Positions 1 to 64,000 of a stretch of DNA of 64,000 nucleotides are shown here, one piece after another (position 1 is the first letter of the stretch; the number at the start of each line of letters is the position of its first letter). Made by a program: the position numbers and the translations under genes. The DNA is from a virus. A model generated the notes under the pieces. That model did not search any database, was not told the origin of the DNA, and saw only the letters and a program-made list of their open reading frames with translations. The stretch lies in the IMG/VR virus record IMGVR_UViG_3300028030_000008, positions 1-64,000 of that record; one strand, written 5' to 3'.

Positions 1-371
1 GGTGTACCCTGTGTGAGCCACTCGATAATTCCAAATTGACCACCATTGTATGTTGGATGGTTGATTGCTATTTCGCTCGTTACCGTAACACTGTCGCCTA
101 TCGTATCGCTTTTGTGCCTGATGGCGTCGCTTTCCACAAGTGTCGCGTCAAGGCTTGTGCCATGAAGTCGCTCACTCGCCCTGATACTTGGTTGGTCAAA
201 GGCGTCTCTTGGTTCTACTTTTCCTTTTGGCGCAAACTTTCTGATACTACCAAGAAGGTGTTGCATTGAAACTTCGAGTGCGTCTTCCGTTAATCTTGCA
301 GCACGTTTTTTGTCAAGAGACTTTTTAATGTCATCAAAGAGTACAGGAAAGCGATTTATATAGTCGCCCAT
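1..371 (-). CDS. Phage tail-completion-like protein (partial, runs off left edge)
   Basis: Open frame of 123 codons from ATG at 371 to the window edge without a stop; the C-terminus is outside the window. A GGAG-type ribosome site precedes the ATG, which overlaps the end of the connector gene by 16 bases. The protein starts MGDYINRFPVLFDDIKKSL and carries a 'NHPTYNGGQFGIIEWLTQGT' stretch, like the HK97 gp10/tail-completion families. Its place directly after connector and capsid genes fits a head-tail joining or tail-terminator role. Function is inferred from order and weak resemblance. Confidence 0.65.
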   Translation of the reverse strand, partial: MGDYINRFPVLFDDIKKSLDKKRAARLTEDALEVSMQHLLGSIRKFAPKGKVEPRDAFDQPSIRASERLHGTSLDATLVESDAIRHKSDTIGDSVTVTSEIAINHPTYNGGQFGIIEWLTQGT

Positions 372-985
372 TCTCCAACTCCGGTATCGAAATCGCCAAG
401 ACTGTAAAGATAGTCCCAAGGTACATCAAGATACTCAAATACCTTTTGCATATTTTCGACTTTTTCAGTCATAGCCTTTAGGCTTTCGTGCTGCATTGGG
501 TTATAGTGGCCTTCCATATAGTCCGATGTTGGACCAGCGCGTCCTCTAAGTTGGCTTTCAGCTTCGGTGTCTGCATAGTAGCTGGCGCGAAATCTGGTCT
601 GGGAACGTCTACTTCTTGGGTCCCAGACCTGTAAAAGCTCGGCGTCGAACTCTTGTTTGAAAATGTTCTTTTGATCCCCTCTCCTGTTAGGATTTGACAC
701 TGTTGGGCCAGCAATCATTCCAGCCACACCGGTTACACACAACAGTTGAAGGTACTGAGTTTGACTAGCAGGCCAGTCCTCGTCATCTAAATCTTCAAAC
801 GGGATTACATAACCTGCTGATTGGAAGGTTCTCTCTATCTGCGCCGAAATCCAATTGATATACGTATCAACCTGTGTTTTACTTGGCGTAGTATGCCCAT
901 CCGCGAAGTCAGCACCACCCTTGAGTAAATGAGGGAACAGTAAACCGACTTGCGCGGACAGACAATAGGGAGACACTTGTGCCAT
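356..985 (-). CDS. Putative head-tail connector (gp6-like adaptor)
   Basis: 209 residues, mostly acidic and helical, no membrane segment. It lies directly downstream of the major capsid gene and overlaps the next gene, the usual place of the DNA-packaging adaptor that docks under the portal. No diagnostic motif is visible, so the role rests on position. It could instead be another neck protein. Confidence 0.6.
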   Translation of the reverse strand: MAQVSPYCLSAQVGLLFPHLLKGGADFADGHTTPSKTQVDTYINWISAQIERTFQSAGYVIPFEDLDDEDWPASQTQYLQLLCVTGVAGMIAGPTVSNPNRRGDQKNIFKQEFDAELLQVWDPRSRRSQTRFRASYYADTEAESQLRGRAGPTSDYMEGHYNPMQHESLKAMTEKVENMQKVFEYLDVPWDYLYSLGDFDTGVGEWATI

Positions 986-996
986 GTGGCGTCATC

Positions 997-2208
997 CTAA
1001 GCTAATACTTGCAAAACCATCCGGTTAGCGCCTTCGTCCGCGTCGTCGCCATTCGTAAAGACAGGCCACGCGATAACGTTTACACCGACTTCGCGGTTGT
1101 AGTTGGGCTTGGGGTCTTTGAACGTCCAGGGCATCTTGCCGGGCTTCCAGCTTTCGTCAGCTTGCTCGATTGGCGCAGTACCCATTCGTAGCCCAATGTC
1201 GCCGGGCGGCAGAATGATAATCTTGTTACGCGGCAGGAAGTGGACGCGGGTTTTGGTAGCCGCAGAACCGAGACTTTCGGTTCTGTAAGTCCAGAACGCA
1301 TCGTAGGTCATAAAGTTCCAACCGAGTTTGGTCTTGATGTAGTCTTTAACATCTACATCAGTCACAAAATTTCGAGCGCCGGTTTGCTCTTTGTTTGAGC
1401 CAAGAATGTACTCTTTGATGTCGTCGTTTTCGGCCATCAAGTCAAAGGTGCTTTGGGGAACAATAACCGTGCCGCCCCAGAAGTCAATCCCGTACTTTTC
1501 TGAACCAATCTGGCGCATCAATCTAAACTGACCAAGGATGTCTGCGCTGGGGTCTGACCAATACTTTCTTTGGTCAGCGGTAGCGGCAGAGCCAGCGTAA
1601 TTCACCAAACTGGCAACGTCCTGATTCATGTCAGATGGCATTGGGAAAGTCCAAGTGCCAGAGTATTCAGCGTTCCAGTGAGCCGGGGGGTTGCTAATTG
1701 CAGAGCCAGCGTCGTTTACCGGAGGCCAAACCAGAGAGCCAAGCAAGGCGTGGACGGTGAAGTATTCCAAAGTAACATCAACGTCGTCTTCACACAAGCT
1801 CATTTTGCGTTGAATTTCTTTGGCGATGGCCCGTTTGTTGCGCTTGCTAACAGAAGTGTTGCCAGCATTGAAAACTGCAAGCTCTCCGGCTTCTCGTATC
1901 TTTTGAACAATGTTTGGTTTAATGTTTCGAGCAGATTTTACATCCTGCATCGAGAGCATCATCGTAGAGAACAGCGGGTCGCCAACAGGGATTGCTTGCC
2001 CATCAGGGGCGTACAGGCCAGCCAGGTTGCTTTCGGCCTGTGTTTTTTCTAAAAGAACTTCCCTTTCGTAAAAGTTCTCAAACGGCGCAAGCTTTGGTTG
2101 AAGATATTTCTGTCGCCAACCTCGCTTGGAGTCGTCAGGGCGCTCATTTAGCACCTTATACAAGAACTTCGGAGTCAAGGGATTTAACGGGAATAAATCA
2201 GTAGCCAT
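997..2208 (-). CDS. Major capsid protein (lambda gpE-like)
   Basis: 403 residues, a usual length for HK97-fold capsid subunits of the gpE family. It follows the protease/scaffold and decoration genes in the lambda/Mu-type order. The start ATG has the site AAGGAGGATACAA just upstream, the strongest in this operon, as expected for the most abundant product. The middle region contains 'YGIDFWGGTVIVPQSTFDLM' and a late 'FLPRNKIIILPPGDIGLRMG' segment, typical of gpE-like capsid proteins in which late strands end in a short loop about residues 320-345. Family call is from pattern and order, not from a search. Confidence 0.78.
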   Translation of the reverse strand: MATDLFPLNPLTPKFLYKVLNERPDDSKRGWRQKYLQPKLAPFENFYEREVLLEKTQAESNLAGLYAPDGQAIPVGDPLFSTMMLSMQDVKSARNIKPNIVQKIREAGELAVFNAGNTSVSKRNKRAIAKEIQRKMSLCEDDVDVTLEYFTVHALLGSLVWPPVNDAGSAISNPPAHWNAEYSGTWTFPMPSDMNQDVASLVNYAGSAATADQRKYWSDPSADILGQFRLMRQIGSEKYGIDFWGGTVIVPQSTFDLMAENDDIKEYILGSNKEQTGARNFVTDVDVKDYIKTKLGWNFMTYDAFWTYRTESLGSAATKTRVHFLPRNKIIILPPGDIGLRMGTAPIEQADESWKPGKMPWTFKDPKPNYNREVGVNVIAWPVFTNGDDADEGANRMVLQVLA

Positions 2209-2219
2209 TTGTATCCTCC

Positions 2220-2618
2220 TTAAACCCAGTGAATGTCGGCCAGATGGCCCTTAATCGTAGACGAAACAGAACCCAAAGAGCCACCCAGGACATAGCAATT
2301 GCCTTCGATGATTTCGCCGTGATACACAGGCGTCATCCCGTAGTTTCCGTGCGTTACGTCAATAAAGTCATCAGCAAATACACCAACGGCGGTGTCAGAG
2401 CCAGTTCCATAAGCGGCAGAGGAGTTGTAGGGAACGAATTGACCAAGGTCGGTGTTCTTTGCAATAATCAAGCCGGGTCGTACTTCTTTGACACCGTTTG
2501 CGTCTTCGGGCCAGTAAGTTGCGGCAAACTCAAGCCCGATCAATTTCATGATGCCGGTTTGGTTGGCGATTACTTCCCGGATATTTTCACGCGCTTGCCA
2601 GTCTGTTTGATAAGGCAT
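2220..2618 (-). CDS. Putative head decoration protein (lambda gpD-like)
   Basis: 132 residues between scaffold/protease and capsid genes, the position of gpD in lambda-like heads. The sequence is rich in Gly, Val and Asp with short beta-prone stretches ('VRPGLIIAKNTDLGQFVPY'). Its start overlaps the stop of the upstream gene by one base (TAATG), suggesting translational coupling. It would trim the outside of the mature capsid at three-fold sites. Confidence 0.62.
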   Translation of the reverse strand: MPYQTDWQARENIREVIANQTGIMKLIGLEFAATYWPEDANGVKEVRPGLIIAKNTDLGQFVPYNSSAAYGTGSDTAVGVFADDFIDVTHGNYGMTPVYHGEIIEGNCYVLGGSLGSVSSTIKGHLADIHWV

Positions 2619-3718
2619 TATTTAACCTCCCAAAGAGCTTTGGCTGCTTCGTCGAGTTCATCGTCGCTCAGAGCGGTAGATTCTTCGCCGCCATGCTCTT
2701 TATCCATACGCTCGTCTTCGCCTGCGGTTTTGCCCTCAAAACCAATAGTGCGGTCAAGGTTCTGCGCTAGGCTAAGAAAAGCTCTAGTGTAATAACTGCG
2801 AACATCTTCAAGGCTGTAGTTGTCTTCGAGCTTGATTTCTCCATCTTCCCCTAACGGGGCTTCCAAGAGAACTTTTTCAATCGTCTCAAGGGTGACTGCT
2901 GGTAATATTTTACCGTCTTTCGGCAACTTAATATCAGCCATCAGTGCGCGGACATTGGCCTCGCGTTTAGCCTTTTTCAACGCAAGGTTGTCAGCTTCGA
3001 GAGCTTCAAGTCGAGCTTGTAAAGCCGCCGGAATTTCAGGCTCGGGTTCGGGAAGTTGAGCTTCCAGTGCCTTCACCTTATTTTCCAATTCATCAACCTT
3101 GCTTTCCAAACCCGCAATAGTTGACTCGGCCTCGTTGAGCTTTACATTATGCTCCTCAAGGGTAATGGTGTCAGTCATAGCATCCTCCTCTGTAGGATTT
3201 TCAAACATAGAGTTTCCATTTTCATTAACTTCTAAAACCACCTCTTGACCGTAAGAAGCGGACATTAGTCTATTTGAAGTGTAATTGGGGTGATATTCAA
3301 TCGAGGCTGCGGCGTAACCCAATAGAGCATCTTTCGCCGCTTTTGATACAACAGGGCCGTGACCAACCAGTAGCTTGTCGCCACCCACTTCCTCTTGTTG
3401 TATCCATCCGTTCTTGCTCTTCTCGAACCATACTAGCATGCCAAGTTCTGGTCGGTGACGAATATCAAGACCAACTTGCCCATCGTAGACCTCATTCTCC
3501 CAGTTCTTGAGAAATTCTTCGTACTCATCATCAAAAAACTTGAGAGTTTCACCCGTTCGCCCGTAGCGGTACTTACCCTGCACCATAAACGGGACACGGG
3601 CATATTCAACCCCATCCTTATCGTAAAATTCAATGGGGTGTTTTCTTAGGCGAACATTGGGGCGGTTGGTTGCGGCTACCCCTAGAATTGTTTTACCATT
3701 TCCTGTTTTGTTTGCCAT
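2618..3718 (-). CDS. Prohead protease/scaffold fusion (Mu gpI-like)
   Basis: 366 residues from ATG 3718. The N-terminal half (to about residue 180) resembles the Mu-type head protease region, with 'VGHGPVVSKAAKDALLGYAA' near the end. The middle (about 190-260) is a heptad-rich coiled coil ('LEEHNVKLNEAESTIAGLES'), followed by a Pro/Glu linker and an acidic C-terminus, as in scaffolds joined to a protease. It likely shapes and then matures the prohead. The frame is open 72 bases further upstream, but that stretch contains an intrinsic terminator, so I use ATG 3718. The ribosome site there is weak. Confidence 0.68.
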   Translation of the reverse strand: MANKTGNGKTILGVAATNRPNVRLRKHPIEFYDKDGVEYARVPFMVQGKYRYGRTGETLKFFDDEYEEFLKNWENEVYDGQVGLDIRHRPELGMLVWFEKSKNGWIQQEEVGGDKLLVGHGPVVSKAAKDALLGYAAASIEYHPNYTSNRLMSASYGQEVVLEVNENGNSMFENPTEEDAMTDTITLEEHNVKLNEAESTIAGLESKVDELENKVKALEAQLPEPEPEIPAALQARLEALEADNLALKKAKREANVRALMADIKLPKDGKILPAVTLETIEKVLLEAPLGEDGEIKLEDNYSLEDVRSYYTRAFLSLAQNLDRTIGFEGKTAGEDERMDKEHGGEESTALSDDELDEAAKALWEVK

Positions 3719-3741
3719 ATCTTCAAGCCCTTGTTTTTGGA

Positions 3742-3774
3742 CATAAAAAAAAGCAGCGGTCTTCGGACCGCTGC
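3742..3774 (-). terminator. Intrinsic terminator ending the omega-RNA-like transcript
   Basis: A perfect 9-bp stem with a tetraloop (GCAGCGGTC/GACCGCTGC, 3753-3774) is followed on the minus strand by eight U. It lies between the omega-RNA-like unit and the start of the head operon. It could end a short RNA or act as an attenuator that late genes must read through. Confidence 0.85.
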
Positions 3775-3910
3775 GGGTAAGAGTTATCAATTAGTGTCGT
3801 GACTGCTCCCCCGGCTAAAGTATGGGGGCTTCTACAGTGGTCTAACCACTGAGACTCACCAGTCCGCGAGTCAGAATGTTGATTACCGCGCTAAGGTCGC
3901 GGTCAATCTT
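3745..3910 (-). ncRNA. Solo omega-RNA-like transcript with own promoter and terminator
   Basis: Predicted RNA of about 165 nt from near 3910 to the U-tract at 3745. It folds into a chain of clean hairpins: ACCGCG/CGCGGT, GACTC/GAGTC, CAGTGGT/ACCACTG (7 bp), and CCCCC-atactttag-(CC)GGGGG. The last hairpin has the look of the 3' scaffold of IS200/IS605 TnpB guide RNAs (omega RNA). About 25-30 nt lie between that hairpin and the terminator, in the place of a guide. The 5' half still encodes a TnpB C-terminal fragment, but no TnpB body is present. The function as a guide RNA is inference. Confidence 0.6.
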
Positions 3911-3919
3911 GAGTCCATA
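3842..3919 (-). pseudogene. tnpB: tnpB remnant: C-terminal RuvC-III piece
   Basis: Reading leftward, 25 codons ending in TAG at 3844-3842 give 'GLKIDRDLSAVINILTRGL', which matches the RuvC-III end of TnpB (consensus D-R-D-x-N-A-A-x-N-I-L). All upstream TnpB sequence is missing; a promoter sits where it should be. The codons survive mainly because they overlap the guide-RNA scaffold. Confidence 0.72.
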
Positions 3920-3945
3920 ATATCATGAAATTATAAATATGTCAA
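3917..3945 (-). promoter_or_regulatory. Promoter of the omega-RNA-like unit
   Basis: On the minus strand TTGACA (3945-3940), a 17-base spacer and TATTAT (3922-3917) form a near-consensus sigma70 promoter. The start would fall near 3910. It is back to back with the rightward promoter at 3983-4011. Confidence 0.75.
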
Positions 3946-3982
3946 GTCAACCATCTTTGTTACAAAAAACCATAAGTGTTTT

Positions 3983-4011
3983 TTGCTAGAATATGACAAA
4001 CGTGCTATAAT
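3983..4011 (+). promoter_or_regulatory. Promoter for leaderless gene at 4018
   Basis: TTGCTA (3983-3988), 17-base spacer, TATAAT (4006-4011) with extended TGC just before the -10. Only six bases separate the -10 from the ATG at 4018, so the transcript should start at or next to the start codon. No Shine-Dalgarno site exists. Confidence 0.78.
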
Positions 4012-4017
4012 ACTACT

Positions 4018-4545
4018 ATGTCAAAGATAAACATACGCTATCCATCCACAGTTCAGCCCTCTCAGATTTGGGAGGGCGGAGGCAAGTCAATTGAAAAGCA
4101 CTACGTAATGGTGCTAAGAGTTGATGATGAGTACGCATATTGTTTCTCTTGTGGTAGCTTTCGAGAAACAAGAATTAAGCTATCCCGCTTTAATGCAAAG
4201 ACAACCGGATACTTCTTTGTTGCTAATCTTCTTGATTTAATCGAGAAGAGTAAGGGGTTTGTAACACCAATAGTTAATGAGAGAACATTCTTCCGCTTCC
4301 TTAGTGGCTTTCTATATCACAAGGATTACAGCGAAGGTAACGCGGCACAACTAACCCGTTGGTTGGATTATGAAATGACAAGACCAGAGAATGTTGATAG
4401 AAGTTACCCCAAGATACTGGATAGATACTTTACGGTGTACTTACCTTACGCAAAGAACTTGACAGCCAAAGCAAAGGATATTGACGAATTACTGTTTACA
4501 TTGAGCAGTAGAGGAGTATGGGATGAAAGAACTGGTTTGGTTTGA
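4018..4545 (+). CDS. Unknown protein, first gene of rightward block, leaderless
   Basis: 175 residues, not recognised. One 'YCFSCGSF' CxxC pair is visible near residue 40, without a second pair. Being the first gene after a strong promoter in front of an exonuclease and SSB suggests an early product. Its mRNA is predicted leaderless (promoter entry just upstream). The 3' end overlaps the exonuclease gene by 23 bases. Confidence 0.75.
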   Translation: MSKINIRYPSTVQPSQIWEGGGKSIEKHYVMVLRVDDEYAYCFSCGSFRETRIKLSRFNAKTTGYFFVANLLDLIEKSKGFVTPIVNERTFFRFLSGFLYHKDYSEGNAAQLTRWLDYEMTRPENVDRSYPKILDRYFTVYLPYAKNLTAKAKDIDELLFTLSSRGVWDERTGLV

Positions 4546-5146
4546 TCTCGAAACATCTGGTCTTGACATGCAAAGGCATCAAATTATTCAAATTGCAATG
4601 ATTGCTACCGACCACAACCTTGAAATTTTAGAGACAGAAGCTTTCAAGTTAGAGTTTAGCGTCAAAATTGCAAGCCCTGATGCTCTAAAGGTTAATGGGT
4701 ATAGTGAAGAAAAATGGGAAGACGCAATTGGGCAACTTGAGGGAGTAGAGCGCATCAGGAGCTTCATGGAAAAACATGCAACATGGCAAAAACAAGGCAG
4801 TACGCATAAGTTCGCTGAACTTGCCGGGCACAATGTTGCTCTGTTTGATGCTCCGTTTTTAAGCGCATACTTTAAGCGAGCCAAAACATTTCTACCAGCA
4901 ACGCACTGGACTGGCGGACAAGTTGACACCCTGCAAATGGCAAAGTCGTACTTTTTTGCAATGGGTATTCAGGATAGCTTGAAACTCGGAAGCCTTTGCA
5001 AGCGGTTTGGGATTAAACTCGAAAACGCTCACGACGCGCTGGCTGACGTGATGGCGACGATTGAACTAGCGAAAGTGTTAAAAAATCAGATTGGATGTCA
5101 AGACAAGCTGGTGAGAGAGGCAATTAAACAAGGGGGTGTAATTTGA
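4523..5146 (+). CDS. DnaQ-like 3'-5' exonuclease (DEDDh)
   Basis: 207 residues with the three exonuclease motifs: FDLETSGL (ExoI, about residue 7), GHNVALFDAPFL (ExoII, about 102) and HDALADV (ExoIII, about 168). This is the epsilon-type fold that removes mismatched 3' ends. As a stand-alone enzyme near SSB it may proofread for a polymerase outside the window or degrade host DNA. A second, divergent DnaQ-like gene lies at 25787. Confidence 0.88.
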   Translation: MKELVWFDLETSGLDMQRHQIIQIAMIATDHNLEILETEAFKLEFSVKIASPDALKVNGYSEEKWEDAIGQLEGVERIRSFMEKHATWQKQGSTHKFAELAGHNVALFDAPFLSAYFKRAKTFLPATHWTGGQVDTLQMAKSYFFAMGIQDSLKLGSLCKRFGIKLENAHDALADVMATIELAKVLKNQIGCQDKLVREAIKQGGVI

Positions 5147-5463
5147 ATACAATTACGCTTACAATTGACGTAATGGATGAATGGAGTTTAGATTTAGCCG
5201 TTGGTGCAATACCAAAAGAGAAGAAGGACGAGTTATATAAATTCGCAAAAACATTGAAGGACAATCAGCAAGTAGTAAAGGCATCCAGAGAGCTATATGA
5301 CAAGGTTGCGATTGTCACAGACGCTTACTTGTATGAGTTCGGTGGCGCAAACTATGTTGAAGTGTACTACGTAATGCTTGAGGTGCTAAAAGCTCTTGCG
5401 TCAAATGGGCAAATTATAGACACTGCAACGGCATCCAAGGAAAACCAAGAGGAGGTATCATGA
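5143..5463 (+). CDS. Unknown small acidic protein
   Basis: 106 residues, no recognised domain. A TTG start overlaps the exonuclease stop by 4 bases, so the two are likely translated together. The sequence is helical and charged. Confidence 0.65.
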   Translation: MNTITLTIDVMDEWSLDLAVGAIPKEKKDELYKFAKTLKDNQQVVKASRELYDKVAIVTDAYLYEFGGANYVEVYYVMLEVLKALASNGQIIDTATASKENQEEVS

Positions 5464-5801
5464 AAATCAAAGGCGTAGCTGCAACAACACTTCCGTTTAA
5501 TATTCACAGTGGACTATTTCAATTTTCCATAGAACAGTTGCAAATGTTGGCAAGAACCGCAGTTGGAGTCTCTGTAACAAGAGACTTTTTACCCGGAAGA
5601 TTGGGTGTGGTAAGCAAGGCATTTGTGGAAGATGGCAACTTGATTATCGAGGCTGATTTGGATAATGCTGAGTTGTTAGATGGGTGGCACATCGTTCCAT
5701 CCTACACCTCTCATGATTTTGCCACATTAGAAATGTCATTAACGCAAAGCCCCGCAGATAAGAGCTTGCCACAGGTAGAAAGATTGAACTTGGAGGAATG
5801 A
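5460..5801 (+). CDS. Unknown protein
   Basis: 113 residues beginning MKIKGVAATTLPFNIHSG. It overlaps its upstream neighbour by 4 bases (ATGA) and has a GGAGG-type site in that gene's tail. The pattern of alternating hydrophobic residues in 'GRLGVVSKAFVEDGNLIIEA' suggests a beta-rich fold. Not recognised. Confidence 0.7.
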   Translation: MKIKGVAATTLPFNIHSGLFQFSIEQLQMLARTAVGVSVTRDFLPGRLGVVSKAFVEDGNLIIEADLDNAELLDGWHIVPSYTSHDFATLEMSLTQSPADKSLPQVERLNLEE

Positions 5802-5995
5802 TGACTAAGCAGAGACACACTAGAAGCTGCAAAACAGACCCTATATTGTTTATCGAGAAATACTGTACTATTGACGGTAAGCCAATTGTACTGTCTGAAT
5901 TACAAAAAACCTTCTTGAAACAAGAAATCATAATTCCATCATCTGGCGACGCAGAGTTTAAATTGTTATCCTTGGAACAAAAGAGCGAGGCATAA
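5798..5995 (+). CDS. Unknown small protein, terminase N-terminus-like
   Basis: 65 residues (64 if the second ATG at 5801 is used, better spaced from GGAGG). The stretch 'DPILFIEKYCTIDGKPIVLS' resembles the opening of large terminase subunits, but no ATPase motif follows. It may be a small protein of its own or a leftover. Overlaps both neighbours. Confidence 0.6.
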   Translation: MMTKQRHTRSCKTDPILFIEKYCTIDGKPIVLSELQKTFLKQEIIIPSSGDAEFKLLSLEQKSEA

Positions 5996-6303
5996 TGACA
6001 TTTATTGCGCCAATTTTAAAACGAACGGTTATCACCGGCGACTGCATCGTTAAGGACGGTAGAGGAAAGGGTTTTAGGTGTACACACCCAGATGTAACAC
6101 ACTTGGGCATTGAAAGAAAACTTTCTCTTGATAAAGAAAGACCATATATAGCTATAGAACGCAGTCAGTGCAAGTTTTGCGATGCGTATATTGAAGAATT
6201 TTGGCTAACCGCGTATCCAGATTACGAAAGCGGAGTAGCCGCAATGGGTGTTGCAAATTCGGTAATTGCTGGTGTTGATAAACTCGATAAAAGGGAGGGA
6301 TAA
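5995..6303 (+). CDS. Unknown Cys-containing protein
   Basis: 102 residues; 'SQCKFCDAYIEEFW' gives one CxxC with further Cys earlier ('DCIVKD', 'FRCTHPDV'), possibly one zinc site. The start overlaps the previous stop by one base. Not recognised. Confidence 0.65.
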   Translation: MTFIAPILKRTVITGDCIVKDGRGKGFRCTHPDVTHLGIERKLSLDKERPYIAIERSQCKFCDAYIEEFWLTAYPDYESGVAAMGVANSVIAGVDKLDKREG

Positions 6304-6726
6304 GTGTGTCATCATAAATGGAAAGAGATTTTAGCGGAAGACTACATTGGTGGTCTGATTGGGTTAAAATGCGAGAAATGCGGAAAATTTCTCTCAGAAA
6401 CAGAACATGGGTTATCTAAACATGTAAACGAGCTGGAAGATGCAGTTGCGGATGCCGGAGTTGTGTTTCGCAAGATGCCAGTAGAGGATGGATTTGCTGT
6501 TGTTGTTCGCGGTGATTGGCACAAAAAACTCTCAAAAGTGCCCGGAAGTAAAACACAGTTTATGCCGTACATTGATAGAGTTATGTTGACCATCGGCGAC
6601 ACAAAGGATAGCGGAGCAATTGTCATTCCAGTAGTCAAGGATACGGAGTTTGAAGTTGTAGAGCTTGATGGGCACAACGAGAATGAATGGGATATTGAAA
6701 TCATATTTAACAAAAAGGAGAAATAA
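6304..6726 (+). CDS. Unknown protein with N-terminal zinc ribbon-like knuckle
   Basis: 140 residues from GTG 6304. The N-terminus 'MCHHKW...LKCEKCGKFL' could bind zinc through C/H and CxxC. The rest is beta-prone. It sits immediately before ssb and ends 3 bases into its leader, so it is probably co-translated with it. Confidence 0.65.
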   Translation: MCHHKWKEILAEDYIGGLIGLKCEKCGKFLSETEHGLSKHVNELEDAVADAGVVFRKMPVEDGFAVVVRGDWHKKLSKVPGSKTQFMPYIDRVMLTIGDTKDSGAIVIPVVKDTEFEVVELDGHNENEWDIEIIFNKKEK

Positions 6727-7140
6727 ATGTATCAAAAGCTTACAATCATAGGAAACTTGGGCAGAGATCCGGTAATGAAATTTATGCCAAACGGCGACGC
6801 TGTAACAACCTTTAGTGTAGCTACGAGTAATAAGTACACAACAAAGGATGGTAGCAAGGTCGAGGAAACAACTTGGTTTAGAGTTACGGCTTGGCGACGA
6901 CTTGCAGAGATATGCAACCAGTATTTATCGAAAGGTTCAAAGGTGTTTATTGAGGGTAGACTGACGCCGGACAAGGAAACCGGCAGCCCTAGAGTTTACG
7001 AGGCCAACGATGGAACGCACAGAGCGTCTTTTGAGGTCTTGGCTCTTGAGGTTAAATTTCTAAGTAGTAAGGGTGATGTTGCCGCGAAACCACAGCAAGC
7101 ACAAACCCAAGAAGCGCCAGAGGAACAGATACCGTTTTAG
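6727..7140 (+). CDS. ssb: Single-stranded DNA-binding protein
   Basis: 137 residues. The OB-fold region (1-112) shows the SSB hallmarks 'IIGNLGRDPVMKFMPNGD', 'TTWFRVTAW' and 'YLSKGSKVFIEGRL'. A Gln/Ala-rich linker leads to an acidic tail ending EEQIPF, the tip that recruits partner enzymes in bacterial SSB. It coats single-stranded DNA during replication and recombination. A GGAG site lies just upstream. Confidence 0.95.
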   Translation: MYQKLTIIGNLGRDPVMKFMPNGDAVTTFSVATSNKYTTKDGSKVEETTWFRVTAWRRLAEICNQYLSKGSKVFIEGRLTPDKETGSPRVYEANDGTHRASFEVLALEVKFLSSKGDVAAKPQQAQTQEAPEEQIPF

Positions 7141-7186
7141 GCTACTAATTTCTCACTAATATCTCGCAAATTAGTATGGAGAGACA

Positions 7187-7720
7187 ATGCGACAAGCAAC
7201 AACTGATGGAAGACGAATAGTTCAAGCCCCTTGTCCGCCAGATGGCTACCACTCAACAACAGGTGTTGTTAGCGTAACGCTTTCTGACGACGAGGAAGTT
7301 GAATGGATATATTCGCCAGATGGGAAAAGTGTTATTGGGTATACTATCAAGAAAAAGAATAACACATCTCTTGGTGCAATTGATGTGTTACCAAACGGTA
7401 AACAGGCAGTAGCGCCTACGTTTTACTCGTACAAGGACGCGAAACCACCATACGACATCATCCTTGGTTTTACCAAGGCAAAAGAGAAAAGTGAAATCGC
7501 CATCGGTGTTCACAGCCTGCTAAAATCCCTTAACAGGTCTACTATAAGCTACGATACCGCGAAAAGGGTTATTCAGAGGAGAATGAAAAGAGCGATACTA
7601 GAGTTAAAGCCATCGGCAACTGTACATGACATGGAGAGTGCGTTGAAAAATTCAGACAATTGGTATTACAAGGCGTTTGGTAAAGATGACAGGCATCAAA
7701 ACCGGGAGAGGACAAAATAA
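7187..7720 (+). CDS. Unknown protein
   Basis: 177 residues with a strong site (TATGGAGAGACA) before the ATG. The first half is beta-rich, the second half basic and helical ('KRVIQRRMKRAILELKPS'). It overlaps the next gene by one base. Not recognised. Confidence 0.7.
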   Translation: MRQATTDGRRIVQAPCPPDGYHSTTGVVSVTLSDDEEVEWIYSPDGKSVIGYTIKKKNNTSLGAIDVLPNGKQAVAPTFYSYKDAKPPYDIILGFTKAKEKSEIAIGVHSLLKSLNRSTISYDTAKRVIQRRMKRAILELKPSATVHDMESALKNSDNWYYKAFGKDDRHQNRERTK

Positions 7721-8289
7721 TGCTAAGACGTGATTTCTTAAAGCTAATGGGAGCTATAACGCTCGGTGGCCTTACATTCCAAACAATAAAGCTGTTTCCC
7801 GGCGATAATACCAACATTGATGTTGTATTACGATTGGGAACAGACGGACAAAATTCTTTATCAAAAGCCAATGATGTTGACAGTTATGTTGGATGCAAGA
7901 ATGGCAAATCCGTTGAGTTTGGTAAATTGAAGTCTATGTCTGTGGAATATTCCTCTGCGCTTAACATCCCTGATAATGTCACAGAGATATTCATTGAAGC
8001 ACATGTGAGCGTAATAAACAGCGACGCCTTGGATTTCTTGCAAGAAGGAGACCGCTTTGCTTGCAGCAAGCGCATCATCACACCCGATGTGCCAGTTGCA
8101 ATAACGACAATGAATCCGGCAGAGGGGTTGGATTTTGTTATTATCACACTGTACTCTTGTAGGGTTGAGTTTGATAAAGAGTCTTCTATTGTTAAGATTA
8201 GAACTAACGGAGATGGCGGTGAATTTGCCAGCTTGTATGCTTCGCCAATGCAAAGAGGTATTCCAATGAGTGCGTTGGTAACTGCTTAA
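7720..8289 (+). CDS. Putative exported protein with Tat-like signal
   Basis: 189 residues. The N-terminus MLRRDFLKLMGAITLGGLTF has the twin-arginine pattern R-R-x-F-L-K followed by a short hydrophobic stretch, so export of a folded protein by the host Tat system is predicted. The mature part is Asp/Ser rich and beta-prone, with no recognised domain. A Tat substrate is unusual in a phage. Confidence 0.7.
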   Translation: MLRRDFLKLMGAITLGGLTFQTIKLFPGDNTNIDVVLRLGTDGQNSLSKANDVDSYVGCKNGKSVEFGKLKSMSVEYSSALNIPDNVTEIFIEAHVSVINSDALDFLQEGDRFACSKRIITPDVPVAITTMNPAEGLDFVIITLYSCRVEFDKESSIVKIRTNGDGGEFASLYASPMQRGIPMSALVTA

Positions 8290-8306
8290 GATTAAGAGAG
8301 GGGTAA

Positions 8307-8720
8307 ATGGACAAAGGTAGATGTATTCAACACACGCATCGAGACCTCAAAGGAATGACTTGGTGCGGAAGAGAAATCGAACCGACAGGTTGGGTGTTTC
8401 AAAATATAGACCATGCTGTATACAACGAAGCCGTTGGTGGTGTTAAATGCTGCATAGAATGTAAAAAAGAAATAGACAAGATTTGGCATTACGGACACAC
8501 AAGAGATTTAGAATTGCAACTAAAAGAGAAAGGAATGGATTTGACAGACGAGCAAAAACGCGCAACTGAAAAATACAATCGTTTTCGGGAAGAAACATCA
8601 AAGCTGTACTGGGAGCAAGTACGTAGAATTAAAGCCGAAGACGAAGCGAGACGCAAGAGTAACTTAAAGAATGACAAAAAAGGGATTAGGGATGATACTA
8701 GGCGACAAACAAATAGCTGA
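8307..8720 (+). CDS. Unknown zinc-binding-like charged protein
   Basis: 137 residues. Cys/His residues are spread through the first 55 ('[20 protein letters not shown]', '[10 protein letters not shown]'), followed by a long charged helix to the C-terminus. GAGGGG lies upstream of the ATG. It overlaps the dcd gene. Function unknown. Confidence 0.68.
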
Positions 8721-9240
8721 TTTGTGTACATCAAAAAATGTAATCCATCCATTTGTATCGAGCCAAAAGAGTGACGGTGTTATCTCTTATGGCCTATCCT
8801 CTTACGGATATGATATTCGTGTGGCCGACGAGTTCAAAATATTCCACAACGTCAACTTTACCGTTGTTGACCCCAAGAACTTTGATGACCGCGCCTTTGT
8901 GGAATTTCAGGGCGAAACCTGCATCATTCCTCCCAACTCCTTTGCGTTGGCGCGTAGTGTTGAATATATCAAGATGCCACGCAATGTCACTGGTTTGGTT
9001 TTAGGTAAAAGCACTTATGCCAGATGTGGAATTGTGACTAATTTTACACCTCTTGAAGCAGGTTGGGAAGGTCATATCACTATCGAGATTAGCAACACTA
9101 CACCGTTGCCCGCGAAGATTTATGCAAACGAGGGAGTAGCTCAGGTTCTCTTTTTTGAAGGAGATGATTGTCTTGTGAGTTACGCTGACCGCAATGGTAA
9201 ATATCAAGAGCAACGTGGAATTACATTACCAAAGGTGTAA
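8692..9240 (+). CDS. dcd: dCTP deaminase
   Basis: 182 residues from ATG 8692 (an in-frame ATG at 8671 would add 7 residues). It shares the dUTPase/Dcd fold: '[10 protein letters not shown]' near the N-terminus, '[11 protein letters not shown]', '[16 protein letters not shown]' with the catalytic Glu, and '[12 protein letters not shown]'. It turns dCTP into dUTP, which the dUTPase at 24040 can then convert to dUMP for thymidylate synthesis. The pair suggests the phage manages its dTTP supply. Confidence 0.93.
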
Positions 9241-9242
9241 CT

Positions 9243-9452
9243 TTGAACCGCCCTGTAGAAGACTTGGTAATCGGTAGAGTAATGAGGGATTGGAGACTTG
9301 AGCAAGCTCTGGTGAAGATGAGTGGTGCAAGCTATCTTTACACGCTACTACTTGCGGCGGGTTGGAGTAGAAAAGATATTGTCTCTCACAGGGACGTTTC
9401 CAAGCAAAGTGTTGATGAGATAATTAGGAAAATAAAAAGTAGTTTCCAGTAG
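9243..9452 (+). CDS. Small helix-turn-helix-like protein
   Basis: 69 residues from a TTG start 3 bases after dcd. The C-terminal half ('AAGWSRKDIVSHRDVSKQSV') looks like a short helix-turn-helix. It may be a small regulator; not otherwise recognised. Confidence 0.55.
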   Translation: MNRPVEDLVIGRVMRDWRLEQALVKMSGASYLYTLLLAAGWSRKDIVSHRDVSKQSVDEIIRKIKSSFQ

Positions 9453-9467
9453 AGAGAATGGTGCGCT

Positions 9468-9884
9468 ATGGCAAAAGTTTACAACGTAGAGGTGCTAAAG
9501 GTCGAGCGATTTAGCGTTGAACTTTGTCGTCAAAATCCAAAAATACTCTACATCTTCGGGGACAATCTCGCGAAGATAGGTAAGGGTGGACAAGCTATAA
9601 TTCGTGACGAGCCAAATGCCTTCGGGGTTCCGACGAAGCGGTTGCCAAGTATGTCAAATGACGCTTTTTTTAGGGATAGAATAGACGAGATTGAGGCAGT
9701 TGAAAATGCGCTTTACGAACTTTCTTTGGAGCGACATTCACGCACAATAAACGCAATTGCGTTTCCAGAAGACGGACTCGGAACTGGCCTTGCCAGAATG
9801 AAAACTATGTCCCCAAAGCTGTTTAGAAAGATGAATGACCTGATAAGATTGTATTTTTTTCCTGATGGTGGGTGGGATTTCTAG
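9468..9884 (+). CDS. Conserved phage protein, DUF7831-like
   Basis: 138 residues. The motifs 'ILYIFGDNLAKIGKGGQAII', 'PNAFGVPTK' and 'FPEDGLGTGLARM' are those of a widespread small phage/bacterial protein related in pattern to macro-like domains. It may bind a nucleotide-derived ligand, but no function is established that I can cite with confidence. Confidence 0.75.
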   Translation: MAKVYNVEVLKVERFSVELCRQNPKILYIFGDNLAKIGKGGQAIIRDEPNAFGVPTKRLPSMSNDAFFRDRIDEIEAVENALYELSLERHSRTINAIAFPEDGLGTGLARMKTMSPKLFRKMNDLIRLYFFPDGGWDF

Positions 9885-10021
9885 GTTTATTTAGTAGTCT
9901 CGCTATTGCAAAAATATCCTTCTTAATCGAGGATACGTAAACTATTTTATGCAAAACCATATCAACAATAGTGAATTTTATGGGGGAGCAATATACTGTA
10001 GCGTAACGTTTCGGAGGTTCA

Positions 10022-10633
10022 ATGAGTGAGCTAGACTTTTTCAATGAACGAGACTTTTTCATTATTGGTAGTGGCCGTTTAGCATGTGAGTTTTTAGGGT
10101 ATCTCAAAGTTGATTTTAGACCAAACAGGTATATATACCTTGTTGGTAAGGCGCAAGAAAAAGGCTTTTTCGAGAAGCTTAGTGGTGTTGCGGTAGATGC
10201 GGTTATCGGCGTTGGCTCTCCTGCCTTACGGCAAGGTTTATCTGAGAAATTTCACGGCGTAAGGTGGGTTACATCTATTCATAATAGTGTGTATAATCAA
10301 GATGCCACTTGCGAGCATGGTGTTGTCGTTGCACCAAACTGTAGTTTGACTACAAATATCATACTTTTTCAGCATGTTTTTCTAAACCTGAACTGCACAG
10401 TCGGGCATGATACAAGAATTGGAGCTTATTCCGTTGTTAATCCCGGTGCGAACATCTCTGGTAATGTTACGATTGGGAAAAGAGTTTTGGTTGGTACAGG
10501 TGCTTGTATTCGAGATGGCGTTACAATCGGCGACGATGCAGTTATCGGGATGGGTGCGGTTGTTGTAAAGGATGTTCCTGCTGGTATGACAGTGGTGGGT
10601 AATCCGGCTACTGAAATCAAGCGCCGAACTTAG
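10022..10633 (+). CDS. Sugar O-acetyltransferase-like, NeuD/PglD family
   Basis: 203 residues. An N-terminal Rossmann-like half ('FFIIGSGRLACEFLGYL') is followed from about residue 105 by hexapeptide repeats ('IGAYSVVNPGANISGNVTIG', 'IGDDAVIGMGAVVVKDVPAG'), the left-handed beta-helix of acyltransferases that modify nucleotide sugars. Site CGGAGG precedes the ATG. The 3' end overlaps a glycosyltransferase on the other strand by 17 bases, which makes a shared glycan-modifying role plausible. Confidence 0.85.
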   Translation: MSELDFFNERDFFIIGSGRLACEFLGYLKVDFRPNRYIYLVGKAQEKGFFEKLSGVAVDAVIGVGSPALRQGLSEKFHGVRWVTSIHNSVYNQDATCEHGVVVAPNCSLTTNIILFQHVFLNLNCTVGHDTRIGAYSVVNPGANISGNVTIGKRVLVGTGACIRDGVTIGDDAVIGMGAVVVKDVPAGMTVVGNPATEIKRRT

Positions 10634-11348
10634 ACAAATGGTAATTGTAATCGTTTGGTGCGCTTGGTAGCGGATGGTAAACACTGACACTCGGATCGCA
10701 CCAAATCGAATACCCTAGTTTGGCGCACTCACGACATAGGCTAACAATTGCCTCATCTGTGTATCTCGCTCCTTGTTTTATTGCCGTGAATGGAAACATT
10801 ACTATACCGCCAGCCGAATAAATCTCAAACGGCTTGTTCTCTGTTATGTCACCCTTATTAGATGAGAAGTGACTCCCACCCAGTCTTCTAAACCCCCATA
10901 TATCATAAAATATTTCACCTGCAATAATTATCGGGGCGACAATATCTTTTTTCGTTGACAATAACCTCTCGATGATGTTTGGTGGATAGAGTAAATCGCT
11001 ATCAATAACGAGAACCCTGTCAGCCCAACTATCCCTTACGATACGTTCAAGTGCTGCGTTTGCTGTTTCTCCTAACGCAAGAAACCTGTCCAGATTAACA
11101 ACTGAACCGTACTTTGGTCTTCCGGTATCATGCTTGACAACCCTAAATCGTTTTTTATTCGCGGAAGCATTGGCAATGGAGTCTAGCTGCGCCAAAGTGT
11201 TATCCTTGCTATCCCCCTCGACCAGGTAAACCATAATCTCTTTGTATGCTAGAGATTTTATTCTGGCTAGATAATCGTCAATATACACTCCTTCGTTATC
11301 CCTAAATAAAGAGAGTATAGCTACCTTATCCACCAGTTGCCTCTGCAA
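10617..11348 (-). CDS. Glycosyltransferase, GT-A type with DxD
   Basis: 243 residues. 'LVEGDSKDNT' near residue 45 and 'DRVLVIDSDLLYPPNIIERL' near 110 carry the nucleotide-sugar-binding pattern (DxD). 'WGFRRLGGSHF' and 'YSAGGIVMFP' follow in the acceptor half, as in Anp1/GT2-like enzymes. It is the last gene of the late minus-strand operon, next to a second glycosyltransferase, suggesting glycan addition to virion proteins or host receptors. Confidence 0.82.
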   Translation of the reverse strand: MQRQLVDKVAILSLFRDNEGVYIDDYLARIKSLAYKEIMVYLVEGDSKDNTLAQLDSIANASANKKRFRVVKHDTGRPKYGSVVNLDRFLALGETANAALERIVRDSWADRVLVIDSDLLYPPNIIERLLSTKKDIVAPIIIAGEIFYDIWGFRRLGGSHFSSNKGDITENKPFEIYSAGGIVMFPFTAIKQGARYTDEAIVSLCRECAKLGYSIWCDPSVSVYHPLPSAPNDYNYHLSKFGA

Positions 11349-12156
11349 ATTTGTCCCAAAAAGGTTTCCAAGCGTTTTCTACTTTGAACTTTTCAAGATT
11401 TGGTGCAAAACCTTTTGACACTTCCTTATAGGGCGTATCCGCTATGCTTCGTAGTTGGTTTTCAATATTCCCCTTTGGATCAATAAAGATAGCAAAATCA
11501 TCAAACCAATGGCGATAGCACTCTAAATCAAATGTTATTGGAACTGCCCCGCAAGCAGCCCCCTCGATGATTGGTAATTCAAAACCCTCAACATGGCGTA
11601 ACCCAATTGTAAACTTGGCGTTATTGTACAGTATTGCCATATCTAAATCTGAAACATTATTAACGTTATGATACCTACGGCCAAGTCTCATGTTTGGGCC
11701 AACGTGCATAATGTCTCCATGGAAGGCGTTGTACACCGACTTGATTTCCTCTGCATTGTCACCATCAACATAACCTGTAACAACTGCGTCAAAGTGCCTG
11801 TCTGTCCTTCCCATTCGTCTAAATACAGGGTCAATGCCAAGTGGATGGCGCACAAACGGAGCAGAGTGAACAGGTAAATCGTAGTAACTGCTTACCATTA
11901 GCGATTGCCCCCATACGCTCTCCCACTCAAATGTTTCACTGCCCGCTGTGAGGTAACACAACTGAACTATCACCGTTGGGATTTGCTTAACCCAAACAGA
12001 GGCAGACTCAGAGTCAAACACCTGCCTGATTGCAATGTCCGCATCACCGATTTCATTTACAAACGAAATACTTCGTGGAGCGGTTTTGTGTATTTGCCCT
12101 CGTATCCTTCTCAGTGCATGTGTGGATAATCCATCTATCTCGCAATAAACTTTCAT
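11326..12156 (-). CDS. Glycosyltransferase, GT4-like
   Basis: 276 residues. The C-terminal donor-binding half has 'HVEGFELPIIEGAACGAVPI', the E-x7-E region of GT4 enzymes that grips the nucleotide sugar. The N-terminal half is short compared with bacterial GT4 proteins (about 350-400), as in many phage versions. It overlaps the next gene by 23 bases. Confidence 0.82.
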   Translation of the reverse strand: MKVYCEIDGLSTHALRRIRGQIHKTAPRSISFVNEIGDADIAIRQVFDSESASVWVKQIPTVIVQLCYLTAGSETFEWESVWGQSLMVSSYYDLPVHSAPFVRHPLGIDPVFRRMGRTDRHFDAVVTGYVDGDNAEEIKSVYNAFHGDIMHVGPNMRLGRRYHNVNNVSDLDMAILYNNAKFTIGLRHVEGFELPIIEGAACGAVPITFDLECYRHWFDDFAIFIDPKGNIENQLRSIADTPYKEVSKGFAPNLEKFKVENAWKPFWDKFAEATGG

Positions 12157-12473
12157 ATAGCTTCAAATACCCTCATTGTTTGCGGAATTGATTTTTCTAC
12201 TTTCGAGTCTGGATAAGTAGCAATAAATTGAACCTTGAAGTTACCGGCGTCCTTAACATCCGTCGTCCCTGGGGCCCAAGTGAAAATTCCAGTTGTATAC
12301 GGGGAAACCCCGGTTAGCGTACCGTCAATATCTCTCGCGGACGAAGCAACACCAATCTGTTCCATTCTTCCTGTAATTGCCGCATCAGTTAAATCAACCG
12401 CAGAACCATCTTCACGAGTCCAAGTTATTGTTTTCCCGAAATGCCTTGCGCCTTGTACTAAGTCTAAACTCAT
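12153..12473 (-). CDS. Baseplate/receptor-binding accessory domain, BppU-N-like
   Basis: 106 residues of a single beta-rich domain. The pattern 'TWTREDGSAVDLTDAAITGR' followed by 'GNFKVQFIATYPD' is typical of immunoglobulin-like N-domains of phage baseplate or fibre proteins. It overlaps the upstream gene by 4 bases. Confidence 0.6.
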   Translation of the reverse strand: MSLDLVQGARHFGKTITWTREDGSAVDLTDAAITGRMEQIGVASSARDIDGTLTGVSPYTTGIFTWAPGTTDVKDAGNFKVQFIATYPDSKVEKSIPQTMRVFEAI

Positions 12474-12742
12474 CGCGCCTCCAAAGTTGCCATCAGTGAT
12501 GGTGATGTAATACCAGCGTTTGATGCGGGTATAGAAATTTTACCATTCAATGCTATCGAAGTAGCCATAGCTACTATGTTTTTTGCCTTTGCTTTGCCGT
12601 CAAGTGACACGCCGAGAATATCTGCGGTTGACGAGAAGTCAACGGAATCCTTACTTGAACCAGAGAAAAATCCTCTTGTAAAAACACTAATGGCGCTCGA
12701 TAACCAGCCGCCAGATAAAATTCGCCTTACTTTGTCCATCAA
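12470..12742 (-). CDS. Unknown small structural-region protein
   Basis: 90 residues, Ser/Ala-rich, no recognised domain. Overlaps both neighbours by 4 bases in the tail-fibre gene run, so probably a small virion or assembly protein. Confidence 0.6.
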   Translation of the reverse strand: MMDKVRRILSGGWLSSAISVFTRGFFSGSSKDSVDFSSTADILGVSLDGKAKAKNIVAMATSIALNGKISIPASNAGITSPSLMATLEAR

Positions 12743-13890
12743 CTTTGCGTCCTTGTCGTACTGGTTAGTGTATGAGTGCGCTGTGCTGAACCATCAGGGC
12801 TATCGTAGGTTATTGATGTCGGGTTCGTAGCGTCATTGGCGATTGAGTTCCCAATTAGCACAGCCCACATATCTAGTAATGCTTGTTTAACAGTTTTGCC
12901 ACTTTCAAGCACCTCGCTCATTAAGTCGTCTACAACATCCTGAGATGTCGGGTTGTTGAGTGCGGCAATAAGACCGGGAACATCGTCTGCTCTCAATCCA
13001 TTTGTGTCGAGTAATATCGCCGCCAATTGTGTGGAGTTAGTGTCAATTTCACTTCTAATCTGAGCAGCGGTTGGGGGTGTCACCGTGTTAGCGCCATCCG
13101 TACCCCTCATGTCTGTGTTAGTTGTAGTCGTATCAACTAACGCTACATTTGCTACTGTATCCGTAGCTGGATCAAAATAATCTGCCGCCACTAGCGTTCT
13201 TGCATTAAATTCTGAAACAGTGGGAACATCAGCAATATCAGCGCTAACACTCGCCCCGGCAGGTGCGCCCAACCTAGCGTAACTATCCCCCGTTTGAGGA
13301 GTGTGTCCATTCAGATTGTCCAGATAACCCGCTCGCGCAGCCGTTAATCTAGCCAGTAGTGTATCAATATCAGATGGGATATTGACCGATGATAGTTCAT
13401 CCAGGTATCCCGCTCTAGCCGCTGTTAGCCTACTTTCTAATTCGTCAACGAAGTTATCTATTGTCACCAAGTCAGCAGCAATAGAAGCACCAGCGGGAGC
13501 GCCGAGTCGCGCATAGCTATCGCCAGTTTGGGCAGTATGCCCGCTTAACGAATTAACTTGCGTTAAATCGCCATCGCTCTCTATTCCCATATCAGAGAAA
13601 TTCGGTGGCACGGTATCATAAACACCGGGAACGCCAATCACCTGAACATCGGCAGTTGATGACGCCGGAGAAATTAAAATCTGTTCTCCATTTGTTTCAG
13701 CTTGTGTCAGATCGAAATAGTAAAACCCGTCTTCGAGTTCAGTTGGGTTAGTATCATCAACCGCATTGGCTGCGCCGCCATCTAATCTCAAGTTTGCGGT
13801 TATGTTGGCCGCATCCCCCGTTACCGGTGTATTGTCTGTTCTGTCAAACGCAAAAACAATCCATCTTTGCCCGCTAACATTTTTCTGCAT
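12739..13890 (-). CDS. Tail fibre-like protein with internal repeats
   Basis: 383 residues. An N-terminal beta domain (about 1-110) is followed by a repeated module: 'TGDSYARLGAPAGAS' occurs twice (near residues 125 and 210) and 'RLTAARAGYLD' twice between them. This segment type is common in tail-fibre or baseplate proteins of siphoviruses with long fibres. The C-terminal 60 residues include 'TYDSPDGSAQRTHTLTSTTR'. It probably belongs to the adsorption apparatus. Confidence 0.7.
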   Translation of the reverse strand: MQKNVSGQRWIVFAFDRTDNTPVTGDAANITANLRLDGGAANAVDDTNPTELEDGFYYFDLTQAETNGEQILISPASSTADVQVIGVPGVYDTVPPNFSDMGIESDGDLTQVNSLSGHTAQTGDSYARLGAPAGASIAADLVTIDNFVDELESRLTAARAGYLDELSSVNIPSDIDTLLARLTAARAGYLDNLNGHTPQTGDSYARLGAPAGASVSADIADVPTVSEFNARTLVAADYFDPATDTVANVALVDTTTTNTDMRGTDGANTVTPPTAAQIRSEIDTNSTQLAAILLDTNGLRADDVPGLIAALNNPTSQDVVDDLMSEVLESGKTVKQALLDMWAVLIGNSIANDATNPTSITYDSPDGSAQRTHTLTSTTRTQS

Positions 13891-14594
13891 TATGATACTC
13901 CTGCCAATAAGTATTCGTAATAGTATTGTGTTACAGTGTTACTGCTTACCTCTGTGTAATCAACTACCAATTTTGGGCGCCGGGAAGTTGTCGCTTCATC
14001 CGATTGCGCCCAGTGAATTTCACTGTTATTTGAGCCAATCAAAATTATTCCATTGTTGGTTGTCCCAAACCATCCCTCAACAACGGTTGTATCAAGGGAA
14101 ATTGCTGTTTCTGTTCCTTTGGCCGCTTTAGGATTAGCGGAATAAGAGCCAATTGCAGTGGCATCGTAATCAGTCCCGGGCGTTTTACATCCAGCACTAC
14201 CTGCCCACGATTCATTACAACCGCCTGCGCCATCAGACGCTTTGCAATTCCAGCAACACTCCCCGGCATCAGCAGCCGCTATGTTCTTATCGCCGGCAAC
14301 CCAATCCCCATTTGCATCAGAAACGTAATAAACATTCCCTGTGCATGGATCAGGAGCGGATTCTGGATCGAAATTGTGATACAGGTATAACGTCGCGGAA
14401 TTACACGTAGATCTTGCCGCAATCGCGGATAAATTGAACCGTAATAGAGATCGCTCTCTGTCCGATGTTTCCGGCCCGCGCGGTGCGAAATTTCCGTGTC
14501 CGCCGCCATTGCGCGTCCCATCCACCCAGATTTTAATTGTTGTATCATCAGCAGAATAAATATCTCCGCCGTATCCATCGGTGTATATTGGCAT
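13890..14594 (-). CDS. DNRLRE-like carbohydrate-binding structural protein
   Basis: 234 residues. It starts with 'ADDTTIKIWVDGTRNGG', then 'RSLLRFNLSAIA' and 'ATLYLYHNF', and ends 'PKLVVDYTE', the layout of the DNRLRE beta-sandwich found in secreted or surface proteins. A Cys-rich insert ('AGECCWNCKASDGAGGCNES') near residue 110 may be disulfide-bonded. A surface-binding role on the virion is likely. Confidence 0.72.
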   Translation of the reverse strand: MPIYTDGYGGDIYSADDTTIKIWVDGTRNGGGHGNFAPRGPETSDRERSLLRFNLSAIAARSTCNSATLYLYHNFDPESAPDPCTGNVYYVSDANGDWVAGDKNIAAADAGECCWNCKASDGAGGCNESWAGSAGCKTPGTDYDATAIGSYSANPKAAKGTETAISLDTTVVEGWFGTTNNGIILIGSNNSEIHWAQSDEATTSRRPKLVVDYTEVSSNTVTQYYYEYLLAGVS

Positions 14595-14629
14595 TTAAAC
14601 CTCTCGCTAGCCGTTTTGCTTTGTGTTTT

Positions 14630-15124
14630 CTACTTAGTAAAATTGTACCTAATTCTCGTCCGGCATTTTCTTTTTTCGCCACCATGTTTTCTAGGGTCAA
14701 GAGGTTCTTTGCAGAAAAACTCAAAACCACCAGTAATGAGATTATTTTTCGTGGTGGGTTTTCCACAGCGAGGACAGTAGAGGGTTTCCGCAAATACACT
14801 CTTGTAGGTCACAATGTAATCGACATTCTTGAGAACTGCAATCCCATTTGCATCTACTACTCTGTGAACTTCCGGCCTTGCGCCTGGGTCGCTCATTAGT
14901 TTTAATATTGGCTCAACTGCCGAAGACACAGATTCCGCATGTGTCGTGGTTTTTCTCAGGAAATACTTACCTACGGGTTTCTTCTTTGTGTGGTCGTATC
15001 CACGACGGTATTCTAGCAAAACTTCACAATGAGGACAGCACACGTCCTTATCCTCATTTCTCGCCGTCTTATTGAAACCTTTTTTACAAGCCGGGCACTG
15101 ATACTTAAAATCTTGGCTACTCAT
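14630..15124 (-). CDS. Two-zinc-ribbon protein
   Basis: 164 residues. The N-terminus has 'YQCPACKKGFNK' with 'VCCPHCEVLL' (first ribbon) and the C-terminus has 'LYCPRCGKPTTKNN' with Cys further on (second). It lies between fibre-type genes and a glycosyltransferase and overlaps the latter by 8 bases. Zinc ribbons suggest nucleic-acid or protein binding; role unknown. Confidence 0.7.
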   Translation of the reverse strand: MSSQDFKYQCPACKKGFNKTARNEDKDVCCPHCEVLLEYRRGYDHTKKKPVGKYFLRKTTTHAESVSSAVEPILKLMSDPGARPEVHRVVDANGIAVLKNVDYIVTYKSVFAETLYCPRCGKPTTKNNLITGGFEFFCKEPLDPRKHGGEKRKCRTRIRYNFTK

Positions 15125-16487
15125 TCGCTATTCTCCCTATTAGGTCTGTCATTTTTTCAACTGTATCCTTCCACTTAAACTGACTTGTCCTCTGTTGCCC
15201 TAACTCTGAGAACTCTGCTAGTCTTTCGGGCATTTTCCTTAGATTGGCTATCTGAAAGGCAACTTCTGCTGGGTCAACTTTTACAAGCCTCGCGCCGGTT
15301 TGCCAATAATCCCATATCCTTTTTGGTAGTGGCTTAATACCCATGCAAGCCTCTCCAAATAATTCATCACGAACCCAATCATCTCGAACACCGAGGACAG
15401 GAGTGCCACACGCAAGACTCTCTGCAACAGGCATGCCAAACCCTTCAACTTGGCTTAAATCAAGATACAGGTCAAGCATATTCATTCTGTCTATGTAACT
15501 TGTGTTCCCAAATATCCAGAGTTTGTCTTCTTTTGTCTTGGAATGAGTAATACCGCGTTTTTTGATTTCATTCAGGGCTGTACCGTCGTGTCGTGTTCCA
15601 GCCCAATAGTTGCCTCTGTTTACTGTATTTTTGTCAGGAGGCCAAATGAACATATCCAACACGTCATAACTCTTTGCAAGTTCTCGAAGGTTCAACCCGT
15701 TCATCGCTGGTGAATCTGGGTTAGTGTGTTGGTAAAAAACTACATTTTCGGCATCGCCACTCTCCTTTAATTCAACGGCGACTTGAACCATCTCTGCTAA
15801 TCCTTTGGTTCTTTTATTAACCCCAACAGTTCCGATTAGGAATTTATCGTCAAGTCCGCATAACTGCCTTAAAAATTTCTTATCCTCTAGGGGGTACTTT
15901 CTAAAATCAGAATGATCCATCCCGAAATAAATATACCCATCAGACAAATCACCTACCGCTTCGTGTGAGCATTTTGTCCAGAAAACATTGTAGCCATTAT
16001 GCGCTTTTATTTGGCGAAAAACTTCCATAAAAGATTCTGTGAGTGGTAAATTTTCAACAGGGCCGTAGTTGACAATCTTAAACCCCATCTCCCTTTGAAG
16101 TTTCAGTAAGCCCGTTTCTTCGTTACTCAAAACAACAGCCAGGTTTCCGGGGCTTGTCATCGTCCAAACAACATCCGGCTTAACCCTCTGTATCATTATG
16201 TTTGTTATCCGCAGCCCTAATTCATCGTATGGATGAGCAGGCCAAATTGCAAACGGAAACCGATTACCCTCGTCAGGGTCGATACCGAGTTTGCCAAGTA
16301 TGGTCGGGTCGTACCCAGCGTTGTATAAATTATAGCCGGGTGGCATTGCGGGGTCAGACGCCATTCTACCTAAAACATGCACTTCGTATCCCGCATTGTG
16401 TAGACCATAAGCTATCGGTCTGCTGGCGTTAGCAAAGCCGGTTGTTATCCCCGGGTGGTCGGTAATCATACAAATTTTCTTTTTCAA
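15117..16487 (-). CDS. Glycosyltransferase family 4 protein
   Basis: 456 residues, a full-length two-domain GT-B enzyme. N-terminal 'MKKKICMITDHPGITTGFA' resembles acceptor-domain glycine loops, and 'QVEGFGMPVAESLACGTPVL' near residue 355 is the donor-binding signature. With the genes at 10617 and 11326 it makes three glycosyltransferases in one late operon. Confidence 0.88.
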   Translation of the reverse strand: MKKKICMITDHPGITTGFANASRPIAYGLHNAGYEVHVLGRMASDPAMPPGYNLYNAGYDPTILGKLGIDPDEGNRFPFAIWPAHPYDELGLRITNIMIQRVKPDVVWTMTSPGNLAVVLSNEETGLLKLQREMGFKIVNYGPVENLPLTESFMEVFRQIKAHNGYNVFWTKCSHEAVGDLSDGYIYFGMDHSDFRKYPLEDKKFLRQLCGLDDKFLIGTVGVNKRTKGLAEMVQVAVELKESGDAENVVFYQHTNPDSPAMNGLNLRELAKSYDVLDMFIWPPDKNTVNRGNYWAGTRHDGTALNEIKKRGITHSKTKEDKLWIFGNTSYIDRMNMLDLYLDLSQVEGFGMPVAESLACGTPVLGVRDDWVRDELFGEACMGIKPLPKRIWDYWQTGARLVKVDPAEVAFQIANLRKMPERLAEFSELGQQRTSQFKWKDTVEKMTDLIGRIANE

Positions 16488-16855
16488 TTTGCTCTCCCTA
16501 CAACAAACTTCTTTGGTACTCTAAACCAAATAGGCTTATCTCCCGGCACTTGTAGTTCGCCGTCCAGTAGTGGTAATTCGTGGCCCTTGTGTCTAAAGTT
16601 TCCGCCTCTAAGATAAAGACTTACTGGTACAATGACATGCTCAAAGAGATAATAGTAGCCATCATCCCCTTCTGTTACAGTTGGACTTTTACCATTGTTT
16701 CTCTTGCGAAATTCAGAGAGGCCAGCGTCTAATTTGAGTAATGTTCTTGTATCTTCAACAAGTTGCCCGTGCTTTTGCTTGTACTCTTCGATTAGAGCTT
16801 TACGAACTGGAATATTTCTGCAAAGAATGTAATCGTCTGGATTTACCGTCGTCAT
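16484..16855 (-). CDS. Unknown protein next to portal
   Basis: 123 residues, not recognised. It overlaps the glycosyltransferase by 4 bases and lies in the late operon. The C-terminal third ('PGDKPIWFRVPKKFVVGRAN') is beta-prone. Confidence 0.65.
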   Translation of the reverse strand: MTTVNPDDYILCRNIPVRKALIEEYKQKHGQLVEDTRTLLKLDAGLSEFRKRNNGKSPTVTEGDDGYYYLFEHVIVPVSLYLRGGNFRHKGHELPLLDGELQVPGDKPIWFRVPKKFVVGRAN

Positions 16856-16876
16856 ACTGTCCCCCGTAGTACATTT

Positions 16877-17017
16877 TTACTTACCGGACTTTTTGTCATT
16901 TTTCTTGAATCCTTTCTCGATTCTCGATTTTAGTAATGCAGTTTTAACATCTTCTACACTTGCATCTCCAAAAAAACTACCAGTCTGTTTTTTCGTACCC
17001 TTGTTTGACGACATCAT
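16877..17017 (-). CDS. Small overlapping gene at portal 3' end
   Basis: 46 residues, starting MMSSNKGTKKQTGSFFGDAS and ending in a basic tail (KGFKKNDKKSGK). It begins inside the portal gene in another frame, 41 bases before its stop, with GGAG eight bases ahead of the ATG. The Lys-rich C-terminus looks like a small DNA- or virion-binding protein. Easily missed because of its size. Confidence 0.6.
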   Translation of the reverse strand: MMSSNKGTKKQTGSFFGDASVEDVKTALLKSRIEKGFKKNDKKSGK

Positions 17018-19691
17018 CTATGCTCCTATATAAATTTGTAATTCCATAATCCTTGTTTAGCCAATCCCTTGTGGTTTCGTAGTCGGGAAATGTCCAGCTA
17101 CCATCGTCTTGCTTGCCGTAATCGTTCATCCTGTCACCAAACAAGTCTCTCATTGTTTTTTCTGCGTGCGTACTACTCATTCCGTTATCATGCTCTTTGT
17201 ACAGAAAATCAACAGCAGCTTCTCCGGTCTTTTGTTCATGCGCCTGTGCGATTCCGGCCCACATACCAGTATAAGTATCATAGGCGTTAATGTCCCACTT
17301 ATTTTCTCCGTATCCCATCATTGCGTGGGCCGCTGCGCCGTACTGTTTTGACGGGTCTGTTATTGGGGTATCGTAATACTTACTCATCAAGATGCGAGCC
17401 ATCAATTCGTTTTGGCCTTCGTTGTAATGAGAAAATTGCTTTGTATATTCGTCCATATCCCTTGCTTCTGTTTCTACAGGGGACTCTCCGTTTCCCTCTT
17501 GTCTGCTGTGGGCAAACTCGTGAAGCGCCAAATCAACCGCGACAGGATTGCCTTGCAAGAACGCAGCCTTTAGCTTTTCATTTACCGTAATGGTATCTGT
17601 ATCCGGGTCGTAGTGTCCAGACGATACCATATCTGATGATAATTTTCCAGTTGTATCTTGAAAGCCAGTCATTCCGAGTTCCGCAACAAAGGCTTCAATA
17701 TCAGAAACCATCGCGTCAACAGATTCGTAACCCTTTGCATCAGCAATAACTTTCAAATTAAAAGCAAGCTCGTCTTTATTCAAGCCCATGCCCTCAAGCA
17801 AGCCTTGCGGTGTATCTTGTTCTGGGATATTCTTGCTAGGATTTGGTTCTTTTTTACCCTCCTTCTTAGCAAACCTACCACTTGCGTCCCTGACAACCTT
17901 TTCCTCCTCCCAATCATCGCCGACGAGTCTAATTGGGCTGCTTGTACGCAGTTTGTTAATGTCGCTTTCGCTAAGAATGAGCGGCAACGCTCCTCTGTCT
18001 AGTAGGTGCTTGGCAAGTTTTTCGTAGTCAAATTCTGCTTTCTTAGCATCGTCAACTTTGCCCTTTTCGATTTGAGACGTGCTAGATTTTGCCCCTTGAT
18101 TTGGAGACTCATCTTTCGCGAATTTCTTGTTGAGCTTCATCTGAGCTTCTTGTTTTGCCAACGACTCTTCTTCGAGTTTCTTTTTCTTGCGATCAAACTG
18201 CCCTTCATCCAGAAATGCGATGCCAGCATCAATTGCCATGCGTTCATAATCCACTCTACCGAGTGCATCCTGTGCCAACGGAGAGTTTCCGGCAACGCCG
18301 AACAACTTGGTTATCATATCAATATCTTGAACATCTTGTCCTTGCGTCATAAATCTAAGCGGGGGCGGACTTGCGCCTCTTTTCCATTTCGCTATCCATG
18401 GGAAGAAGTAATCGTTCAGGCTACCAACAATTCCCGCAACTGTCATTTGGTTTTGAATGGAGTTGGCGCGAGCGTGGACTTCCGCCATCCCGTAAGAACC
18501 TGTCGTGCCGCTATCCTTCGACACTGCGCGGTCTGCAATAATCATAGACCTGAGTATCATTTGCGTAAGCTGCTCAAGTACATCAATGAATGGCTGACTG
18601 CGCTCTTGGGCAGTCAGATACTTTATGTCCCACAATGGCTTGCCGCTGTGAGGGTCAATATCTGATGGAAGCGCAAGGGCCGACGAAACACCGGCGTTTC
18701 CGGCAACGGCCAAACCCCACACCATAGCGTCAACCAGGTCTGTTGTTCCGGGTTTACGAACCATCTTTTTCGATGGGGCAGTTACAACCGTGACCGGCGT
18801 CCCCATCCTCTCCATGTATCTTACCATTGAGCGAATGACAACCTCGTACCAGAACCATAAAGGATAAACAGCCTCATAGGATGATGTCCCCCAAATACTT
18901 CTGAACTTTTCTTCATTGACAAGTACAAGTGAATTTTGTACTGGTACTTGTATTTCGTTGTGAAATCCCGCGCTATTTGGTTTTTGCACAAAGCCGTTAA
19001 ACTTCATCTTAGCTGTACGCCGAATATGGCTAACTGTGGCAGGATGAACCTGTTTTGGGAGTTTCGGCATTGTCCATATTTCACGCGCCGAACGAGACTT
19101 TGACAACCCAAGCTCGTAAGATGTCATATTGGCAAACACAGTTTCTTGAATTGAGTTACCATAAATAAACATCGAGTCAATAGCATTGGACATCATTCTG
19201 AAAATAATTCTGTCCATCGCGGCGGTTGTTGCGCGTTGCAGGGGGTCATCTGTAGACCAAATACGCCACGTTCTCTGACTTCTAAACGGGGCCAATGCGC
19301 CAGCTTTTTTGACATAAGTGGCAAACTTCACTACACCATTTTCGGCCATTTTGTCAATAGTCTCGTAAGCCAAAGCGTCATCCGGTCTGTATTCCTTTTT
19401 GCCATCCCAAGATAGCACCCATTCGCCAACAGTGCGAACTGTGCTAAGGCTTGGAACTTTTACCACATCGCCCTTCTGTTCTGCGGCGACAAGCTCCATC
19501 ATTCTCAGCATTTCAGGGGACTTACCCGTGACGCTTTCAACCATACTAACAACATCATCTGGAATACTACCCTGTGAAACAACCTCTATTTTCGGTTTTG
19601 GCTTGTTGCGATTTGCCGAGCATTTTGCTGAACAAAACTTTCTACCCGTCTTAAGCGGGTTGTCGCAACCTTCTCTTTGGCATACTGTCAT
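16977..19691 (-). CDS. Portal protein (Mu gp29-like) fused to HExxH metalloprotease-like domain
   Basis: 904 residues from ATG 19691 (AGGTG seven bases ahead; a GTG at 19700 is also possible). Residues 1-25 carry a four-Cys knuckle (CQREGCDN, KFCSAKC). About 60-520 is a DUF935-type portal: 'ATTAAMDRIIFRMMSNAIDS', 'GTPVTVV', 'MILRSMIIADRAVSKDSGTT'. A charged linker (about 520-640) follows. The C-terminal 270 residues hold HEFAH (near 724-728), a zinc-metallopeptidase core. Family portals are about 500 residues, so the fusion is unusual. The extra domain could mature head proteins or act at infection. Confidence 0.85.
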   Translation of the reverse strand: MTVCQREGCDNPLKTGRKFCSAKCSANRNKPKPKIEVVSQGSIPDDVVSMVESVTGKSPEMLRMMELVAAEQKGDVVKVPSLSTVRTVGEWVLSWDGKKEYRPDDALAYETIDKMAENGVVKFATYVKKAGALAPFRSQRTWRIWSTDDPLQRATTAAMDRIIFRMMSNAIDSMFIYGNSIQETVFANMTSYELGLSKSRSAREIWTMPKLPKQVHPATVSHIRRTAKMKFNGFVQKPNSAGFHNEIQVPVQNSLVLVNEEKFRSIWGTSSYEAVYPLWFWYEVVIRSMVRYMERMGTPVTVVTAPSKKMVRKPGTTDLVDAMVWGLAVAGNAGVSSALALPSDIDPHSGKPLWDIKYLTAQERSQPFIDVLEQLTQMILRSMIIADRAVSKDSGTTGSYGMAEVHARANSIQNQMTVAGIVGSLNDYFFPWIAKWKRGASPPPLRFMTQGQDVQDIDMITKLFGVAGNSPLAQDALGRVDYERMAIDAGIAFLDEGQFDRKKKKLEEESLAKQEAQMKLNKKFAKDESPNQGAKSSTSQIEKGKVDDAKKAEFDYEKLAKHLLDRGALPLILSESDINKLRTSSPIRLVGDDWEEEKVVRDASGRFAKKEGKKEPNPSKNIPEQDTPQGLLEGMGLNKDELAFNLKVIADAKGYESVDAMVSDIEAFVAELGMTGFQDTTGKLSSDMVSSGHYDPDTDTITVNEKLKAAFLQGNPVAVDLALHEFAHSRQEGNGESPVETEARDMDEYTKQFSHYNEGQNELMARILMSKYYDTPITDPSKQYGAAAHAMMGYGENKWDINAYDTYTGMWAGIAQAHEQKTGEAAVDFLYKEHDNGMSSTHAEKTMRDLFGDRMNDYGKQDDGSWTFPDYETTRDWLNKDYGITNLYRSIDDVVKQGYEKTDW

Positions 19692-21432
19692 AAGGTTCAC
19701 CTGAACTTACGCCCATTTCCCTCATTAAATCAAAATCTGGGACTGGCATAGCTATTTTTGGTACGCTTAATCTTCCCGGCCCGTTTATTTCATCTGCCAT
19801 ACGCTTGCTAAAGTCCAACTCGGGAACTTGCGCCATCGGGCCGTACATTTGAGTTACGTCTATTCTCGTAGTGGTAACTTTACCTGTTTCCGAGCCGCGC
19901 TTTAGCTTGGTAGCATCTGCGCCCCAAGAAAACTCCTTACCACCGTTTTCGAGCATGTTTTCGTGAGCAATTATCAGACTTAGAACATCGTCATCGTTGT
20001 ATCCGGCAGGTGCGGTATAGCGATTTGCGCCCGGCCCGTTATCTTGGAAAACTTGCAATTGTTGGTACGTTCTCAAACTTGTAATGACAATCTGGTGCGT
20101 TTCAATGGCAATCTTTAGCCGCTGAACACCGCCCCACTTTGTTTTTTGGGTTTGTTGGAATATTTCTACTTCACTGTAGAAGTCATCTGGAAGCACATGA
20201 TTGTCATACGCTACAGAGCCACCACCTTGCTCCTCTATTTTGAGTATACCGGGGAACTCTTTATGCAAAGCTGATAGCTTGCCGGAAATCTTTACCAAAT
20301 CGCCCGTTGACGGATCGTCAATTTCGTATCCAGCCCATTCGTTTAGCGACTCTTGCGAATAGTAGTGCATAGCCTGAATACCGCTATCCGTTAAGGCTGT
20401 AAATGAGTGCCAATCTTTTTCAGAAGACTTCTTGTGTAGCTTTCCTTGCATTGTATCAGCGCCAGAGTAGTACATTGTAGTTCCGTTGCCGACTTGATTT
20501 CTATAGCTTTCAAGTTCATCTGCAAGTTCTGGATATTCCTCAATGGGTTTGTAGCAGTTAGCAAGATGGGTGGGGTCAAACACAACATTACCGGACGATA
20601 GGAATTGCAATTCCCACTCTTGGGCAGCATCATCGGTGTCGGACGATGCTTTGTCAGCCTCAACCATTTCCCTTGTGAGCCACGAGTCTGACCAGTGAAC
20701 TTCGAGGTACTCCCAAAGTTTATTCCCGTTATCGTCAATATTTTCGCCAAGTTGAGATTGAGAAACAAGCTGGTGAAACTTATTCCCTGTTCCGTTCGGC
20801 GAGCTTCCAACAGCCCAAGTGCCACCGCCGATAATTGTTTTTGAAATAGCTCGCCATGTAATCCAATCATGGTCATAGAACGCAAACTCGTCGAGAAAGA
20901 GATAAGCTGCACCCTTACCACGCCCTGACTGGTCTGTATTCGTCAGGCTAACTACAGTTGACGTGTTCGATAATCTACCGAACTTGTCATTGTACCCTCT
21001 TGTTAGCTGACTTTTATTGGAAACAATGATTGTACCTCGAAGCCAGGGGGCTGGTGTTGCTTCGTCGAAATTATCGCTGTCATGGTGGCGAAGATTGTTC
21101 AAAATAAACTTCACTTTATCCAAAACTGCAATGGCTTCATTTTCCGTTCTTGACAACAAAAGAACTTTTATCCCCTTCTGGAAGTTGATTAGCCACGCAG
21201 CAAAGGCTGCTAAAATCCAAGACCAGCCAACTCGCCGCGACTTGAGGACAACTATCTTTTCGCCTCTTTGCAAACTCTCTAAAATTTTAATTTGGAATGG
21301 AAATGGAATAAACGGAAGGACTTCTGCTGTGGCCTCTCTCTCTACCCAGCAGTAGTTTTCAATAAAGTATCTAGGGTCTTTTCTACACCAAGCAAGTTCT
21401 TCAACTTGCCAAGGTTGAAGCCTAACGCTCAT
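19651..21432 (-). CDS. terL: Terminase large subunit
   Basis: 593 residues. The ATPase half has 'KIVVLKSRRVGWSWILAAFA' in the Walker A position (an atypical form in which the usual GK[S/T] reads GWS, with Lys/Arg earlier) and 'AAYLFLDEFAFYDHDW' as Walker B with its Glu. The nuclease half begins near residue 320 ('YYSGADTMQGK'). It drives DNA into the prohead through the portal, and its gene overlaps the portal start by about 40 bases. Confidence 0.9.
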   Translation of the reverse strand: MSVRLQPWQVEELAWCRKDPRYFIENYCWVEREATAEVLPFIPFPFQIKILESLQRGEKIVVLKSRRVGWSWILAAFAAWLINFQKGIKVLLLSRTENEAIAVLDKVKFILNNLRHHDSDNFDEATPAPWLRGTIIVSNKSQLTRGYNDKFGRLSNTSTVVSLTNTDQSGRGKGAAYLFLDEFAFYDHDWITWRAISKTIIGGGTWAVGSSPNGTGNKFHQLVSQSQLGENIDDNGNKLWEYLEVHWSDSWLTREMVEADKASSDTDDAAQEWELQFLSSGNVVFDPTHLANCYKPIEEYPELADELESYRNQVGNGTTMYYSGADTMQGKLHKKSSEKDWHSFTALTDSGIQAMHYYSQESLNEWAGYEIDDPSTGDLVKISGKLSALHKEFPGILKIEEQGGGSVAYDNHVLPDDFYSEVEIFQQTQKTKWGGVQRLKIAIETHQIVITSLRTYQQLQVFQDNGPGANRYTAPAGYNDDDVLSLIIAHENMLENGGKEFSWGADATKLKRGSETGKVTTTRIDVTQMYGPMAQVPELDFSKRMADEINGPGRLSVPKIAMPVPDFDLMREMGVSSGEPYDSMPKRRLRQPA

Positions 21433-21925
21433 TGTTCCTCATTGCGCTGTCAACTATATCGAGAACCTCATCCATTGATGTTTTAGCGGAGCCAGGTTGG
21501 AAATTTACCCCGCTTCTGTCAAGTAATTCGAGCCACATTTTAATTTGTTGTGCATCAACTTTACGCTGTTCCTCTCTTGCTCTTTCTATGTCTTCGTAGA
21601 GATAGCGTGTAACTTGACGAATTTGGTGCATCGCGTCGTCTGCGCTAAGACGAAATAAATGTGTTATATCTTCGCCGCAGTGAGGACACAAGACTTCTTC
21701 AACTCTCTCACGAAGCTCGTTCCAACGACCGTCAGGGTCTTCCCATGACAGTTTTTTGATAACATCGGTATCAACACGAGTACCAATTAACTCTTCGGAC
21801 TTTCGAGAGAGTTTATCAAATGTTAATCCGGGGTGAGCTAAGTAGTATTCCTTTAGAATGTCAACATGCTCGTCTTGTACGGCTGTTTTCGCCGCTCTGC
21901 GATGCACAACTCTCTGTTTCGTCAT
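21422..21925 (-). CDS. terS: Terminase small subunit-like protein, leaderless
   Basis: 167 residues directly before terL and overlapping it by 11 bases. The N-terminus ('DILKEYYLAHPGLTFDKLSR') is a plausible helix-turn-helix for recognising the packaging site; 'EVLCPHCGED' adds a CxxC. The ATG lies 7 bases after a -10 box, so the late mRNA is predicted leaderless. The role rests mainly on position. Confidence 0.75.
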   Translation of the reverse strand: MTKQRVVHRRAAKTAVQDEHVDILKEYYLAHPGLTFDKLSRKSEELIGTRVDTDVIKKLSWEDPDGRWNELRERVEEVLCPHCGEDITHLFRLSADDAMHQIRQVTRYLYEDIERAREEQRKVDAQQIKMWLELLDRSGVNFQPGSAKTSMDEVLDIVDSAMRNNER

Positions 21926-21932
21926 GGTATAG

Positions 21933-21961
21933 AGTTTACACTAATTTTACCGAAAGTTCAA
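21933..21961 (-). promoter_or_regulatory. Late-operon promoter, leaderless start
   Basis: Minus strand: TTGAAC (21961-21956), 17-base spacer, TAAACT (21938-21933), then 7 bases to the terS ATG at 21925. It is the only good promoter seen upstream of the 10617-21925 gene run. Confidence 0.7.
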
Positions 21962-21996
21962 ATCAAGGTTGCTAAAATGTTAATCAACCTTTGAAT

Positions 21997-22025
21997 TTGA
22001 CAAAACAGAAAGGGTGTGCTACAAT
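21997..22025 (+). promoter_or_regulatory. Promoter for leaderless gene at 22032
   Basis: TTGACA (21997-22002), 17-base spacer, TACAAT (22020-22025) with TGTGC before the -10. The ATG at 22032 follows after six bases. It diverges from the terS promoter 36 bases away. Confidence 0.8.
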
Positions 22026-22031
22026 CACTTT

Positions 22032-22442
22032 ATGGATGGATGGAACGTAAGCGACGACGTAAGAAGGCTAAACCCTGACATTTTTGGTGGCAAGCCGGTG
22101 AAGCGAAATAGGAATAAGTTTGGCGCAACCAAGACAGTGGTTGACGGTATCAAGTTTGATAGCAAGGGCGAAGCAAATAGGTACTTGGAGCTCAAAGAAC
22201 TTCAAGAGCTTGGCGCAATTTCAAATCTCGAACTGCAACCAAAGTTTACGCTCATTCCGGCTTTCGAGCATGGAGGGAAGAAGTACAGGGCGATGACGTA
22301 CTCTGCTGATTTTCGATACACCTCTGGTACACTCACATTTGTTGAGGATTTTAAGGGTTTTGAAACAGAGGTATTTAAGATTAAGCGCAAACTTCTTTTG
22401 TATCAAAATCCAAACATCAATTTCATTACCACCCGAAAATGA
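22032..22442 (+). CDS. DUF1064 PD-(D/E)XK nuclease-like protein
   Basis: 136 residues from ATG 22032, chosen because the promoter leaves no room for an earlier start. 'KFGATKTVVDGIKFDSKGEA' is followed by 'YSADFRYTSGTLTFVEDFKG' and 'FKIKRKLL', the DUF1064 pattern whose Asp and Glu-x-Lys-like residues form a PD-(D/E)XK centre. This family is often proposed to resolve branched DNA in phages. It overlaps the next gene by 4 bases. Confidence 0.88.
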   Translation: MDGWNVSDDVRRLNPDIFGGKPVKRNRNKFGATKTVVDGIKFDSKGEANRYLELKELQELGAISNLELQPKFTLIPAFEHGGKKYRAMTYSADFRYTSGTLTFVEDFKGFETEVFKIKRKLLLYQNPNINFITTRK

Positions 22443-22972
22443 AAGACATTAACCTAGATTTTGACGATAGTATTCAGGCGCGCGACGACAACATTTGGAT
22501 ACCAACCAAAAAGTTTAGGAAGCAGTACATTCGTGTAAAACCGAGATACCGAAACAAGATCGAGGTTGTTGAGGATTACGAGGGTAATCTCGTTGAGGAA
22601 ATTCCAGATGAAGAATACCGCTTGAGAATAGAGCGCCCACGAAGAACGCATTTCAAAGGGAGGGAAAGCGCGGGGACTAGAGGAGAGTGGGATTGGTTGA
22701 TAAAAATAGCGCAAGAGGTTATCAACGAATACGGAGATAAACCTGTAGAGTCAAAGAAAATAGTGGCTCTAATTTGCCCAAAGTACAACATGGCGCAGCA
22801 AACTCTTTCTCAGAGGCTAAGAAGATGTTGGCGCAGGGGGTGGATAAGGCGTTGGCAAATGCACAATAATCGAGGAGAGGCAATAGGGAGACACGGTAAA
22901 AAATTGCCCCACTTCTGGAAATTTGAAAGGATAGATGATGACAAATTTGGACACCCAAGAATTGACTATTAA
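22439..22972 (+). CDS. Unknown basic protein, possible winged helix
   Basis: 177 residues. The second half ('VALICPKYNMAQQTLSQRLR') followed by an Arg/Trp-rich stretch (RRCWRRGWIRRW) resembles a winged helix that could bind DNA. It sits between two small DNA-associated genes. Not recognised further. Confidence 0.68.
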   Translation: MKDINLDFDDSIQARDDNIWIPTKKFRKQYIRVKPRYRNKIEVVEDYEGNLVEEIPDEEYRLRIERPRRTHFKGRESAGTRGEWDWLIKIAQEVINEYGDKPVESKKIVALICPKYNMAQQTLSQRLRRCWRRGWIRRWQMHNNRGEAIGRHGKKLPHFWKFERIDDDKFGHPRIDY

Positions 22973-23231
22973 CGAGAATGACAAACGGTGGGAGATTTTG
23001 TATAAAATCCTACTCGCCGAGTACAAAACACAAGAGCCGCAAGTTTCTCTGACAATTAGAGAAATGGGACATCGTATGGCGATGGTGCTTGGACAAGATG
23101 CGTCAATTTCGAGTAGCGTGATTGCCCACTATCTCAAAAAGTTAAAGGATAATGGGTATATTGATTTTCCAAAAATGCGCCCCGGTGTGAAGTCGCGGGA
23201 CGCAAGTAAAATTATTTTGAAACAGGTCTAG
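22935..23231 (+). CDS. Winged-helix-like DNA-binding protein
   Basis: 98 residues beginning MMTNLDTQELTINENDKRWE. 'SLTIREMGHRMAMVLGQDAS' and 'VIAHYLKKLKDNGYIDFPKM' are the recognition-helix and wing pattern of small phage regulators. It overlaps the upstream gene by 38 bases. Likely a transcription factor for the lysis/dut genes that follow; partner unknown. Confidence 0.68.
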   Translation: MMTNLDTQELTINENDKRWEILYKILLAEYKTQEPQVSLTIREMGHRMAMVLGQDASISSSVIAHYLKKLKDNGYIDFPKMRPGVKSRDASKIILKQV

Positions 23232-23240
23232 GAGGGCCAA

Positions 23241-23504
23241 ATGAAACCGTTTTACAAAAGCAAGACCATGATATTCAATGCGGCGCTCGCAGCTTCGCCG
23301 TTCATCGTTGCAGCTTTAGTGTGGCTGCAATCTGTTTTCACCAATGAGGAATTTCTACCTGCGCTTGCATCTTTGTTGGCCGTACTTGGTGTAAATCTTG
23401 ATATGGCGCTATCTGCGTCTGTTGTTACAGTTCTTGTTGCGGTGATTGGTATGATTTTGCGCTCAGTCACCGATACCGGCATTACCTTCAAGAAACTATG
23501 GTAA
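23241..23504 (+). CDS. Holin-like membrane protein
   Basis: 87 residues with two hydrophobic segments (about 10-30 and 37-68) and a short charged tail, the size and topology of phage holins that open the inner membrane at lysis. AGGAGGGCC lies before the ATG. Next to a cell-wall-hydrolase-like gene. Confidence 0.7.
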   Translation: MKPFYKSKTMIFNAALAASPFIVAALVWLQSVFTNEEFLPALASLLAVLGVNLDMALSASVVTVLVAVIGMILRSVTDTGITFKKLW

Positions 23505-23779
23505 ACTACTGGCTAGAAGCAGTGACTATAGCGGTTCACTTGCTGGTACAAGTGTTCGTTGTAGTCGCTGCTTCACCTGCTTCGGTGCACGGGAGTCTCG
23601 TTGAAAAATGGGAAGCAGCTTTTATCTTACTCGTTATCTCTTTATTAAATTTCGCGTTGTACTCATCATTGCGGTCTTATTTTTCGGAATTATATATCCC
23701 GCAAGCGCGGGTTCACCGGATATTGAGCTTGCAAGAATCCTCGAAGGAGAAGCATCATTCGAGGACTGTGGATTCTTAG
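23498..23779 (+). CDS. Second small membrane protein of lysis cassette
   Basis: 93 residues, two membrane segments (about 5-27 and 37-60). It starts inside the stop region of the holin-like gene and its 3' 170 bases overlap the hydrolase gene in another frame, a layout seen with antiholins and spanin pairs. Role inferred from position. Confidence 0.6.
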   Translation: MVNYWLEAVTIAVHLLVQVFVVVAASPASVHGSLVEKWEAAFILLVISLLNFALYSSLRSYFSELYIPQARVHRILSLQESSKEKHHSRTVDS

Positions 23780-24030
23780 GACTTATTGCTGTAGCGCATG
23801 TTTATAGCCGTAATAGTATAATGTACGGTTACGCAAAATCATCTCCGCAATCAAGGTTGGTGGCAGAAGTGTGGGAAAGTATACCCGACCCAACACACAA
23901 CTCAACATATATTTTTGGTGAAGCAGATTTACAAAAAAGTAAAGTGCGCTTGCTAGTATCAAAGGAAAAGCTCAAGCTAAAGTTGAGGGTACGCTGTAAT
24001 AGCGGAGACTTATTCGCGTATGGAAAATGA
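23608..24030 (+). CDS. SleB-like cell-wall hydrolase with signal/anchor
   Basis: 140 residues. An N-terminal hydrophobic helix (about 14-35) ending near 'YPASAGS' could be a signal peptide or signal-arrest anchor. 'ELARILEGEASFEDCGFLGL' with 'IAVAHVYSRN' and 'DPTHNSTYIFGEADL' matches the hydrolase_2/SleB pattern, including the early catalytic Glu. It would cut peptidoglycan at lysis. The start is embedded in another gene and its ribosome site is weak. Confidence 0.65.
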   Translation: MGSSFYLTRYLFIKFRVVLIIAVLFFGIIYPASAGSPDIELARILEGEASFEDCGFLGLIAVAHVYSRNSIMYGYAKSSPQSRLVAEVWESIPDPTHNSTYIFGEADLQKSKVRLLVSKEKLKLKLRVRCNSGDLFAYGK

Positions 24031-24039
24031 GGTTTAGAA

Positions 24040-24597
24040 ATGACAAATGACTTACAATCCGCAGCTATACACATCTACGGTAGTGACGCTCTAGCTATAG
24101 GCAGGAATTTGATTTACCAAGATTCTGGGCTAGACACTTCAATTGATTTCGTGGACGGTATCTTGCCGCAAGTTAATGTGCTACTCTTGCACCCAGACGC
24201 AAAGATGCCAGCGCGTGGGAGAAAAGGCGACATTGGGTATGATGTAAGAGCTGTAGAAAAAACTGTAATTCCGTTTGGTGGATTTATGTGGGTTTCTACT
24301 GGAATTGCAATGTCGTTTCCAAAGTATTTGTGGTATGAAGTTAAGCCAAGGAGTGGATTTTCCTTAAACAGGGGAATTTTCGTTCATCCCGGGACAATCG
24401 AGCATACATACACCGGGGAACTCAAAATTGGTATTCTCAACCTTGGAGGTAATTTCGGCAATGAATTGGTCATCAACAAAAGCCAACGTATCGCTCAAAT
24501 CCTGTGGCATAAAAGGGTGGATGTAACGCACAATGAAGTTGACAAGCTCCAAGAAACAGAAAGAGGGGCGCAGGGGTTTGGGAGTAGCGGGCTGTGA
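24040..24597 (+). CDS. dut: dUTPase
   Basis: 185 residues with the five dUTPase motifs: GDIGYDVRA, VKPRSGFSL, GTIEHTYTGELKIGILNLG, SQRIAQILWH and RGAQGFGSSG. It splits dUTP to dUMP and pyrophosphate. The N-terminal 45 residues are extra compared with the usual 145-150. Motif 3 reads I-E-H-T-Y where the family has I-D-x-D-Y, so the catalytic Asp is replaced by Glu; activity may be altered. Works with dCTP deaminase at 8692. Confidence 0.9.
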   Translation: MTNDLQSAAIHIYGSDALAIGRNLIYQDSGLDTSIDFVDGILPQVNVLLLHPDAKMPARGRKGDIGYDVRAVEKTVIPFGGFMWVSTGIAMSFPKYLWYEVKPRSGFSLNRGIFVHPGTIEHTYTGELKIGILNLGGNFGNELVINKSQRIAQILWHKRVDVTHNEVDKLQETERGAQGFGSSGL

Positions 24598-24851
24598 CAA
24601 GGGAAACCGCAGAATACTATAGCGAACTTGCAGAGTTGGGTTGTATTATTTGTCAAATGCCCGCCGAGATACATCACTTGACCGGCGCTGGGATGGCGCT
24701 TAAAAGCGAAAACGCAATACCGCTCTGCCCTCGACATCACAGAACGGGCGGATATGGAGTAGCTATTCACGCCGGAGAAAAGAAGTGGGAAGAAAACTTT
24801 GGAACGCAAGAGGAACTACTTGAGAGAGTAAAGAAGTTAATCGGTGACTAA
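24594..24851 (+). CDS. Ref-like RecA-dependent nuclease (HNH type)
   Basis: 85 residues from GTG 24594, overlapping dut by 4 bases. 'GCIICQMPAEIHHLTGAGMA' and 'IPLCPRHHRTGGYGVAIHAG' with 'WEENFGTQEELL' match the C-terminal nuclease part of P1 Ref and related small phage proteins. Members cut single-stranded DNA in RecA filaments or help recombination. The N-terminal tail of P1 Ref is absent. Confidence 0.8.
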   Translation: MTRETAEYYSELAELGCIICQMPAEIHHLTGAGMALKSENAIPLCPRHHRTGGYGVAIHAGEKKWEENFGTQEELLERVKKLIGD

Positions 24852-25137
24852 TAAACAAACAGCAGCGTTATTGAAACTTCTGAGACTTAAACTGGAAGCC
24901 GAAATATACGAAGCAGACGCTACACTTGGGGATAATGTTGTTAGAGTGCAAAATGACAAGTACATCGGCAATAACAGATTCGGAGAATTTCTAAGTTCCC
25001 CAATAACGCACCCCAATAAATGGGAAAAAGAGGATGGATTGGCCGTTGCATTAACCGGATTACTAGCCTTTACCATTGAAATCGAGGAAATAGAAGAAAT
25101 GCTAACGAGTGGTACAGAAGATGAAGACTCCGCCTGA
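24844..25137 (+). CDS. Unknown acidic protein
   Basis: 97 residues from GTG 24844, overlapping its upstream neighbour by 8 bases. Helical, acidic C-terminus (TSGTEDEDSA). No domain recognised. Confidence 0.6.
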   Translation: MTNKQTAALLKLLRLKLEAEIYEADATLGDNVVRVQNDKYIGNNRFGEFLSSPITHPNKWEKEDGLAVALTGLLAFTIEIEEIEEMLTSGTEDEDSA

Positions 25138-25777
25138 AAAAGTTCTAAACGAAGTAAGCGAAAACGAGGAAATCACATACTGGACTCGTCGCTCTGAATA
25201 TGAGATGGTCGAGGAGTTCGCTGAGGGATTTCTGTACATTTGGGTTTGGTCATTAGCAATGTTGGATATTTCCAACGCACTCGACATGCCATCAATTTTG
25301 TATGGCCTTCTGTTTAATCTCTTGTTTATCTGGACAATGGTTCGTGAATTTATCGAGTGGAAAGCAGAAGTACATGTTGTTACAGAGTACATTAGTGACA
25401 AAGGTGGGTCTTACTACAAATTTTGGGGAGCTTTTAGGCAGAGAGACAAGGAAATCCCAATCTCAGGTTCATCGCCGGATATTTCGACAGATACGCTACT
25501 CAGTGCAAGAATTTGGAGATTTATAACAGGCGAACATCTAAAAAAAATCACTTTGTCGTCTCAAGGGCGCACGTATATCAATGGTAGTAAAATGTCGCCA
25601 CAACTAAAAGCTGCAATCAAATCCGCCAGAGGAAGCCCAGCGGAAAAGAATGAAGCCGATTCTGATACAGTGCAGATTGCAAGAGAAGTCAGGAGGATGA
25701 TGAAGGACGGCACGCTTAGTAAGCACGAGGCAAGGCACTACGCAAGAAACTTAATCGAGAGAGCGGTAAATGGATAA
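25121..25777 (+). CDS. Membrane protein with PH-like middle domain
   Basis: 218 residues. Two hydrophobic segments (about 45-65 and 70-90) are followed by a beta-rich region ('HVVTEYISDKGGSYYKFWGA') reminiscent of bacterial PH domains, then a charged, helical C-terminus. It would sit in the inner membrane facing the cytoplasm. Function unknown. Confidence 0.65.
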   Translation: MKTPPEKVLNEVSENEEITYWTRRSEYEMVEEFAEGFLYIWVWSLAMLDISNALDMPSILYGLLFNLLFIWTMVREFIEWKAEVHVVTEYISDKGGSYYKFWGAFRQRDKEIPISGSSPDISTDTLLSARIWRFITGEHLKKITLSSQGRTYINGSKMSPQLKAAIKSARGSPAEKNEADSDTVQIAREVRRMMKDGTLSKHEARHYARNLIERAVNG

Positions 25778-26326
<549 letters not shown>

Positions 26327-26345
26327 ATAGCGGGGCTAGGTAAGT

Positions 26346-27614
26346 ATGGAAGTTCAAACCTCGTGGTGGTTAATCCCACTTCTAGTAGAAGCAGCATTTA
26401 GAATAATCAGCAAAGGCAGAATAAAGCCTTCCGTTATGATTGGTACGCTTTTGTATGGCGTTTTCCTGATTTTGCTTAGAATTTACTCGAAGATTTACTC
26501 GAAGATTCAGGAGAATCGCTTCCAGAGAGCGATGCAAGCAAAAGAACTACCAAAGATCGCCAGAAACGCAACCGAAGCTGCATCAATTCATCGTTTGAAG
26601 CCAATGGAGGTTGTAAGCGGTAAACGTGGTAGAAGATTAGTCAAAACCAACTACCTTAGACATCACACGCTTATTGCATCACTGACAGGTGGTGGAAAAA
26701 CCAATTACATCAACTCGATGCTAGTTCAGTTCTTCTCAAAAGGTGTTGAATTTACTGATGTTGCAGACGTTTACCTGTTTGACTTGAAGGGAGTTGAGGA
26801 AGACTACTTGCACCTCTGGAAGCCTGTCGTGAAAGGCTACTTTAGCATCACGGCGGAAGGAAGCGGAATTAACAAGGCGATTGAGCAGCTTGAGGAAGTG
26901 GCTGACTTGCTCAAAAAGCCAAAGAGAAAGCACGCTATTGTTATTATCGACGAGGTTGCAAGTCTTACATCTTTTATCAAAGACCCCCAAATCAGGCATT
27001 GGAGCGAAGCCACCCTTGATAAGTTGGCAATGCAATTACGCTCTCGCGGGACGCTGATTATAGCAACTCAGTATCCCAAGTTTGACATTATAGGGAGAGG
27101 TGTGACATCAAACTTGCCGCGCAAAATTGGTTTTATGGTAGACGATGTTAGTCAGGGGGAATTGATATTCAGAAGTAGGCCAAAGGAAAAAGATTTACCA
27201 AGATACCCCGGTGAGTTTTTAGTGAAAGAACCGGGAACAAGAGGGTTGATTTCCGGTAAATCCTTCCTCGTAAACTTACCCGACGAAATCAATAGCGCCG
27301 TAAAGAAGGTGCTTGATACCCAAATACAAGGAGACGCAAGGCTTGAATTTCTTGGGAAAATGATAGCAAATAAAGAAGTGGGAGCATCTCTCTTGGGTGT
27401 TAATAAGTTATCTGGTAACGGCTCCGGGATAAGGCAAGGGGATGCTCTGAGTATGCAAAGAAACTTTGTAGCAGCGAGTGCGTTAATTCCACCAAGCAAA
27501 AGAGGGCAACCGCACAAGCTGGCAGTAAGCTACGCAGAGGCATTTGGGCTTGTAAAAAAGTACATCGACGATGGTAGATGGGTAGAGGGATTGCCGCCGT
27601 CGCTGACAAAGTGA
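26346..27614 (+). CDS. FtsK/TraB-like membrane-anchored DNA translocase
   Basis: 422 residues. One or two hydrophobic segments (about 8-20 and 30-46) anchor the N-terminus. 'HTLIASLTGGGKTNYINSML' is Walker A, 'KHAIVIIDEVASLTSFI' is Walker B, and 'GTLIIATQYPKFD' matches the sensor-like strand of FtsK/SpoIIIE motors. Such pumps move double-stranded DNA; in plasmids they serve segregation or conjugative transfer. Its presence points to a phage-plasmid style of life or a special DNA-handling step. Confidence 0.83.
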   Translation: MEVQTSWWLIPLLVEAAFRIISKGRIKPSVMIGTLLYGVFLILLRIYSKIYSKIQENRFQRAMQAKELPKIARNATEAASIHRLKPMEVVSGKRGRRLVKTNYLRHHTLIASLTGGGKTNYINSMLVQFFSKGVEFTDVADVYLFDLKGVEEDYLHLWKPVVKGYFSITAEGSGINKAIEQLEEVADLLKKPKRKHAIVIIDEVASLTSFIKDPQIRHWSEATLDKLAMQLRSRGTLIIATQYPKFDIIGRGVTSNLPRKIGFMVDDVSQGELIFRSRPKEKDLPRYPGEFLVKEPGTRGLISGKSFLVNLPDEINSAVKKVLDTQIQGDARLEFLGKMIANKEVGASLLGVNKLSGNGSGIRQGDALSMQRNFVAASALIPPSKRGQPHKLAVSYAEAFGLVKKYIDDGRWVEGLPPSLTK

Positions 27615-27623
27615 GGAGGAGTA

Positions 27624-28205
27624 ATGAGGGTTTTAGTTGCATGTGAATTTTCAGGGATAGTAAGGAGTGAATTTGCCAAGCTCGGACACGATGCTTGGAG
27701 TTGTGATTTACTCGAAACAGAAATTCCGGGTAATCATATCGTTGGGGACGTTTTAGATGTACTTGATGACGGATGGGATTTAATGATAGCACATCCCCCG
27801 TGTACGTATTTGTCAAACAGCGGAGTTAGGTGGCTACACACGCAAGAGGGGCGTTGGCAAAAAATGAAAGATGGGGCTACATTTTCCAGAAAGCTACTAA
27901 ACGCGAATGTTCCAATGGTGGCCGCTGAGAATCCAATTCCTCACAAATACGCTGTAAATATAATTGGGGAAAAATACACCCAGATCATTCAGCCTTGGCA
28001 ATTTGGTCACGGAGAGCAAAAAGCTACTTGTTTATGGCTACGAAACTTGCCGCCGTTAGTACCAACTAACATTGTTACAGGTAGGAAACAAAGGATATGG
28101 AAATTGCCACCAACGAAAGATAGATGGAAACTGAGAAGCGTAACCTACAAGGGAATCGCGGAGGCAATGGCGATGCAATGGGGAGGGAGCAAAAGTGGAC
28201 ATTAG
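27624..28205 (+). CDS. C5-cytosine methyltransferase-like phage protein
   Basis: 193 residues. 'RVLVACEFSGIVRSEFAKLG' is the AdoMet-binding loop and 'DLMIAHPPCTYLSNSG' carries the PPC catalytic motif; 'MVAAENP' resembles the ENV/ENP motif. It is much shorter than restriction methylases (about 330) and lacks a clear target-recognition region, as in a common phage subfamily. It likely modifies cytosine in phage DNA. Confidence 0.82.
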   Translation: MRVLVACEFSGIVRSEFAKLGHDAWSCDLLETEIPGNHIVGDVLDVLDDGWDLMIAHPPCTYLSNSGVRWLHTQEGRWQKMKDGATFSRKLLNANVPMVAAENPIPHKYAVNIIGEKYTQIIQPWQFGHGEQKATCLWLRNLPPLVPTNIVTGRKQRIWKLPPTKDRWKLRSVTYKGIAEAMAMQWGGSKSGH

Positions 28206-28578
28206 AACAATTGAAAAACTTGCTATCGAACTAGAAGATAAACTCAGCAAGGAAATTTCAGGAGTTGAATGGCAAGCTGGCATCCTTGTTAAAAAGAAGC
28301 TAATCGAGTTGACTGGTATCGCGGCGATTGATGGCCGACGCTCTACTACTCGTAGATTGCTCCTCCCTGAATTTGTGGAGGCAACAAGGGATGAGAATAT
28401 AATAATACAAATTAAAGAAGCCTTTCAGTCATTTCTCGAAAAAGTAACAGGAGTGCGGGGCGGAGTGTACCAACCTAAAGACTCAGAAGAAGGAGAGAAG
28501 CAAATGAAGGCATTAACAGTAGTCGATGCAGTAGAGAAGAAAAGAAAACTCGAAACAGGAGGTGGTAATGGATATTGA
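28195..28578 (+). CDS. Unknown protein, paralogue A of tandem pair
   Basis: 127 residues from GTG 28195. The first 45 residues ('MDIRTIEKLAIELEDKLSKE', 'VEWQAGILVKKKLIELTG') align with the start of the next gene, so the two arose by tandem duplication. The C-terminus is a charged extension. No function recognised. Confidence 0.65.
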   Translation: MDIRTIEKLAIELEDKLSKEISGVEWQAGILVKKKLIELTGIAAIDGRRSTTRRLLLPEFVEATRDENIIIQIKEAFQSFLEKVTGVRGGVYQPKDSEEGEKQMKALTVVDAVEKKRKLETGGGNGY

Positions 28579-28837
28579 CAAAATAAAGGAGCTCGCTGTC
28601 AAACTAGAGAATGGTTTTGATAAAACTATCCCAGATTGCGGGTGGCAAGCAAAAGTTTTTGAGGATAAGGAAGTGATTAGGCTAACTGGCTTTATTGATT
28701 ACCCTCGCTATGCCATTCGTAAAAAAATAAACATTGAATTTGCGTACAAAACAAGTAAAGGCATGGCGTTATTGCAAACAATGCTAAAACTTGATAAATC
28801 TATGTGTAAGCTTCTCAAGAGTGCGGCGACTACATAA
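28568..28837 (+). CDS. Unknown protein, paralogue B of tandem pair
   Basis: 89 residues from ATG 28568, placed 6 bases after GGAGG. 'MDIDKIKELAVKLENGFDKT' and 'CGWQAKVFEDKEVIRLTGF' mirror paralogue A. It overlaps the next gene by one base. Confidence 0.68.
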   Translation: MDIDKIKELAVKLENGFDKTIPDCGWQAKVFEDKEVIRLTGFIDYPRYAIRKKINIEFAYKTSKGMALLQTMLKLDKSMCKLLKSAATT

Positions 28838-29337
28838 TGCCAAACAGACCAACACATACCAAGATTACAATAGCACTAACAGCAAGTAGTCTGATACCGG
28901 CAATTATGATTGGGGCAGATGCGGCCATTCCGTTTCTTGGCGGAATTGCTTCCACGCTGTCAGTGAAACTTGGTAAATACTGGGTGGCGCTCAACCCTGA
29001 CCTAGACATTGTTCAAAACAACTCGGACTTAGCAAAAATGTTGGGCTTTTCATCCTACCAGCAATCAATTTCCCACAGGTCTGGATTGACAAAATCAAGT
29101 TGGAGGTATGTAGCAAAAAATCCACTTAATCTGATATGGATGTCTCATCTTCCCGTCATTGGGACGTTACCGAGATTTCTTATTGTATTGATTTTACTTG
29201 GGATTGTCGCGTTAATGCTTGGGGTTGAGTTAAAGGCGGTGTGGATACTGTGGTGGTTTCTGGGAATGGCGTGGTCTGATCTATGGCATATTATCGCGGA
29301 TATTTCGTGGAGTTGGATAAAAAGTAAGTGGAAATAA
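28837..29337 (+). CDS. DUF2227-like putative metal-binding membrane protein
   Basis: 166 residues. Metal-ligand pattern: His near residue 7, 'VALNPDLDIVQ', 'SHRSGLTKS' and 'HLPVIGTLPRFL', then two hydrophobic segments and 'DLWHIIADISW'. This layout fits DUF2227/YdjM-like membrane proteins thought to bind metal. Substrate unknown. Ends 6 bases from a convergent gene. Confidence 0.72.
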   Translation: MPNRPTHTKITIALTASSLIPAIMIGADAAIPFLGGIASTLSVKLGKYWVALNPDLDIVQNNSDLAKMLGFSSYQQSISHRSGLTKSSWRYVAKNPLNLIWMSHLPVIGTLPRFLIVLILLGIVALMLGVELKAVWILWWFLGMAWSDLWHIIADISWSWIKSKWK

Positions 29338-29342
29338 CAGGC

Positions 29343-29735
29343 TTACCGCTTCGACAAAGACGGTTGCCGCTCTGGACACCCAAAAGGTTTTAGTTGGTTA
29401 GGGTTATCCAATATGCACTCATCCAATGGACAATTAAGGCACAATTCTCGACCAAGTTCGCATACCTTCCAGGGGGCTGACGATGCCAAAAAATCATTTC
29501 CGTTTCCATTACTAGCCCCTCTCCCCTTCCCTACATTCTTTGGTCTAACTATAGTTATGTTCATCAGGCCAGCTTCTTTAATTCTACGAAGGCGATACCA
29601 AACTGCTTGCATTGAATGAACTTCCGTAGCCAACCAAACCTTCTCCCGAATATCAGATACACCAACGGTTGCGCCGGGTGGAAAAACAGCATTGATTTCC
29701 TCAATCCACTTAGGCGCTTTAGATACTGCTTTCAA
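29343..29735 (-). CDS. Unknown protein with winged-helix and Cys cluster
   Basis: 130 residues from TTG 29735, with GGAGGGG upstream. The N-terminal 60 residues ('VWYRLRRIKEAGLMNITIVR') look like a winged helix. A C-terminal cluster 'CELGRELCLNCPLDECILDN' could hold zinc or an iron-sulfur site. A small regulator is likely. Confidence 0.65.
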   Translation of the reverse strand: MKAVSKAPKWIEEINAVFPPGATVGVSDIREKVWLATEVHSMQAVWYRLRRIKEAGLMNITIVRPKNVGKGRGASNGNGNDFLASSAPWKVCELGRELCLNCPLDECILDNPNQLKPFGCPERQPSLSKR

Positions 29736-29737
29736 CT

Positions 29738-29926
29738 CTACCCCTCCTCAGCCATATCTAATCCAAAGTAATGTTCGTTTTCCTCTGCCTTTTCCTCTAA
29801 CTCTCTTTCTTCTTGTACTATTTTTCTCCATAAATTCTGTAGTCTTCTGTAATCCTCACCATCCCCGACAGATGCAGCAACACTCATTGCGTTAAGAACA
29901 GCTTGCTTCCTGTCACTTGCGTACAT
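29738..29926 (-). CDS. Small charged helical protein
   Basis: 62 residues with an ideal ribosome site (AAGGAGGTTTT). Predicted coiled coil from residue 25 on ('NLWRKIVQEERELEEKAEEN'). Not recognised. Confidence 0.68.
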   Translation of the reverse strand: MYASDRKQAVLNAMSVAASVGDGEDYRRLQNLWRKIVQEERELEEKAEENEHYFGLDMAEEG

Positions 29927-29935
29927 AAAACCTCC

Positions 29936-30460
29936 TTAAGAATTATCATCATTTGTTTTCGGTGAAACCATCTTTATTGAACTATGCAACAACCCAAGCT
30001 GTCGCCATGCCAATGTATCTGAAAGACGAACAACAGTTGTAGTGTGATGCGGCTTAATATTCAATAGAGCGCGTCTTTGCTGCTCGTGTAGCCAATAAAA
30101 CAATGTAGTTAAGGTTTTTAACAACACCCAGTAGGTGAGAATAATAGTGCCAAGTGAAATGATAGAGCCAATAACAGTCCCGGCAAGCAGCATAACGGAC
30201 AGCGAAAAGCTATGCCAACGATCTGCTAACGCAAACAGGAAGGCATTTCTACGCACGGCAAACGCCTCCCATGTATCCTTGCTCGACTGTCGATACGCCA
30301 AACGCTTACTCTCTTCTCCTCTCTCCCCTGCGATTTTCATAACAGTACGAGCGCTTTCTCGTTGCTCTACCGCACTATCAACACCACGAACCCCGATTAC
30401 ACCAAGAACAACGCAGCAAAAAAGAAGACCGGCTATGACGGTAACAATAACGTTATCCAC
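29936..30460 (-). CDS. Membrane protein A
   Basis: 174 residues: one N-terminal membrane helix (about 4-25), a charged stretch, and a long hydrophobic region (about 85-120, probably two helices). Layout resembles its upstream neighbour, suggesting partners. Function unknown. Confidence 0.62.
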   Translation of the reverse strand: MDNVIVTVIAGLLFCCVVLGVIGVRGVDSAVEQRESARTVMKIAGERGEESKRLAYRQSSKDTWEAFAVRRNAFLFALADRWHSFSLSVMLLAGTVIGSIISLGTIILTYWVLLKTLTTLFYWLHEQQRRALLNIKPHHTTTVVRLSDTLAWRQLGLLHSSIKMVSPKTNDDNS

Positions 30461-30463
30461 AGT

Positions 30464-31018
30464 TTACCCCCTGTAAAACAGACGTGTATCTCCGGGCGTT
30501 TCAGGACTTTGCAAAGCATACGCCGCTGAGATTTGCTGGTACATCTCTCGTTTTGACTGCCCAGGCTGTAAAACAAAGAGCGTCTGCGTCGGAGGCGGCA
30601 ATTTATTTCTGGCATTTGCCAACAACCCAAGCAAGAAAATCGCAACAATGACAATGCCGATTGTTCCAACAACGCCAATCCCAAACAATGTCAGCGCCAT
30701 TATTATGGCAACGCTATGAGTTGAAGAAGTCAACCCCATAGAAAAACTTTGAGCCGCACTCAAGGAACGTTCACTAAAAGCTGCTGCACTTGCCTGCACT
30801 CGCTCACTGTAAGCCTGAGCGCTATCCAAGCGGCTGTCACCTTTGGCGCGAATGACGCTCGCCTCTCCTTGATAACGAGAATACACCTCATGCGCCCTCG
30901 CCGCATACTTGTCCGCAGCCGTATTATTGAGATAACCAAGACCAAAAATACCGGCCAATACTAACACGGCTATTAAAATAATCCCGAAGAATACGCTCGC
31001 TGCTCCGTTCATTTGCAC
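30464..31018 (-). CDS. Membrane protein B with Ala/Ser helical loop
   Basis: 184 residues. N-terminal membrane helix (about 8-30), a long Ala/Ser/Glu-rich helical loop ('YSERVQASAAAFSERSLSAA'), then a hydrophobic span near 103-135. Same topology as membrane protein A. GAGG lies upstream. Confidence 0.65.
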   Translation of the reverse strand: MQMNGAASVFFGIILIAVLVLAGIFGLGYLNNTAADKYAARAHEVYSRYQGEASVIRAKGDSRLDSAQAYSERVQASAAAFSERSLSAAQSFSMGLTSSTHSVAIIMALTLFGIGVVGTIGIVIVAIFLLGLLANARNKLPPPTQTLFVLQPGQSKREMYQQISAAYALQSPETPGDTRLFYRG

Positions 31019-31206
31019 TCCTCCTTAACAAGAAAAACGCATCTTGGGTAAGTATCCCTAGGGTCACTCTTTACCCTCTGGATTACGCCTCTATCCTGCA
31101 AGGACTGAATTGTTTCGGCTCTACGCTGATTCTTAGTTACCCAGAATATGGATACCACAGGGTGCGTTCGCAAAAAGGTGATGATTGCTTTTTCGTGCCT
31201 GTTCAT
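31009..31206 (-). CDS. Small helix-turn-helix-like protein
   Basis: 65 residues; 'VTKNQRRAETIQSLQDRGVI' fits a winged-helix recognition helix with a following beta wing. It overlaps membrane protein B by 10 bases. May regulate this minus-strand group. Confidence 0.58.
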   Translation of the reverse strand: MNRHEKAIITFLRTHPVVSIFWVTKNQRRAETIQSLQDRGVIQRVKSDPRDTYPRCVFLVKEECK

Positions 31207-31589
31207 TAAGTATACCTCTTTTTCTTCGTGAGTTTATTAAACACGTACCGCGCAAATCCAATACGCCCTTGCATTTGACGTTTCGAGAAGGCCACAGCGA
31301 GCCCCGGCGGAATAGGGATACTGCCGGCGACTATGTTAATGCCATTCACCATAAGTAGCCACTGCGTCCAATAAGACTGTGATTTTGCTACAGTCAAGGA
31401 TAAGTAGATGTCGTCTTTGCTTTCCTTGAATACCTTACCGTTGAAATCAAAAACATTCCACACATCAACATTATTGGATTTCAACATACGCTTGACATCT
31501 CCGATAGACCAATCTAGTAGGGCAATGTCAAACTCATGCGTTTTCCCGTGTTGAATTTTCTTGTAAAGCGTATGAAAGAATGATAGCAT
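31206..31589 (-). CDS. Unknown protein
   Basis: 127 residues from ATG 31589, with GAGG a few bases ahead. A hydrophobic stretch lies around 'WLLMVNGINIVAGSIPIPPG', and the C-terminus is basic (KLTKKKRYT). Not recognised. Confidence 0.6.
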   Translation of the reverse strand: MLSFFHTLYKKIQHGKTHEFDIALLDWSIGDVKRMLKSNNVDVWNVFDFNGKVFKESKDDIYLSLTVAKSQSYWTQWLLMVNGINIVAGSIPIPPGLAVAFSKRQMQGRIGFARYVFNKLTKKKRYT

Positions 31590-31625
31590 ATACACCTCGC
31601 TCCCTAGTTATCCATTTCCATCTTG

Positions 31626-31868
31626 CTATAGCGGTTTTTTGTACTCTCGTTGTTTTGCGGAATCCCGAATAATAAACGTTGGGCTAGAGAGCATTTCAAG
31701 TAACTTGGCGTTCTGCTCTAAGATTATTTCATTTTGATCTAAAACGCGATGGATAAATTTCACCCTATCCTTATCCATTCCCATTTTCTCGATATTCGGT
31801 TTCCATGTAGCCGATACACTATCCGCTGAATATGTTTTTGCCGTCCTAGCTGTATACTCTTTTGTCAT
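31626..31868 (-). CDS. Unknown small protein
   Basis: 80 residues with AAAGGAG upstream. N-terminal Thr/Ala-rich segment followed by a helix ('VLDQNEIILEQNAKLLEML'). Not recognised. Confidence 0.62.
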   Translation of the reverse strand: MTKEYTARTAKTYSADSVSATWKPNIEKMGMDKDRVKFIHRVLDQNEIILEQNAKLLEMLSSPTFIIRDSAKQREYKKPL

Positions 31869-31894
31869 CTTAAACTCCTTTCTCTATAAGCATT

Positions 31895-32281
31895 TCAAAT
31901 AGCGTCTTGAGGAAAATGCCATTCTGACTTTGGCTTTCCCTGTCGCCAACATTCCCCATGCGCTGACCGCGATTTATTACTCGAATCGTAACCAGCAAAC
32001 ACCGCATCATCTAAATCGTCACGCTCGATTAACTCGCCACAAATTCGACACGGTTCGTTGACATACATTGATCTTGCAAATAATTGCACCTTACCGCTCA
32101 GTACAGCTTGCTTAATACACTTATCGCATTGCCACCCGTTTTTTGTTTTGCGCCATCCCTGACAACGGTAAAACGCCTCAGCGTCAGCCTTGTTATCAAA
32201 CTCAGAGTAATCTAACAAATTATCACAAGAGTAACACCATACAGAATATTGAATTGATTTATGGATTTTCCCGTCGCCCAT
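31895..32281 (-). CDS. Multi-zinc-finger protein
   Basis: 128 residues with three Cys pairs: 'VWCYSCDNL', 'WQCDKCIK' and 'PCRICGEL', plus a late His/Cys ('AHGECW'). This suggests two zinc sites, the second similar to treble-clef or DksA-like fingers. CAGGAG precedes the ATG. Confidence 0.7.
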   Translation of the reverse strand: MGDGKIHKSIQYSVWCYSCDNLLDYSEFDNKADAEAFYRCQGWRKTKNGWQCDKCIKQAVLSGKVQLFARSMYVNEPCRICGELIERDDLDDAVFAGYDSSNKSRSAHGECWRQGKPKSEWHFPQDAI

Positions 32282-32293
32282 GTCGCACTCCTG

Positions 32294-32419
32294 TTACCGC
32301 GCCAAATGAATGATGATAAACAGATTAAAAAACTTCACCGACACTTTCAAGCCAAGATTATCACGGCTAAAATAAAACCAAACGTAACGGGTTAAATGAG
32401 TTGAAAAGTTAGTCATCAT
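32294..32419 (-). CDS. 41-residue hydrophobic peptide gene
   Basis: Open frame MMTNFSTHLTRYVWFYFSRD... ending in a short hydrophobic helix (FFNLFIIIHLAR). AAAAGGAAAC lies 5 bases before the first ATG, and it fills the gap between two genes of the same strand. A small membrane peptide is plausible. Confidence 0.55.
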   Translation of the reverse strand: MMTNFSTHLTRYVWFYFSRDNLGLKVSVKFFNLFIIIHLAR

Positions 32420-32431
32420 GTTTCCTTTTCT

Positions 32432-33199
32432 CTAAAAACCAGTGCCACAATAAAGGCTGCATTGTATTGACGGCTCGGTATCGTACCGCCCGGCATTAGG
32501 AGGTAGTTCGTCCAAAAATACACGTACCATTTTACCATCTTCGTATCTTTTACAGATGGCTACATCGAGCTCTCGTTCAACCTCGCTCATTGTCCAAAAG
32601 ACATCTGGTTTTACTACTCTAATACGATTCCAATACCCCATCCCCCCCTTAACGCACCCTGCCTTAAGACAATTTGCGTTCTTGAAACCAATATCGTATG
32701 CAGATGGCCTTTTTATACCCTCACGCAATAGCAATTCCTGACAATTAGGTTTTGATATACCCCTCTCGACAAGAGGACATTCAATGTTTACAAGCGGGTT
32801 ATTTTGCTTAAATCTTTCTAGCCTGTCCTTTTCTTCTACGCTAAAACCAAATATCTGCAAATCCGTATCTACTTTCTCAAAAGCCAGCCTTGGCTTCTTC
32901 TTCATTTCAAGTGAGCATCTTGCTCCCATTGGCCCAACAAGGTAGCGAGTTTTTCTGTAAACATCTATGGTATCAGTGTATTTTGGATTTTTCAAAACAG
33001 TCACTTTGTGGTTTAGCCAGTTTTGCAAATCATCCATAAATCGCCAATTATCGTCATCCTCCGAGCCAGTATCACATATTGCTAATTCTATTGGATAAAT
33101 GTCTTTGTACTTCTCAATTGCAAGTTTAGCTGCTATAGAAGATGTTACCCCTGCCGAAACCCACACTACAACGCGCTCGATAGTCCTTGTATTTTCCAT
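32432..33199 (-). CDS. PAPS-reductase-family (PP-loop) protein
   Basis: 255 residues. 'RVVVWVSAGVTSSIAAKLAI' is the PP-loop (S-x-G-x-T-S-S), then 'DTGSEDDDNWRFMDD', and a C-terminal Cys set ('NCLKAGCVKGGMGYW', 'CSLYCGTGF'). Family members activate sulfate donors or modify nucleotides and tRNA; related DndC proteins take part in DNA phosphorothioation. The Cys set could hold an iron-sulfur cluster. The exact reaction is unknown. Confidence 0.82.
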   Translation of the reverse strand: MENTRTIERVVVWVSAGVTSSIAAKLAIEKYKDIYPIELAICDTGSEDDDNWRFMDDLQNWLNHKVTVLKNPKYTDTIDVYRKTRYLVGPMGARCSLEMKKKPRLAFEKVDTDLQIFGFSVEEKDRLERFKQNNPLVNIECPLVERGISKPNCQELLLREGIKRPSAYDIGFKNANCLKAGCVKGGMGYWNRIRVVKPDVFWTMSEVERELDVAICKRYEDGKMVRVFLDELPPNAGRYDTEPSIQCSLYCGTGF

Positions 33200-33234
33200 A
33201 CCCTACTTCTCCTACCGTGATTGCCAATACAGGT

Positions 33235-33263
33235 ATTATAGCACATCCATCATATATATGCAA
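33235..33263 (-). promoter_or_regulatory. Promoter of minus-strand block 29343-33199
   Basis: Minus strand: TTGCAT (33263-33258), 17-base spacer, TATAAT (33240-33235) preceded by TGTGC. The start near 33228 leaves a 29-base leader with AGGAG for the gene at 33199. Confidence 0.8.
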
Positions 33264-33616
33264 CTCTACACCCCAGTATATTAGCCCCAAATACACCAAC
33301 AATCAAGAGCATAAGCACACTTGCAGCAAGTAGAACGCATGCACCTTAAAAATTAGATATTCACATTAAACAACTTCTTTATCTTTATAAAAGGAAATGG
33401 CAGTAAAAGAAACTGCCAGCCGCGACGCGAAAGCCCCCTGCCCTGCTCAGTTATCTCTCTTTTGTTTTAGTAAGCTATGCGTTATATATGTTCTATTCGG
33501 GAATTGGGGATGGGATTATCGGGAAGGCAGTCGATAACGCTTCAAGTCGGCGCTGCTAATTCCGAGTAGGGTACTCTGCCAGTCAAAAACAAGGTACTCT
33601 AGTATACCTTTTCATC

Positions 33617-33960
33617 TTTGTGCATATCACACAACAAAGCAGAGTATTATATCTCATAATCATCATATCTTTGTGCATATCACACAAGAGGATTGACACC
33701 TAAAAAGATTATACCCTTATTTGCACAATTGGTACTCTGGTACTAATCCTTTTGCTTGTCATAATGCCTTATTCTATGCACATTGCACAAATAAACCGGC
33801 TATTGTGTGGTATATCCAGGTCTTTTATAGTGCATACTGCACAAGTCAACATAATAAATGTCATAGTCAATTTGTGACAAAATTATGTCAATAGACATAA
33901 TGCACAAAAATAACCGGCTTATCCCCTATTTTGGCCTGGATTGTAGTGCAATCTGCACAA
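33617..33960. repeat. Iteron-like GTGCA-N-TGCACAA repeats
   Basis: Copies: TTTGTGCATATCACACAA at 33617-33634 and again exactly at 33670-33687; half site TTGCACAATT 33721; TGCACATTGCACAA 33777-33790; GTGCATACTGCACAA 33830-33844; ATGCACAAAAATAACC near 33899; GTGCAATCTGCACAA 33946-33960. Most are imperfect palindromes around a 3-base centre, as for operators or origin iterons. Confidence 0.75.
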
Positions 33961-33993
33961 AAAAATTCGTTGAAATTAGTGACATTTGTCATC

Positions 33994-34022
33994 TTGAAAC
34001 TATGACACAAAATGTGTATAAT
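33994..34022 (+). promoter_or_regulatory. Promoter of rightward block from 34081
   Basis: TTGAAA (33994-33999), 17-base spacer, TATAAT (34017-34022). It follows the last dyad repeat directly, so a repeat-binding protein could control it. A 50-base leader with AAAAAAGGAG leads to the ATG at 34081. Confidence 0.82.
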
Positions 34023-34080
34023 CTAAGGTATAGAAAATATGTGCAGCCAAATTTTATTCACCTAAAAAAGGAGACAAAAA

Positions 34081-34844
34081 TGAACATCCAAAATGAAGCA
34101 GTAAAAAAACTATCTGACAATAGCCGGAAGCAGTTAGTCGGGTACTTGGCTGAAATCGCCATGCGCCCGGAAGTCCTTACCCTGCTTAACCGCATGGCAA
34201 GCGCAAAGGCCGACGCCGCCAAAGTAATTCAGCAGGCGCAAGAAGACGCGCAAAAAGCCATTCAGGAATTCCTGCCGACTTACACGCAAGACATTCCCGG
34301 CAATGCGGCAAAGATGGCAGAACTTAGCCAGGCGGTAGTTGACGCCCAAAACCTTAAGCCCAGCGACCTACTGAACGGCTTAAAAGGTACGCTTTCTGGC
34401 AATGGCGCTTTTGTGGAAGTATCCACTCAGTATTTTGGGCGGGCGCCGATTGAACGTGCTAAAAAGTTGGATTATGTTGTGTCCTACTACAACACTAAGA
34501 GTAATAAAGGCTTTACCTTTGAACCCCTTGTTGATGACAAAGGGGAATTGACTGGCAAGGTGAAAATTTCCCAACTTGAACGTGTCAAGGATGGGAAGGT
34601 TAATTCCTGGAAATGGGTACATATTGCCGAAGTCAACAGCGACTCTTTCCGCAAACTGGTTGAAAAACACTGGGAGCTTTTGGGCATTACCGACCTGTTT
34701 GAAAGCGCCGCCGCGTTCAATAGAGACGGATTCGGACGTACCAGCGCCAAAAAGGACATTAGCCCTAATGCGCTGGTTGCTCAAGCCAACGGCGTATACT
34801 GTGACAGAAACAACGTCTTGCCCAAACTTTTGAAGCGCATTTAA
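34081..34844 (+). CDS. Unknown protein, first gene of accessory block
   Basis: 254 residues from ATG 34081, chosen for its strong site (AAAGGAGACAAAA) and the promoter position; the frame is open further upstream. N-terminal half helical, with Ala/Gln-rich 'SAKADAAKVIQQAQEDAQKA'; C-terminal half mixed. First under a strong promoter, so it may be abundant. No family recognised. Confidence 0.75.
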
Positions 34845-34935
34845 CCGGTTGTTTTCTAATGCTTGCTCACTAGCCGTCATTTAACCTTGCTAGTGGGCAA
34901 CAATTAGCAAATAACTCAAAAAAGGAGAAAGAACA

Positions 34936-35214
34936 ATGACATTTACAGCGCAAAACAAATCAGCAACAAAACAATTGACGTTACTGTACGGGCAACCAAC
35001 CCGTACTAAGACCATAGGTGATTATCATGAAGTTGTCTACAATCACAACATGAGCAAAACTTATCCGACTCGGTATATTGAAGTCGGGGTATGGGAAGGG
35101 ATAGAACGACTTCCCATAAAAGAGGAAAAACGTATCTTGATTGAAAAGCACAACTATAACGATTTCGTGAACGAATATGAAATGTTTAACTTGCTTCAAG
35201 TTTGGAATGAATAA
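34936..35214 (+). CDS. Unknown protein
   Basis: 92 residues with AAAGGAGAAAG upstream. Beta-prone start ('LTLLYGQPTRTKTIGDYHEV') and helical end. Not recognised. Confidence 0.68.
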   Translation: MTFTAQNKSATKQLTLLYGQPTRTKTIGDYHEVVYNHNMSKTYPTRYIEVGVWEGIERLPIKEEKRILIEKHNYNDFVNEYEMFNLLQVWNE

Positions 35215-35238
35215 CCCGAAGCAAGCAGCCAAATAAAA

Positions 35239-35275
35239 AGCCACATGCCCCAGCATGTGGCTTCCCCTTGCTTCT
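35239..35275 (+). terminator. Hairpin with distal U-tract
   Basis: AGCCACATGC/GCATGTGGCT stem (10 bp, 35239-35262) and seven T about 12 bases later. It may end or weaken transcription after the first two genes. The distance of the T-run lowers confidence. Confidence 0.45.
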
Positions 35276-35352
35276 CGTTTTTTTGGGCGGCAAGGGGAAG
35301 GCCATATACTCATGGCCGCCTATACGAGCGACTTACTCAAAAGGAGCTAAAA

Positions 35353-35517
35353 ATGAAAGTCACAAAAATGAAAACTATCTGGAAAAAAGGCGACGGCGGC
35401 AATAAGTTACGGAAAGTACTTGAAGACAACTTAGAAAAGTCTGTTGTCGCCCATGTTCCCCTTTATTTAGGGGATATGCTAATAGGAGAGGATGAAGACG
35501 CCCTCTTGCAAGAATGA
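35353..35517 (+). CDS. Small protein followed in frame by a second open frame
   Basis: 54 residues from ATG 35353 (AAAGGAGCTAAAA). It ends 'GEDEDALLQE' at TGA 35515, and the same frame stays open to 35787. The TGA is followed by C, a context known for leaky stops. Either a true small gene, or the first part of a longer protein broken or recoded at TGA. Confidence 0.62.
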   Translation: MKVTKMKTIWKKGDGGNKLRKVLEDNLEKSVVAHVPLYLGDMLIGEDEDALLQE

Positions 35518-35787
35518 CATGGCGATTTTTCTGACTATTTGACGATCTCTCCCTCAAGGGACGGCGCAAGAGCCGTTTTTGACGCCCACAGCATCGGGAG
35601 CATCACGCAGGATGAAAGCGGCGGTAAAATGCACTTCATCCTTATCGGTGACTATAAGGGATGGGAAGAAGAATTTTATCCAAAAGAAAAAACATGCGCC
35701 GATTGCGCCATCCCCTCGCTATACAAAAACGGGGAAAGTATTTGCGCTATCTGCAAGGACATGGACAAGTTTATAGAACTTCGCTAA
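35518..35787 (+). CDS. In-frame downstream part with zinc-finger-like end
   Basis: 89 codons in the same frame as the gene ending at 35517, with no ATG and no ribosome site of its own ('HGDFSDYLTISPSRDGARAV'). The C-terminus has two CxxC pairs (TCADCAIP, ICAICKD), a likely zinc site. The best TTG start (35539) lacks a site, so readthrough or recent nonsense mutation is more likely than independent translation. Confidence 0.5.
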   Translation, partial: HGDFSDYLTISPSRDGARAVFDAHSIGSITQDESGGKMHFILIGDYKGWEEEFYPKEKTCADCAIPSLYKNGESICAICKDMDKFIELR

Positions 35788-35800
35788 AAATGCATGGCCG

Positions 35801-35831
35801 CGCGATTCCGGGGGAAATCCGGGGAATCGCG
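35801..35831. repeat. Perfect 9-bp inverted repeat
   Basis: CGCGATTCC (35801-35809) pairs with GGAATCGCG (35823-35831) over a G/C-rich loop. No U-tract follows, so it is a structured mRNA element or protein site rather than a simple terminator. Confidence 0.6.
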
Positions 35832-35841
35832 GTTTTGAAAA

Positions 35842-36012
35842 GTGCATGCCCGCCTTTCGGCCAAAAACTTGGCGACGGCTGACTTAGTTGACGATGACTA
35901 CCACAATACCATTAAAAAAGCAGCCATTGAAAAATGCTTTACCGATCCGGCGGCCATTTACGGCAGGCAATACGCTTCCTGGAAAGTTTGGTGGAATCCC
36001 GGAAGTAACTAA
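35842..36012 (+). pseudogene. Probable coding remnant ending WKVWWNPGSN
   Basis: 56 codons from GTG 35842. The end ('YGRQYASWKVWWNPGSN') and codon use look like real protein, but there is no ribosome site or ATG and an in-frame stop lies just upstream. It may be the C-terminal piece of a decayed gene. The 3' end overlaps a minus-strand gene by 4 bases. Confidence 0.4.
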
Positions 36013-36287
36013 CCAAAAAACTCTGATAAGTCATCCAGCAACCCAGGATACCGACTTATCAGAGTTTCTCTTAAAGCCGCCATATTTTGCTCATGAGCGG
36101 CCAATTCTTCGCAGCAATCATCTTCAATTACTCGCTTTACTTGTGGTTGCTGATTACTTAGCAATTCCTTATACAACGGCGAGTTTTTAGCAATACTAAA
36201 ATGAACACGGCAAGCCGGGCGGCAAAACCTGGAACGGCTTGTCTTTGCTTCATAAACTTTACCACAATAATCACATTGGCGTTTCAT
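36009..36287 (-). CDS. Zinc-finger protein on the opposite strand
   Basis: 92 residues, with AAAGGAGGGTAAA ahead of the ATG. The N-terminus 'CDYCGKVYEAKTSRSRFCRP' plus a following Cys is a CxxC...CxxxC finger like those in small phage endonuclease or regulator proteins. The rest is helical and acidic. It is the only minus-strand gene in the 34-62 kb block. Confidence 0.72.
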   Translation of the reverse strand: MKRQCDYCGKVYEAKTSRSRFCRPACRVHFSIAKNSPLYKELLSNQQPQVKRVIEDDCCEELAAHEQNMAALRETLISRYPGLLDDLSEFFG

Positions 36288-36393
36288 TTTACCCTCCTTT
36301 CTTGCGTTATAACGATAAGTGTAGTACCATTACTACGGAACGCAGTTACCATTATAACGATACTTTTGAAACAAGCAAATTTACGCTCTGTTT

Positions 36394-36465
36394 CCCGCTA
36401 GGCTGGAAGAGTCTGGCGAAACTAGACGCCGAAAGATAACGGTTCGATTCCGTTATTGGCGGGCA
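36394..36465 (+). tRNA. tRNA-like element (aberrant, low confidence)
   Basis: CCCGCTA pairs with TGGCGGG as an acceptor-like stem, and AACGG-TTCGATT-CCGTT is a perfect T arm. The middle does not give a standard anticodon arm: GTCTG-GCGAAAC-TAGAC would have C instead of U before GAA. The extra base between T stem and acceptor is also non-standard. Probably a decayed or specialised tRNA. Confidence 0.4.
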
Positions 36466-36511
36466 ATAGCGCGTAAGTTGGGCGCTAAAACTAATTAAAA
36501 GGAGAAAAACA

Positions 36512-36739
36512 ATGTCAAAAACACTCAGATTAAACGCGAACGCAGGCGTAAATATCATAAGATGCCCCGTTGTGAACAAAAGAGGGGAGCGCTGTTTCGG
36601 CCACCAACACGTTCGCATTAGCCTAGAAGAACTGGCTAAAATACGGCACGGCAACGAGAAAGTCGTAACAGCTAACTTCTCTTGCAATCACAAAGGCGTC
36701 AAAAAAATCGTGCTGTTTCGTCGGCCCGCGTGGAAGTAA
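36512..36739 (+). CDS. Unknown small Cys-containing protein
   Basis: 75 residues with AAAAGGAGAAAAAC upstream. 'IRCPVVNKRGERCFGHQH' and 'FSCNHKG' could form one zinc site. Not recognised. Confidence 0.68.
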   Translation: MSKTLRLNANAGVNIIRCPVVNKRGERCFGHQHVRISLEELAKIRHGNEKVVTANFSCNHKGVKKIVLFRRPAWK

Positions 36740-36983
36740 TTTGGGATAAAATTTGGGATATTAGGAGAAAGGTACCATTTCCCACCGAAAGCCCCAAAAC
36801 AAGGCGAAAGTGGGGCAAAACGTGGGATAATAGGCCGTTTTTGGGGGTAAAGTGGGGGAAATAGTGGGACGGGGCGGAGTTTTCGGCAAATACAACCCTC
36901 TCAATATCCCAAATATCCCAAATTTCGGCGACCATGCCGCGTTTCGGACATTATAAAATCAAAAAGTCATAAAATCAAAAAGT
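36740..36983. repeat. TTTGGGATA direct and inverted repeats plus tandem 15-mer
   Basis: TTTGGGATA (36740-36748) and TTTGGGATATT (36752-36762) are inverted as AATATCCCAAATATCCCAAA (36903-36922); further GTGGGATAATAGG-like copies lie between. At the right edge ATAAAATCAAAAAGT is repeated at 36953-36967 and 36969-36983, just before the next gene's ribosome site. No coding signal is convincing here. Confidence 0.7.
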
Positions 36984-36996
36984 AAGGTGATAGATA

Positions 36997-37245
36997 ATGG
37001 ACAAAAGAAATTTCAAAAAGATGATAAGCAACAAAAAAGCGCGGAAAGTATACGCGCTTGACGGCAATGAGTTATTCGCGGCTGCTGTGCGCTTAGGCGC
37101 TAAAGCGGCCGAAAGCGTCCAGGATAGCTTTGACGTGGAGTTGATTGACAATTACACATTAGTTGCCAACTATGACAAAAATACCGATAAGGTCATTGTC
37201 TCCTTCTGGGGAGACAATGGGGAAGTTATCGCCATTCAAAAGTAA
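36997..37245 (+). CDS. Unknown protein
   Basis: 82 residues, basic N-terminus and beta-prone C-terminus ('DKVIVSFWGDNGEVIAIQK'). AAGGTGATAG precedes the ATG. Not recognised. Confidence 0.66.
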   Translation: MDKRNFKKMISNKKARKVYALDGNELFAAAVRLGAKAAESVQDSFDVELIDNYTLVANYDKNTDKVIVSFWGDNGEVIAIQK

Positions 37246-37274
37246 TTACATTGTAATTACACGAGGAGAGTACC

Positions 37275-37706
37275 ATGTTCAAAATAGGATACAACAAAAG
37301 CGGTAGTTTATTCGTGGATAAAGATGACGGGAACAGCGATGACGCCGTATTGGTTTTAACCAAGAAGCAATTAGTGCAATTACAGCAGTCTATTAACTTT
37401 GCGCTTAAAAGCCACCCGAATGTGAAGATATTTGACTTCGAGGGCGCGTATCGAAACTACCTTGTGCATAACATTAGCCTTAACTGGCCTCAAACGATTG
37501 AGTATTTGAGAGAATTTGACGAATTTTGCAATAAGACCTTCTTCTCAAAAGATGGCCTACGCCTAGCGATTAGACAGGCGCAAAAAAGAAGGAATTTCTA
37601 CGGCCTCGATTATACAAACAAAATATCGCGTATCAAAGGGCTGCGCGATGTCTACCCCCTCGGATTGATAGAAGCTAAATTCGTGGTAGAGATACTGTGG
37701 AGTTAA
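37275..37706 (+). CDS. Unknown protein
   Basis: 143 residues with GAGGAGAG upstream. Charged and helical, with 'AIRQAQKRRNFYGLDYTNKI' basic toward the end. Not recognised. Confidence 0.67.
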   Translation: MFKIGYNKSGSLFVDKDDGNSDDAVLVLTKKQLVQLQQSINFALKSHPNVKIFDFEGAYRNYLVHNISLNWPQTIEYLREFDEFCNKTFFSKDGLRLAIRQAQKRRNFYGLDYTNKISRIKGLRDVYPLGLIEAKFVVEILWS

Positions 37707-37708
37707 AC

Positions 37709-37912
37709 ATGAAAGTCATAACATCGGCTAAACTGTTAAAAGAGCTTGAAAAGGCGGGCTTTATTACGTCTTTTCACCCAAAATATAAATACGTCAACGA
37801 TAACGCAGACCCGGACCCGTATAGAGTTTTCATGCACAAAGGGACTAAATACGAAGTCAACTATGTTGACGGATGTTTTTGTCCTTACGTGTTTCAGGTG
37901 GAGTCAAACTAA
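37709..37912 (+). CDS. Unknown small protein
   Basis: 67 residues from ATG 37709, three bases after the previous stop and 7 bases past GTGGAG. 'AKLLKELEKAGFITSFHPKY' looks like a small DNA- or protein-binding helix pair followed by beta strands. Not recognised. Confidence 0.62.
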   Translation: MKVITSAKLLKELEKAGFITSFHPKYKYVNDNADPDPYRVFMHKGTKYEVNYVDGCFCPYVFQVESN

Positions 37913-38266
37913 ACGCTTTCTGGCAGTATCGCGTCACCTGCGTTAGTGGTGAGGGTAGCGAGCTATCGCCTCTAAATGAGACTGCGGTTTGTTTTACGCT
38001 TTCAGTCTATCTCTCGAAGGTAGATTGAGACTGTAGTACAAACTAAATAATATAAAGCTCACGCGAGCTGAGGAGGCAACACAGTCATCATCGGCGTATC
38101 CACTCGAAAGAGACAAAGGGCTTGTAACCCGTTTGCGCGCTAAAGATGCTATTTTAATCTAAACCAGAAAGCGCCTCTATATGGGCGCAACGAAAGAGGT
38201 CGGCGCTATAGTAAATAGAGCCTCACTCGTTGCGCCACCTTCTTAATCAAAAAAGGACAAAATAGC
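37913..38266 (+). other. Structured non-coding stretch
   Basis: No gene. Several hairpins are visible: CTTTCAGTCTATCT with AGGTAGATTGAGACTG (about 38000-38034), AGCTCACGCGAGCT (38057-38070), and GGCGCAACGA/TCGTTGCGCC (about 38184-38236) enclosing GAGG/CCTC and CTAT/ATAG. One loop reads CTTGTAA within AAGGG...CCCGT like a tRNA-Thr(UGU) anticodon arm, but no T arm follows. Confidence 0.5.
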
Positions 38267-38338
38267 ATGTTAATAGTTTTTGCAATCGCTTGTATTATCA
38301 TCGCCATTATAATCGCCGATGGCGAAAGCCCACTCTGA
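38267..38338 (+). CDS. 23-residue membrane peptide
   Basis: MLIVFAIACIIIAIIIADGE followed by SPL. An AAAAAAGGACAAAATAGC site precedes the ATG. A single hydrophobic helix with a short acidic tail, like small phage membrane peptides or type I toxin-like peptides. Reported because of its site and clean composition. Confidence 0.5.
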   Translation: MLIVFAIACIIIAIIIADGESPL

Positions 38339-38446
38339 AACTGAATGACATTTAACGAAACCGCGTTAATCAATACGGTTAATGCGGCTTTGTTAGACGT
38401 TATTCAAAACTTCCCTAACTTGGGGAACTTTCAAAAAGGAGACAAG

Positions 38447-38764
38447 ATGATAAATAAAACCAGAAAAGAAGCAATGGAAGACAAAATAGAACTCTGTGTT
38501 CAATTGCTCCACGAACGAAAACATATACACGAAAGAGTAAAAGACCAGTGGATATTCGCTACAAACTATTTTCGCGGTAGCTTTTATGCGTGGGGGGAAA
38601 CCGGGAAAAACGGCGAACCAGACTACTTTACACATGACGAATTGCGGCACATGGAAGCAGAAGCCGTAAAACGTCATAACGACAAATATGGCGCTCCGAT
38701 TGGTATAAACGTATTTCACTCGGAAACGTTCAATCGTCCGGCTCGCGTGAAACATTTCGCATAA
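38447..38764 (+). CDS. Unknown protein
   Basis: 105 residues from ATG 38447, which has AAAAAGGAGACAAG. The frame is open from ATG 38345, but the upstream part carries the TTCCC-N7-GGGAA element also found before another gene, so I prefer the later start. 'NYFRGSFYAWGETGKNGEPD' is in the middle. Not recognised. Confidence 0.65.
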   Translation: MINKTRKEAMEDKIELCVQLLHERKHIHERVKDQWIFATNYFRGSFYAWGETGKNGEPDYFTHDELRHMEAEAVKRHNDKYGAPIGINVFHSETFNRPARVKHFA

Positions 38765-38790
38765 CCAACACAAAAAAGGAGACAAAAACA

Positions 38791-39174
38791 ATGAACGAAC
38801 CAAAAGTATCGATTCAAGTGAAAGTTCGGCAAAAGAATGACTACAGCGAGTGGGATGATATTCCCGTTCTCGCCTCTGCCCTCATCGAAGACAGCGACAA
38901 GAGCGGAGACGGGTACGCCAAATTCATTCTTGAAACAAGCGGCGGTGTAGAAGCCCGATGGAATAAGGTCGGCGACTCAAAAGGCCACCATGTCAGAAAG
39001 GAAGGGTATTATCCGTTCTGGCAAATTCAGATCGACAGCCAAACTATCGGCCCTCCCATGATGAAAAGTTTAGCCGAGGAATGGCTCGAAAGCCTGCAAC
39101 GGTGGATTAAGGCTGACAAGCTGCGAAAAAACACCAGAAGTACCATTAAGATTGTCCCGACGGAGGTGATATAA
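38791..39174 (+). CDS. Unknown beta-rich protein
   Basis: 127 residues with AAAAAGGAGACAAAAAC upstream, the same leader type as several genes here. 'IQVKVRQKNDYSEWDDIPVL' and 'GYYPFWQIQIDSQTIGPPMM' indicate beta structure. Overlaps the next gene by one base. Confidence 0.68.
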   Translation: MNEPKVSIQVKVRQKNDYSEWDDIPVLASALIEDSDKSGDGYAKFILETSGGVEARWNKVGDSKGHHVRKEGYYPFWQIQIDSQTIGPPMMKSLAEEWLESLQRWIKADKLRKNTRSTIKIVPTEVI

Positions 39175-39794
39175 TGAGAACAATAAATCAAGGCGACTAC
39201 AGTAACGAACTAAGGAAGCTCGGTATAAACATGCTTTCTGGTGAAGGCTGCAATATGGGTACTCGAATTGACACCGATGTTTCCCCTACGGCAGCCCCCT
39301 TTGTAGAAGAATACCTCGGTGGTATGAAACTAACCCATTCCGGCTTTAACGGGTGGGGTGTAGACGAGTTCGGCAAATATCATGTCAACAGGATGTCCGC
39401 CTATCACTACGTGAACGACAAGTTTGTCAAACGCGATGGCTGGTCAACAGAAGACGGCTATTGCTTCAAACTACCCCGCAGCATGATTGACGAATTACTC
39501 ATTTTCCTGCTACTGAAACAGAATGAGCATGTTGTCTATGTGCCAGCCGACGGGAAACCAGGATTTGCCATCGGTGGATTTATTCTTGTTATGAGCGACG
39601 ATGAATACTCCATGTTTCGTGGAGGATTAGACTATGACGGTAATTACGCTGACGGTGTTGGGCTACCTAAACCAAAACGCGCCGGGCATGTAATGCGGAT
39701 ACAGTCGGATAGATACGACTTGTACTGGCGACACTTTGAAGGCCAAGACGCCTCTGCTAACCGTCACGCTTTTTCTGGCAAAATGATTGCGTAA
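39174..39794 (+). CDS. Unknown protein
   Basis: 206 residues, ATG overlapping the previous stop (TAATG), site GGAGGTG. Aromatic-rich ('HSGFNGWGVDEFGKYHVNRM'); no catalytic motif recognised. Confidence 0.68.
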   Translation: MRTINQGDYSNELRKLGINMLSGEGCNMGTRIDTDVSPTAAPFVEEYLGGMKLTHSGFNGWGVDEFGKYHVNRMSAYHYVNDKFVKRDGWSTEDGYCFKLPRSMIDELLIFLLLKQNEHVVYVPADGKPGFAIGGFILVMSDDEYSMFRGGLDYDGNYADGVGLPKPKRAGHVMRIQSDRYDLYWRHFEGQDASANRHAFSGKMIA

Positions 39795-39804
39795 GGAGAA
39801 GAAA

Positions 39805-40110
39805 ATGATAAGCAGAAACCCGAAAGACTTAACCCTTGTTGTAGATGTACCAGAACAAAAGCAACTGTCGTCTAATCTACGAAACGGCTGGATAACAACA
39901 GCCGGTATCGGCGCAAAAATTTGGGATAAAGATGTAACCGAAATTTACGCCATTACCAGCAAGGGAGATATAGCGACTGGAAACATTCGTGTCCCGCAAG
40001 ACGAACTTGTTGAGTTTTGCTGGCGCGTCCTAGAAGAAACTGGGGAAATTCCGCCTATGGCAGAAACAATCGCAAATATCCTAAAGGAGCGTAAACATGA
40101 ATCAAGTTGA
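39805..40110 (+). CDS. Unknown protein
   Basis: 101 residues from ATG 39805, placed after AAGGAGAAGAAA. A TTG 18 bases earlier is less likely. Beta start and helical C-terminus. Not recognised. Confidence 0.65.
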   Translation: MISRNPKDLTLVVDVPEQKQLSSNLRNGWITTAGIGAKIWDKDVTEIYAITSKGDIATGNIRVPQDELVEFCWRVLEETGEIPPMAETIANILKERKHESS

Positions 40111-40288
40111 ATTAGCTTTAGCGGTTTTAGCCGCTCGCATGGGTGAAAAGGAAAAAACCCTGTTCAATCGCTCAGGCGTCGGTATCAACACGCGCACAAA
40201 GCGTAGTGTAAGTCAACGTCGGTGCAAAAACAAACAGCGCAAGCAAGCGCGAGCGATTAACCGTAAGCGAGGCCAGAAGATGAAATAA
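40097..40288 (+). CDS. Small highly basic protein
   Basis: 63 residues; the second half is almost all Arg/Lys ('RRCKNKQRKQARAINRKRGQ'), suggesting nucleic-acid binding. Starts inside the previous gene behind AAAGGAG. Confidence 0.62.
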   Translation: MNQVELALAVLAARMGEKEKTLFNRSGVGINTRTKRSVSQRRCKNKQRKQARAINRKRGQKMK

Positions 40289-40315
40289 CACTAAACGCAA
40301 TCCAATAATTAAATA

Positions 40316-40336
40316 GTGGGGACTGGTCATCCCCAC
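40316..40336. repeat. Perfect 7-bp hairpin GTGGGGA/TCCCCAC
   Basis: Hairpin with loop CTGGTCA between genes, followed by a CCGG-TGGCAAGT-CCGG hairpin-like stretch (about 40353-40370). No U-tract, so not a simple terminator. Confidence 0.55.
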
Positions 40337-40412
40337 CCTAACCCAACCGAGGCCGGTGGCAAGTCCGGGAAAATGGGGAGCCGGGTAAATTAACCACAAA
40401 AAGGAGAAAACG

Positions 40413-40817
40413 ATGGATAAACAAAAAGAAGCGATACTACTGGTAGAAGGATGGGGCAAGCAATACATTGATGCCCTGCTATCAAACAAAGTAGATGAGT
40501 ACGGGATAATCACTTCGCCCGGAAAGTTTGAAGGCGAACACTTCATTGTAAAATTCTTCTGGGATGTTAGCTTGGAAGGTGTAGCCGACGAAGAAATATA
40601 CGATGTAGACACCCAATACTTCGTTTTTGAGTTGGCAGAGTGGGAAAGCCTTATACCGGGAATTGTATACGGCCTAGACGAGTACAGCGAAGAATTATGG
40701 CTCGTCCTCTGGGAGGACGACAACGGCTTTATCAATTCGTACTGGCCCACAGAGAGCGCCCTAAACGACTTACGGGAAGGCGCTCAAAAAGAAGCAGAGG
40801 AGGCGCAAGATGAGTAA
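40413..40817 (+). CDS. Unknown acidic protein
   Basis: 134 residues, rich in Glu/Asp and Trp/Tyr ('LDEYSEELWLVLWEDDNGFI'), with AAAAAGGAGAAAACG upstream. Such small acidic phage proteins often inhibit host DNA-binding enzymes, but nothing specific is seen here. Confidence 0.66.
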   Translation: MDKQKEAILLVEGWGKQYIDALLSNKVDEYGIITSPGKFEGEHFIVKFFWDVSLEGVADEEIYDVDTQYFVFELAEWESLIPGIVYGLDEYSEELWLVLWEDDNGFINSYWPTESALNDLREGAQKEAEEAQDE

Positions 40818-41265
40818 AGACGGCCCGAAGTATTTAGACGAATTATCCGCGAACGGCACAGTGTGCCCAATTTGCGGAAGCGATAACGACGATTTGAGCT
40901 TTACTACAATTACTTACGAAAGCGCAGACGTTGCATTTGAAAAAGTTCACTGCGATAGATGCGGCTCAAAGTGGAACTCGGTTTGGAGTCCCGTTGCATT
41001 GACTGAGTTTAAACCCAATGTAGAAATTCGGGATAACGGCGGTGTAACATTTGACCGCTACACTATTATTTACCCAGATGGAAGCTATGTTGCCGCAAGT
41101 GTAAACCCAACTCACCCGCAAGGCTTTTGGCAACATGGCGAGGGTTTGGAAATCGGTGGCGACAATCACCATCTCGGTAAGTTAATCACGTTTAGCGAAT
41201 TGCCTGATGTTTGCCAGCGTCTCGTAATTCAAGAATTACAATCAGAATTTCAAGGAGAAGAATAA
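40810..41265 (+). CDS. Zinc-ribbon protein
   Basis: 151 residues. 'VCPICGSDNDD' and 'VHCDRCGSKW' make a four-Cys ribbon in the first 55 residues; the remainder is beta-rich. Overlaps neighbours on both sides. Confidence 0.7.
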   Translation: MSKDGPKYLDELSANGTVCPICGSDNDDLSFTTITYESADVAFEKVHCDRCGSKWNSVWSPVALTEFKPNVEIRDNGGVTFDRYTIIYPDGSYVAASVNPTHPQGFWQHGEGLEIGGDNHHLGKLITFSELPDVCQRLVIQELQSEFQGEE

Positions 41266-41525
41266 TGGTACACACAATAGTAACGAATAGCGCAATGACG
41301 TATCACTCAACAGTCGTGGCGAGAATAGAAGATGGTAAAGTCATCCTCAACACGGGTGGATGGGAAACACCAACAACAAAGAAGCGCATGAACCAATTCG
41401 CCGAAATGATGGGGTTAAACTACACCGTTTTCCAAAAGGACTTTGAGTGGTTTGTTCAAGTTGGCAAAGACGATCCGATACCTTTTGACGGCAACACAGT
41501 TAAATTCGAGGTGCGCTATGGATGA
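41265..41525 (+). CDS. Unknown protein
   Basis: 86 residues, ATG overlapping the previous stop with AAGGAGAAG ahead. 'YHSTVVARIEDGKVILNTGG' resembles a small beta sheet found in many phage hypothetical proteins. Not recognised further. Confidence 0.65.
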   Translation: MVHTIVTNSAMTYHSTVVARIEDGKVILNTGGWETPTTKKRMNQFAEMMGLNYTVFQKDFEWFVQVGKDDPIPFDGNTVKFEVRYG

Positions 41526-41982
41526 GATTACAGAACACGCGAAAAATCTCATGATACTCGCAGACGCTTTTGACGCTTTACAACAGTGGCTTAAAGATGA
41601 ACTTGGCAGCGACGTTGAGTACATTCCAGACAGCGCTATCCAAGAAGCTATTGATGACTTCTGGGCCGAAGAAGGTGAAATTGATTTTGAGCAAGTGTCA
41701 GACGAAATTGTGTCTGCAACAAAGGATCACATCGCTGATACATTTATGACAAAGGATGACGCTATAGCCGAGTTCAAGGAAACTATCCTGCCGTCAATTC
41801 TTCAAAAAGAAGCCGAATATTACGTTTCCAGCGACGGAAAATACAGCGTAGACAAGCCAATGCGCCGAGAAGCGTGGAATAACTTCGTGGACTCTCTGTG
41901 CAAAGAGGGGCGCATTACACAAAACGCCTGCGATGACGACGATTGGTCTACTCCCGACGAATTGGAGAATGGATATGTTTAA
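41518..41982 (+). CDS. Unknown acidic protein
   Basis: 154 residues from ATG 41518. Acidic and helical ('IQEAIDDFWAEEGEIDFEQV', then a DDDDW near the end). No domain recognised. Confidence 0.65.
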   Translation: MDEITEHAKNLMILADAFDALQQWLKDELGSDVEYIPDSAIQEAIDDFWAEEGEIDFEQVSDEIVSATKDHIADTFMTKDDAIAEFKETILPSILQKEAEYYVSSDGKYSVDKPMRREAWNNFVDSLCKEGRITQNACDDDDWSTPDELENGYV

Positions 41983-42307
41983 TATGGAACTTACCCCAGA
42001 AGACGCAGAGGTGATTATCGCTGATGTTGATATTGACTCTCGGCTGACCGCTTTCGCCAAAAGCACGTTTAAGTGGAAGTATCACACGATTAGCAGCCAA
42101 GTGCTTTCTCGTATCGGCGCACTCAAAAAAGTCAGTGATGTCAAGGTTATCGCAAGAAAACTTCACTGTAAAATCCACCCCGACGAAATGGAAATTCTAC
42201 TCAAGCGACTCGTCTGGTTTGAGGAAACAAACGAGAGATTAGGCGAAAACGCCGGATTATTACTTGGTGACATTGTGTACGCCAAGTATGGCGTAGAGTT
42301 AATCTAG
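41975..42307 (+). CDS. Unknown protein
   Basis: 110 residues from ATG 41975, seven bases after GGAG; an ATG at 41969 is too close to the site. 'KKVSDVKVIARKLHCKIHPD' could be a small helical domain. Not recognised. Confidence 0.62.
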   Translation: MFNMELTPEDAEVIIADVDIDSRLTAFAKSTFKWKYHTISSQVLSRIGALKKVSDVKVIARKLHCKIHPDEMEILLKRLVWFEETNERLGENAGLLLGDIVYAKYGVELI

Positions 42308-42317
42308 GAAGGCAACC

Positions 42318-42746
42318 ATGAGCCAAAGATTTACAAGTGTAAAAACCTTAACCAAAGCTCTCGGTATCTCCAAAAGGCAAGCAAAGGAAATCCGAGAAAC
42401 AATAAAAAATCCAACAAGCGTTTCTGCTATACGCAAGGCGCCAAAAGGCGACTGGGCGGTTGCCGTTTCACCAGAGCGTCTAGTAGAAATGCAGATGGAT
42501 CAAATAAACGAAATCCTCGGCTTACACGGAGTTGAAACAGTATACCTCGACAATCAAAAGTATCTCGGCAATAGCGGCTACTTTCGCCGCTACTATTGGG
42601 GCAGTTGTGTTTTGCTCTATATCAACACAGGGGAAACATACCAGCCAAGCATCGGTTACGAAGTGAGAACGGGGAAGTTTATTCTTCTTCCGGGCGGGTG
42701 GGGTTCGTGGCACGAAAACAATGTTGAGATTAACCCTGAGACTTAA
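42318..42746 (+). CDS. Unknown protein with helix-turn-helix-like start
   Basis: 142 residues. 'SVKTLTKALGISKRQAKEIR' looks like a helix-turn-helix; the rest is aromatic and beta-prone ('SGYFRRYYWGSCVLLYINTG'). AGGAAGGCAACC upstream. May bind nucleic acid. Confidence 0.65.
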   Translation: MSQRFTSVKTLTKALGISKRQAKEIRETIKNPTSVSAIRKAPKGDWAVAVSPERLVEMQMDQINEILGLHGVETVYLDNQKYLGNSGYFRRYYWGSCVLLYINTGETYQPSIGYEVRTGKFILLPGGWGSWHENNVEINPET

Positions 42747-42850
42747 CTCCTTCGGGCTCGGGTTATGAAGTTGCCGCATCGGTGTAAAACCAACGGGTGG
42801 AAGTCCCGTCGGTAATTGGTAGTTAAACAAATTAAAAGGGAGACAAGAAG

Positions 42851-43555
42851 ATGAAACTTACTATTCAGCAAGACTTGTACGCAGAAGACCCGCTTACCGA
42901 ATGGGACAACCCCTTTCGTTTTATCAGCAACCACAAAGACTACTATACAAGTAGGCGTAACGTTACAAACGCGCACGGCGACTCCGTGTACGATAAAGAC
43001 GGTGAACCGATCGGTATTGACGATTTAGACGCAATGGGTAAATTCTTTGAAGTTGAAAGATATGTTGTTGTCCCCGTAAGAGCGTATATGCACGGAGGAA
43101 TTTCGCTTTCTACCGGGTACGGTTATCCGTATAACGATGTGTGGGACTCTGGAACTTTCGGCTGGTTGTATGCTTCACCAGAAGATATTCGTAACAACTT
43201 CAACGCAAAACGCGCTTCTAAGAAAATGAGAGAGACGTTTACCCAAATGATGAAGTCGTTTGTCGAAACATGGGACGACTACTTCACCGGGAATGTCTTT
43301 TGGTTTTCCATCGAAGACGACAATGGGGAAATCAAAGACTCTTGTGGCGGTTTTTACGGCGACGTTGAAAAGTCCGGTATAGAACATCACGTTTCAGAAG
43401 AAGCATACGAAGCCTTGCTATGCAATGACCGTAAAGATATAGGAGGTAGCGAAGGATGGGGATTTTACATTGAGTATCAGTCCCCAGAGGAAAGAAACGA
43501 AGCAGATGCGCTACTCGAAGCAATAATCGGAACGACTTCCGCAATAGTTATCTAG
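42851..43555 (+). CDS. Unknown protein
   Basis: 234 residues with AAAAGGGAGACAAGAAG upstream. Contains 'VVVPVRAYMHGGISLSTGYG' and 'YNDVWDSGTFGWLYASPEDI', a combination shared by other small phage hypothetical proteins as far as I recall, of unknown function. Confidence 0.7.
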   Translation: MKLTIQQDLYAEDPLTEWDNPFRFISNHKDYYTSRRNVTNAHGDSVYDKDGEPIGIDDLDAMGKFFEVERYVVVPVRAYMHGGISLSTGYGYPYNDVWDSGTFGWLYASPEDIRNNFNAKRASKKMRETFTQMMKSFVETWDDYFTGNVFWFSIEDDNGEIKDSCGGFYGDVEKSGIEHHVSEEAYEALLCNDRKDIGGSEGWGFYIEYQSPEERNEADALLEAIIGTTSAIVI

Positions 43556-43741
43556 CAAACAATTATGCGTCGGTATAGCGGGATAATAATATACCTGCCT
43601 GTCCTAGAGACAGCGGCCTATCAAGTATTATATCAAGTGCGGTGGAGGGTAATCACCCGAAGAAGCTACACAAGACGAATATACGGATACCATCTCGGCG
43701 AGAAACCGGGGCGTATAACAAGTCGCGAATAACAAGAGGAA
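43556..43741 (+). other. Structured non-coding stretch
   Basis: No gene. Hairpins: GGTATA/TATACC (about 43573-43595), CTGTC-CTAGA-GACAG (43599-43613) and GGTG...CACC around 43642-43660. Base composition and hairpin density resemble a stable RNA rather than spacer. No promoter or terminator of its own was seen. Confidence 0.45.
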
Positions 43742-43900
43742 ATGCACATGCTGCTTATCTCGAATCTTTTACATAGCATATACTTTTACTGCGTTATGGT
43801 GCCGAAGGCGGTTGTATTCGCCATACGCAACCCACCGAAAAAAGTACAGCCATATACCAAACTTCCCCAATCTAGGGAACTTTCAAAGGAGAACACATGA
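43742..43900 (+). CDS. 52-residue hydrophobic-start small protein
   Basis: MHMLLISNLLHSIYFYCVMV followed by a basic tail. AAGAGGAA lies just upstream and the TGA overlaps the next ATG (ATGA), supporting real translation. Single membrane helix likely. The 3' part contains the TTCCC-N7-GGGAA element. Confidence 0.55.
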   Translation: MHMLLISNLLHSIYFYCVMVPKAVVFAIRNPPKKVQPYTKLPQSRELSKENT

Positions 43901-44220
43901 GTAAAAAGAAATTTGTCGTGACCGTCCCATTAACACGTGAGCAATGGTTTACGCTGATTAACGTTGCAGACAAACGCGGTTTATCCGTTTTTGAGCTTAT
44001 CGAGGACTTTGCGGACAGCCTAAACGCGAAAGAAGAAGACAAAGACATATACGTTGTAAACGCCATCAGGTCAATAACCCTCGCGGAAACATACGAGGTT
44101 CTCGCCAGCAATGAAGGAGAGGCCATTGAACTCGTAGAGGACGGCGACCCAAGTGTTATAGAAATTCGTTCCAGCTCAAAAGATGGCAGTCTCTATATTC
44201 TTGACGCCAAAGCTAAATAA
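43897..44220 (+). CDS. Unknown protein
   Basis: 107 residues with AAAGGAGAACAC upstream. The start 'KFVVTVPLTREQWFTLINVA' suggests a ribbon or strand-helix unit, followed by an acidic segment. May be a small regulator; not recognised. Confidence 0.67.
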   Translation: MSKKKFVVTVPLTREQWFTLINVADKRGLSVFELIEDFADSLNAKEEDKDIYVVNAIRSITLAETYEVLASNEGEAIELVEDGDPSVIEIRSSSKDGSLYILDAKAK

Positions 44221-44289
44221 GTAACATAAAACACCGCTAGTTTGCCCTCAAAACAACACATTAGCCCGCTGCACTGTATGCAGTAGAAT

Positions 44290-44318
44290 TTGTGCGTAAT
44301 AGTCCATCATGGTATACT
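44290..44318 (+). promoter_or_regulatory. Promoter for leaderless gene at 44325
   Basis: TTGTGC (44290-44295), 17-base spacer, TATACT (44313-44318), then six bases to the ATG at 44325. No ribosome site lies between. Confidence 0.72.
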
Positions 44319-44324
44319 TAGCAC

Positions 44325-44870
44325 ATGAATACAGTGATTGGAAAGTGTAAAGAGTGCTTCAAAAACACAGCGCTGAACCAAGATGGACTTTGCAAAAAAT
44401 GCCAACTCGAAACGGTAGACTCTTTCGAGATGGCAGAAATAAGAGCGAAACTTCTGCGCTTCTATTACAGCGAGTTTGGCGCAAAAAGCGTTATTGCTAA
44501 TTGGCAAAAACTCGCCGACAATCTCTCCCGTTTAGTAAAGAGAGATAAAGCATGGACAGCGAGGTACATTAGGAGTATAGCAAACGGGGACAAAGGCTTT
44601 CGTCGTATTCCAGCGCAATTAAAACAAGCGATAGAAGGCTACTCTCCAAAGATTGTATTCACCGATGGGTTTGCTGTTGAAAATACGGTAAGTAAATACC
44701 AACTTCCGGTTGGCTCAATCATCCTCGGTAAACCACGCAAGTGTAAATGGAGAGACTGCAACGTATGGTTCGTCCCGAAGTGGGACAGTCAGCTATACCA
44801 CACAAAAAAATGCAAAAAGCTCGCTCGAAACGAGCGCAGAAAAAAGCAAAGAGTACAAAAGAGATTCTAA
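44325..44870 (+). CDS. Zinc-finger protein at both ends, leaderless
   Basis: 181 residues. N-terminal 'CKECFKNTALNQDGLCKKCQ' is a four-Cys knuckle; C-terminal 'CKWRDCNVWFVPKWDSQLYH' continuing to a CKK and an Arg-rich tail resembles treble-clef fingers such as CGNR-type DNA-binding ends. The middle ('YIRSIANGDKGFRRIPAQLK') is like a small helix-turn-helix. A transcription factor is likely. Confidence 0.72.
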   Translation: MNTVIGKCKECFKNTALNQDGLCKKCQLETVDSFEMAEIRAKLLRFYYSEFGAKSVIANWQKLADNLSRLVKRDKAWTARYIRSIANGDKGFRRIPAQLKQAIEGYSPKIVFTDGFAVENTVSKYQLPVGSIILGKPRKCKWRDCNVWFVPKWDSQLYHTKKCKKLARNERRKKQRVQKRF

Positions 44871-44953
44871 CTTTTGTGCTTCATAATTTGTTATGAGGTA
44901 TATTTACGGTCAATGAATTGTTAGCTGGCTACGCGCTAGAGAGGAGTGGAATA

Positions 44954-45169
44954 ATGAGCGTTACAATTTTGGAAGTTTTACAAAATGCAGACCATAACAT
45001 CAACGCTACGCATCCTGTACAAATTGAAATGGGAAAAGAGCAACTAAAAAATGCTATTGTCCTGCTGGAAAAAGGATATGATATTGATGCGATTTTTGAT
45101 TACATTGTAGAATCATACGGTAGTGTTGAAGATGCACCAGAAGCAGTAGTCACAGAACGCGCCAGCTAA
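44954..45169 (+). CDS. Unknown small protein
   Basis: 71 residues from ATG 44954, behind GAGAGGAG. Helical and acidic. The frame is open earlier (TTG 44921), but the site supports this ATG. Confidence 0.65.
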   Translation: MSVTILEVLQNADHNINATHPVQIEMGKEQLKNAIVLLEKGYDIDAIFDYIVESYGSVEDAPEAVVTERAS

Positions 45170-45319
45170 CAACCCGTTGTACGCGAAAAGCTATCAAGCC
45201 ATACCTCATAGCTAATTCGCCTACAACCCAACTGCGATAGCGGCGCAATACGGCCAACCCGCGATCGCGTAAACTCTGGCCGTTATATTACTCAACTAAT
45301 AAGCAAAAGGAGATTAAAA
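45170..45319 (+). other. Two strong hairpins between genes
   Basis: GTTGTA-GCGAA-GCTAT ... ATAGC-TTCGC-TACAAC forms a three-part stem at about 45176-45227. A second stem ACGGCCA/TGGCCGT encloses the palindrome GCGATCGC (about 45250-45285). Neither has a U-tract. Confidence 0.55.
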
Positions 45320-45580
45320 ATGTCAGTAGCAAGCGATTTAATTGAACGAATGGAAGCAGAAACAGGTCAGCGTATTGATGCCAATGATGGTAATAATTTG
45401 GCTATGGCTGGCCTGCTCGGAGCAATGTCTCGGCTAATGGGGAAGTCGCCGTCAAGTTACACTGAACGTGATGATGTTGCAGTCGGAGTGCTTATCAGGC
45501 ATCAAATGTCCCCGGAATGGCAGCGAGAGAAAAAAGGTAAACAAATGTTGGCGTCTTTGGGCAAGTGGAATGTCGCCTGA
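45320..45580 (+). CDS. Unknown protein
   Basis: 86 residues with AAAAGGAGATTAAAA upstream. Helical, with 'GNNLAMAGLLGAMSRLMGKS'. Not recognised. Confidence 0.67.
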   Translation: MSVASDLIERMEAETGQRIDANDGNNLAMAGLLGAMSRLMGKSPSSYTERDDVAVGVLIRHQMSPEWQREKKGKQMLASLGKWNVA

Positions 45581-45763
45581 CGTTTTGAAAGCTATTGCCG
45601 GATAGTCGTAATATAACCAGGGTATGCAGGCGAATTGCTAGACCTGCTGCCCTCGAAGCAAGTGCGTTTTACAAACTTATCAAACAAGAGGCATCAGACG
45701 ATTTACCCGCAATCGCCTGATCACCCTCTGTTATACCGCTACGGCGGGAAAGGAAATGAAGCA

Positions 45764-46171
45764 ATGTCAGCAGGTATGAATATTGGCGATAGAGAAGATT
45801 ATTGGCAATCTTATCGCTTCCCTACTACCCTTGATAAAGATGCCCCGCTGCATACATCTCCGCATTACACCGACAAACGTTTCAATAAAGAACAAGCAGT
45901 TTTTGGGAAACATCCAAAATCGCGGTATGGACACGACAATCTGAAATATGATTATTCTGATCGTCTTTGGCAATGGGATTATGACAAAGCTGAAAAATCC
46001 GTTGAAGTTGCAAACGCCAGCGGCGCGACATTAAGAAGTTGCAAACGGTACGAGGCCTATCTGTCTGCATACTTTAATAAGCCAATCGAGATTAAACACA
46101 TTATTGCAGGTGTCAATCGTGGTAATGGTTATCCGTATTGTGTATTTGGCTACAAAAGCGCAGACAGTTAA
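45764..46171 (+). CDS. Unknown protein
   Basis: 135 residues from ATG 45764, eight bases past AAAGGAA. Upstream the frame is open but crosses a AGGG/GCAGG...CCTGC/CCCT hairpin (about 45619-45653), so I use the later start. Aromatic and charged; not recognised. Ends just before the DnaA-box cluster. Confidence 0.62.
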   Translation: MSAGMNIGDREDYWQSYRFPTTLDKDAPLHTSPHYTDKRFNKEQAVFGKHPKSRYGHDNLKYDYSDRLWQWDYDKAEKSVEVANASGATLRSCKRYEAYLSAYFNKPIEIKHIIAGVNRGNGYPYCVFGYKSADS

Positions 46172-46194
46172 TAGCTTCAACCTTAAAATTTCAG

Positions 46195-46235
46195 CTATCC
46201 ACAGGTTATCCACAGAAAGAGGTGAGTTATCCACA
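46195..46235 (+). promoter_or_regulatory. Cluster of three DnaA boxes
   Basis: CTATCCACA (46195-46203), TTATCCACA (46206-46214) and TTATCCACA (46227-46235), all in one orientation. TTATCCACA is the high-affinity bacterial DnaA box. They lie in a gap between genes, immediately before the tRNA promoter, so they could form an origin or let DnaA control transcription. Confidence 0.82.
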
Positions 46236-46243
46236 GGCAAAAG

Positions 46244-46271
46244 TTGCAAAATAGCACACAATTCCTATAAT
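46244..46271 (+). promoter_or_regulatory. Promoter of tRNA region
   Basis: TTGCAA (46244-46249), 16-base spacer, TATAAT (46266-46271), 13 bases before the tRNA-Met 5' end. Confidence 0.72.
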
Positions 46272-46284
46272 ATCAAGTAATCAT

Positions 46285-46356
46285 TGCGGAATAGCTTAAC
46301 GGTAGAGCGCCAGAATCATAATCTGGATGTTGCAGGTTCAAATCCCGCTTCCGCAA
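46285..46356 (+). tRNA. tRNA-Met(CAU)
   Basis: Full cloverleaf of 72 nt: acceptor TGCGGAA/TTCCGCA, D arm with GG in the loop, anticodon arm CCAGA-ATCATAA-TCTGG with CAT at 46317-46319, T arm GCAGG-TTCAAAT-CCCGC (one A-C mismatch). No CCA is encoded. It could also be tRNA-Ile2 if the host modifies C34 to lysidine. Confidence 0.92.
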
Positions 46357-46423
46357 CATGACCTTAGAGATAACCGAGTTCAATAAGGTCATTCTAATCT
46401 AAGTTGAACGGACGGTGACAGCC

Positions 46424-46527
46424 GGAGAGACGACGTGCAGGCGTAGCAGAATGGGTATATGCCATGTCGAAAGACGAGGGGATGTCACGGACGGGTGTTC
46501 GGATGGGTTCGAGTCCCAGCTTCTCCT
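46424..46527 (+). tRNA. tRNA-like element, 104 nt, no clear anticodon arm
   Basis: GGAGAG pairs with TTCTCC as an acceptor and TGGG-TTCGAGT-CCCA is a T arm directly before it. GCAGAATGGGTATATGC could be a D arm. The middle 45 nt do not give a normal anticodon stem. A larger stem AATCTAA (46395-46401) with TTAGATT (46546-46552) may enclose the whole element. Confidence 0.38.
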
Positions 46528-46573
46528 AGTGTAAGGTTAGATTCCTTGCCGCCTGTATTTAAATAAACCGAAG

Positions 46574-46725
46574 ATGGCAGCGGCGTGTGGGAAACGCTAT
46601 GACTGGGAGTAGCAAATGGTTGGTGTCACTACCCTGAAACGGACCAACGTGAAACGCGAGACTGGTAAAACAGTGCCGTACAATGGATTGACCAACCAAA
46701 GCCGGTTCAAATCCGGCCTGCCATT
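46574..46725 (+). tRNA. tRNA-like element, 152 nt, long insert
   Basis: ATGGCAG (46574-46580) pairs perfectly with CTGCCAT (46718-46724), next to a perfect T arm GCCGG-TTCAAAT-CCGGC. GCGT-GTGGGAA-ACGC fits a D arm. About 100 nt then replace the anticodon arm, with GTTGGT able to pair with two alternative ACCAAC copies. An interrupted tRNA or a special tRNA-like RNA are both possible. Confidence 0.45.
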
Positions 46726-46744
46726 CAAAAAAGCAACTGAAAAT

Positions 46745-46773
46745 TTGCAACAACAAATGTAACATGCTATAAT
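46745..46773 (+). promoter_or_regulatory. Promoter of hairpin RNA
   Basis: TTGCAA (46745-46750), 17-base spacer, TATAAT (46768-46773) with TGC before the -10. Start near 46780. Confidence 0.8.
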
Positions 46774-46779
46774 TTCTTT

Positions 46780-46938
46780 AAGCCGTTGGCCCCGGCTAAA
46801 GAGACAAAGCGAACAATAGACTTCTGTTTTTCTATAGGTGTTGGTTGTTTGTTGGTTTTAGCTGAAAAGCAAAAAGCCTTTGTCTCGCAACCAACAATGG
46901 GCCTAACCAACATCTATAGAAGCGCAGAAGTTTTTTTA
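46780..46938 (+). ncRNA. Promoter-to-terminator hairpin RNA, about 158 nt
   Basis: After a small AGCCG/CGGCT hairpin, ACTTCTG, TTCTATAG and TGTTGGTT (46820-46846) pair with AACCAACA, CTATAGAA and CAGAAGT (46905-46931), directly followed by seven T. Inside, GTTGGTT pairs with AACCAAC, and GAGACAAAG (46801-46809) can pair with CTTTGTCTC (46878-46886). Either a stable small RNA or an attenuator for the gene at 46967. No known family recognised. Confidence 0.68.
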
Positions 46939-46966
46939 TTGCCAAAAGAAAGTCCGGGGAGGCAAA

Positions 46967-47173
46967 ATGCAAACAGTGCAGCTAAAATCAATCACAGTAA
47001 TTGCAAACAAGCAAACCGTAGAAATTCCTCGTCATGAATTAAAGGTTGTTGATGGTGGATTTGAGTATGCCGACTTATTTATACCAATCCCAGAACCAGT
47101 AATGACAACTAATAAATACCCCGGATTCGTAATGTCTCTCAAGGAAGCTCTACAATGCAAAAAGAGTTACTAA
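46967..47173 (+). CDS. Unknown small protein
   Basis: 68 residues with GGGGAGGCAAA upstream. 'VQLKSITVIANKQTVEIPRH' is beta-prone. It lies right behind the terminator of the hairpin RNA, so its expression may depend on readthrough. Not recognised. Confidence 0.65.
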   Translation: MQTVQLKSITVIANKQTVEIPRHELKVVDGGFEYADLFIPIPEPVMTTNKYPGFVMSLKEALQCKKSY

Positions 47174-47344
47174 TAGGATGACAATATATTACTAAGAATT
47201 TAGACGAAAAACCGGATGGTTAGCGGTCGGTGAATCCAAGTCCTAAAATCGCTGTGTGGTTGAGAGTACCACTACGTAGGTAGAAAACAATACCGACAAA
47301 AACTGCCTACACACTGAGTATCTATAAATTCCTAAAATGTAAAT
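47174..47344 (+). other. Structured stretch before ribbon-helix-helix gene
   Basis: No gene. GTGGT/ACCAC (about 47259-47276) and GTAGGTAG with CTGCCTAC (about 47276-47313) can pair, and GGAT/ATCC lies before them. It may be the tail of the preceding mRNA or another small RNA. Confidence 0.4.
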
Positions 47345-47373
47345 TTGACAATCAAGTAATAAGGTGATAAAAT
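47345..47373 (+). promoter_or_regulatory. Promoter abutting the start of ribbon-helix-helix gene 1
   Basis: TTGACA (47345-47350), 17-base spacer, TAAAAT (47368-47373). The first ATG (47374) touches the -10; a second in-frame ATG (47380) is six bases away, the same spacing as in the leaderless genes. Confidence 0.75.
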
Positions 47374-47607
47374 ATGGGTATGAAGCCAAGTTCGCATAAT
47401 CCGACTTTTTCAAACGTCACGCCACAACAGGTACTTAAATTGCAAGAATTTGCACTAGAACTAACCGGAAAAAGAAGTGCGTCTGCGTTGCTCCGCTTAA
47501 TCGCAGATGACGGTTTTGTAACAAGTGCGCCCAATATCGGTATATCAATGGCGACACCGTTTGACGGTAAACAAAAAAGAGTGCTGGTCGTCGAGCGGCC
47601 AGAATAA
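47374..47607 (+). CDS. Ribbon-helix-helix-like small regulator 1
   Basis: 77 residues from ATG 47374, or 75 from 47380, which fits leaderless initiation. 'PTFSNVTPQQVLKLQEFALE' then 'GKRSASALLRLIADDGFVTS' resembles a short strand, helix, helix (Arc/MetJ type). It is related to the gene at 47684, with the same promoter plan and terminator downstream, so a transcription repressor is likely. Confidence 0.7.
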   Translation: MGMKPSSHNPTFSNVTPQQVLKLQEFALELTGKRSASALLRLIADDGFVTSAPNIGISMATPFDGKQKRVLVVERPE

Positions 47608-47614
47608 GGCACGG

Positions 47615-47640
47615 CAGTCCTAATAGGGCTGTTTTTTATT
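47615..47640 (+). terminator. Intrinsic terminator after regulator 1
   Basis: CAGTCCT-aat-AGGGCTG stem (47615-47631) followed by six T. Confidence 0.85.
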
Positions 47641-47654
47641 TAACCACCCTAGAT

Positions 47655-47683
47655 TTGACAAATAGGAACATAAGGTATAGAAT
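47655..47683 (+). promoter_or_regulatory. Promoter abutting the start of ribbon-helix-helix gene 2
   Basis: TTGACA (47655-47660), 17-base spacer, TAGAAT (47678-47683), immediately before ATG 47684; a second ATG lies at 47693. Confidence 0.75.
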
Positions 47684-47911
47684 ATGTCTCAAATGAAAAC
47701 AACCATTTCCGGGCTAACAGAAACAGAAAAAGCAAAACTTGAACTCCTGTCATTACAGCTACTTGGCAGGGCAAACATGTCAGCACTGATACGCCACATA
47801 GCCAGTAATGGCGTCGTAAAAGATAAAGAAAGCATGAGCATGTCAGAATCGCTAAACGGGACTTTTGACGTTGGACTTAAAAAAGTGCTAATCGTAAAAA
47901 CACAAGCCTAG
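47684..47911 (+). CDS. Ribbon-helix-helix-like small regulator 2
   Basis: 75 residues. 'KTTISGLTETEKAKLELLSL' and 'GRANMSALIRHIASNGVVKD' mirror regulator 1, and both end in a K-x-V-L-(I/V)-V motif. If translation starts at the second ATG (47693) the protein is 72 residues. The gene is a self-contained unit with promoter and terminator. Confidence 0.72.
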   Translation: MSQMKTTISGLTETEKAKLELLSLQLLGRANMSALIRHIASNGVVKDKESMSMSESLNGTFDVGLKKVLIVKTQA

Positions 47912-47950
47912 CGCGGTGCGTCCGCCGACATACTGAGGCTTGTTTTTTAT
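47902..47950 (+). terminator. Intrinsic terminator after regulator 2
   Basis: ACAAGCCT (47902-47909) pairs with AGGCTTGT (47936-47943), with an inner GCGG/CCGC hairpin, followed by six T. The stem overlaps the stop codon of the gene. Confidence 0.82.
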
Positions 47951-47974
47951 TCACAAAGCCCCTGTTATACCAAC

Positions 47975-48409
47975 AATAAGCCCGGCCCAACCGTCTCAGG
48001 GGAGATGAGTGGTCACAAATACCTGCAAACCAAGATGCTAACCGTGAGGGAACGCCACCGGGAGAGGCCGGAAAATTCTTGGAAAGACGCGGAAATGCGA
48101 GAGTGTGGACAATTAGCTTGAGAGTGCCACGACATGCAGCGGATAAAGCGATGAAACTTGGAGATAGGCCCCAGGTGGAGCAGAGGGAGTTCTGGTAACA
48201 TCAGGAATGATGTGCAATGTAAATCCGAGCCGGGGTTGTTAAACCAGAAGCCTGAAAAATAGTGGCGGATAGCCTGTGCAAATCGCACAGGGGAGCATGG
48301 GCTCAGTGTGTCTATCGAGCAATGTGACATCAAAACATAAAAGAGTTCTTTCAGTGATGTGAAGAATGAACATCACAGGAAGGGTTGGCAAATGCAGTTT
48401 TTGCCAACC
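47975..48409 (+). ncRNA. Large structured RNA candidate
   Basis: About 430 bases without a gene but full of pairings: a motif at 47981-48014 also found at 63072-63106, CCTGTGC/GCACAGG (about 48269-48289), GAGC/GGCTC, GTGATGT/ACATCAC (about 48354-48376) and GGTTGGCAAA/TTTGCCAACC (48383-48409). Purine-rich joining segments such as GAAAGACGCGGAAATGCG are typical of folded RNAs. Position near tRNAs recalls large phage RNAs, but I cannot assign a family. Confidence 0.5.
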
Positions 48410-48429
48410 ATACTGTAAGGAGAAATAAA

Positions 48430-48711
48430 ATGCTAACAATATCAGAAGTTTTAGATTACGAAAATGCAGCGTACCTCGCTTGTATTAGTAAACGATGGGG
48501 GGTTGTCTATTCGGAAATTCAAGAGAGCGACTACTGGTTGGGTGGTGATGTTGGAGGATTTACAAACGATAGTAACATTTTCTTTAGAACACCCCATCAA
48601 GCAGAAACGTACTATCAACGAAATTACCAACAAGTATTCGTGTTTGATAACGAGGGCGAAGCACAAGAGAAATGCAACGAACTTGAGGCTGCAATGCAAG
48701 AAAATGAATAA
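48430..48711 (+). CDS. Unknown acidic protein
   Basis: 93 residues from ATG 48430 behind TAAGGAGAAATAAA. Aromatic and acidic ('ESDYWLGGDVGGFTNDSNIF'). Overlaps the next gene by 8 bases. Not recognised. Confidence 0.68.
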   Translation: MLTISEVLDYENAAYLACISKRWGVVYSEIQESDYWLGGDVGGFTNDSNIFFRTPHQAETYYQRNYQQVFVFDNEGEAQEKCNELEAAMQENE

Positions 48712-49240
48712 GAAACGAAAGTGGTACGTTGTATGGAAAGGGAGAAAACCGGGCATATACATAACATGGTTAGCTTGCAAAAAACAAATTCACAAATACC
48801 CGGGAGCAAGGTACAAAAGTTTTCCAACGAAAGCCGCAGCAGAAAAAGCCTTTGGAAACAACTTTGATAAGTTTCCAAAACACCGCAAAACGACAGCATT
48901 TTCTCCTGAAACTGTGACTAAGGAAAGTAAGTCTGAAAGGATCAAACAACCTTCTCAAGCACCGAAACCCACTTTCAGGAAAAAGAAATTCAAAACAGTT
49001 CAAGTTTCATGTCCGTTATGCTTAGGGACAGGAACAGAACGAGACGGGGAGTCGTTCTGGGATTGTCGTAAGTGTAACGGAAAAGGAACTATCGAAATTT
49101 GGGTTGGAGTGACAGACAAGATTGTTTCTCAAGCTGTAATGAAAAAACGCTTTGACTACAAAGAACGTTTGGGTAAACAATATTTAAGAAGACAAAAAGA
49201 TTTTACCAATCGGCTAAATTTAGCGAAAGGAGCAAGATGA
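48704..49240 (+). CDS. RNase H1-type hybrid-binding domain fused to DnaJ-like zinc finger
   Basis: 178 residues from ATG 48704. Residues 3-50 match the RNase H1 N-terminal (viroplasmin) domain: 'KWYVVWKGRKPGIYITWLAC', 'YPGARYKSFPTKAAAEKAF', which grips RNA:DNA hybrids. There is no RNase H catalytic domain. Residues 103-130 ('CPLCLGTGTERDGESFWDCR', CNGKG) are a CxxCxGxG zinc finger as in DnaJ. The C-terminus is basic. A nucleic-acid-binding role in replication or at R-loops is likely. Confidence 0.8.
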   Translation: MNKKRKWYVVWKGRKPGIYITWLACKKQIHKYPGARYKSFPTKAAAEKAFGNNFDKFPKHRKTTAFSPETVTKESKSERIKQPSQAPKPTFRKKKFKTVQVSCPLCLGTGTERDGESFWDCRKCNGKGTIEIWVGVTDKIVSQAVMKKRFDYKERLGKQYLRRQKDFTNRLNLAKGAR

Positions 49241-49452
49241 ACGCTATAAGTAATTTTGTTTGGTTTGATAATAGCTCTATAGGTGTTAATATGGGGTCTG
49301 TAAGTGACTTTGACGTTGATACGATAAAAGATGTTGACGGCAAGAAACGTAAATTGTTACGCTTTATAATACCCGGCAGAACCCCTAGTGTTTTGATTAT
49401 TAACAACAAAGACGACATTGACAACTTTCTACAAAACGTCGCAAGGGTGTAG
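49237..49452 (+). CDS. Unknown small protein
   Basis: 71 residues, overlapping the previous stop by 4 bases. Beta-prone ('RKLLRFIIPGRTPSVLIINN'). Not recognised. Confidence 0.63.
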   Translation: MNAISNFVWFDNSSIGVNMGSVSDFDVDTIKDVDGKKRKLLRFIIPGRTPSVLIINNKDDIDNFLQNVARV

Positions 49453-49454
49453 AA

Positions 49455-49757
49455 ATGAACGGGATAATAAGCAACGCAGACATTGATAAAAAGATAGACG
49501 AACTTGCCGTTTTGTTTTCAACTCAATCCATTGAAGAAATAAAAAGCTGGCTTGAAATCCTAGACGAAAGAATAATAGAATGGGATGGAGTTGGCAGGTT
49601 GTGGGTAGTTAATAGCCTTGCGGCAGAAATACATGACCTCAGAGTTGATCGTGAGGAACTGCAAATAAATCTTGATAAATTAGAAGCTGAGTTTGGTGAA
49701 TTAGAGGCAAAATACGAAGAATTAAAGGAGGAGCACGGAGGCAACGATGATAAGTAA
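49455..49757 (+). CDS. Coiled-coil protein
   Basis: 100 residues; residues 55-95 form a clear heptad coiled coil ('LDKLEAEFGELEAKYEELKE'). Oligomerisation or scaffolding is likely. Overlaps the next gene by 11 bases. Confidence 0.68.
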   Translation: MNGIISNADIDKKIDELAVLFSTQSIEEIKSWLEILDERIIEWDGVGRLWVVNSLAAEIHDLRVDREELQINLDKLEAEFGELEAKYEELKEEHGGNDDK

Positions 49758-50118
49758 TCCCGTTTCATTTTTTACAGATGGGTACACTGAGCGCAAATTC
49801 ACACACGAGGGTGGAGACACACTGTATCATTTTTGCCCACACGACAATGGGCTATCAAATGTTTTTGATACCAACATTGTGTTTTTTGCAAATAGCGAAC
49901 AACATGCTATGAAAGTGCTTCAAGATATGTTTGAGTTTGTAATTTCTTGCTTTAAGGAACACCTGAACAATAAGCCGTCAAATAGCCACATTACCCAAAA
50001 AAGGATGACAAGATACGCAACATATCTTACTGCATTACGCAAAGGGAAGATTCGGTTAGAGAAAGCTCCGACCAACCAGTTCTACAAGGTTGGATGGGCA
50101 GAGAACGATACTATTTAG
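49747..50118 (+). CDS. Unknown protein
   Basis: 123 residues with AGGAGGAGCACGGAGG-type sequence upstream. 'NPVSFFTDGYTERKFTHEGG' then a helical, basic C-terminal half. Not recognised. Confidence 0.65.
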   Translation: MISNPVSFFTDGYTERKFTHEGGDTLYHFCPHDNGLSNVFDTNIVFFANSEQHAMKVLQDMFEFVISCFKEHLNNKPSNSHITQKRMTRYATYLTALRKGKIRLEKAPTNQFYKVGWAENDTI

Positions 50119-50127
50119 GAGGCGACT

Positions 50128-50367
50128 ATGGCAATGCGATTAACCGAAAAGCAAAAAGAGTTCATACAAATCACACTTGATGATATTGGGCGTCACGATG
50201 GGGATACAAAGTGCTTTTGGGAATGTTTCCCAGCCGAAAGACGCACGGCGATTTCCTTGCAGAAAAAAGGGCTTGTTGAATTTAAGGACGGGGAAGAGCC
50301 GGTTGCTGGTAGTCACGACATGCTAATGGCGAGATTGACAAAGGCTGGACTAGAGGTGCTAAGATGA
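50128..50367 (+). CDS. Small winged-helix-like protein
   Basis: 79 residues. 'RRTAISLQKKGLVEFKDGEE' and 'MLMARLTKAGLEVLR' have the rhythm of a winged helix. TAGGAGGCGACT upstream. A regulator is possible. Confidence 0.62.
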   Translation: MAMRLTEKQKEFIQITLDDIGRHDGDTKCFWECFPAERRTAISLQKKGLVEFKDGEEPVAGSHDMLMARLTKAGLEVLR

Positions 50368-50960
50368 AAGCATGGCATGTTTTCTTGGCAGATGACCCGA
50401 TAGAGTATTCTGATATTGTTTTCGCCGAAACAAGTGGCAAAGCAAAGGCTGCTTTTGCTAACAACCAACTGCTTGATTTTACAGACGTGCGTTGTCGGCG
50501 TGTGCCAGAATTAGATGGGGAAGTATTGAACAAAGAGGCAATACATAACGCTGGATTTGGGCTTCACTGTGATAATTGCCAAGCGCTTACATACGATCCG
50601 TTTTTTATCCATGATATGGTATACTGTGAGGAGTGTAAAATGAAAATTCCACAAATGATGATTGGCAATGTAGCAAGATGTGGTAGCAAAGAACACACGC
50701 TAAAAGGTAGATGTGGCGAGCATGGTATAGAAATCTTCTGTAAGGATTGCGACGCCTTGATTTTATGGCCGACACCGGATATTAGAGAACTTGATCGAGA
50801 TAAAAAGATGCAACTACAGGTTGGCTTGGCAATGGGCTACAACGTTGATGAATTTACTATTAACCATTTTCTACTCGAAGGCGGTTTTAAGGTTGTCAAC
50901 AATAGCAACTTTGAACAAGCGTTTAATTATGTCAAGAACGCATTACTTAATACCCTTTAA
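50364..50960 (+). CDS. Zinc-binding protein with two Cys clusters
   Basis: 198 residues. 'GLHCDNCQALTYD' with 'MVYCEECKMK' form one ribbon (about 72-100); 'RCGSKEHTLKGRCGEHGIEI' with 'FCKDCDALI' a second. It overlaps its neighbour by 4 bases. Role unknown. Confidence 0.7.
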   Translation: MKAWHVFLADDPIEYSDIVFAETSGKAKAAFANNQLLDFTDVRCRRVPELDGEVLNKEAIHNAGFGLHCDNCQALTYDPFFIHDMVYCEECKMKIPQMMIGNVARCGSKEHTLKGRCGEHGIEIFCKDCDALILWPTPDIRELDRDKKMQLQVGLAMGYNVDEFTINHFLLEGGFKVVNNSNFEQAFNYVKNALLNTL

Positions 50961-51000
50961 TTATGTCAAACGGCCACCTGTCAAAAACTGAGATGTAAAT

Positions 51001-51029
51001 TTGCCAAAATATAACAGGTGTGCTATAAT
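51001..51029 (+). promoter_or_regulatory. Promoter with flanking inverted repeat
   Basis: TTGCCA (51001-51006), 17-base spacer, TATAAT (51024-51029) with TGTGC before it. CACCTGT (about 50975-50981) and ACAGGTG (about 51014-51020) flank the -35, a possible operator. Confidence 0.75.
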
Positions 51030-51033
51030 TCTT

Positions 51034-51221
51034 ATGCAGGATAAATCAAACGTCATTGGGGAATGACCAGTCATACACGCGCTAATCTCCTCATCTGTCA
51101 GGAGCTTTGTTTTTTACCCACTACGTTGCGTGGCGTAGGGTAAATTCCCCACAAGGCTTTTGACAAATGTGGAGATTTTTAATTAGCAAAAGATTTTTAA
51201 TTAACGAAAGGAGCTAGTAAG
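51034..51221 (+). ncRNA. Switch-like leader RNA with internal terminator
   Basis: About 185 nt before the membrane-protein gene. GTCATT-GGGG-AATGAC hairpin, then CTCCT...AGGAG with CTTTGTTTTTT (terminator, about 51091-51116). The T-run itself can pair into TTTACCC/GGGTAAA with CTACG/CGTAG, and TGGGGAAT can instead pair with ATTCCCCA downstream. Mutually exclusive stems are the sign of an attenuator or riboswitch. A 10-codon frame (51034-51066) begins near the transcript start. Confidence 0.58.
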
Positions 51222-51548
51222 ATGAACGATGATAGTGCAAAAATTCTTGGATGTTTCGGTAGTATTGTTGGCTTTATAGCATTGATGGTAGTCGGAAGTT
51301 TAGCGAGGGGGTGGGCGTTAGCTACAACTTGGGGATGGTTTATTGCGCCGTATTTCGGGCTACCGTCTCTCGGCGTAGTTCAAGCTATCGGCATTGCCCT
51401 GGTTGTATCTTTGCTAACATATCAAGGTACTGAAACAAAAGATGATGACAAAGACATACTAGAGGTACTGGCGTCACTTTTTGCAAGAGTGATATTTGTT
51501 CCTCTATTTTTTGTTGGTATTGGATGGATTGTGGTTCAATTTCTTTAA
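51222..51548 (+). CDS. Membrane protein
   Basis: 108 residues with three hydrophobic segments (about 9-30, 42-64, 85-107). AAAGGAGCTAGTAAG upstream. Resembles small phage inner-membrane proteins ('LARGWALATTWGWFIAPYFG'). Controlled by the structured leader just upstream. Confidence 0.7.
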   Translation: MNDDSAKILGCFGSIVGFIALMVVGSLARGWALATTWGWFIAPYFGLPSLGVVQAIGIALVVSLLTYQGTETKDDDKDILEVLASLFARVIFVPLFFVGIGWIVVQFL

Positions 51549-51560
51549 TTGGAGGTTAAT

Positions 51561-52193
51561 GTGGAAATTAAAGCAGGTCAAGTATTCGAGGAATTAACGA
51601 ATGGCACAGTGTTTGTTGTCAAGAAGGTTTTAGCGCCCGTCAACGGAAACCCTATTATCGCAGTTGATACGTTTGGACAAAGACGCAACATAGAGTACAT
51701 CAAGAAGGAATGTCGTCTTGTTAGTGAAAAAGCAATGTTTCCCGAAGAAGCGCCATCTTCATTCAAAATTAAGGTAGGTCAAACGTTTGAGGAACTATTA
51801 ACCGGTAAAGTATTTACTGTTCAAGAGATTTTAACATCTATTGATGGTAGCAGAGCAGTTGCAATTGGTGCAAACGGCGAAAGATATGACACATCGTTCA
51901 TTAAAAGACAATGCCGTTTAATTGGGGTCAAAGAAGAAACCCCATTACCATCTAGTATTAAGGCGTACATCATAGAAAACCACACAGTTACACATTTTTC
52001 ACAACAAGACCCCTGGACGTTTATAGAAATAATGGTTACTTATGAAGGCCATGAATACTCTGGTGTTGGCTTTGCTCGTAGGGTTTACAAGGATAAGTGG
52101 ATCGCAGAACTCGGTAGGGATATTGCTCTTGGTAGAGCTATCAAGGACGTAATTCGCAACATTGCCAATAACGATTGGGCTATTCCATTTTAG
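51561..52193 (+). CDS. Protein with duplicated N-domain and shared C-domain
   Basis: 210 residues from GTG 51561, five bases after GGAGGTTAAT. Two copies of a 55-residue unit ('IKAGQVFEELTNGTVFVVKK', 'IKVGQTFEELLTGKVFTVQE') are followed by a C-terminal domain ('DPWTFIEIMVTYEGHEYSGV') also present in the next gene. Not recognised in known families. Confidence 0.68.
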   Translation: MEIKAGQVFEELTNGTVFVVKKVLAPVNGNPIIAVDTFGQRRNIEYIKKECRLVSEKAMFPEEAPSSFKIKVGQTFEELLTGKVFTVQEILTSIDGSRAVAIGANGERYDTSFIKRQCRLIGVKEETPLPSSIKAYIIENHTVTHFSQQDPWTFIEIMVTYEGHEYSGVGFARRVYKDKWIAELGRDIALGRAIKDVIRNIANNDWAIPF

Positions 52194-52201
52194 GAGATAA
52201 A

Positions 52202-52615
52202 ATGACAGCTAGGGCTAAGGAAATCAAAGAAGACCTTTTCAAGCGTAATTTTGCGGAACTTGCCAAGGTGCTAAGTTCCGATGGTGTACTGCCCAGTGTT
52301 ACTCTTTTGAGTGAAAAAAAAAACGTATTACCGCCCGCTGGCACGGAAGAAGCGTCTTTGTTTTTCAATATCAAAACGTATGTTGAGAAGAATTATCAAA
52401 TTAGTGACTTTTGGCAAAAAACTCCTTGGACTTATGTCGATGTGTATGTTGTTTACGATAATAGGTCTTATTTTGGTACAGGTTTTGTTCGCAGAAACTA
52501 TAAGGTTAAGTGGAATAAAGAGGCTGATATGGACGCTGCTTTGGCTAAAGCCATCGAAACTGCTACTTTTAGTATCATTAGTTTTTTAAGGAGACAAAAT
52601 GCTATTACTTGTTGA
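52202..52615 (+). CDS. Unknown protein sharing C-domain with upstream gene
   Basis: 137 residues from ATG 52202 behind TAGGAGATAAA. The C-terminal 75 residues ('TPWTYVDVYVVYDNRSYFGT', then GFVRRNYKVKW) align with the end of the gene at 51561, so the pair shares ancestry. Overlaps the exonuclease gene by 17 bases. Confidence 0.67.
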   Translation: MTARAKEIKEDLFKRNFAELAKVLSSDGVLPSVTLLSEKKNVLPPAGTEEASLFFNIKTYVEKNYQISDFWQKTPWTYVDVYVVYDNRSYFGTGFVRRNYKVKWNKEADMDAALAKAIETATFSIISFLRRQNAITC

Positions 52616-53465
52616 TGCAAACTCAGTATTCGCTAGAGGCTATTTTGCTCCGGTGGACGATGAATACCAAGACAGTAAGCACTTTGCGGTGTACAGATTT
52701 GGGCAACGTCTTATTTCCTTCCTAAAAGACTATGAGCCAGAAACAGTTGTGTTAGCGTGGGACGGCTCAGTTCTTGTCCGTAGAGAATGGTATCCAAAGT
52801 ACAAGGTTGGGCGTAAGCCTAAACCGGACGACTATTATCAGCAAATGGATTACACTAAAGGACTTGCTTTTAATTCCGGTTTCCTGAACGTGGAAATCGA
52901 GAACAGGGAAGCGGATGATGTCATTGCGGCTTACGCGAACTCTCATCGCGCAAATGTGTTAATCGTTACAGGGGATACGGATTTACTTCAACTAGTATAT
53001 GCAGAAGATTTCCTCAGTGTTCAAGTGGAACTTTTGAAGTGGAATCCGAAGATTGGCTCTCATCGTTTGCGGTTTGCAGCCCCAAGAGATGTTTATGATT
53101 ATATGGGTGTTTGGCCTAGTTGTGTTGCGGACTACAAGGGGATAGTTGGGGATTCGTCTGATAACTTTCCTGGTGTCACTGGTGTTGGCAAGGCAAAAGT
53201 TGCGCCTTGGCTAGAAGAATATGGAACGCTTGAGGAAATCTATGACTTTCTTGATGATTTACCCGGTATGAGGTTAAAATCTGGAAAGTGGTCAGCGGTT
53301 AGGCAAAAAATGATTGATGGTGAGGAAATGGCTTTCTTGTGCAGAAAACTGGCTAGACCGTTACCAATTGAAAGCAATGAACTTTCGTTTCCATTATTAA
53401 CCCCAAAGGCACAAGACATTCACAGTGCAATTAAAAAATTCAGGGAGGTACATGGTGAAAATTAA
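52599..53465 (+). CDS. 5'-3' exonuclease / flap endonuclease
   Basis: 288 residues, typical of phage FEN enzymes. Metal ligands: 'LLLVDANSVFARGYF' at the start, 'EADDVIAAY' near 107, 'IVTGDTDLLQLV' near 125 and 'GIVGDSSDNFPGVTGVGKAK' (helix-hairpin-helix DNA grip) near 187. It removes RNA primers and 5' flaps during replication. AAGGAGACAAA precedes the ATG. Confidence 0.92.
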   Translation: MLLLVDANSVFARGYFAPVDDEYQDSKHFAVYRFGQRLISFLKDYEPETVVLAWDGSVLVRREWYPKYKVGRKPKPDDYYQQMDYTKGLAFNSGFLNVEIENREADDVIAAYANSHRANVLIVTGDTDLLQLVYAEDFLSVQVELLKWNPKIGSHRLRFAAPRDVYDYMGVWPSCVADYKGIVGDSSDNFPGVTGVGKAKVAPWLEEYGTLEEIYDFLDDLPGMRLKSGKWSAVRQKMIDGEEMAFLCRKLARPLPIESNELSFPLLTPKAQDIHSAIKKFREVHGEN

Positions 53466-53670
53466 CATAGTAAATATTGGAATTGCCAGAAAAATGAATG
53501 GAATAAAAGCTGCTCCTGCGGTTATTATTCTTGTCGAAAAGATACCAAGAGAGCGCACTTGTGAATACCATGAGGAACAAGCTCGTCTTCTTGCAAAAAC
53601 TCTTGAGGACGCATTGCCATATAGCACGCTAAAGAGTCTCACTAATACATTGCATCGAAGGTGGGGATAA
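53452..53670 (+). CDS. Unknown small protein
   Basis: 72 residues from ATG 53452 behind GGGAGGT. The pattern 'EEQARLLAKTLEDALPYSTL' recurs in the next gene ('DEQAQEIANALFEALPQGTF'), so the two share a domain. Not recognised. Confidence 0.65.
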   Translation: MVKINIVNIGIARKMNGIKAAPAVIILVEKIPRERTCEYHEEQARLLAKTLEDALPYSTLKSLTNTLHRRWG

Positions 53671-54099
53671 ATGAAAATAGTGAAATGCAGTATTGCTAAT
53701 CCACTTAATGACACAGAAGCGAAAAAGGCAATAATCGAGCTAACACACGGGCTGCCAAAAACCAACTCTTTACCAGAGACAGAGAGATACTTCGACGAAC
53801 AAGCGCAAGAAATAGCTAATGCTTTGTTTGAAGCGTTACCGCAAGGAACGTTTGACAGATTGGTAATTGCACTTATGTCAAAGAAGATGTCTCTGTATCA
53901 TGGAGTGTGTTCTAGTCTTGGCCGACAAATTCATTGGATGCCAGCTAGTGAAGCACTTCCTGTTGTTGGCTGGCTTGTACTTACAGTGGGTACTGATGGT
54001 GTTCTTGTTGGCACATATCATGTGGTTTTTAGGGGGTTGAATGGCGAAGAAATTCACGGCGTTACACATTGGGCTTACGTATCGGATATAGTACCATGA
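53671..54099 (+). CDS. DUF551-like protein
   Basis: 142 residues. The C-terminal half ('HWMPASEALPVVGWLVLTVG', 'GVTHWAYVSDI') matches DUF551, a small domain common in phages. The N-terminal half shares 'DEQAQEIANALFEALP' with the preceding gene. Function of DUF551 is not established. Confidence 0.7.
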   Translation: MKIVKCSIANPLNDTEAKKAIIELTHGLPKTNSLPETERYFDEQAQEIANALFEALPQGTFDRLVIALMSKKMSLYHGVCSSLGRQIHWMPASEALPVVGWLVLTVGTDGVLVGTYHVVFRGLNGEEIHGVTHWAYVSDIVP

Positions 54100-54854
54100 C
54101 AAAACTTCCCTTGATTGGGGAATTTTCACGCAACTCTATAGTTCAAGGTGACTGTGGAGAGTTGCTTGATAAACTTCCCGACGAGAGCATTGACTTGGTG
54201 ATAACATCGCCACCTTACAATATGCTTGTGTCTTCTGGTGGTGGCGTGAAAAATAGTATGTCCGGTGGATGGGCAGCAGAACTAAGAAACGGTTACGACA
54301 ACTACGGGGACGATATGACTTGGCCTGAGTATATGGGATGGCAATATGAAATCTTGTTGAAGTTGTGGAGAGTTATCAAGCCAACTGGCGCAATCTTTTA
54401 CAATCACAAGCCACGTGTCCAATATGGGAAACTCGTATGGGCTATTCAGTGGATACCGGAGTCTACGCCGGTACGCCAGATGATTATTTGGCGAAGACCG
54501 GGAGGGTTAAACCACTCGAAGACTTTTTTCACCAACCAACACGAACATATTTGGTTACTAGCCAAGCCGGATTTCAAACTCAAAGGGAAGGGTATAATGG
54601 GTGATGTATGGGAAATGAAACCCGCGAAAAATCCTCATCCTGCGCCATTCCCGATTGACCTACCACGTAGGGCGTTGGTAGCATCTAAAATCCCAGATGG
54701 CGGCATTGTCCTTGACCCGTTTATGGGGAGCGGGACTACCGCCGTAGCGTGTAAGGAGGCTGGTATAAACTATCTTGGGTTTGAGCTTTCAGAGAAATAC
54801 ATTGGGTGGGCTAACGAAAGACTTACTGCTATACCTGTAAGTTTTTCGACGTAA
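54096..54854 (+). CDS. DNA methyltransferase (amino-type, TSPPYN)
   Basis: 252 residues from ATG 54096. Motif IV 'VITSPPYN' lies near residue 43 and motif I 'VLDPFMGSGTTAVA' near 213, the order of beta-class enzymes that methylate adenine N6 or cytosine N4. The region between includes 'SKTFFTNQHEHIWLLAKPDF'. Length is short, as in phage orphan methylases. It may shield phage DNA from restriction. Confidence 0.9.
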   Translation: MTKLPLIGEFSRNSIVQGDCGELLDKLPDESIDLVITSPPYNMLVSSGGGVKNSMSGGWAAELRNGYDNYGDDMTWPEYMGWQYEILLKLWRVIKPTGAIFYNHKPRVQYGKLVWAIQWIPESTPVRQMIIWRRPGGLNHSKTFFTNQHEHIWLLAKPDFKLKGKGIMGDVWEMKPAKNPHPAPFPIDLPRRALVASKIPDGGIVLDPFMGSGTTAVACKEAGINYLGFELSEKYIGWANERLTAIPVSFST

Positions 54855-54861
54855 AAAGAGG

Positions 54862-54886
54862 TCGCCCGGCTGTGGGGACCGGGCGA
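54862..54886. repeat. Perfect 8-bp hairpin TCGCCCGG/CCGGGCGA
   Basis: Stem with a 9-base loop just after the methylase stop; followed by TTGAG, not a U-tract. Could protect the mRNA end or pause polymerase. Confidence 0.55.
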
Positions 54887-54905
54887 TTGAGAAAAAGGAG
54901 TAAGT

Positions 54906-55004
54906 ATGGGGGAGTGTGGAGGCATTGGTATTGTACCTCACTATTTTTATTCAGTCAAGAAAAGGAGAGTAGTATGGACGCAAAACAATTACAATTCACA
55001 GTAA
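54906..55004 (+). CDS. 32-residue peptide gene
   Basis: MGECGGIGIVPHYFYSVKKR followed by a polar tail, with an ideal AAAAAGGAG site. It overlaps the start of the next gene by 31 bases in another frame. Marginal, but the site belongs to it and not to the next gene, which has its own. Confidence 0.42.
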   Translation: MGECGGIGIVPHYFYSVKKRRVVWTQNNYNSQ

Positions 55005-55537
55005 CGTCGCTTGAGCCCGCTGTACGTAAAATACTCGAAACCGGATGGAACGGTGTACCTGGCGGTTCAGCCAGGCATGTTTTTAATGTAGTGATAGCGT
55101 GTGTCAATGGGACTTTAGTTGAGGACGCAGCATATTCGATGGATGCAGATTTCAGGAAAGCTGTTTTCGATTTAGATAAAGTAATTGATGTCAAAATCTA
55201 TCTCGAAAATGTATTGAGCGCTATCCTTGATATTGCCGGCGACTACAGTTTTTCTGTTGAAAACTTCCTTGTGTTAAGAGATGAAGAACGACTGGATATG
55301 CTTCACCTGTTTTACAGCGACGATCTTGGAAAAGTTAAGCGTGTTCACTCTATTGGGGACAAGATATTTGTTATCGAGACTTACGCCCCGTTTCACGACA
55401 GTGCACTGTTTTTCCCGTACTTTATCAACTTTGACGGAGACCGTGATAATTGCGTGTGGTTCTATGATATAAACCACGCAATCCTAATGGAAATCTCCGC
55501 GAAGTGGGGAGATGCGTTAATTAAATTAGTATCCTAA
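54974..55537 (+). CDS. Unknown protein
   Basis: 187 residues from ATG 54974 behind AAAAGGAGAGTAGT. Acidic ('LRDEERLDMLHLFYSDDLGK'), mixed structure, no domain recognised. Precedes the SbcCD pair. Confidence 0.68.
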   Translation: MDAKQLQFTVTSLEPAVRKILETGWNGVPGGSARHVFNVVIACVNGTLVEDAAYSMDADFRKAVFDLDKVIDVKIYLENVLSAILDIAGDYSFSVENFLVLRDEERLDMLHLFYSDDLGKVKRVHSIGDKIFVIETYAPFHDSALFFPYFINFDGDRDNCVWFYDINHAILMEISAKWGDALIKLVS

Positions 55538-55574
55538 AACCCCAAAACCTGGTATAATCACAAAAGGAGATTTC

Positions 55575-56726
55575 ATGCAGACATTTAAGTTTGCCCATAT
55601 CGCCGACGCTCATATTGGGCACGGGCAATGGTGGGGAGAGATAAAGAAGAAGCGCAGAGAAGACTTTGGTAACGCCTTCCTGTACGCAATTGATATGATG
55701 ATTTACCATGCTGTTGATTTTGTGGTGGACGCCGGCGATTTGGTTGATAAGCAATTTGCCCCGGAGTGGGATAGGTCTTTTGTGAGAGAAGGGCTTAACA
55801 GGCTAAAGCAGAGTGGTATCCCATACTACGCAATTGACGGCAACCACAATTACAAGGACAGTATTGACGGGTTGTCTTTGCTGGACGAACTGGAAGATAT
55901 GGGGCTAGTTGAGCAAGTTGGTGAGTGGGCGCAGGTTTCATTGCAAGACGGTATCAGTATTGGTATATGTGGTTTGCCTTGGTCTGGCGCAGCTACACAG
56001 TCCTTACTCTCAAGTATCGGAGCGCCTGATTTTACCTCGCATTACAACATTCTTGTTGCTCATTGCGGCTTGGAAGGTTTAATGCCTCAAATGTACCCAG
56101 AAACAGTTCCTCTTGAAACATTCTACGGTATGAAATCCTATATTGATTACGTCGCTCTCGGTCACATTCACAAGCCGTTTAATGATGGCTTTATCAGGAT
56201 GCCGGGTTCTCCCGAAGTCTTGAATAAGGGTGAGGCTAATTACGATGGCGGTATCAACATTGTTACCGTAACTATTGACGATGATGGCAAGGCGACAACC
56301 GAAGTCGAAAAAGTGGGAGTACCGCGCCGTCCCTGGGTATTTCTCGAAAGTGATGTTGGAAAATTTGACACCACAAGGGAGCTTTTTGCTGACATTCAAG
56401 ATCAGATTGGGGATGAGGGGTTTTCTCATTTTACAAAAGAGCCAATTGTTGTTGTTGAGTTGACCGGGGGAAAAACATTCAGAGTCAATCGTCAAGGTAT
56501 CAGAGAGAGTATGGCAAAAGCGTATGGTGTATTTGTTTGTCAAATTGACGACAACTCTGTTCCCGTTGGAGTAGATACGGATGTTGAATTAACCGGCAAA
56601 CTAGCGTCTGAAATCGAGGTAGAGTTTTTTGGAAGGAACTTGGGTGATGACGCTCAAACTGCTCTTGAAATTAAGCGTCTGGTGTTGGCTGGATTTGACA
56701 GTGAGAGAATATTGGAGGTGCTATGA
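55575..56726 (+). CDS. sbcD: SbcD/Mre11-like nuclease (T4 gp47-like)
   Basis: 383 residues. Calcineurin-type metal motifs in order: 'HIADAHIGHG' (about 7), 'VVDAGDLVD' (about 52), 'IDGNHNYK' (about 91), 'VAHCGLEG' (about 160) and 'ALGHIHKPF' (about 193). With SbcC at 57141 it would trim DNA ends for recombination-dependent replication. Extended -10 (GGTATAAT, 55551-55556) and AAAGGAG lie upstream. Confidence 0.92.
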   Translation: MQTFKFAHIADAHIGHGQWWGEIKKKRREDFGNAFLYAIDMMIYHAVDFVVDAGDLVDKQFAPEWDRSFVREGLNRLKQSGIPYYAIDGNHNYKDSIDGLSLLDELEDMGLVEQVGEWAQVSLQDGISIGICGLPWSGAATQSLLSSIGAPDFTSHYNILVAHCGLEGLMPQMYPETVPLETFYGMKSYIDYVALGHIHKPFNDGFIRMPGSPEVLNKGEANYDGGINIVTVTIDDDGKATTEVEKVGVPRRPWVFLESDVGKFDTTRELFADIQDQIGDEGFSHFTKEPIVVVELTGGKTFRVNRQGIRESMAKAYGVFVCQIDDNSVPVGVDTDVELTGKLASEIEVEFFGRNLGDDAQTALEIKRLVLAGFDSERILEVL

Positions 56727-57148
56727 AAAAGCAAACTACTCTGGTTGTACAACGGGCGGATATTGATAAGCTTGATTGCGATTTACTTTTGTCTGATTTT
56801 GGTATTGACGCAACAGATGAGGAGCAGTATTACCGTGTCGGCATTGTCAACAATGGAGTGTGTGGAATATCGAGACTTTTGCTGAAAAACACAACACCGC
56901 ATGACGCTTATGCGCTAAAACTTACTTCTGGTAACATAACAATTAGCGTCATTGCTGAGTGCATAGGTGCTGTTGCAAAATCGGTAAACTCTGGTATAGC
57001 TACAGTTGACATCTTTTGCAATTGCCGCCCTAGTACCGGTGATAGCGTGGGTGGTATTATCGTCGAGCTAAAAGATAATTTCGGGAATGGACAAAACTGC
57101 TATACGCATGAAGCGCTCCTTGATGTTGTTGAGGTGTTAAATGGTTAA
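56723..57148 (+). CDS. Unknown protein between sbcD and sbcC
   Basis: 141 residues, overlapping both neighbours (4 and 8 bases). Beta-rich ('ALKLTSGNITISVIAECIGA'). Its placement inside the recombination pair suggests an accessory subunit, but no motif is recognised. Confidence 0.7.
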   Translation: MKKQTTLVVQRADIDKLDCDLLLSDFGIDATDEEQYYRVGIVNNGVCGISRLLLKNTTPHDAYALKLTSGNITISVIAECIGAVAKSVNSGIATVDIFCNCRPSTGDSVGGIIVELKDNFGNGQNCYTHEALLDVVEVLNG

Positions 57149-59495
57149 ATCAATTCAACTCAAGGATTTTTGTTCTCACGAAGATACTTTTATCGAGTTC
57201 ACGAGTGGCGTTAATGTAATTACAGGGCAATCCGACGCCGGTAAGTCAAATATCATTTACGCCATTCAGCTTGCGTTATTCGATTCCGTCGCCAGTAAAT
57301 TCAATAAAATGAGCGATATGATTAAGTGGGGCGCAACGGTAGCGGAGATTGAGATTAGCCTTGAGTTTGCAGGACAAGAGGCTACCATCGAGCGTACCAT
57401 TACTAAATCGTCAAGCTCTTGGCGATTAGAGACACCGGATGGAATTTACAAAGGTTCAAAAGAAGTAATCCCTCATCTTCTTGGTTTTCTTCAACTTTCC
57501 CCAACAACAAACTTGCCCGTTCTATGGGACAATGCAATAGCCATCAATCAATTTGGCGTAAAGGATGGTTTCGAGAATACACCGACCAAGCGTAAAGAAA
57601 TCTTCAACAAAGTGCTTGGCGTTGATGATTATAACTACGTGTGGGGGAAGTTGGCCGGTGCGGTTTCTTTGCTGAAAGAACAACAGCAAGGGAAAAAAGA
57701 AAGCGTCATAGCGCTTGAACCCATTGCATCTCAGCTTGACGATTTAGCCACAGAGCTTGATATGATGTCAGATAGAAAGACTGAGATTGAAGGGACTCTT
57801 GTGTCAAAGGATGAGGAGCTTGGTGAGCTAAAGTCTCGATTAGACGAACTGGAAGGTGTAAAGGGCAAGATTGATACACTTAAGCAGGAAGTCGAGCAAC
57901 TGAAAAATAAACTTGCTGTAGCGAATAACGAGCTTGCTGCAATTGACATTGAAATTGAGAGCGCTCGTGCAAGTGGGGTAGTTGTTGCAGAGCTAGAAGT
58001 CAAAGTTAAGTCCCTTCAAGAGAGTCAAGAAAAACTCAAGGCGCTTGAGGAAGCGCTAAATTTAGCCTATGAGCAATTGAGAAAATACGACCAACTTGAT
58101 GCACAGGGCAAATCAATAGATGCGGAAATTAGCGTCCTGAAAGATAAACTTGCACGCAGGGATGTTTACCTTGATGAACTCGACAGAAATGAGGGCATAG
58201 AAAATGAGGTTCGTTCTCTGTCTAGTAAGGTTGATGAGGAAACAAGAAAACATGCAGCCGATACTGTAGCGGTTAATCTGGAAATTACTCAACACGAAGG
58301 CGTAATTAAAAATCTCAAAAGTGGCTATGGTGTATGCCCAACTTGTGGCTCTGTTCTAAATGATGATTATTGTAGCCTAAGAGTCAGTAAGCTGGAAGGC
58401 GAACTTGAGTCTCTTAGATTGCGTAAGGCGGAGCTAAATAACCGAGATAGCGAGCGCAATAAGGCGTTAATAAGTATGCGCTCAAAGTTAGACAACTTAC
58501 GCGCAAAACAAGGCAGGGTGCGCTTTGTAAGAGACGAGTTGTCTCGTTTTGATGGTACCGAAGACGATATAAGAATAAAGGAAAAATTACGAGAGAGTAT
58601 TGCCGCTCAACTGATGTATATGGCGCGTCCTAGCATACAGGAGGCAAAAGAGCTTGTTGATTTAGCCAAAGCGGAAGTTGATGCTTTTGGTAGAATCGAA
58701 GCTAATTTGGCTGTGGCGCAATCAAGTGCAAATAAGTTACCGTTACTTTTTGACAAAAGAAATAAGTTGCAAGAGTGGATTAGCTCTCTTCAAGAAAACG
58801 TCAATGCTGTGTCTCTCCGGCTTAGTGATCTAGAGGGTGAGTTTAGTCAAGAGTTGCTGTTTGATACGCGCAATTCCGTTACATCGGTATCTACAGAAAT
58901 CGCGGCATTAAACGCAGAGTTACACTCGCTCGAAAAAAGCATCAGAGAAGTATCTGTTAGGTATAGGCAGGCCGAAGAAGCAAAGTCTTCTCTCGATAAA
59001 CTTGCGCTTGATATGAAGGCGGATGAGAAAAAGATGACTCGTCTGACAAGCATTAGGGGGACAATCCGCGAAGCGGCTGGTGTTATCGCCGGTAAGTTAG
59101 TGCCAATCATTTCCCATGAGGCAAGCAAGATGTTCCAAAAGGCGTGGGAAGGGCGCAAGGATGTTTCTCTTGAGTGGACACCGGACTACGCTATCAATAT
59201 TACTATTGACGAGCAAGAAATTGGCTACACTTCCGGTGGGGGGATGCAGGTACTCGCCGCTCTTGCCGTTAGGCTTGCAGCGATGAAAACTATTGGCTCA
59301 ATTGGGCTTTTGGTGGCAGACGAGATAAGTATGGGCGCTGTTGACGATGAGCTTAAAGAGGTTGTTCCAAGCATGATAGCAGATGTTTCTGAATACTCTC
59401 AAGTGATAGCTATAGATCACGGCGGGCTATTTGACAATGTAATTTCAAATAAAATAAAGGTGTGGTATAGGGATGGAAAATCAATTATTAGCTAA
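57141..59495 (+). CDS. sbcC: SbcC/Rad50-like ATPase (T4 gp46-like)
   Basis: 784 residues. Walker A 'ITGQSDAGKSNIIYAIQLAL' (about 28-48), two long coiled coils broken by the zinc hook 'YGVCPTCGSVL' near residue 397, then 'YTSGGGMQVLAALAVRLAAM' (ABC signature, SGG) and 'GLLVADEISMG' (Walker B) near the end. It holds DNA ends and gates SbcD. Shorter than bacterial SbcC (about 1050), as in phages. Confidence 0.93.
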   Translation: MVKSIQLKDFCSHEDTFIEFTSGVNVITGQSDAGKSNIIYAIQLALFDSVASKFNKMSDMIKWGATVAEIEISLEFAGQEATIERTITKSSSSWRLETPDGIYKGSKEVIPHLLGFLQLSPTTNLPVLWDNAIAINQFGVKDGFENTPTKRKEIFNKVLGVDDYNYVWGKLAGAVSLLKEQQQGKKESVIALEPIASQLDDLATELDMMSDRKTEIEGTLVSKDEELGELKSRLDELEGVKGKIDTLKQEVEQLKNKLAVANNELAAIDIEIESARASGVVVAELEVKVKSLQESQEKLKALEEALNLAYEQLRKYDQLDAQGKSIDAEISVLKDKLARRDVYLDELDRNEGIENEVRSLSSKVDEETRKHAADTVAVNLEITQHEGVIKNLKSGYGVCPTCGSVLNDDYCSLRVSKLEGELESLRLRKAELNNRDSERNKALISMRSKLDNLRAKQGRVRFVRDELSRFDGTEDDIRIKEKLRESIAAQLMYMARPSIQEAKELVDLAKAEVDAFGRIEANLAVAQSSANKLPLLFDKRNKLQEWISSLQENVNAVSLRLSDLEGEFSQELLFDTRNSVTSVSTEIAALNAELHSLEKSIREVSVRYRQAEEAKSSLDKLALDMKADEKKMTRLTSIRGTIREAAGVIAGKLVPIISHEASKMFQKAWEGRKDVSLEWTPDYAINITIDEQEIGYTSGGGMQVLAALAVRLAAMKTIGSIGLLVADEISMGAVDDELKEVVPSMIADVSEYSQVIAIDHGGLFDNVISNKIKVWYRDGKSIIS

Positions 59496-59979
59496 AGTTG
59501 TTAATTTACACATATCTTCTTATATCGGGACGGCAATTGGCGCAACTCATTTTTACGGTGAACTTCAAATGCGCGGCGAGGGTGATGTTGAGTTGTTTAA
59601 CGTTTTAACAACAAAACAAGCCATTCGCCTTAGAAAAGAAGGGTATAGCCACTACGAAGCAGGTGACAAGTACAGAGGTTTTGAATGTAAAGACGATGCG
59701 ATAGCCGAGGGCAAGAGGGTATGGAAAGAGCATTTTCCAGACGCGCAATTTCTTGTTCTTGGGAAGGTTATTCATATTGAACCCAAAAAACTACTAGATG
59801 CGCCCAATGACGATGTGATAGCCGAGGTAAATGCTATCGTCGATGAATACGACGAGCGTATGAAGAAATACGAAGGCCGGAAAAACCTCAGAAAACCAAT
59901 CAGCATGGAAGATGAAAGATTTTTCGACGATAGCTACAAGGAGTGGGTAAGGTTGCTAAATGAAGCTATTACAAACTAA
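59473..59979 (+). CDS. Unknown protein
   Basis: 168 residues, overlapping sbcC by 23 bases. 'LTTKQAIRLRKEGYSHYEAG' and a charged helical end. No domain recognised; probably part of the replication/recombination transcript. Confidence 0.7.
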   Translation: MENQLLAKVVNLHISSYIGTAIGATHFYGELQMRGEGDVELFNVLTTKQAIRLRKEGYSHYEAGDKYRGFECKDDAIAEGKRVWKEHFPDAQFLVLGKVIHIEPKKLLDAPNDDVIAEVNAIVDEYDERMKKYEGRKNLRKPISMEDERFFDDSYKEWVRLLNEAITN

Positions 59980-61129
59980 TCAGGTAGTAAACGGGGATTG
60001 CCTTAAAATAGTAAAGACGTTTCCTGAAAACAACATAGACAGTATTATCACCGATCCTCCGTACCACTTGAAATCAATTGTCGAAAGGTTTGGCAAGAAA
60101 AGCTCTGTGCCAGCGCAGTATGGCAAGGACGGTAGTTTTGCTAGACTGTCCGGTGGATTTATGGGTATGAAGTGGGACGGTGGTGATATTGCTTTCCGCC
60201 CTGAAACGTGGGCTGAGTTTCTTCGAGTGGCGAAGCCCGGTGCGACATTGATGAGCTTTGGTGGGACAAGAACGTTTCATCGTATTGCCTGCGCTATTGA
60301 GGATGCTGGTTGGATTATCTACGATACGATTATGTGGGTTTACCTGACTGGTATGCCAAAGTCCAGAGACATCGGTAAAGACATAGACCGCACACTAGGT
60401 TTCGAGAGGGAGGTAATTGAAACCAGAGCGCAGGGTGGGGCAAAATTCAGGGCGACGCAGGAGTTGATTGACAACGGCGGCTTCAACGATCCGAGCAGAA
60501 CTGAATATCAAGTAACTGCGCCTGCTTCCGATGAAGCAAAAGTGTGGGACGGATATGGCACTGGATTATCTCCTGCATTTGAACCCATCATTGTTGCGAG
60601 AAAGCCGGTTGACGAGACTTACGCCAAAAACGCCTTAGAGTGGGGTGTTGCTGGACTAAACATAGAGGCGGGAAGATTAAATGGCAATTGGGCCAAGAAC
60701 GTGATTTTGTCTGAGGAGTTTGCTAACGCCATTGGAGATTTGTCCAGTTTCTTCTATTGCCCAAAACCTTCAATTAAAGAAAAAGAGGCTGGATTAAAAG
60801 ATTTTGCTCCGAAGAAAGTTGACCCATCTAGGCTTGAGGGAAATCCGGGCGGCGACAACCCAAGAAATAGAGGAGTGAATAAACGCAAAAATACTCACCC
60901 ATCGGTAAAGCCGATAAAACTATTAGAATATTTAGTTAAGCTCACGAAAACACCGACGGGTGGTATTGTTCTTGACCCGTTTGCCGGTTCAGGAACGACA
61001 GGTGTTGCTTGTAAAATGCAAGGCCGTCCGTATATTTTAATCGACCAAAGTGAAGAATATTGCAAAATTGCAGAAGCAAGGATAGCTGCATATCATACAG
61101 CAGTGCAGGCATCTTTGTTTGACATCTAA
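59960..61129 (+). CDS. DNA methyltransferase (adenine N6-like, DPPY)
   Basis: 389 residues. Motif IV 'IITDPPYHL' near residue 33 and motif I 'VLDPFAGSGTTGVA' near 335, with 'THPSVKPIKLLEYLVKLTKT' just before, a beta-class arrangement. The middle 150 residues hold the target-recognition region. DPPY suggests adenine N6 methylation. A second methylase of different type lies at 54096. Confidence 0.92.
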   Translation: MKLLQTNQVVNGDCLKIVKTFPENNIDSIITDPPYHLKSIVERFGKKSSVPAQYGKDGSFARLSGGFMGMKWDGGDIAFRPETWAEFLRVAKPGATLMSFGGTRTFHRIACAIEDAGWIIYDTIMWVYLTGMPKSRDIGKDIDRTLGFEREVIETRAQGGAKFRATQELIDNGGFNDPSRTEYQVTAPASDEAKVWDGYGTGLSPAFEPIIVARKPVDETYAKNALEWGVAGLNIEAGRLNGNWAKNVILSEEFANAIGDLSSFFYCPKPSIKEKEAGLKDFAPKKVDPSRLEGNPGGDNPRNRGVNKRKNTHPSVKPIKLLEYLVKLTKTPTGGIVLDPFAGSGTTGVACKMQGRPYILIDQSEEYCKIAEARIAAYHTAVQASLFDI

Positions 61130-61140
61130 AGGAGATTACA

Positions 61141-61704
61141 ATGAGAACATGTCCGTTATGTAGTCATCAATTTAGCCGCGCAAAAACGGTAGAGCCACGA
61201 AGTAAGTTCCATTATTGTCCAAGTTGCAACGGGGTGATTTACTACGATAAGAAGAAAACGCTAGGAAGAAAGCAAGGAGAGCGTATTGAGGAAGAAAAAG
61301 CGGCTGCTAATAAAATAGTCGAAACGTTTGAAAAAAGAGCGTCAAGTGTTCGTCAAGCTCCCTTTTACTTCGAGGGCGCTGCGAGAGTAAAAGAACTTGC
61401 AATGGCAAGAAATTTCATTGCCAAGTGTCGTACTTATATAAGCCGCTCCTCCTTGAACGGAAAGATTACAGCCTCAGACTTTGCATTAAGGATGGTGGAA
61501 TTTGTGTTCTCTGACAGTAGATGGGGGTGGATGGCTCAAGTGGCTAGTGGGCTATCCTCGATTATGGGGGTAAAGTTTGCTTCTATTGCGTCTGATTTGA
61601 CACGCTTGGTCAGTATAGAGATTACCAGAAGTGAAGCTGTTAGCAGGCGAATGAATTACCGCCCACCCGTAAATTTCAGTTCTGTGACCTATGCGGTTAT
61701 TTAA
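61141..61704 (+). CDS. Zinc-ribbon protein before the helicase
   Basis: 187 residues. 'RTCPLCSHQFS' and 'HYCPSCNGVIYYDKKK' form an N-terminal ribbon; the rest is helical. Adjacent to a DnaB-like gene with a 14-base overlap, so a helicase-loader or primase-zinc-domain role can be proposed, but no catalytic primase motif is visible. Confidence 0.7.
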   Translation: MRTCPLCSHQFSRAKTVEPRSKFHYCPSCNGVIYYDKKKTLGRKQGERIEEEKAAANKIVETFEKRASSVRQAPFYFEGAARVKELAMARNFIAKCRTYISRSSLNGKITASDFALRMVEFVFSDSRWGWMAQVASGLSSIMGVKFASIASDLTRLVSIEITRSEAVSRRMNYRPPVNFSSVTYAVI

Positions 61705-62773
61705 TCCAACAATCAGTGGCCTTGTCGCCGCAACAGAGGAAGATTGGGGCGATACTAAACAAAATGTCGAAGATGCGATACGGTATCGCATTAAGCCAAT
61801 TGACGACGCCTTGTTTGGTATCAACATGAGAGACGGCGAAATGATAGGCGTCCACGCCGTCAAAAAGATGAGAAAGTCAACTCTTGTCCTCAATCTTGTT
61901 CTAGGTTTTGCTCATCAGCTAAAGGGAAGGTCGGAGGGGTATTGGGTGTGCGCCGACACACTGGAATCCGGTATGCCACCACAGGCGTATCGAGACAGCC
62001 TTATCGCTATGGCTGCTACAAGGTTGCTTGTGTCTAGGTTTTACGGGAATGACAGGGATAAATGGCCTAGCGTTGAAACGATAAAGGCTCACCCAGAGCT
62101 TGGCCCGATGATGAACATATCTCGTGAGTTTTTCTTGTACGGGAGACGAACACCGGAACAACAGGAGGCAATCGAACTTGCGAAAAGAGCGGTTGCAAGT
62201 ATGCCAATCTCAATATTTGGCGCGGCGTCTTTTCAGGGAAAAACACGGAACGTTGATGCTACGGTAAAACGGTGGTCTGAGTTATATCACGGGAAGTATA
62301 TTCATCGTCACAAGATTGGTGGCGAGATTAAAGAAGTTGATATGACTGGCTTGCATCATAGAATATTTAGCACTGACCACATTTCTCAACTATCAGGCTT
62401 TGGTGCATCGTCTTTCGAGATGCAAGAGACGGTTGTCAGTAAGTACGCTGAATTTTGCACTGAGCATCCTGGCTCTGTTGTTATTGCTGTTGGACAGATT
62501 GGCTCTAGCTCTGCTAAAGACGAGAAGCGCGGCTTCGGAGATGCAAACACAAAGGGTGGTACTGCCCTTGCTGCCGAAGTGACGGTTTTATTCCGTACTG
62601 AATACGATAAGGACAAGTCACCGTTCAAAATGAAGATTTGGGTGCAAGATACGCGCAAAAGGCCGCCGCCGCCGATTATTCAGGATATAGATGACCAGTC
62701 TGGCGCGTTTCTTGGGACAAGAGTTGCAAGGAATGGAGAGGAAGGTGGTGTAAGGATAGATAGAAGATATTAA
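61691..62773 (+). CDS. DnaB/RecA-fold NTPase with degenerate P-loop
   Basis: 360 residues. 'RIKPIDDALFGINMRDGEMI' is the usual DnaB C-domain lead-in, but Walker A reads G-V-H-A-V-K-K-M-R-K-S-T, with Arg in place of the last Gly and no first Gly. 'RIFSTDHISQLSG' fits the Walker B position and 'KDEKRGFGDANTKGGTALAA' the later helicase region with an S/T/G-rich loop. A replicative helicase with weakened nucleotide binding, or a DNA-binding relative. Confidence 0.75.
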   Translation: MRLFNPTISGLVAATEEDWGDTKQNVEDAIRYRIKPIDDALFGINMRDGEMIGVHAVKKMRKSTLVLNLVLGFAHQLKGRSEGYWVCADTLESGMPPQAYRDSLIAMAATRLLVSRFYGNDRDKWPSVETIKAHPELGPMMNISREFFLYGRRTPEQQEAIELAKRAVASMPISIFGAASFQGKTRNVDATVKRWSELYHGKYIHRHKIGGEIKEVDMTGLHHRIFSTDHISQLSGFGASSFEMQETVVSKYAEFCTEHPGSVVIAVGQIGSSSAKDEKRGFGDANTKGGTALAAEVTVLFRTEYDKDKSPFKMKIWVQDTRKRPPPPIIQDIDDQSGAFLGTRVARNGEEGGVRIDRRY

Positions 62774-62801
62774 CCTTTAGCAATAATTTCCTGTATTAGT
62801 T

Positions 62802-62830
62802 TTGACAATAAATGAAAGGAGGTGTACAAT
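62802..62830 (+). promoter_or_regulatory. Promoter abutting the start of ribbon-helix-helix gene 3
   Basis: TTGACA (62802-62807), 17-base spacer containing AAAGGAGGTG, TACAAT (62825-62830), immediately followed by ATG 62831; a GTG at 62837 is six bases away. The spacer doubles as a perfect ribosome site if transcription begins further upstream. Confidence 0.7.
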
Positions 62831-63067
62831 ATGGGTGTGAGACAGACTAGATTACCTAAAGGTGTGAAAGCAAGACCAATTACGGCGAATTTACCGGAGG
62901 ATTTGTATAATCGCCTGCTTGAGCTTGCGCGTAAAAATAGACGCTCCATGAGCGCCGAGGCTACTTTTGCAATCGAGGAGTACCTTAGCGAATACGAATG
63001 GGCGACTAACAAGCCTTGGATAACTAAAAATTCTTTTGACAAAACCCCCGCCATAGAAGATAAATAG
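62831..63067 (+). CDS. Arc-type ribbon-helix-helix regulator 3
   Basis: 78 residues. 'KARPITANLPEDLYNRLLEL' (strand and helix A) and 'KNRRSMSAEATFAIEEYLSE' (helix B) are the Arc/MetJ pattern with basic N-terminus. Promoter and start are laid out like the two regulators near 47.4-47.9 kb. It probably represses its own promoter or other phage promoters. Confidence 0.83.
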   Translation: MGVRQTRLPKGVKARPITANLPEDLYNRLLELARKNRRSMSAEATFAIEEYLSEYEWATNKPWITKNSFDKTPAIEDK

Positions 63068-63290
63068 CCCTCCGCCCCAACCATCGCGGGGGCGATGAGT
63101 GGGCGCGGATAAACGCGATTGCTTGCAACGCGCATCCTCTCGATGATTTTGACCGTTTCTGCTGCTGTGATTACGCCCTGGTTTTGGCCTCCGGGGAAAC
63201 GAGGCAGGGGAGAGTCGTAGCCGTAGGAATACGGCGCGTGTACACAGAAACCGAGCATGTTAAGCGACTGGCTGGTCAACTACATATCGA
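63068..63290 (+). other. Structured stretch between regulator 3 and TnpB
   Basis: No gene on the plus strand. Contains the motif at 63072-63106 (CGCCC-CAACC-ATCGC-GGGG-GCGAT-GAGT-GGGCG) shared with 47981-48014, and CGCGGATAAACGCG with a later GCAACGCGC. A TnpB guide-RNA end enters from the right, so the element may have been cut by the insertion. Confidence 0.5.
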
Positions 63291-64000
63291 CTAAAAGTCG
63301 GTAACTTGCCCGTCCGGTTGAAAACCGGCTAAAGAATTAGCCGAACCAGCGTGCTTAAGGGGCGGTTGACACGCCCCATCACCGACCAGGTCTTGCCTGG
63401 CGATGATACCGCGCAATCTAATGTTGCGGGCGGCATTTAGGTCAGAATTAGCAGAGTAACCGCAAGCTCCACACTTAAAATTATGACGCTTACGATTAGA
63501 CTTGGCAACAAAACCGCATACAGAACAACCCTGAGACGTGTGCTTTGGATCAATCTTGATGACCTCAAAGCCTTCGCTTCTGGCTTTGTAGCTAATAAAT
63601 TCATCAAGTTGATAGAAAGCCCATTGATTAAGGTCAGTACGGAACGCCTTACGCAGTTTGCGTCCCTTCCTGATACCCTTCAAATCTTCAAGGGCAATCA
63701 TTGGGTCGCCAGTCTCTTTAGCAAACTCAATAATGCGCTTACTGATAACGTGATTTGTATTCTTGGTAAAACGCGCTTGCTTTCCGCTTTGCCGTTTCAG
63801 AACGCGCCTGATGGAGCGCGTGTTCTTCTGTGCCTTCTTCCTTTGGAGGCTAGAGCGCGTTTTTTGATAGCGACCTCTAACGTGTTTCGTTTGACCGCCG
63901 CCAAAAAACAAACTACGTTTACCATCGGTCACAACAGCAAGATTGTTAATCCCCCTGTCAATACCGATAACCGCATCATTTGGCTTGCTAATTTCCGCTA
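63291..64000 (-). CDS. tnpB: TnpB (IS200/IS605 RNA-guided nuclease), partial at right edge
   Basis: 236 codons to the edge; the N-terminus is outside. RuvC-I 'AVIGIDRGINNLAVV' (Asp), RuvC-II 'MIALEDLKGI' (Glu), a zinc ribbon 'CSVCGFVAKSN...CGACGYS' and RuvC-III 'NSDLNAARNI' (Asp) are all present, so the nuclease looks intact. The end overlaps a GCCGG-ttttcaa-CCGG hairpin that is probably its guide-RNA scaffold. No tnpA is in view. Its scaffold differs from that of the solo element at 3745-3910. Confidence 0.9.
   Translation of the reverse strand, partial: AEISKPNDAVIGIDRGINNLAVVTDGKRSLFFGGGQTKHVRGRYQKTRSSLQRKKAQKNTRSIRRVLKRQSGKQARFTKNTNHVISKRIIEFAKETGDPMIALEDLKGIRKGRKLRKAFRTDLNQWAFYQLDEFISYKARSEGFEVIKIDPKHTSQGCSVCGFVAKSNRKRHNFKCGACGYSANSDLNAARNIRLRGIIARQDLVGDGACQPPLKHAGSANSLAGFQPDGQVTDF

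Follow-up and report, generated by a model that had tools for sequence, protein, structure and literature searches.

The window analysed here is a 64,000-nucleotide stretch (positions 1 to 64,000 of the 85.7-kb phage record IMGVR_UViG_3300028030_000008), and the locus of interest occupies positions 3745-3945. The preliminary description of this DNA, made from the sequence alone, named no strand; all parts of the omega-RNA locus lie on the minus strand and are read from 3945 to 3745, in the 5' to 3' order promoter, remnant of the 3' end of tnpB, omega-RNA scaffold, 24 nucleotides in guide position, terminator and capsid operon (Table 1). The promoter consists of TTGACA (3945-3940) and TATTAT (3922-3917) separated by 17 nt, abuts the scaffold, and was the top-ranked sigma70-type site at positions 1-20000 in the promoter scan, in agreement with the near-consensus promoter originally pointed out; transcription from it is predicted to start at about 3910. 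The terminator, previously described as a 9-bp hairpin followed by eight U, was likewise recovered (stem, 3774-3753) as the only canonical terminator in 3500-4300 and the strongest in 1-40000. Its U-tract lies 26 nt from the ATG of the capsid operon (3718), which includes a major capsid gene of the Phage_cap_E family, so the position just upstream of the capsid operon was also correctly assigned. Note that the presence of a promoter and a terminator by itself is weak evidence, because both are expected anyway in an intergenic region between divergent operons. The predicted fold of 3912-3745 was more stable than expected from its composition (z = -4.8; none of 200 shuffled sequences was equally stable).

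Table 1. Features of the omega-RNA locus and of the adjacent capsid operon (window coordinates).
Feature	Position	Strand	Evidence or remark
Promoter, TTGACA-17-TATTAT, TG-extended -10	3917-3945	-	11 of 12 consensus positions
C-terminal tnpB remnant, 24 codons plus stop, GLKIDRDLSAVINILTRGLVSLSG	3842-3916	-	tblastn and alignment of C-termini
HP1, 5' hairpin peculiar to the window copy	3881-3908	-	-12.4 kcal/mol
omega-RNA scaffold region	3799-3910	-	full covariance-model match
HP2, omega-RNA core; its loop, GACUG, supplies one strand of the pseudoknot	3853-3872	-	6 of 6 pairs; double changes in the family
HP3, omega-RNA core, CAGTGGTTAGACCACTG	3835-3851	-	7 bp in the window copy; conserved basal 3 bp covary
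HP4, right-end palindrome, CCCCC-AUACUUUAGCC-GGGGG	3808-3828	-	5 pairs; apical half broken
Pseudoknot, 3' half, CAGUC	3801-3805	-	pairs with GACUG at 3864-3860, 5 of 5
Right end of the element, ...GTCAC	3799-3803	-	identical terminus in relatives at other insertion sites
24 nt in guide position, GACACTAATTGATAACTCTTACCC	3775-3798	-	position only
Intrinsic terminator, 9-bp stem and U8	3745-3774	-	terminator scan
Capsid operon gene 1, 366 aa, weakly scaffold-like coiled coil	2618-3718	-	Phage_scaffold match below cut-off
Major capsid protein, Phage_cap_E	997-2208	-	Pfam PF03864, 1.2e-14

The tnpB gene had been described as reduced to its last 25 codons. A C-terminal remnant is indeed present; it comprises 24 codons plus the stop, and an in-frame stop precedes it. 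No open tnpB lies upstream. The best phage and plasmid matches of the remnant in the tblastn search were mostly annotated C-termini of TnpB or transposase (50-79% identity), with E-values that were individually weak because the remnant is short. It was alignable with 56 phage TnpB C-termini, all of which carry Asn in the DRDxNA motif; Ser occupies this position in the window remnant, and the coding constraint on the remnant is gone. The search pattern designed for the window copy's own remnant gave no match in viral contigs. Ten loci were retrieved from IMG/VR by scanning with the pattern of the right-end motif, and a tnpB C-terminus was located directly upstream of the motif in six of them (L006, L007, L008/L012, L009, L013 and L014). 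The elements at these six loci terminate in GTCAC, and their flanks are unrelated and diverge immediately after it. A second scan, of genome_contigs with a stricter pattern, yielded one match only, the intact tnpB locus L016 in an Armatimonadetes bin. At the window locus, HP4 (3828-3808) is followed by GCAGTCAC, which terminates at 3799; the scaffold overlaps the last tnpB codons and ends at the GTCAC right end, as an omega-RNA of this kind does.

With the alignment of the TnpB proteins from five of the six loci (A2), 80 phage loci encoding that TnpB family were retrieved. The structural alignment (A3) contained 57 sequences, i.e., 56 TnpB-linked 3' ends and the window copy. The covariance model (R2) was built from 47 intact phage TnpB loci with the window sequence left out, and its sole match in the 85.7-kb phage record was at exactly 3799-3910, over all of the model (positions 1-107 of 107), with 71.2 bits (E = 4.6e-12). 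Because a model built without the window copy matches 3799-3910 in full length, we regard it as settled, from sequence comparison, that this region is the omega-RNA end of an IS605-type element, and the proposal of a TnpB-type scaffold without its nuclease was borne out. The structure composed of HP2, HP3, HP4 and the pseudoknot was paired in 96.2% of the cells of A3 (67.3% in shuffled alignments), its covariation score was 0.75 (0.20 in shuffled alignments), and pairing fell below 50% when the structure was slid by one column. Double changes were found at all six pairs of the HP2 helix across the 57 sequences. The pseudoknot joins the loop of HP2 to the stretch leading into the terminal CAC, with C3801 in its final pair; it was paired in 99.6% of the family cells, with compensatory changes that include GGCUA:UAGUC, GAAUG:CAUUC, GAUUA:UAAUC, GACAA:UUGUC and GACGA:UCGUC. 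In the structure of ISDra2 TnpB, the loop of a 5' stem is paired with the final bases ahead of the guide [PMC10097598], and the pseudoknot of the present family corresponds to that one. A comparison with Rfam omega-RNA models had been suggested as a check; over the window, nothing scored above threshold except a tRNA, and HEARO and others were at chance level. This negative result is uninformative and is not valid as a refutation, because intact TnpB relatives of the same family also give no Rfam omega-RNA match. The HEARO (IscB) omega-RNA (RF02033) was rejected with 15.9 bits against a gathering score of 83.

As for the state of preservation, the conserved pairs of the window copy were all retained in HP2 (6 of 6), HP3 (3 of 3), basal HP4 (4 of 4) and the GACUG:CAGUC pseudoknot (5 of 5). 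The hairpins initially listed as four clean ones lie in a stable fold, but the apical half of the CCCCC/GGGGG hairpin is unpaired and HP1 (3908-3881) lies outside the conserved scaffold. With five pairs and an 11-nt apical loop, HP4 has the fewest pairs and the largest loop of the 57 sequences (6-10 pairs in the 56 TnpB-linked copies), and the omega-RNA feature of a stem 4 intact up to a UUUA loop is missing from the window copy. Two G-to-A changes would explain the broken stem, because the relative L056 reads CCCCCGTGCTTTAGCCGGGGG at this position. HP1, measured over the first 38 nt, is the strongest of the 57 (-12.4 kcal/mol; mean of the relatives -4.1, s.d. 2.7). The window RNA thus shows one clear sign of decay, in stem 4, and one change that could be read as the gain of a stable 5' end.

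The only TnpB of the phage record is intact (409 aa; Pfam TNB domain, 5e-22) and is encoded at 63291-64520, of which the window holds 63291-64000. It is 28% identical to the TnpB family of the omega-RNA over the C-terminal half and has a different 3' end. It was rejected as the partner on account of this mismatched 3' end and because the omega-RNA model found the solo copy only, so that no cognate tnpB for the omega-RNA at 3799-3910 exists in the 85.7-kb record, which may be incomplete. Nucleotides do lie in guide position, as stated earlier, but number 24 rather than 25-30. The search of the guide against host and phage genomes that had been recommended gave no match: none elsewhere in the phage itself with up to three mismatches, none of 22-mers in genome_contigs (84,980 genomes), and none of 18-mers in viral contigs. 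Relatives of the phage were sought through the capsid or scaffold-like protein in IMG/VR and through the capsid protein in GenBank phages, in each case with none detected; the terminase search gave one 4.7-kb fragment (68%) that stops short of the locus, the remainder being at 25-28%. No relative covering the capsid-leader locus, on which the conservation of the scaffold and guide could be judged, was found in these collections.

Copies of the omega-RNA lacking tnpB recur in other phages. When the 80 phage records were searched with R2 and the additional matches were inspected, 18 more copies that lack a full-length tnpB came to light, spread over about 13 records; this count takes in L185 and L186, for both of which the upstream frame was unchecked. 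The pseudoknot was fully paired (5 of 5) in 14 of the 18. In one phage, two near-identical copies with different flanks (L160 and L161) consist of a left-end hairpin, TTGACT-17-TATATT, the omega-RNA core and the right end, and a tnpB of the family (L027) is present on the same contig. In another phage, the mobile TnpB-less elements L172, L173 and L185 keep the covarying HP2, HP3, HP4 and pseudoknot. Such mobile elements, which often share the contig with a tnpB of the same family, could be using TnpB in trans. In L163, the left end and promoter of the tnpB of L043 are joined to the omega-RNA at a 10-bp direct repeat, CTTAATGCGT, which is found once at the tnpB start codon and again in the Leu-Asn-Ala codons with which the aligned omega-RNA region begins. 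The deletion amounts to 1,012 bp and leaves TTGATT-17-TATACT 26 nt before HP2; L163 and its intact parent are on the same 191-kb phage contig. Since the tnpB genes of this family often have such a sigma70-type promoter just before the start codon, and since L163 shows the corresponding deletion, a promoter sitting exactly where the tnpB body was is an expected outcome of a core deletion. L163 and L160/L161 resemble the window copy in lacking tnpB and in having a sigma70-type promoter ahead of this omega-RNA core, at a distance of 22-26 nt; unlike it, they keep the left end, a family tnpB on the contig and an intact stem 4, and have no terminator right after the guide. A solo remnant of a different kind was observed at L022 (2213-2321), where the omega-RNA is joined in frame to the end of a phage ORF of unrelated origin; this remnant lies immediately to the left of a closely related TnpB element that is intact.

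By origin, the window locus belongs with the core-deleted IS605-type elements, represented by the PATEs and terminal-only elements of Haloquadratum, which are formed by repeat-mediated deletion [PMC3119063]. It shares with PATEs the protein-free state, with no transposase or nuclease gene, a palindrome close to the right end, and the core deletion; it differs in being single-copy (one match in 85.7 kb), in having no recognisable palindrome at the left end (none in 3911-4017), and in retaining a nearly complete omega-RNA core with a promoter. A promoter joined to an intact omega-RNA core after the loss of tnpB is the variant feature relative to the known core-deleted elements; no description of it was found in the literature searched, the coverage of which was partial. 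If the window RNA functions at all, it would do so like the omega-RNA (reRNA) of ISDra2 TnpB [PMC8612924, PMC10097598], which it resembles in combining the tnpB 3' end with the right end, in the right-end stem, in taking the guide from flanking DNA, and in the pseudoknot between a hairpin loop and the bases immediately ahead of the guide. The ISDra2 RNA is different in that the window locus has no tnpB, has its own abutting promoter and terminator, and has a broken apical stem 4; the core of the window copy is also shorter (74 nt from HP2 to the end, compared with 116 nt), and 24 nt rather than about 16 nt precede the terminator. The TldR-gRNA prophage cassettes are similar as phage-borne TnpB-type guide RNAs outside a normal transposon, and in them a nuclease-dead TnpB-like protein is kept beside the guide RNA [PMC13418256]; a TldR system was rejected for the window locus, as no TnpB-like gene is near it and the only one is at 63291-64520.

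The explanation that we somewhat prefer to all others taken together is that an IS605-type element lost its core by deletion and became an immobile, partly decayed remnant, which continues to encode an omega-RNA-like transcript of about 166 nt in the leader of the capsid operon. An IS200/IS605-type element carrying a tnpB of the 80-loci family would have been inserted upstream of the capsid operon; a core deletion would then have eliminated tnpB almost entirely, and the left end would have become unrecognisable. The DNA left behind would comprise the tnpB 3' end, which encodes the scaffold, together with the right end and the adjoining DNA in guide position, flanked today by a sigma70-type promoter on one side and a terminator on the other. 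The RNA, if transcribed, would be about 166 nt long, fold as an omega-RNA core (HP2, HP3, basal HP4 and pseudoknot), carry 24 nt in guide position and end at the terminator. Membership in the omega-RNA family, the covarying structure, the loss of tnpB and the promoter and terminator sequences are shown; we infer the transcription, the order of events and the present status, that of a relic which is immobile and partly decayed and not that of a working guide. In favour of the explanation, the independent covariance model matches the exact interval, the structure covaries, the scaffold lies at the tnpB 3' end before the family's GTCAC terminus, TnpB-less copies recur, the deletion in L163 provides a precedent, apical stem 4 is lost, and so is the Asn of DRDxNA. 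On the other side, all 14 conserved pairs of HP2, HP3 and the pseudoknot are perfect, which is more than a neutral relic, whatever its age, need keep; the HP1 that is strongest of 57 was apparently gained after the loss of tnpB, as a stable small RNA might show; a terminator 24 nt past the right end is atypical among the other TnpB-less copies examined; and no deletion junction is visible at the locus. No left end was recognised in 3911-4017, but a GC-rich hairpin is also missing from some left ends of the family (L043). The promoter may stem from the phage or be inherited from tnpB; the best matches to the upstream DNA were tnpB promoters (L059 and L035), a similarity that is suggestive only, as 6 of 100 shuffled sequences matched as well (not significant). 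A plain mobile element was rejected for this copy, which is single and has no recognised left end.

The preliminary description had suggested that the guide RNA was kept by selection and separated from its nuclease. The evidence does not support this suggestion, given the lack of relatives covering the locus, the lost apex of stem 4, the lack of a matching TnpB in the record and the lack of a guide target in the sequences searched; moreover, for the coincidence of promoter and omega-RNA there is an ordinary precedent, the repeat-mediated core deletion of IS605-type elements that L163 shows. A related reading is that of a working omega-RNA in trans, which would be loaded into the TnpB of the host or of a co-infecting element and cleave guide-matching DNA next to a TAM, possible targets being, for example, competing phages or copies with an uninterrupted insertion site. 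The intact scaffold core and pseudoknot and the dedicated promoter and terminator speak for it, as do the mobile TnpB-less elements elsewhere, which keep the same core with fully paired pseudoknots, often with the family tnpB on the contig. In addition, copies without the insertion can be the target of a drive exerted by TnpB and its omega-RNA [PMC11870625], and a broken tldR locus has been suggested as a supplier of gRNA in trans [PMC13418256]. We nevertheless consider a working trans-acting guide unlikely: in ISDra2, the WED domain binds the apical portion of stem 4 [PMC10097598], which is broken in the window copy, the sole TnpB of the record does not fit, and the guide searches in the phage itself, genome_contigs and viral contigs returned no target. 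A wider version of this reading, which appears improbable to us, is that TnpB-less omega-RNA units driven by a promoter form a recurrent class of non-autonomous elements in phages, which would rely on TnpB supplied in trans and record a new guide with every insertion. The window locus would then be one such unit, fixed next to the capsid operon and closed off by a terminator, whose guide aims a host or rival TnpB at phages that lack the insertion. The idea of an antisense or host-targeting small RNA unrelated to TnpB, with the old scaffold as merely a stable body, is highly improbable; the strong 5' hairpin and the terminator are as in small RNAs, but the guide-position DNA has no complementarity to the phage with up to three mismatches and no identity of 22 nt in the 84,980 genomes (a search that covered lengths of 22 nt and above).

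A regulated leader would account for the promoter and terminator in a different way. In phage lambda, the promoter pR', the short 6S RNA and the terminator tR' stand directly upstream of the late operon, and at the window locus the same succession of three elements immediately precedes a late operon. On this model, to which we assign a low though appreciable probability, the promoter at 3945 would be that of the capsid operon, most transcripts would end at 3745, a phage factor would permit read-through, and the omega-RNA scaffold would be a passenger in the leader, or its hairpins would have been recruited. The capsid genes run leftward from 3718, with the terminator between the promoter and the ATG. 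Farther upstream, the leftward terminase operon (21925 to 10617) runs head-on into the rightward cluster (4018 to 10633), which leaves the promoter at 3945 as the only one visible in the sequence for the capsid operon, and because capsid transcripts from it must pass the terminator, the leader is a serious alternative for these two features. A perfect palindrome, CAAAAAAC-7-GTTTTTTG, lies at 3963-3985 between the divergent promoters. Against the model, unlike the lambda case, the leader is a transposon remnant and no antiterminator or recognition site was identified at the window locus; the late genes may also use a promoter type outside the coverage of the scan, and there is no relative that shows the arrangement without the omega-RNA. 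The palindrome itself is a possible operator.

The guide RNAs of TnpB are regarded as products of the tnpB message itself. By welding a tnpB promoter onto the omega-RNA, core deletions would place nuclease and guide in separate genes, as in CRISPR-Cas12; such welding is seen in at least one other phage (L163) and may have taken place at the window locus. As the mobile copies L160 and L161 keep a covarying omega-RNA core after the loss of tnpB, the use of TnpB in trans is directly testable with them.

As a minor observation, a TATAAT box lies about 6 nt before the ATG both of the rightward gene at 4018 (window 3983-4018) and of the phage's own tnpB (about 64520), which suggests that these two genes are expressed from leaderless transcripts.
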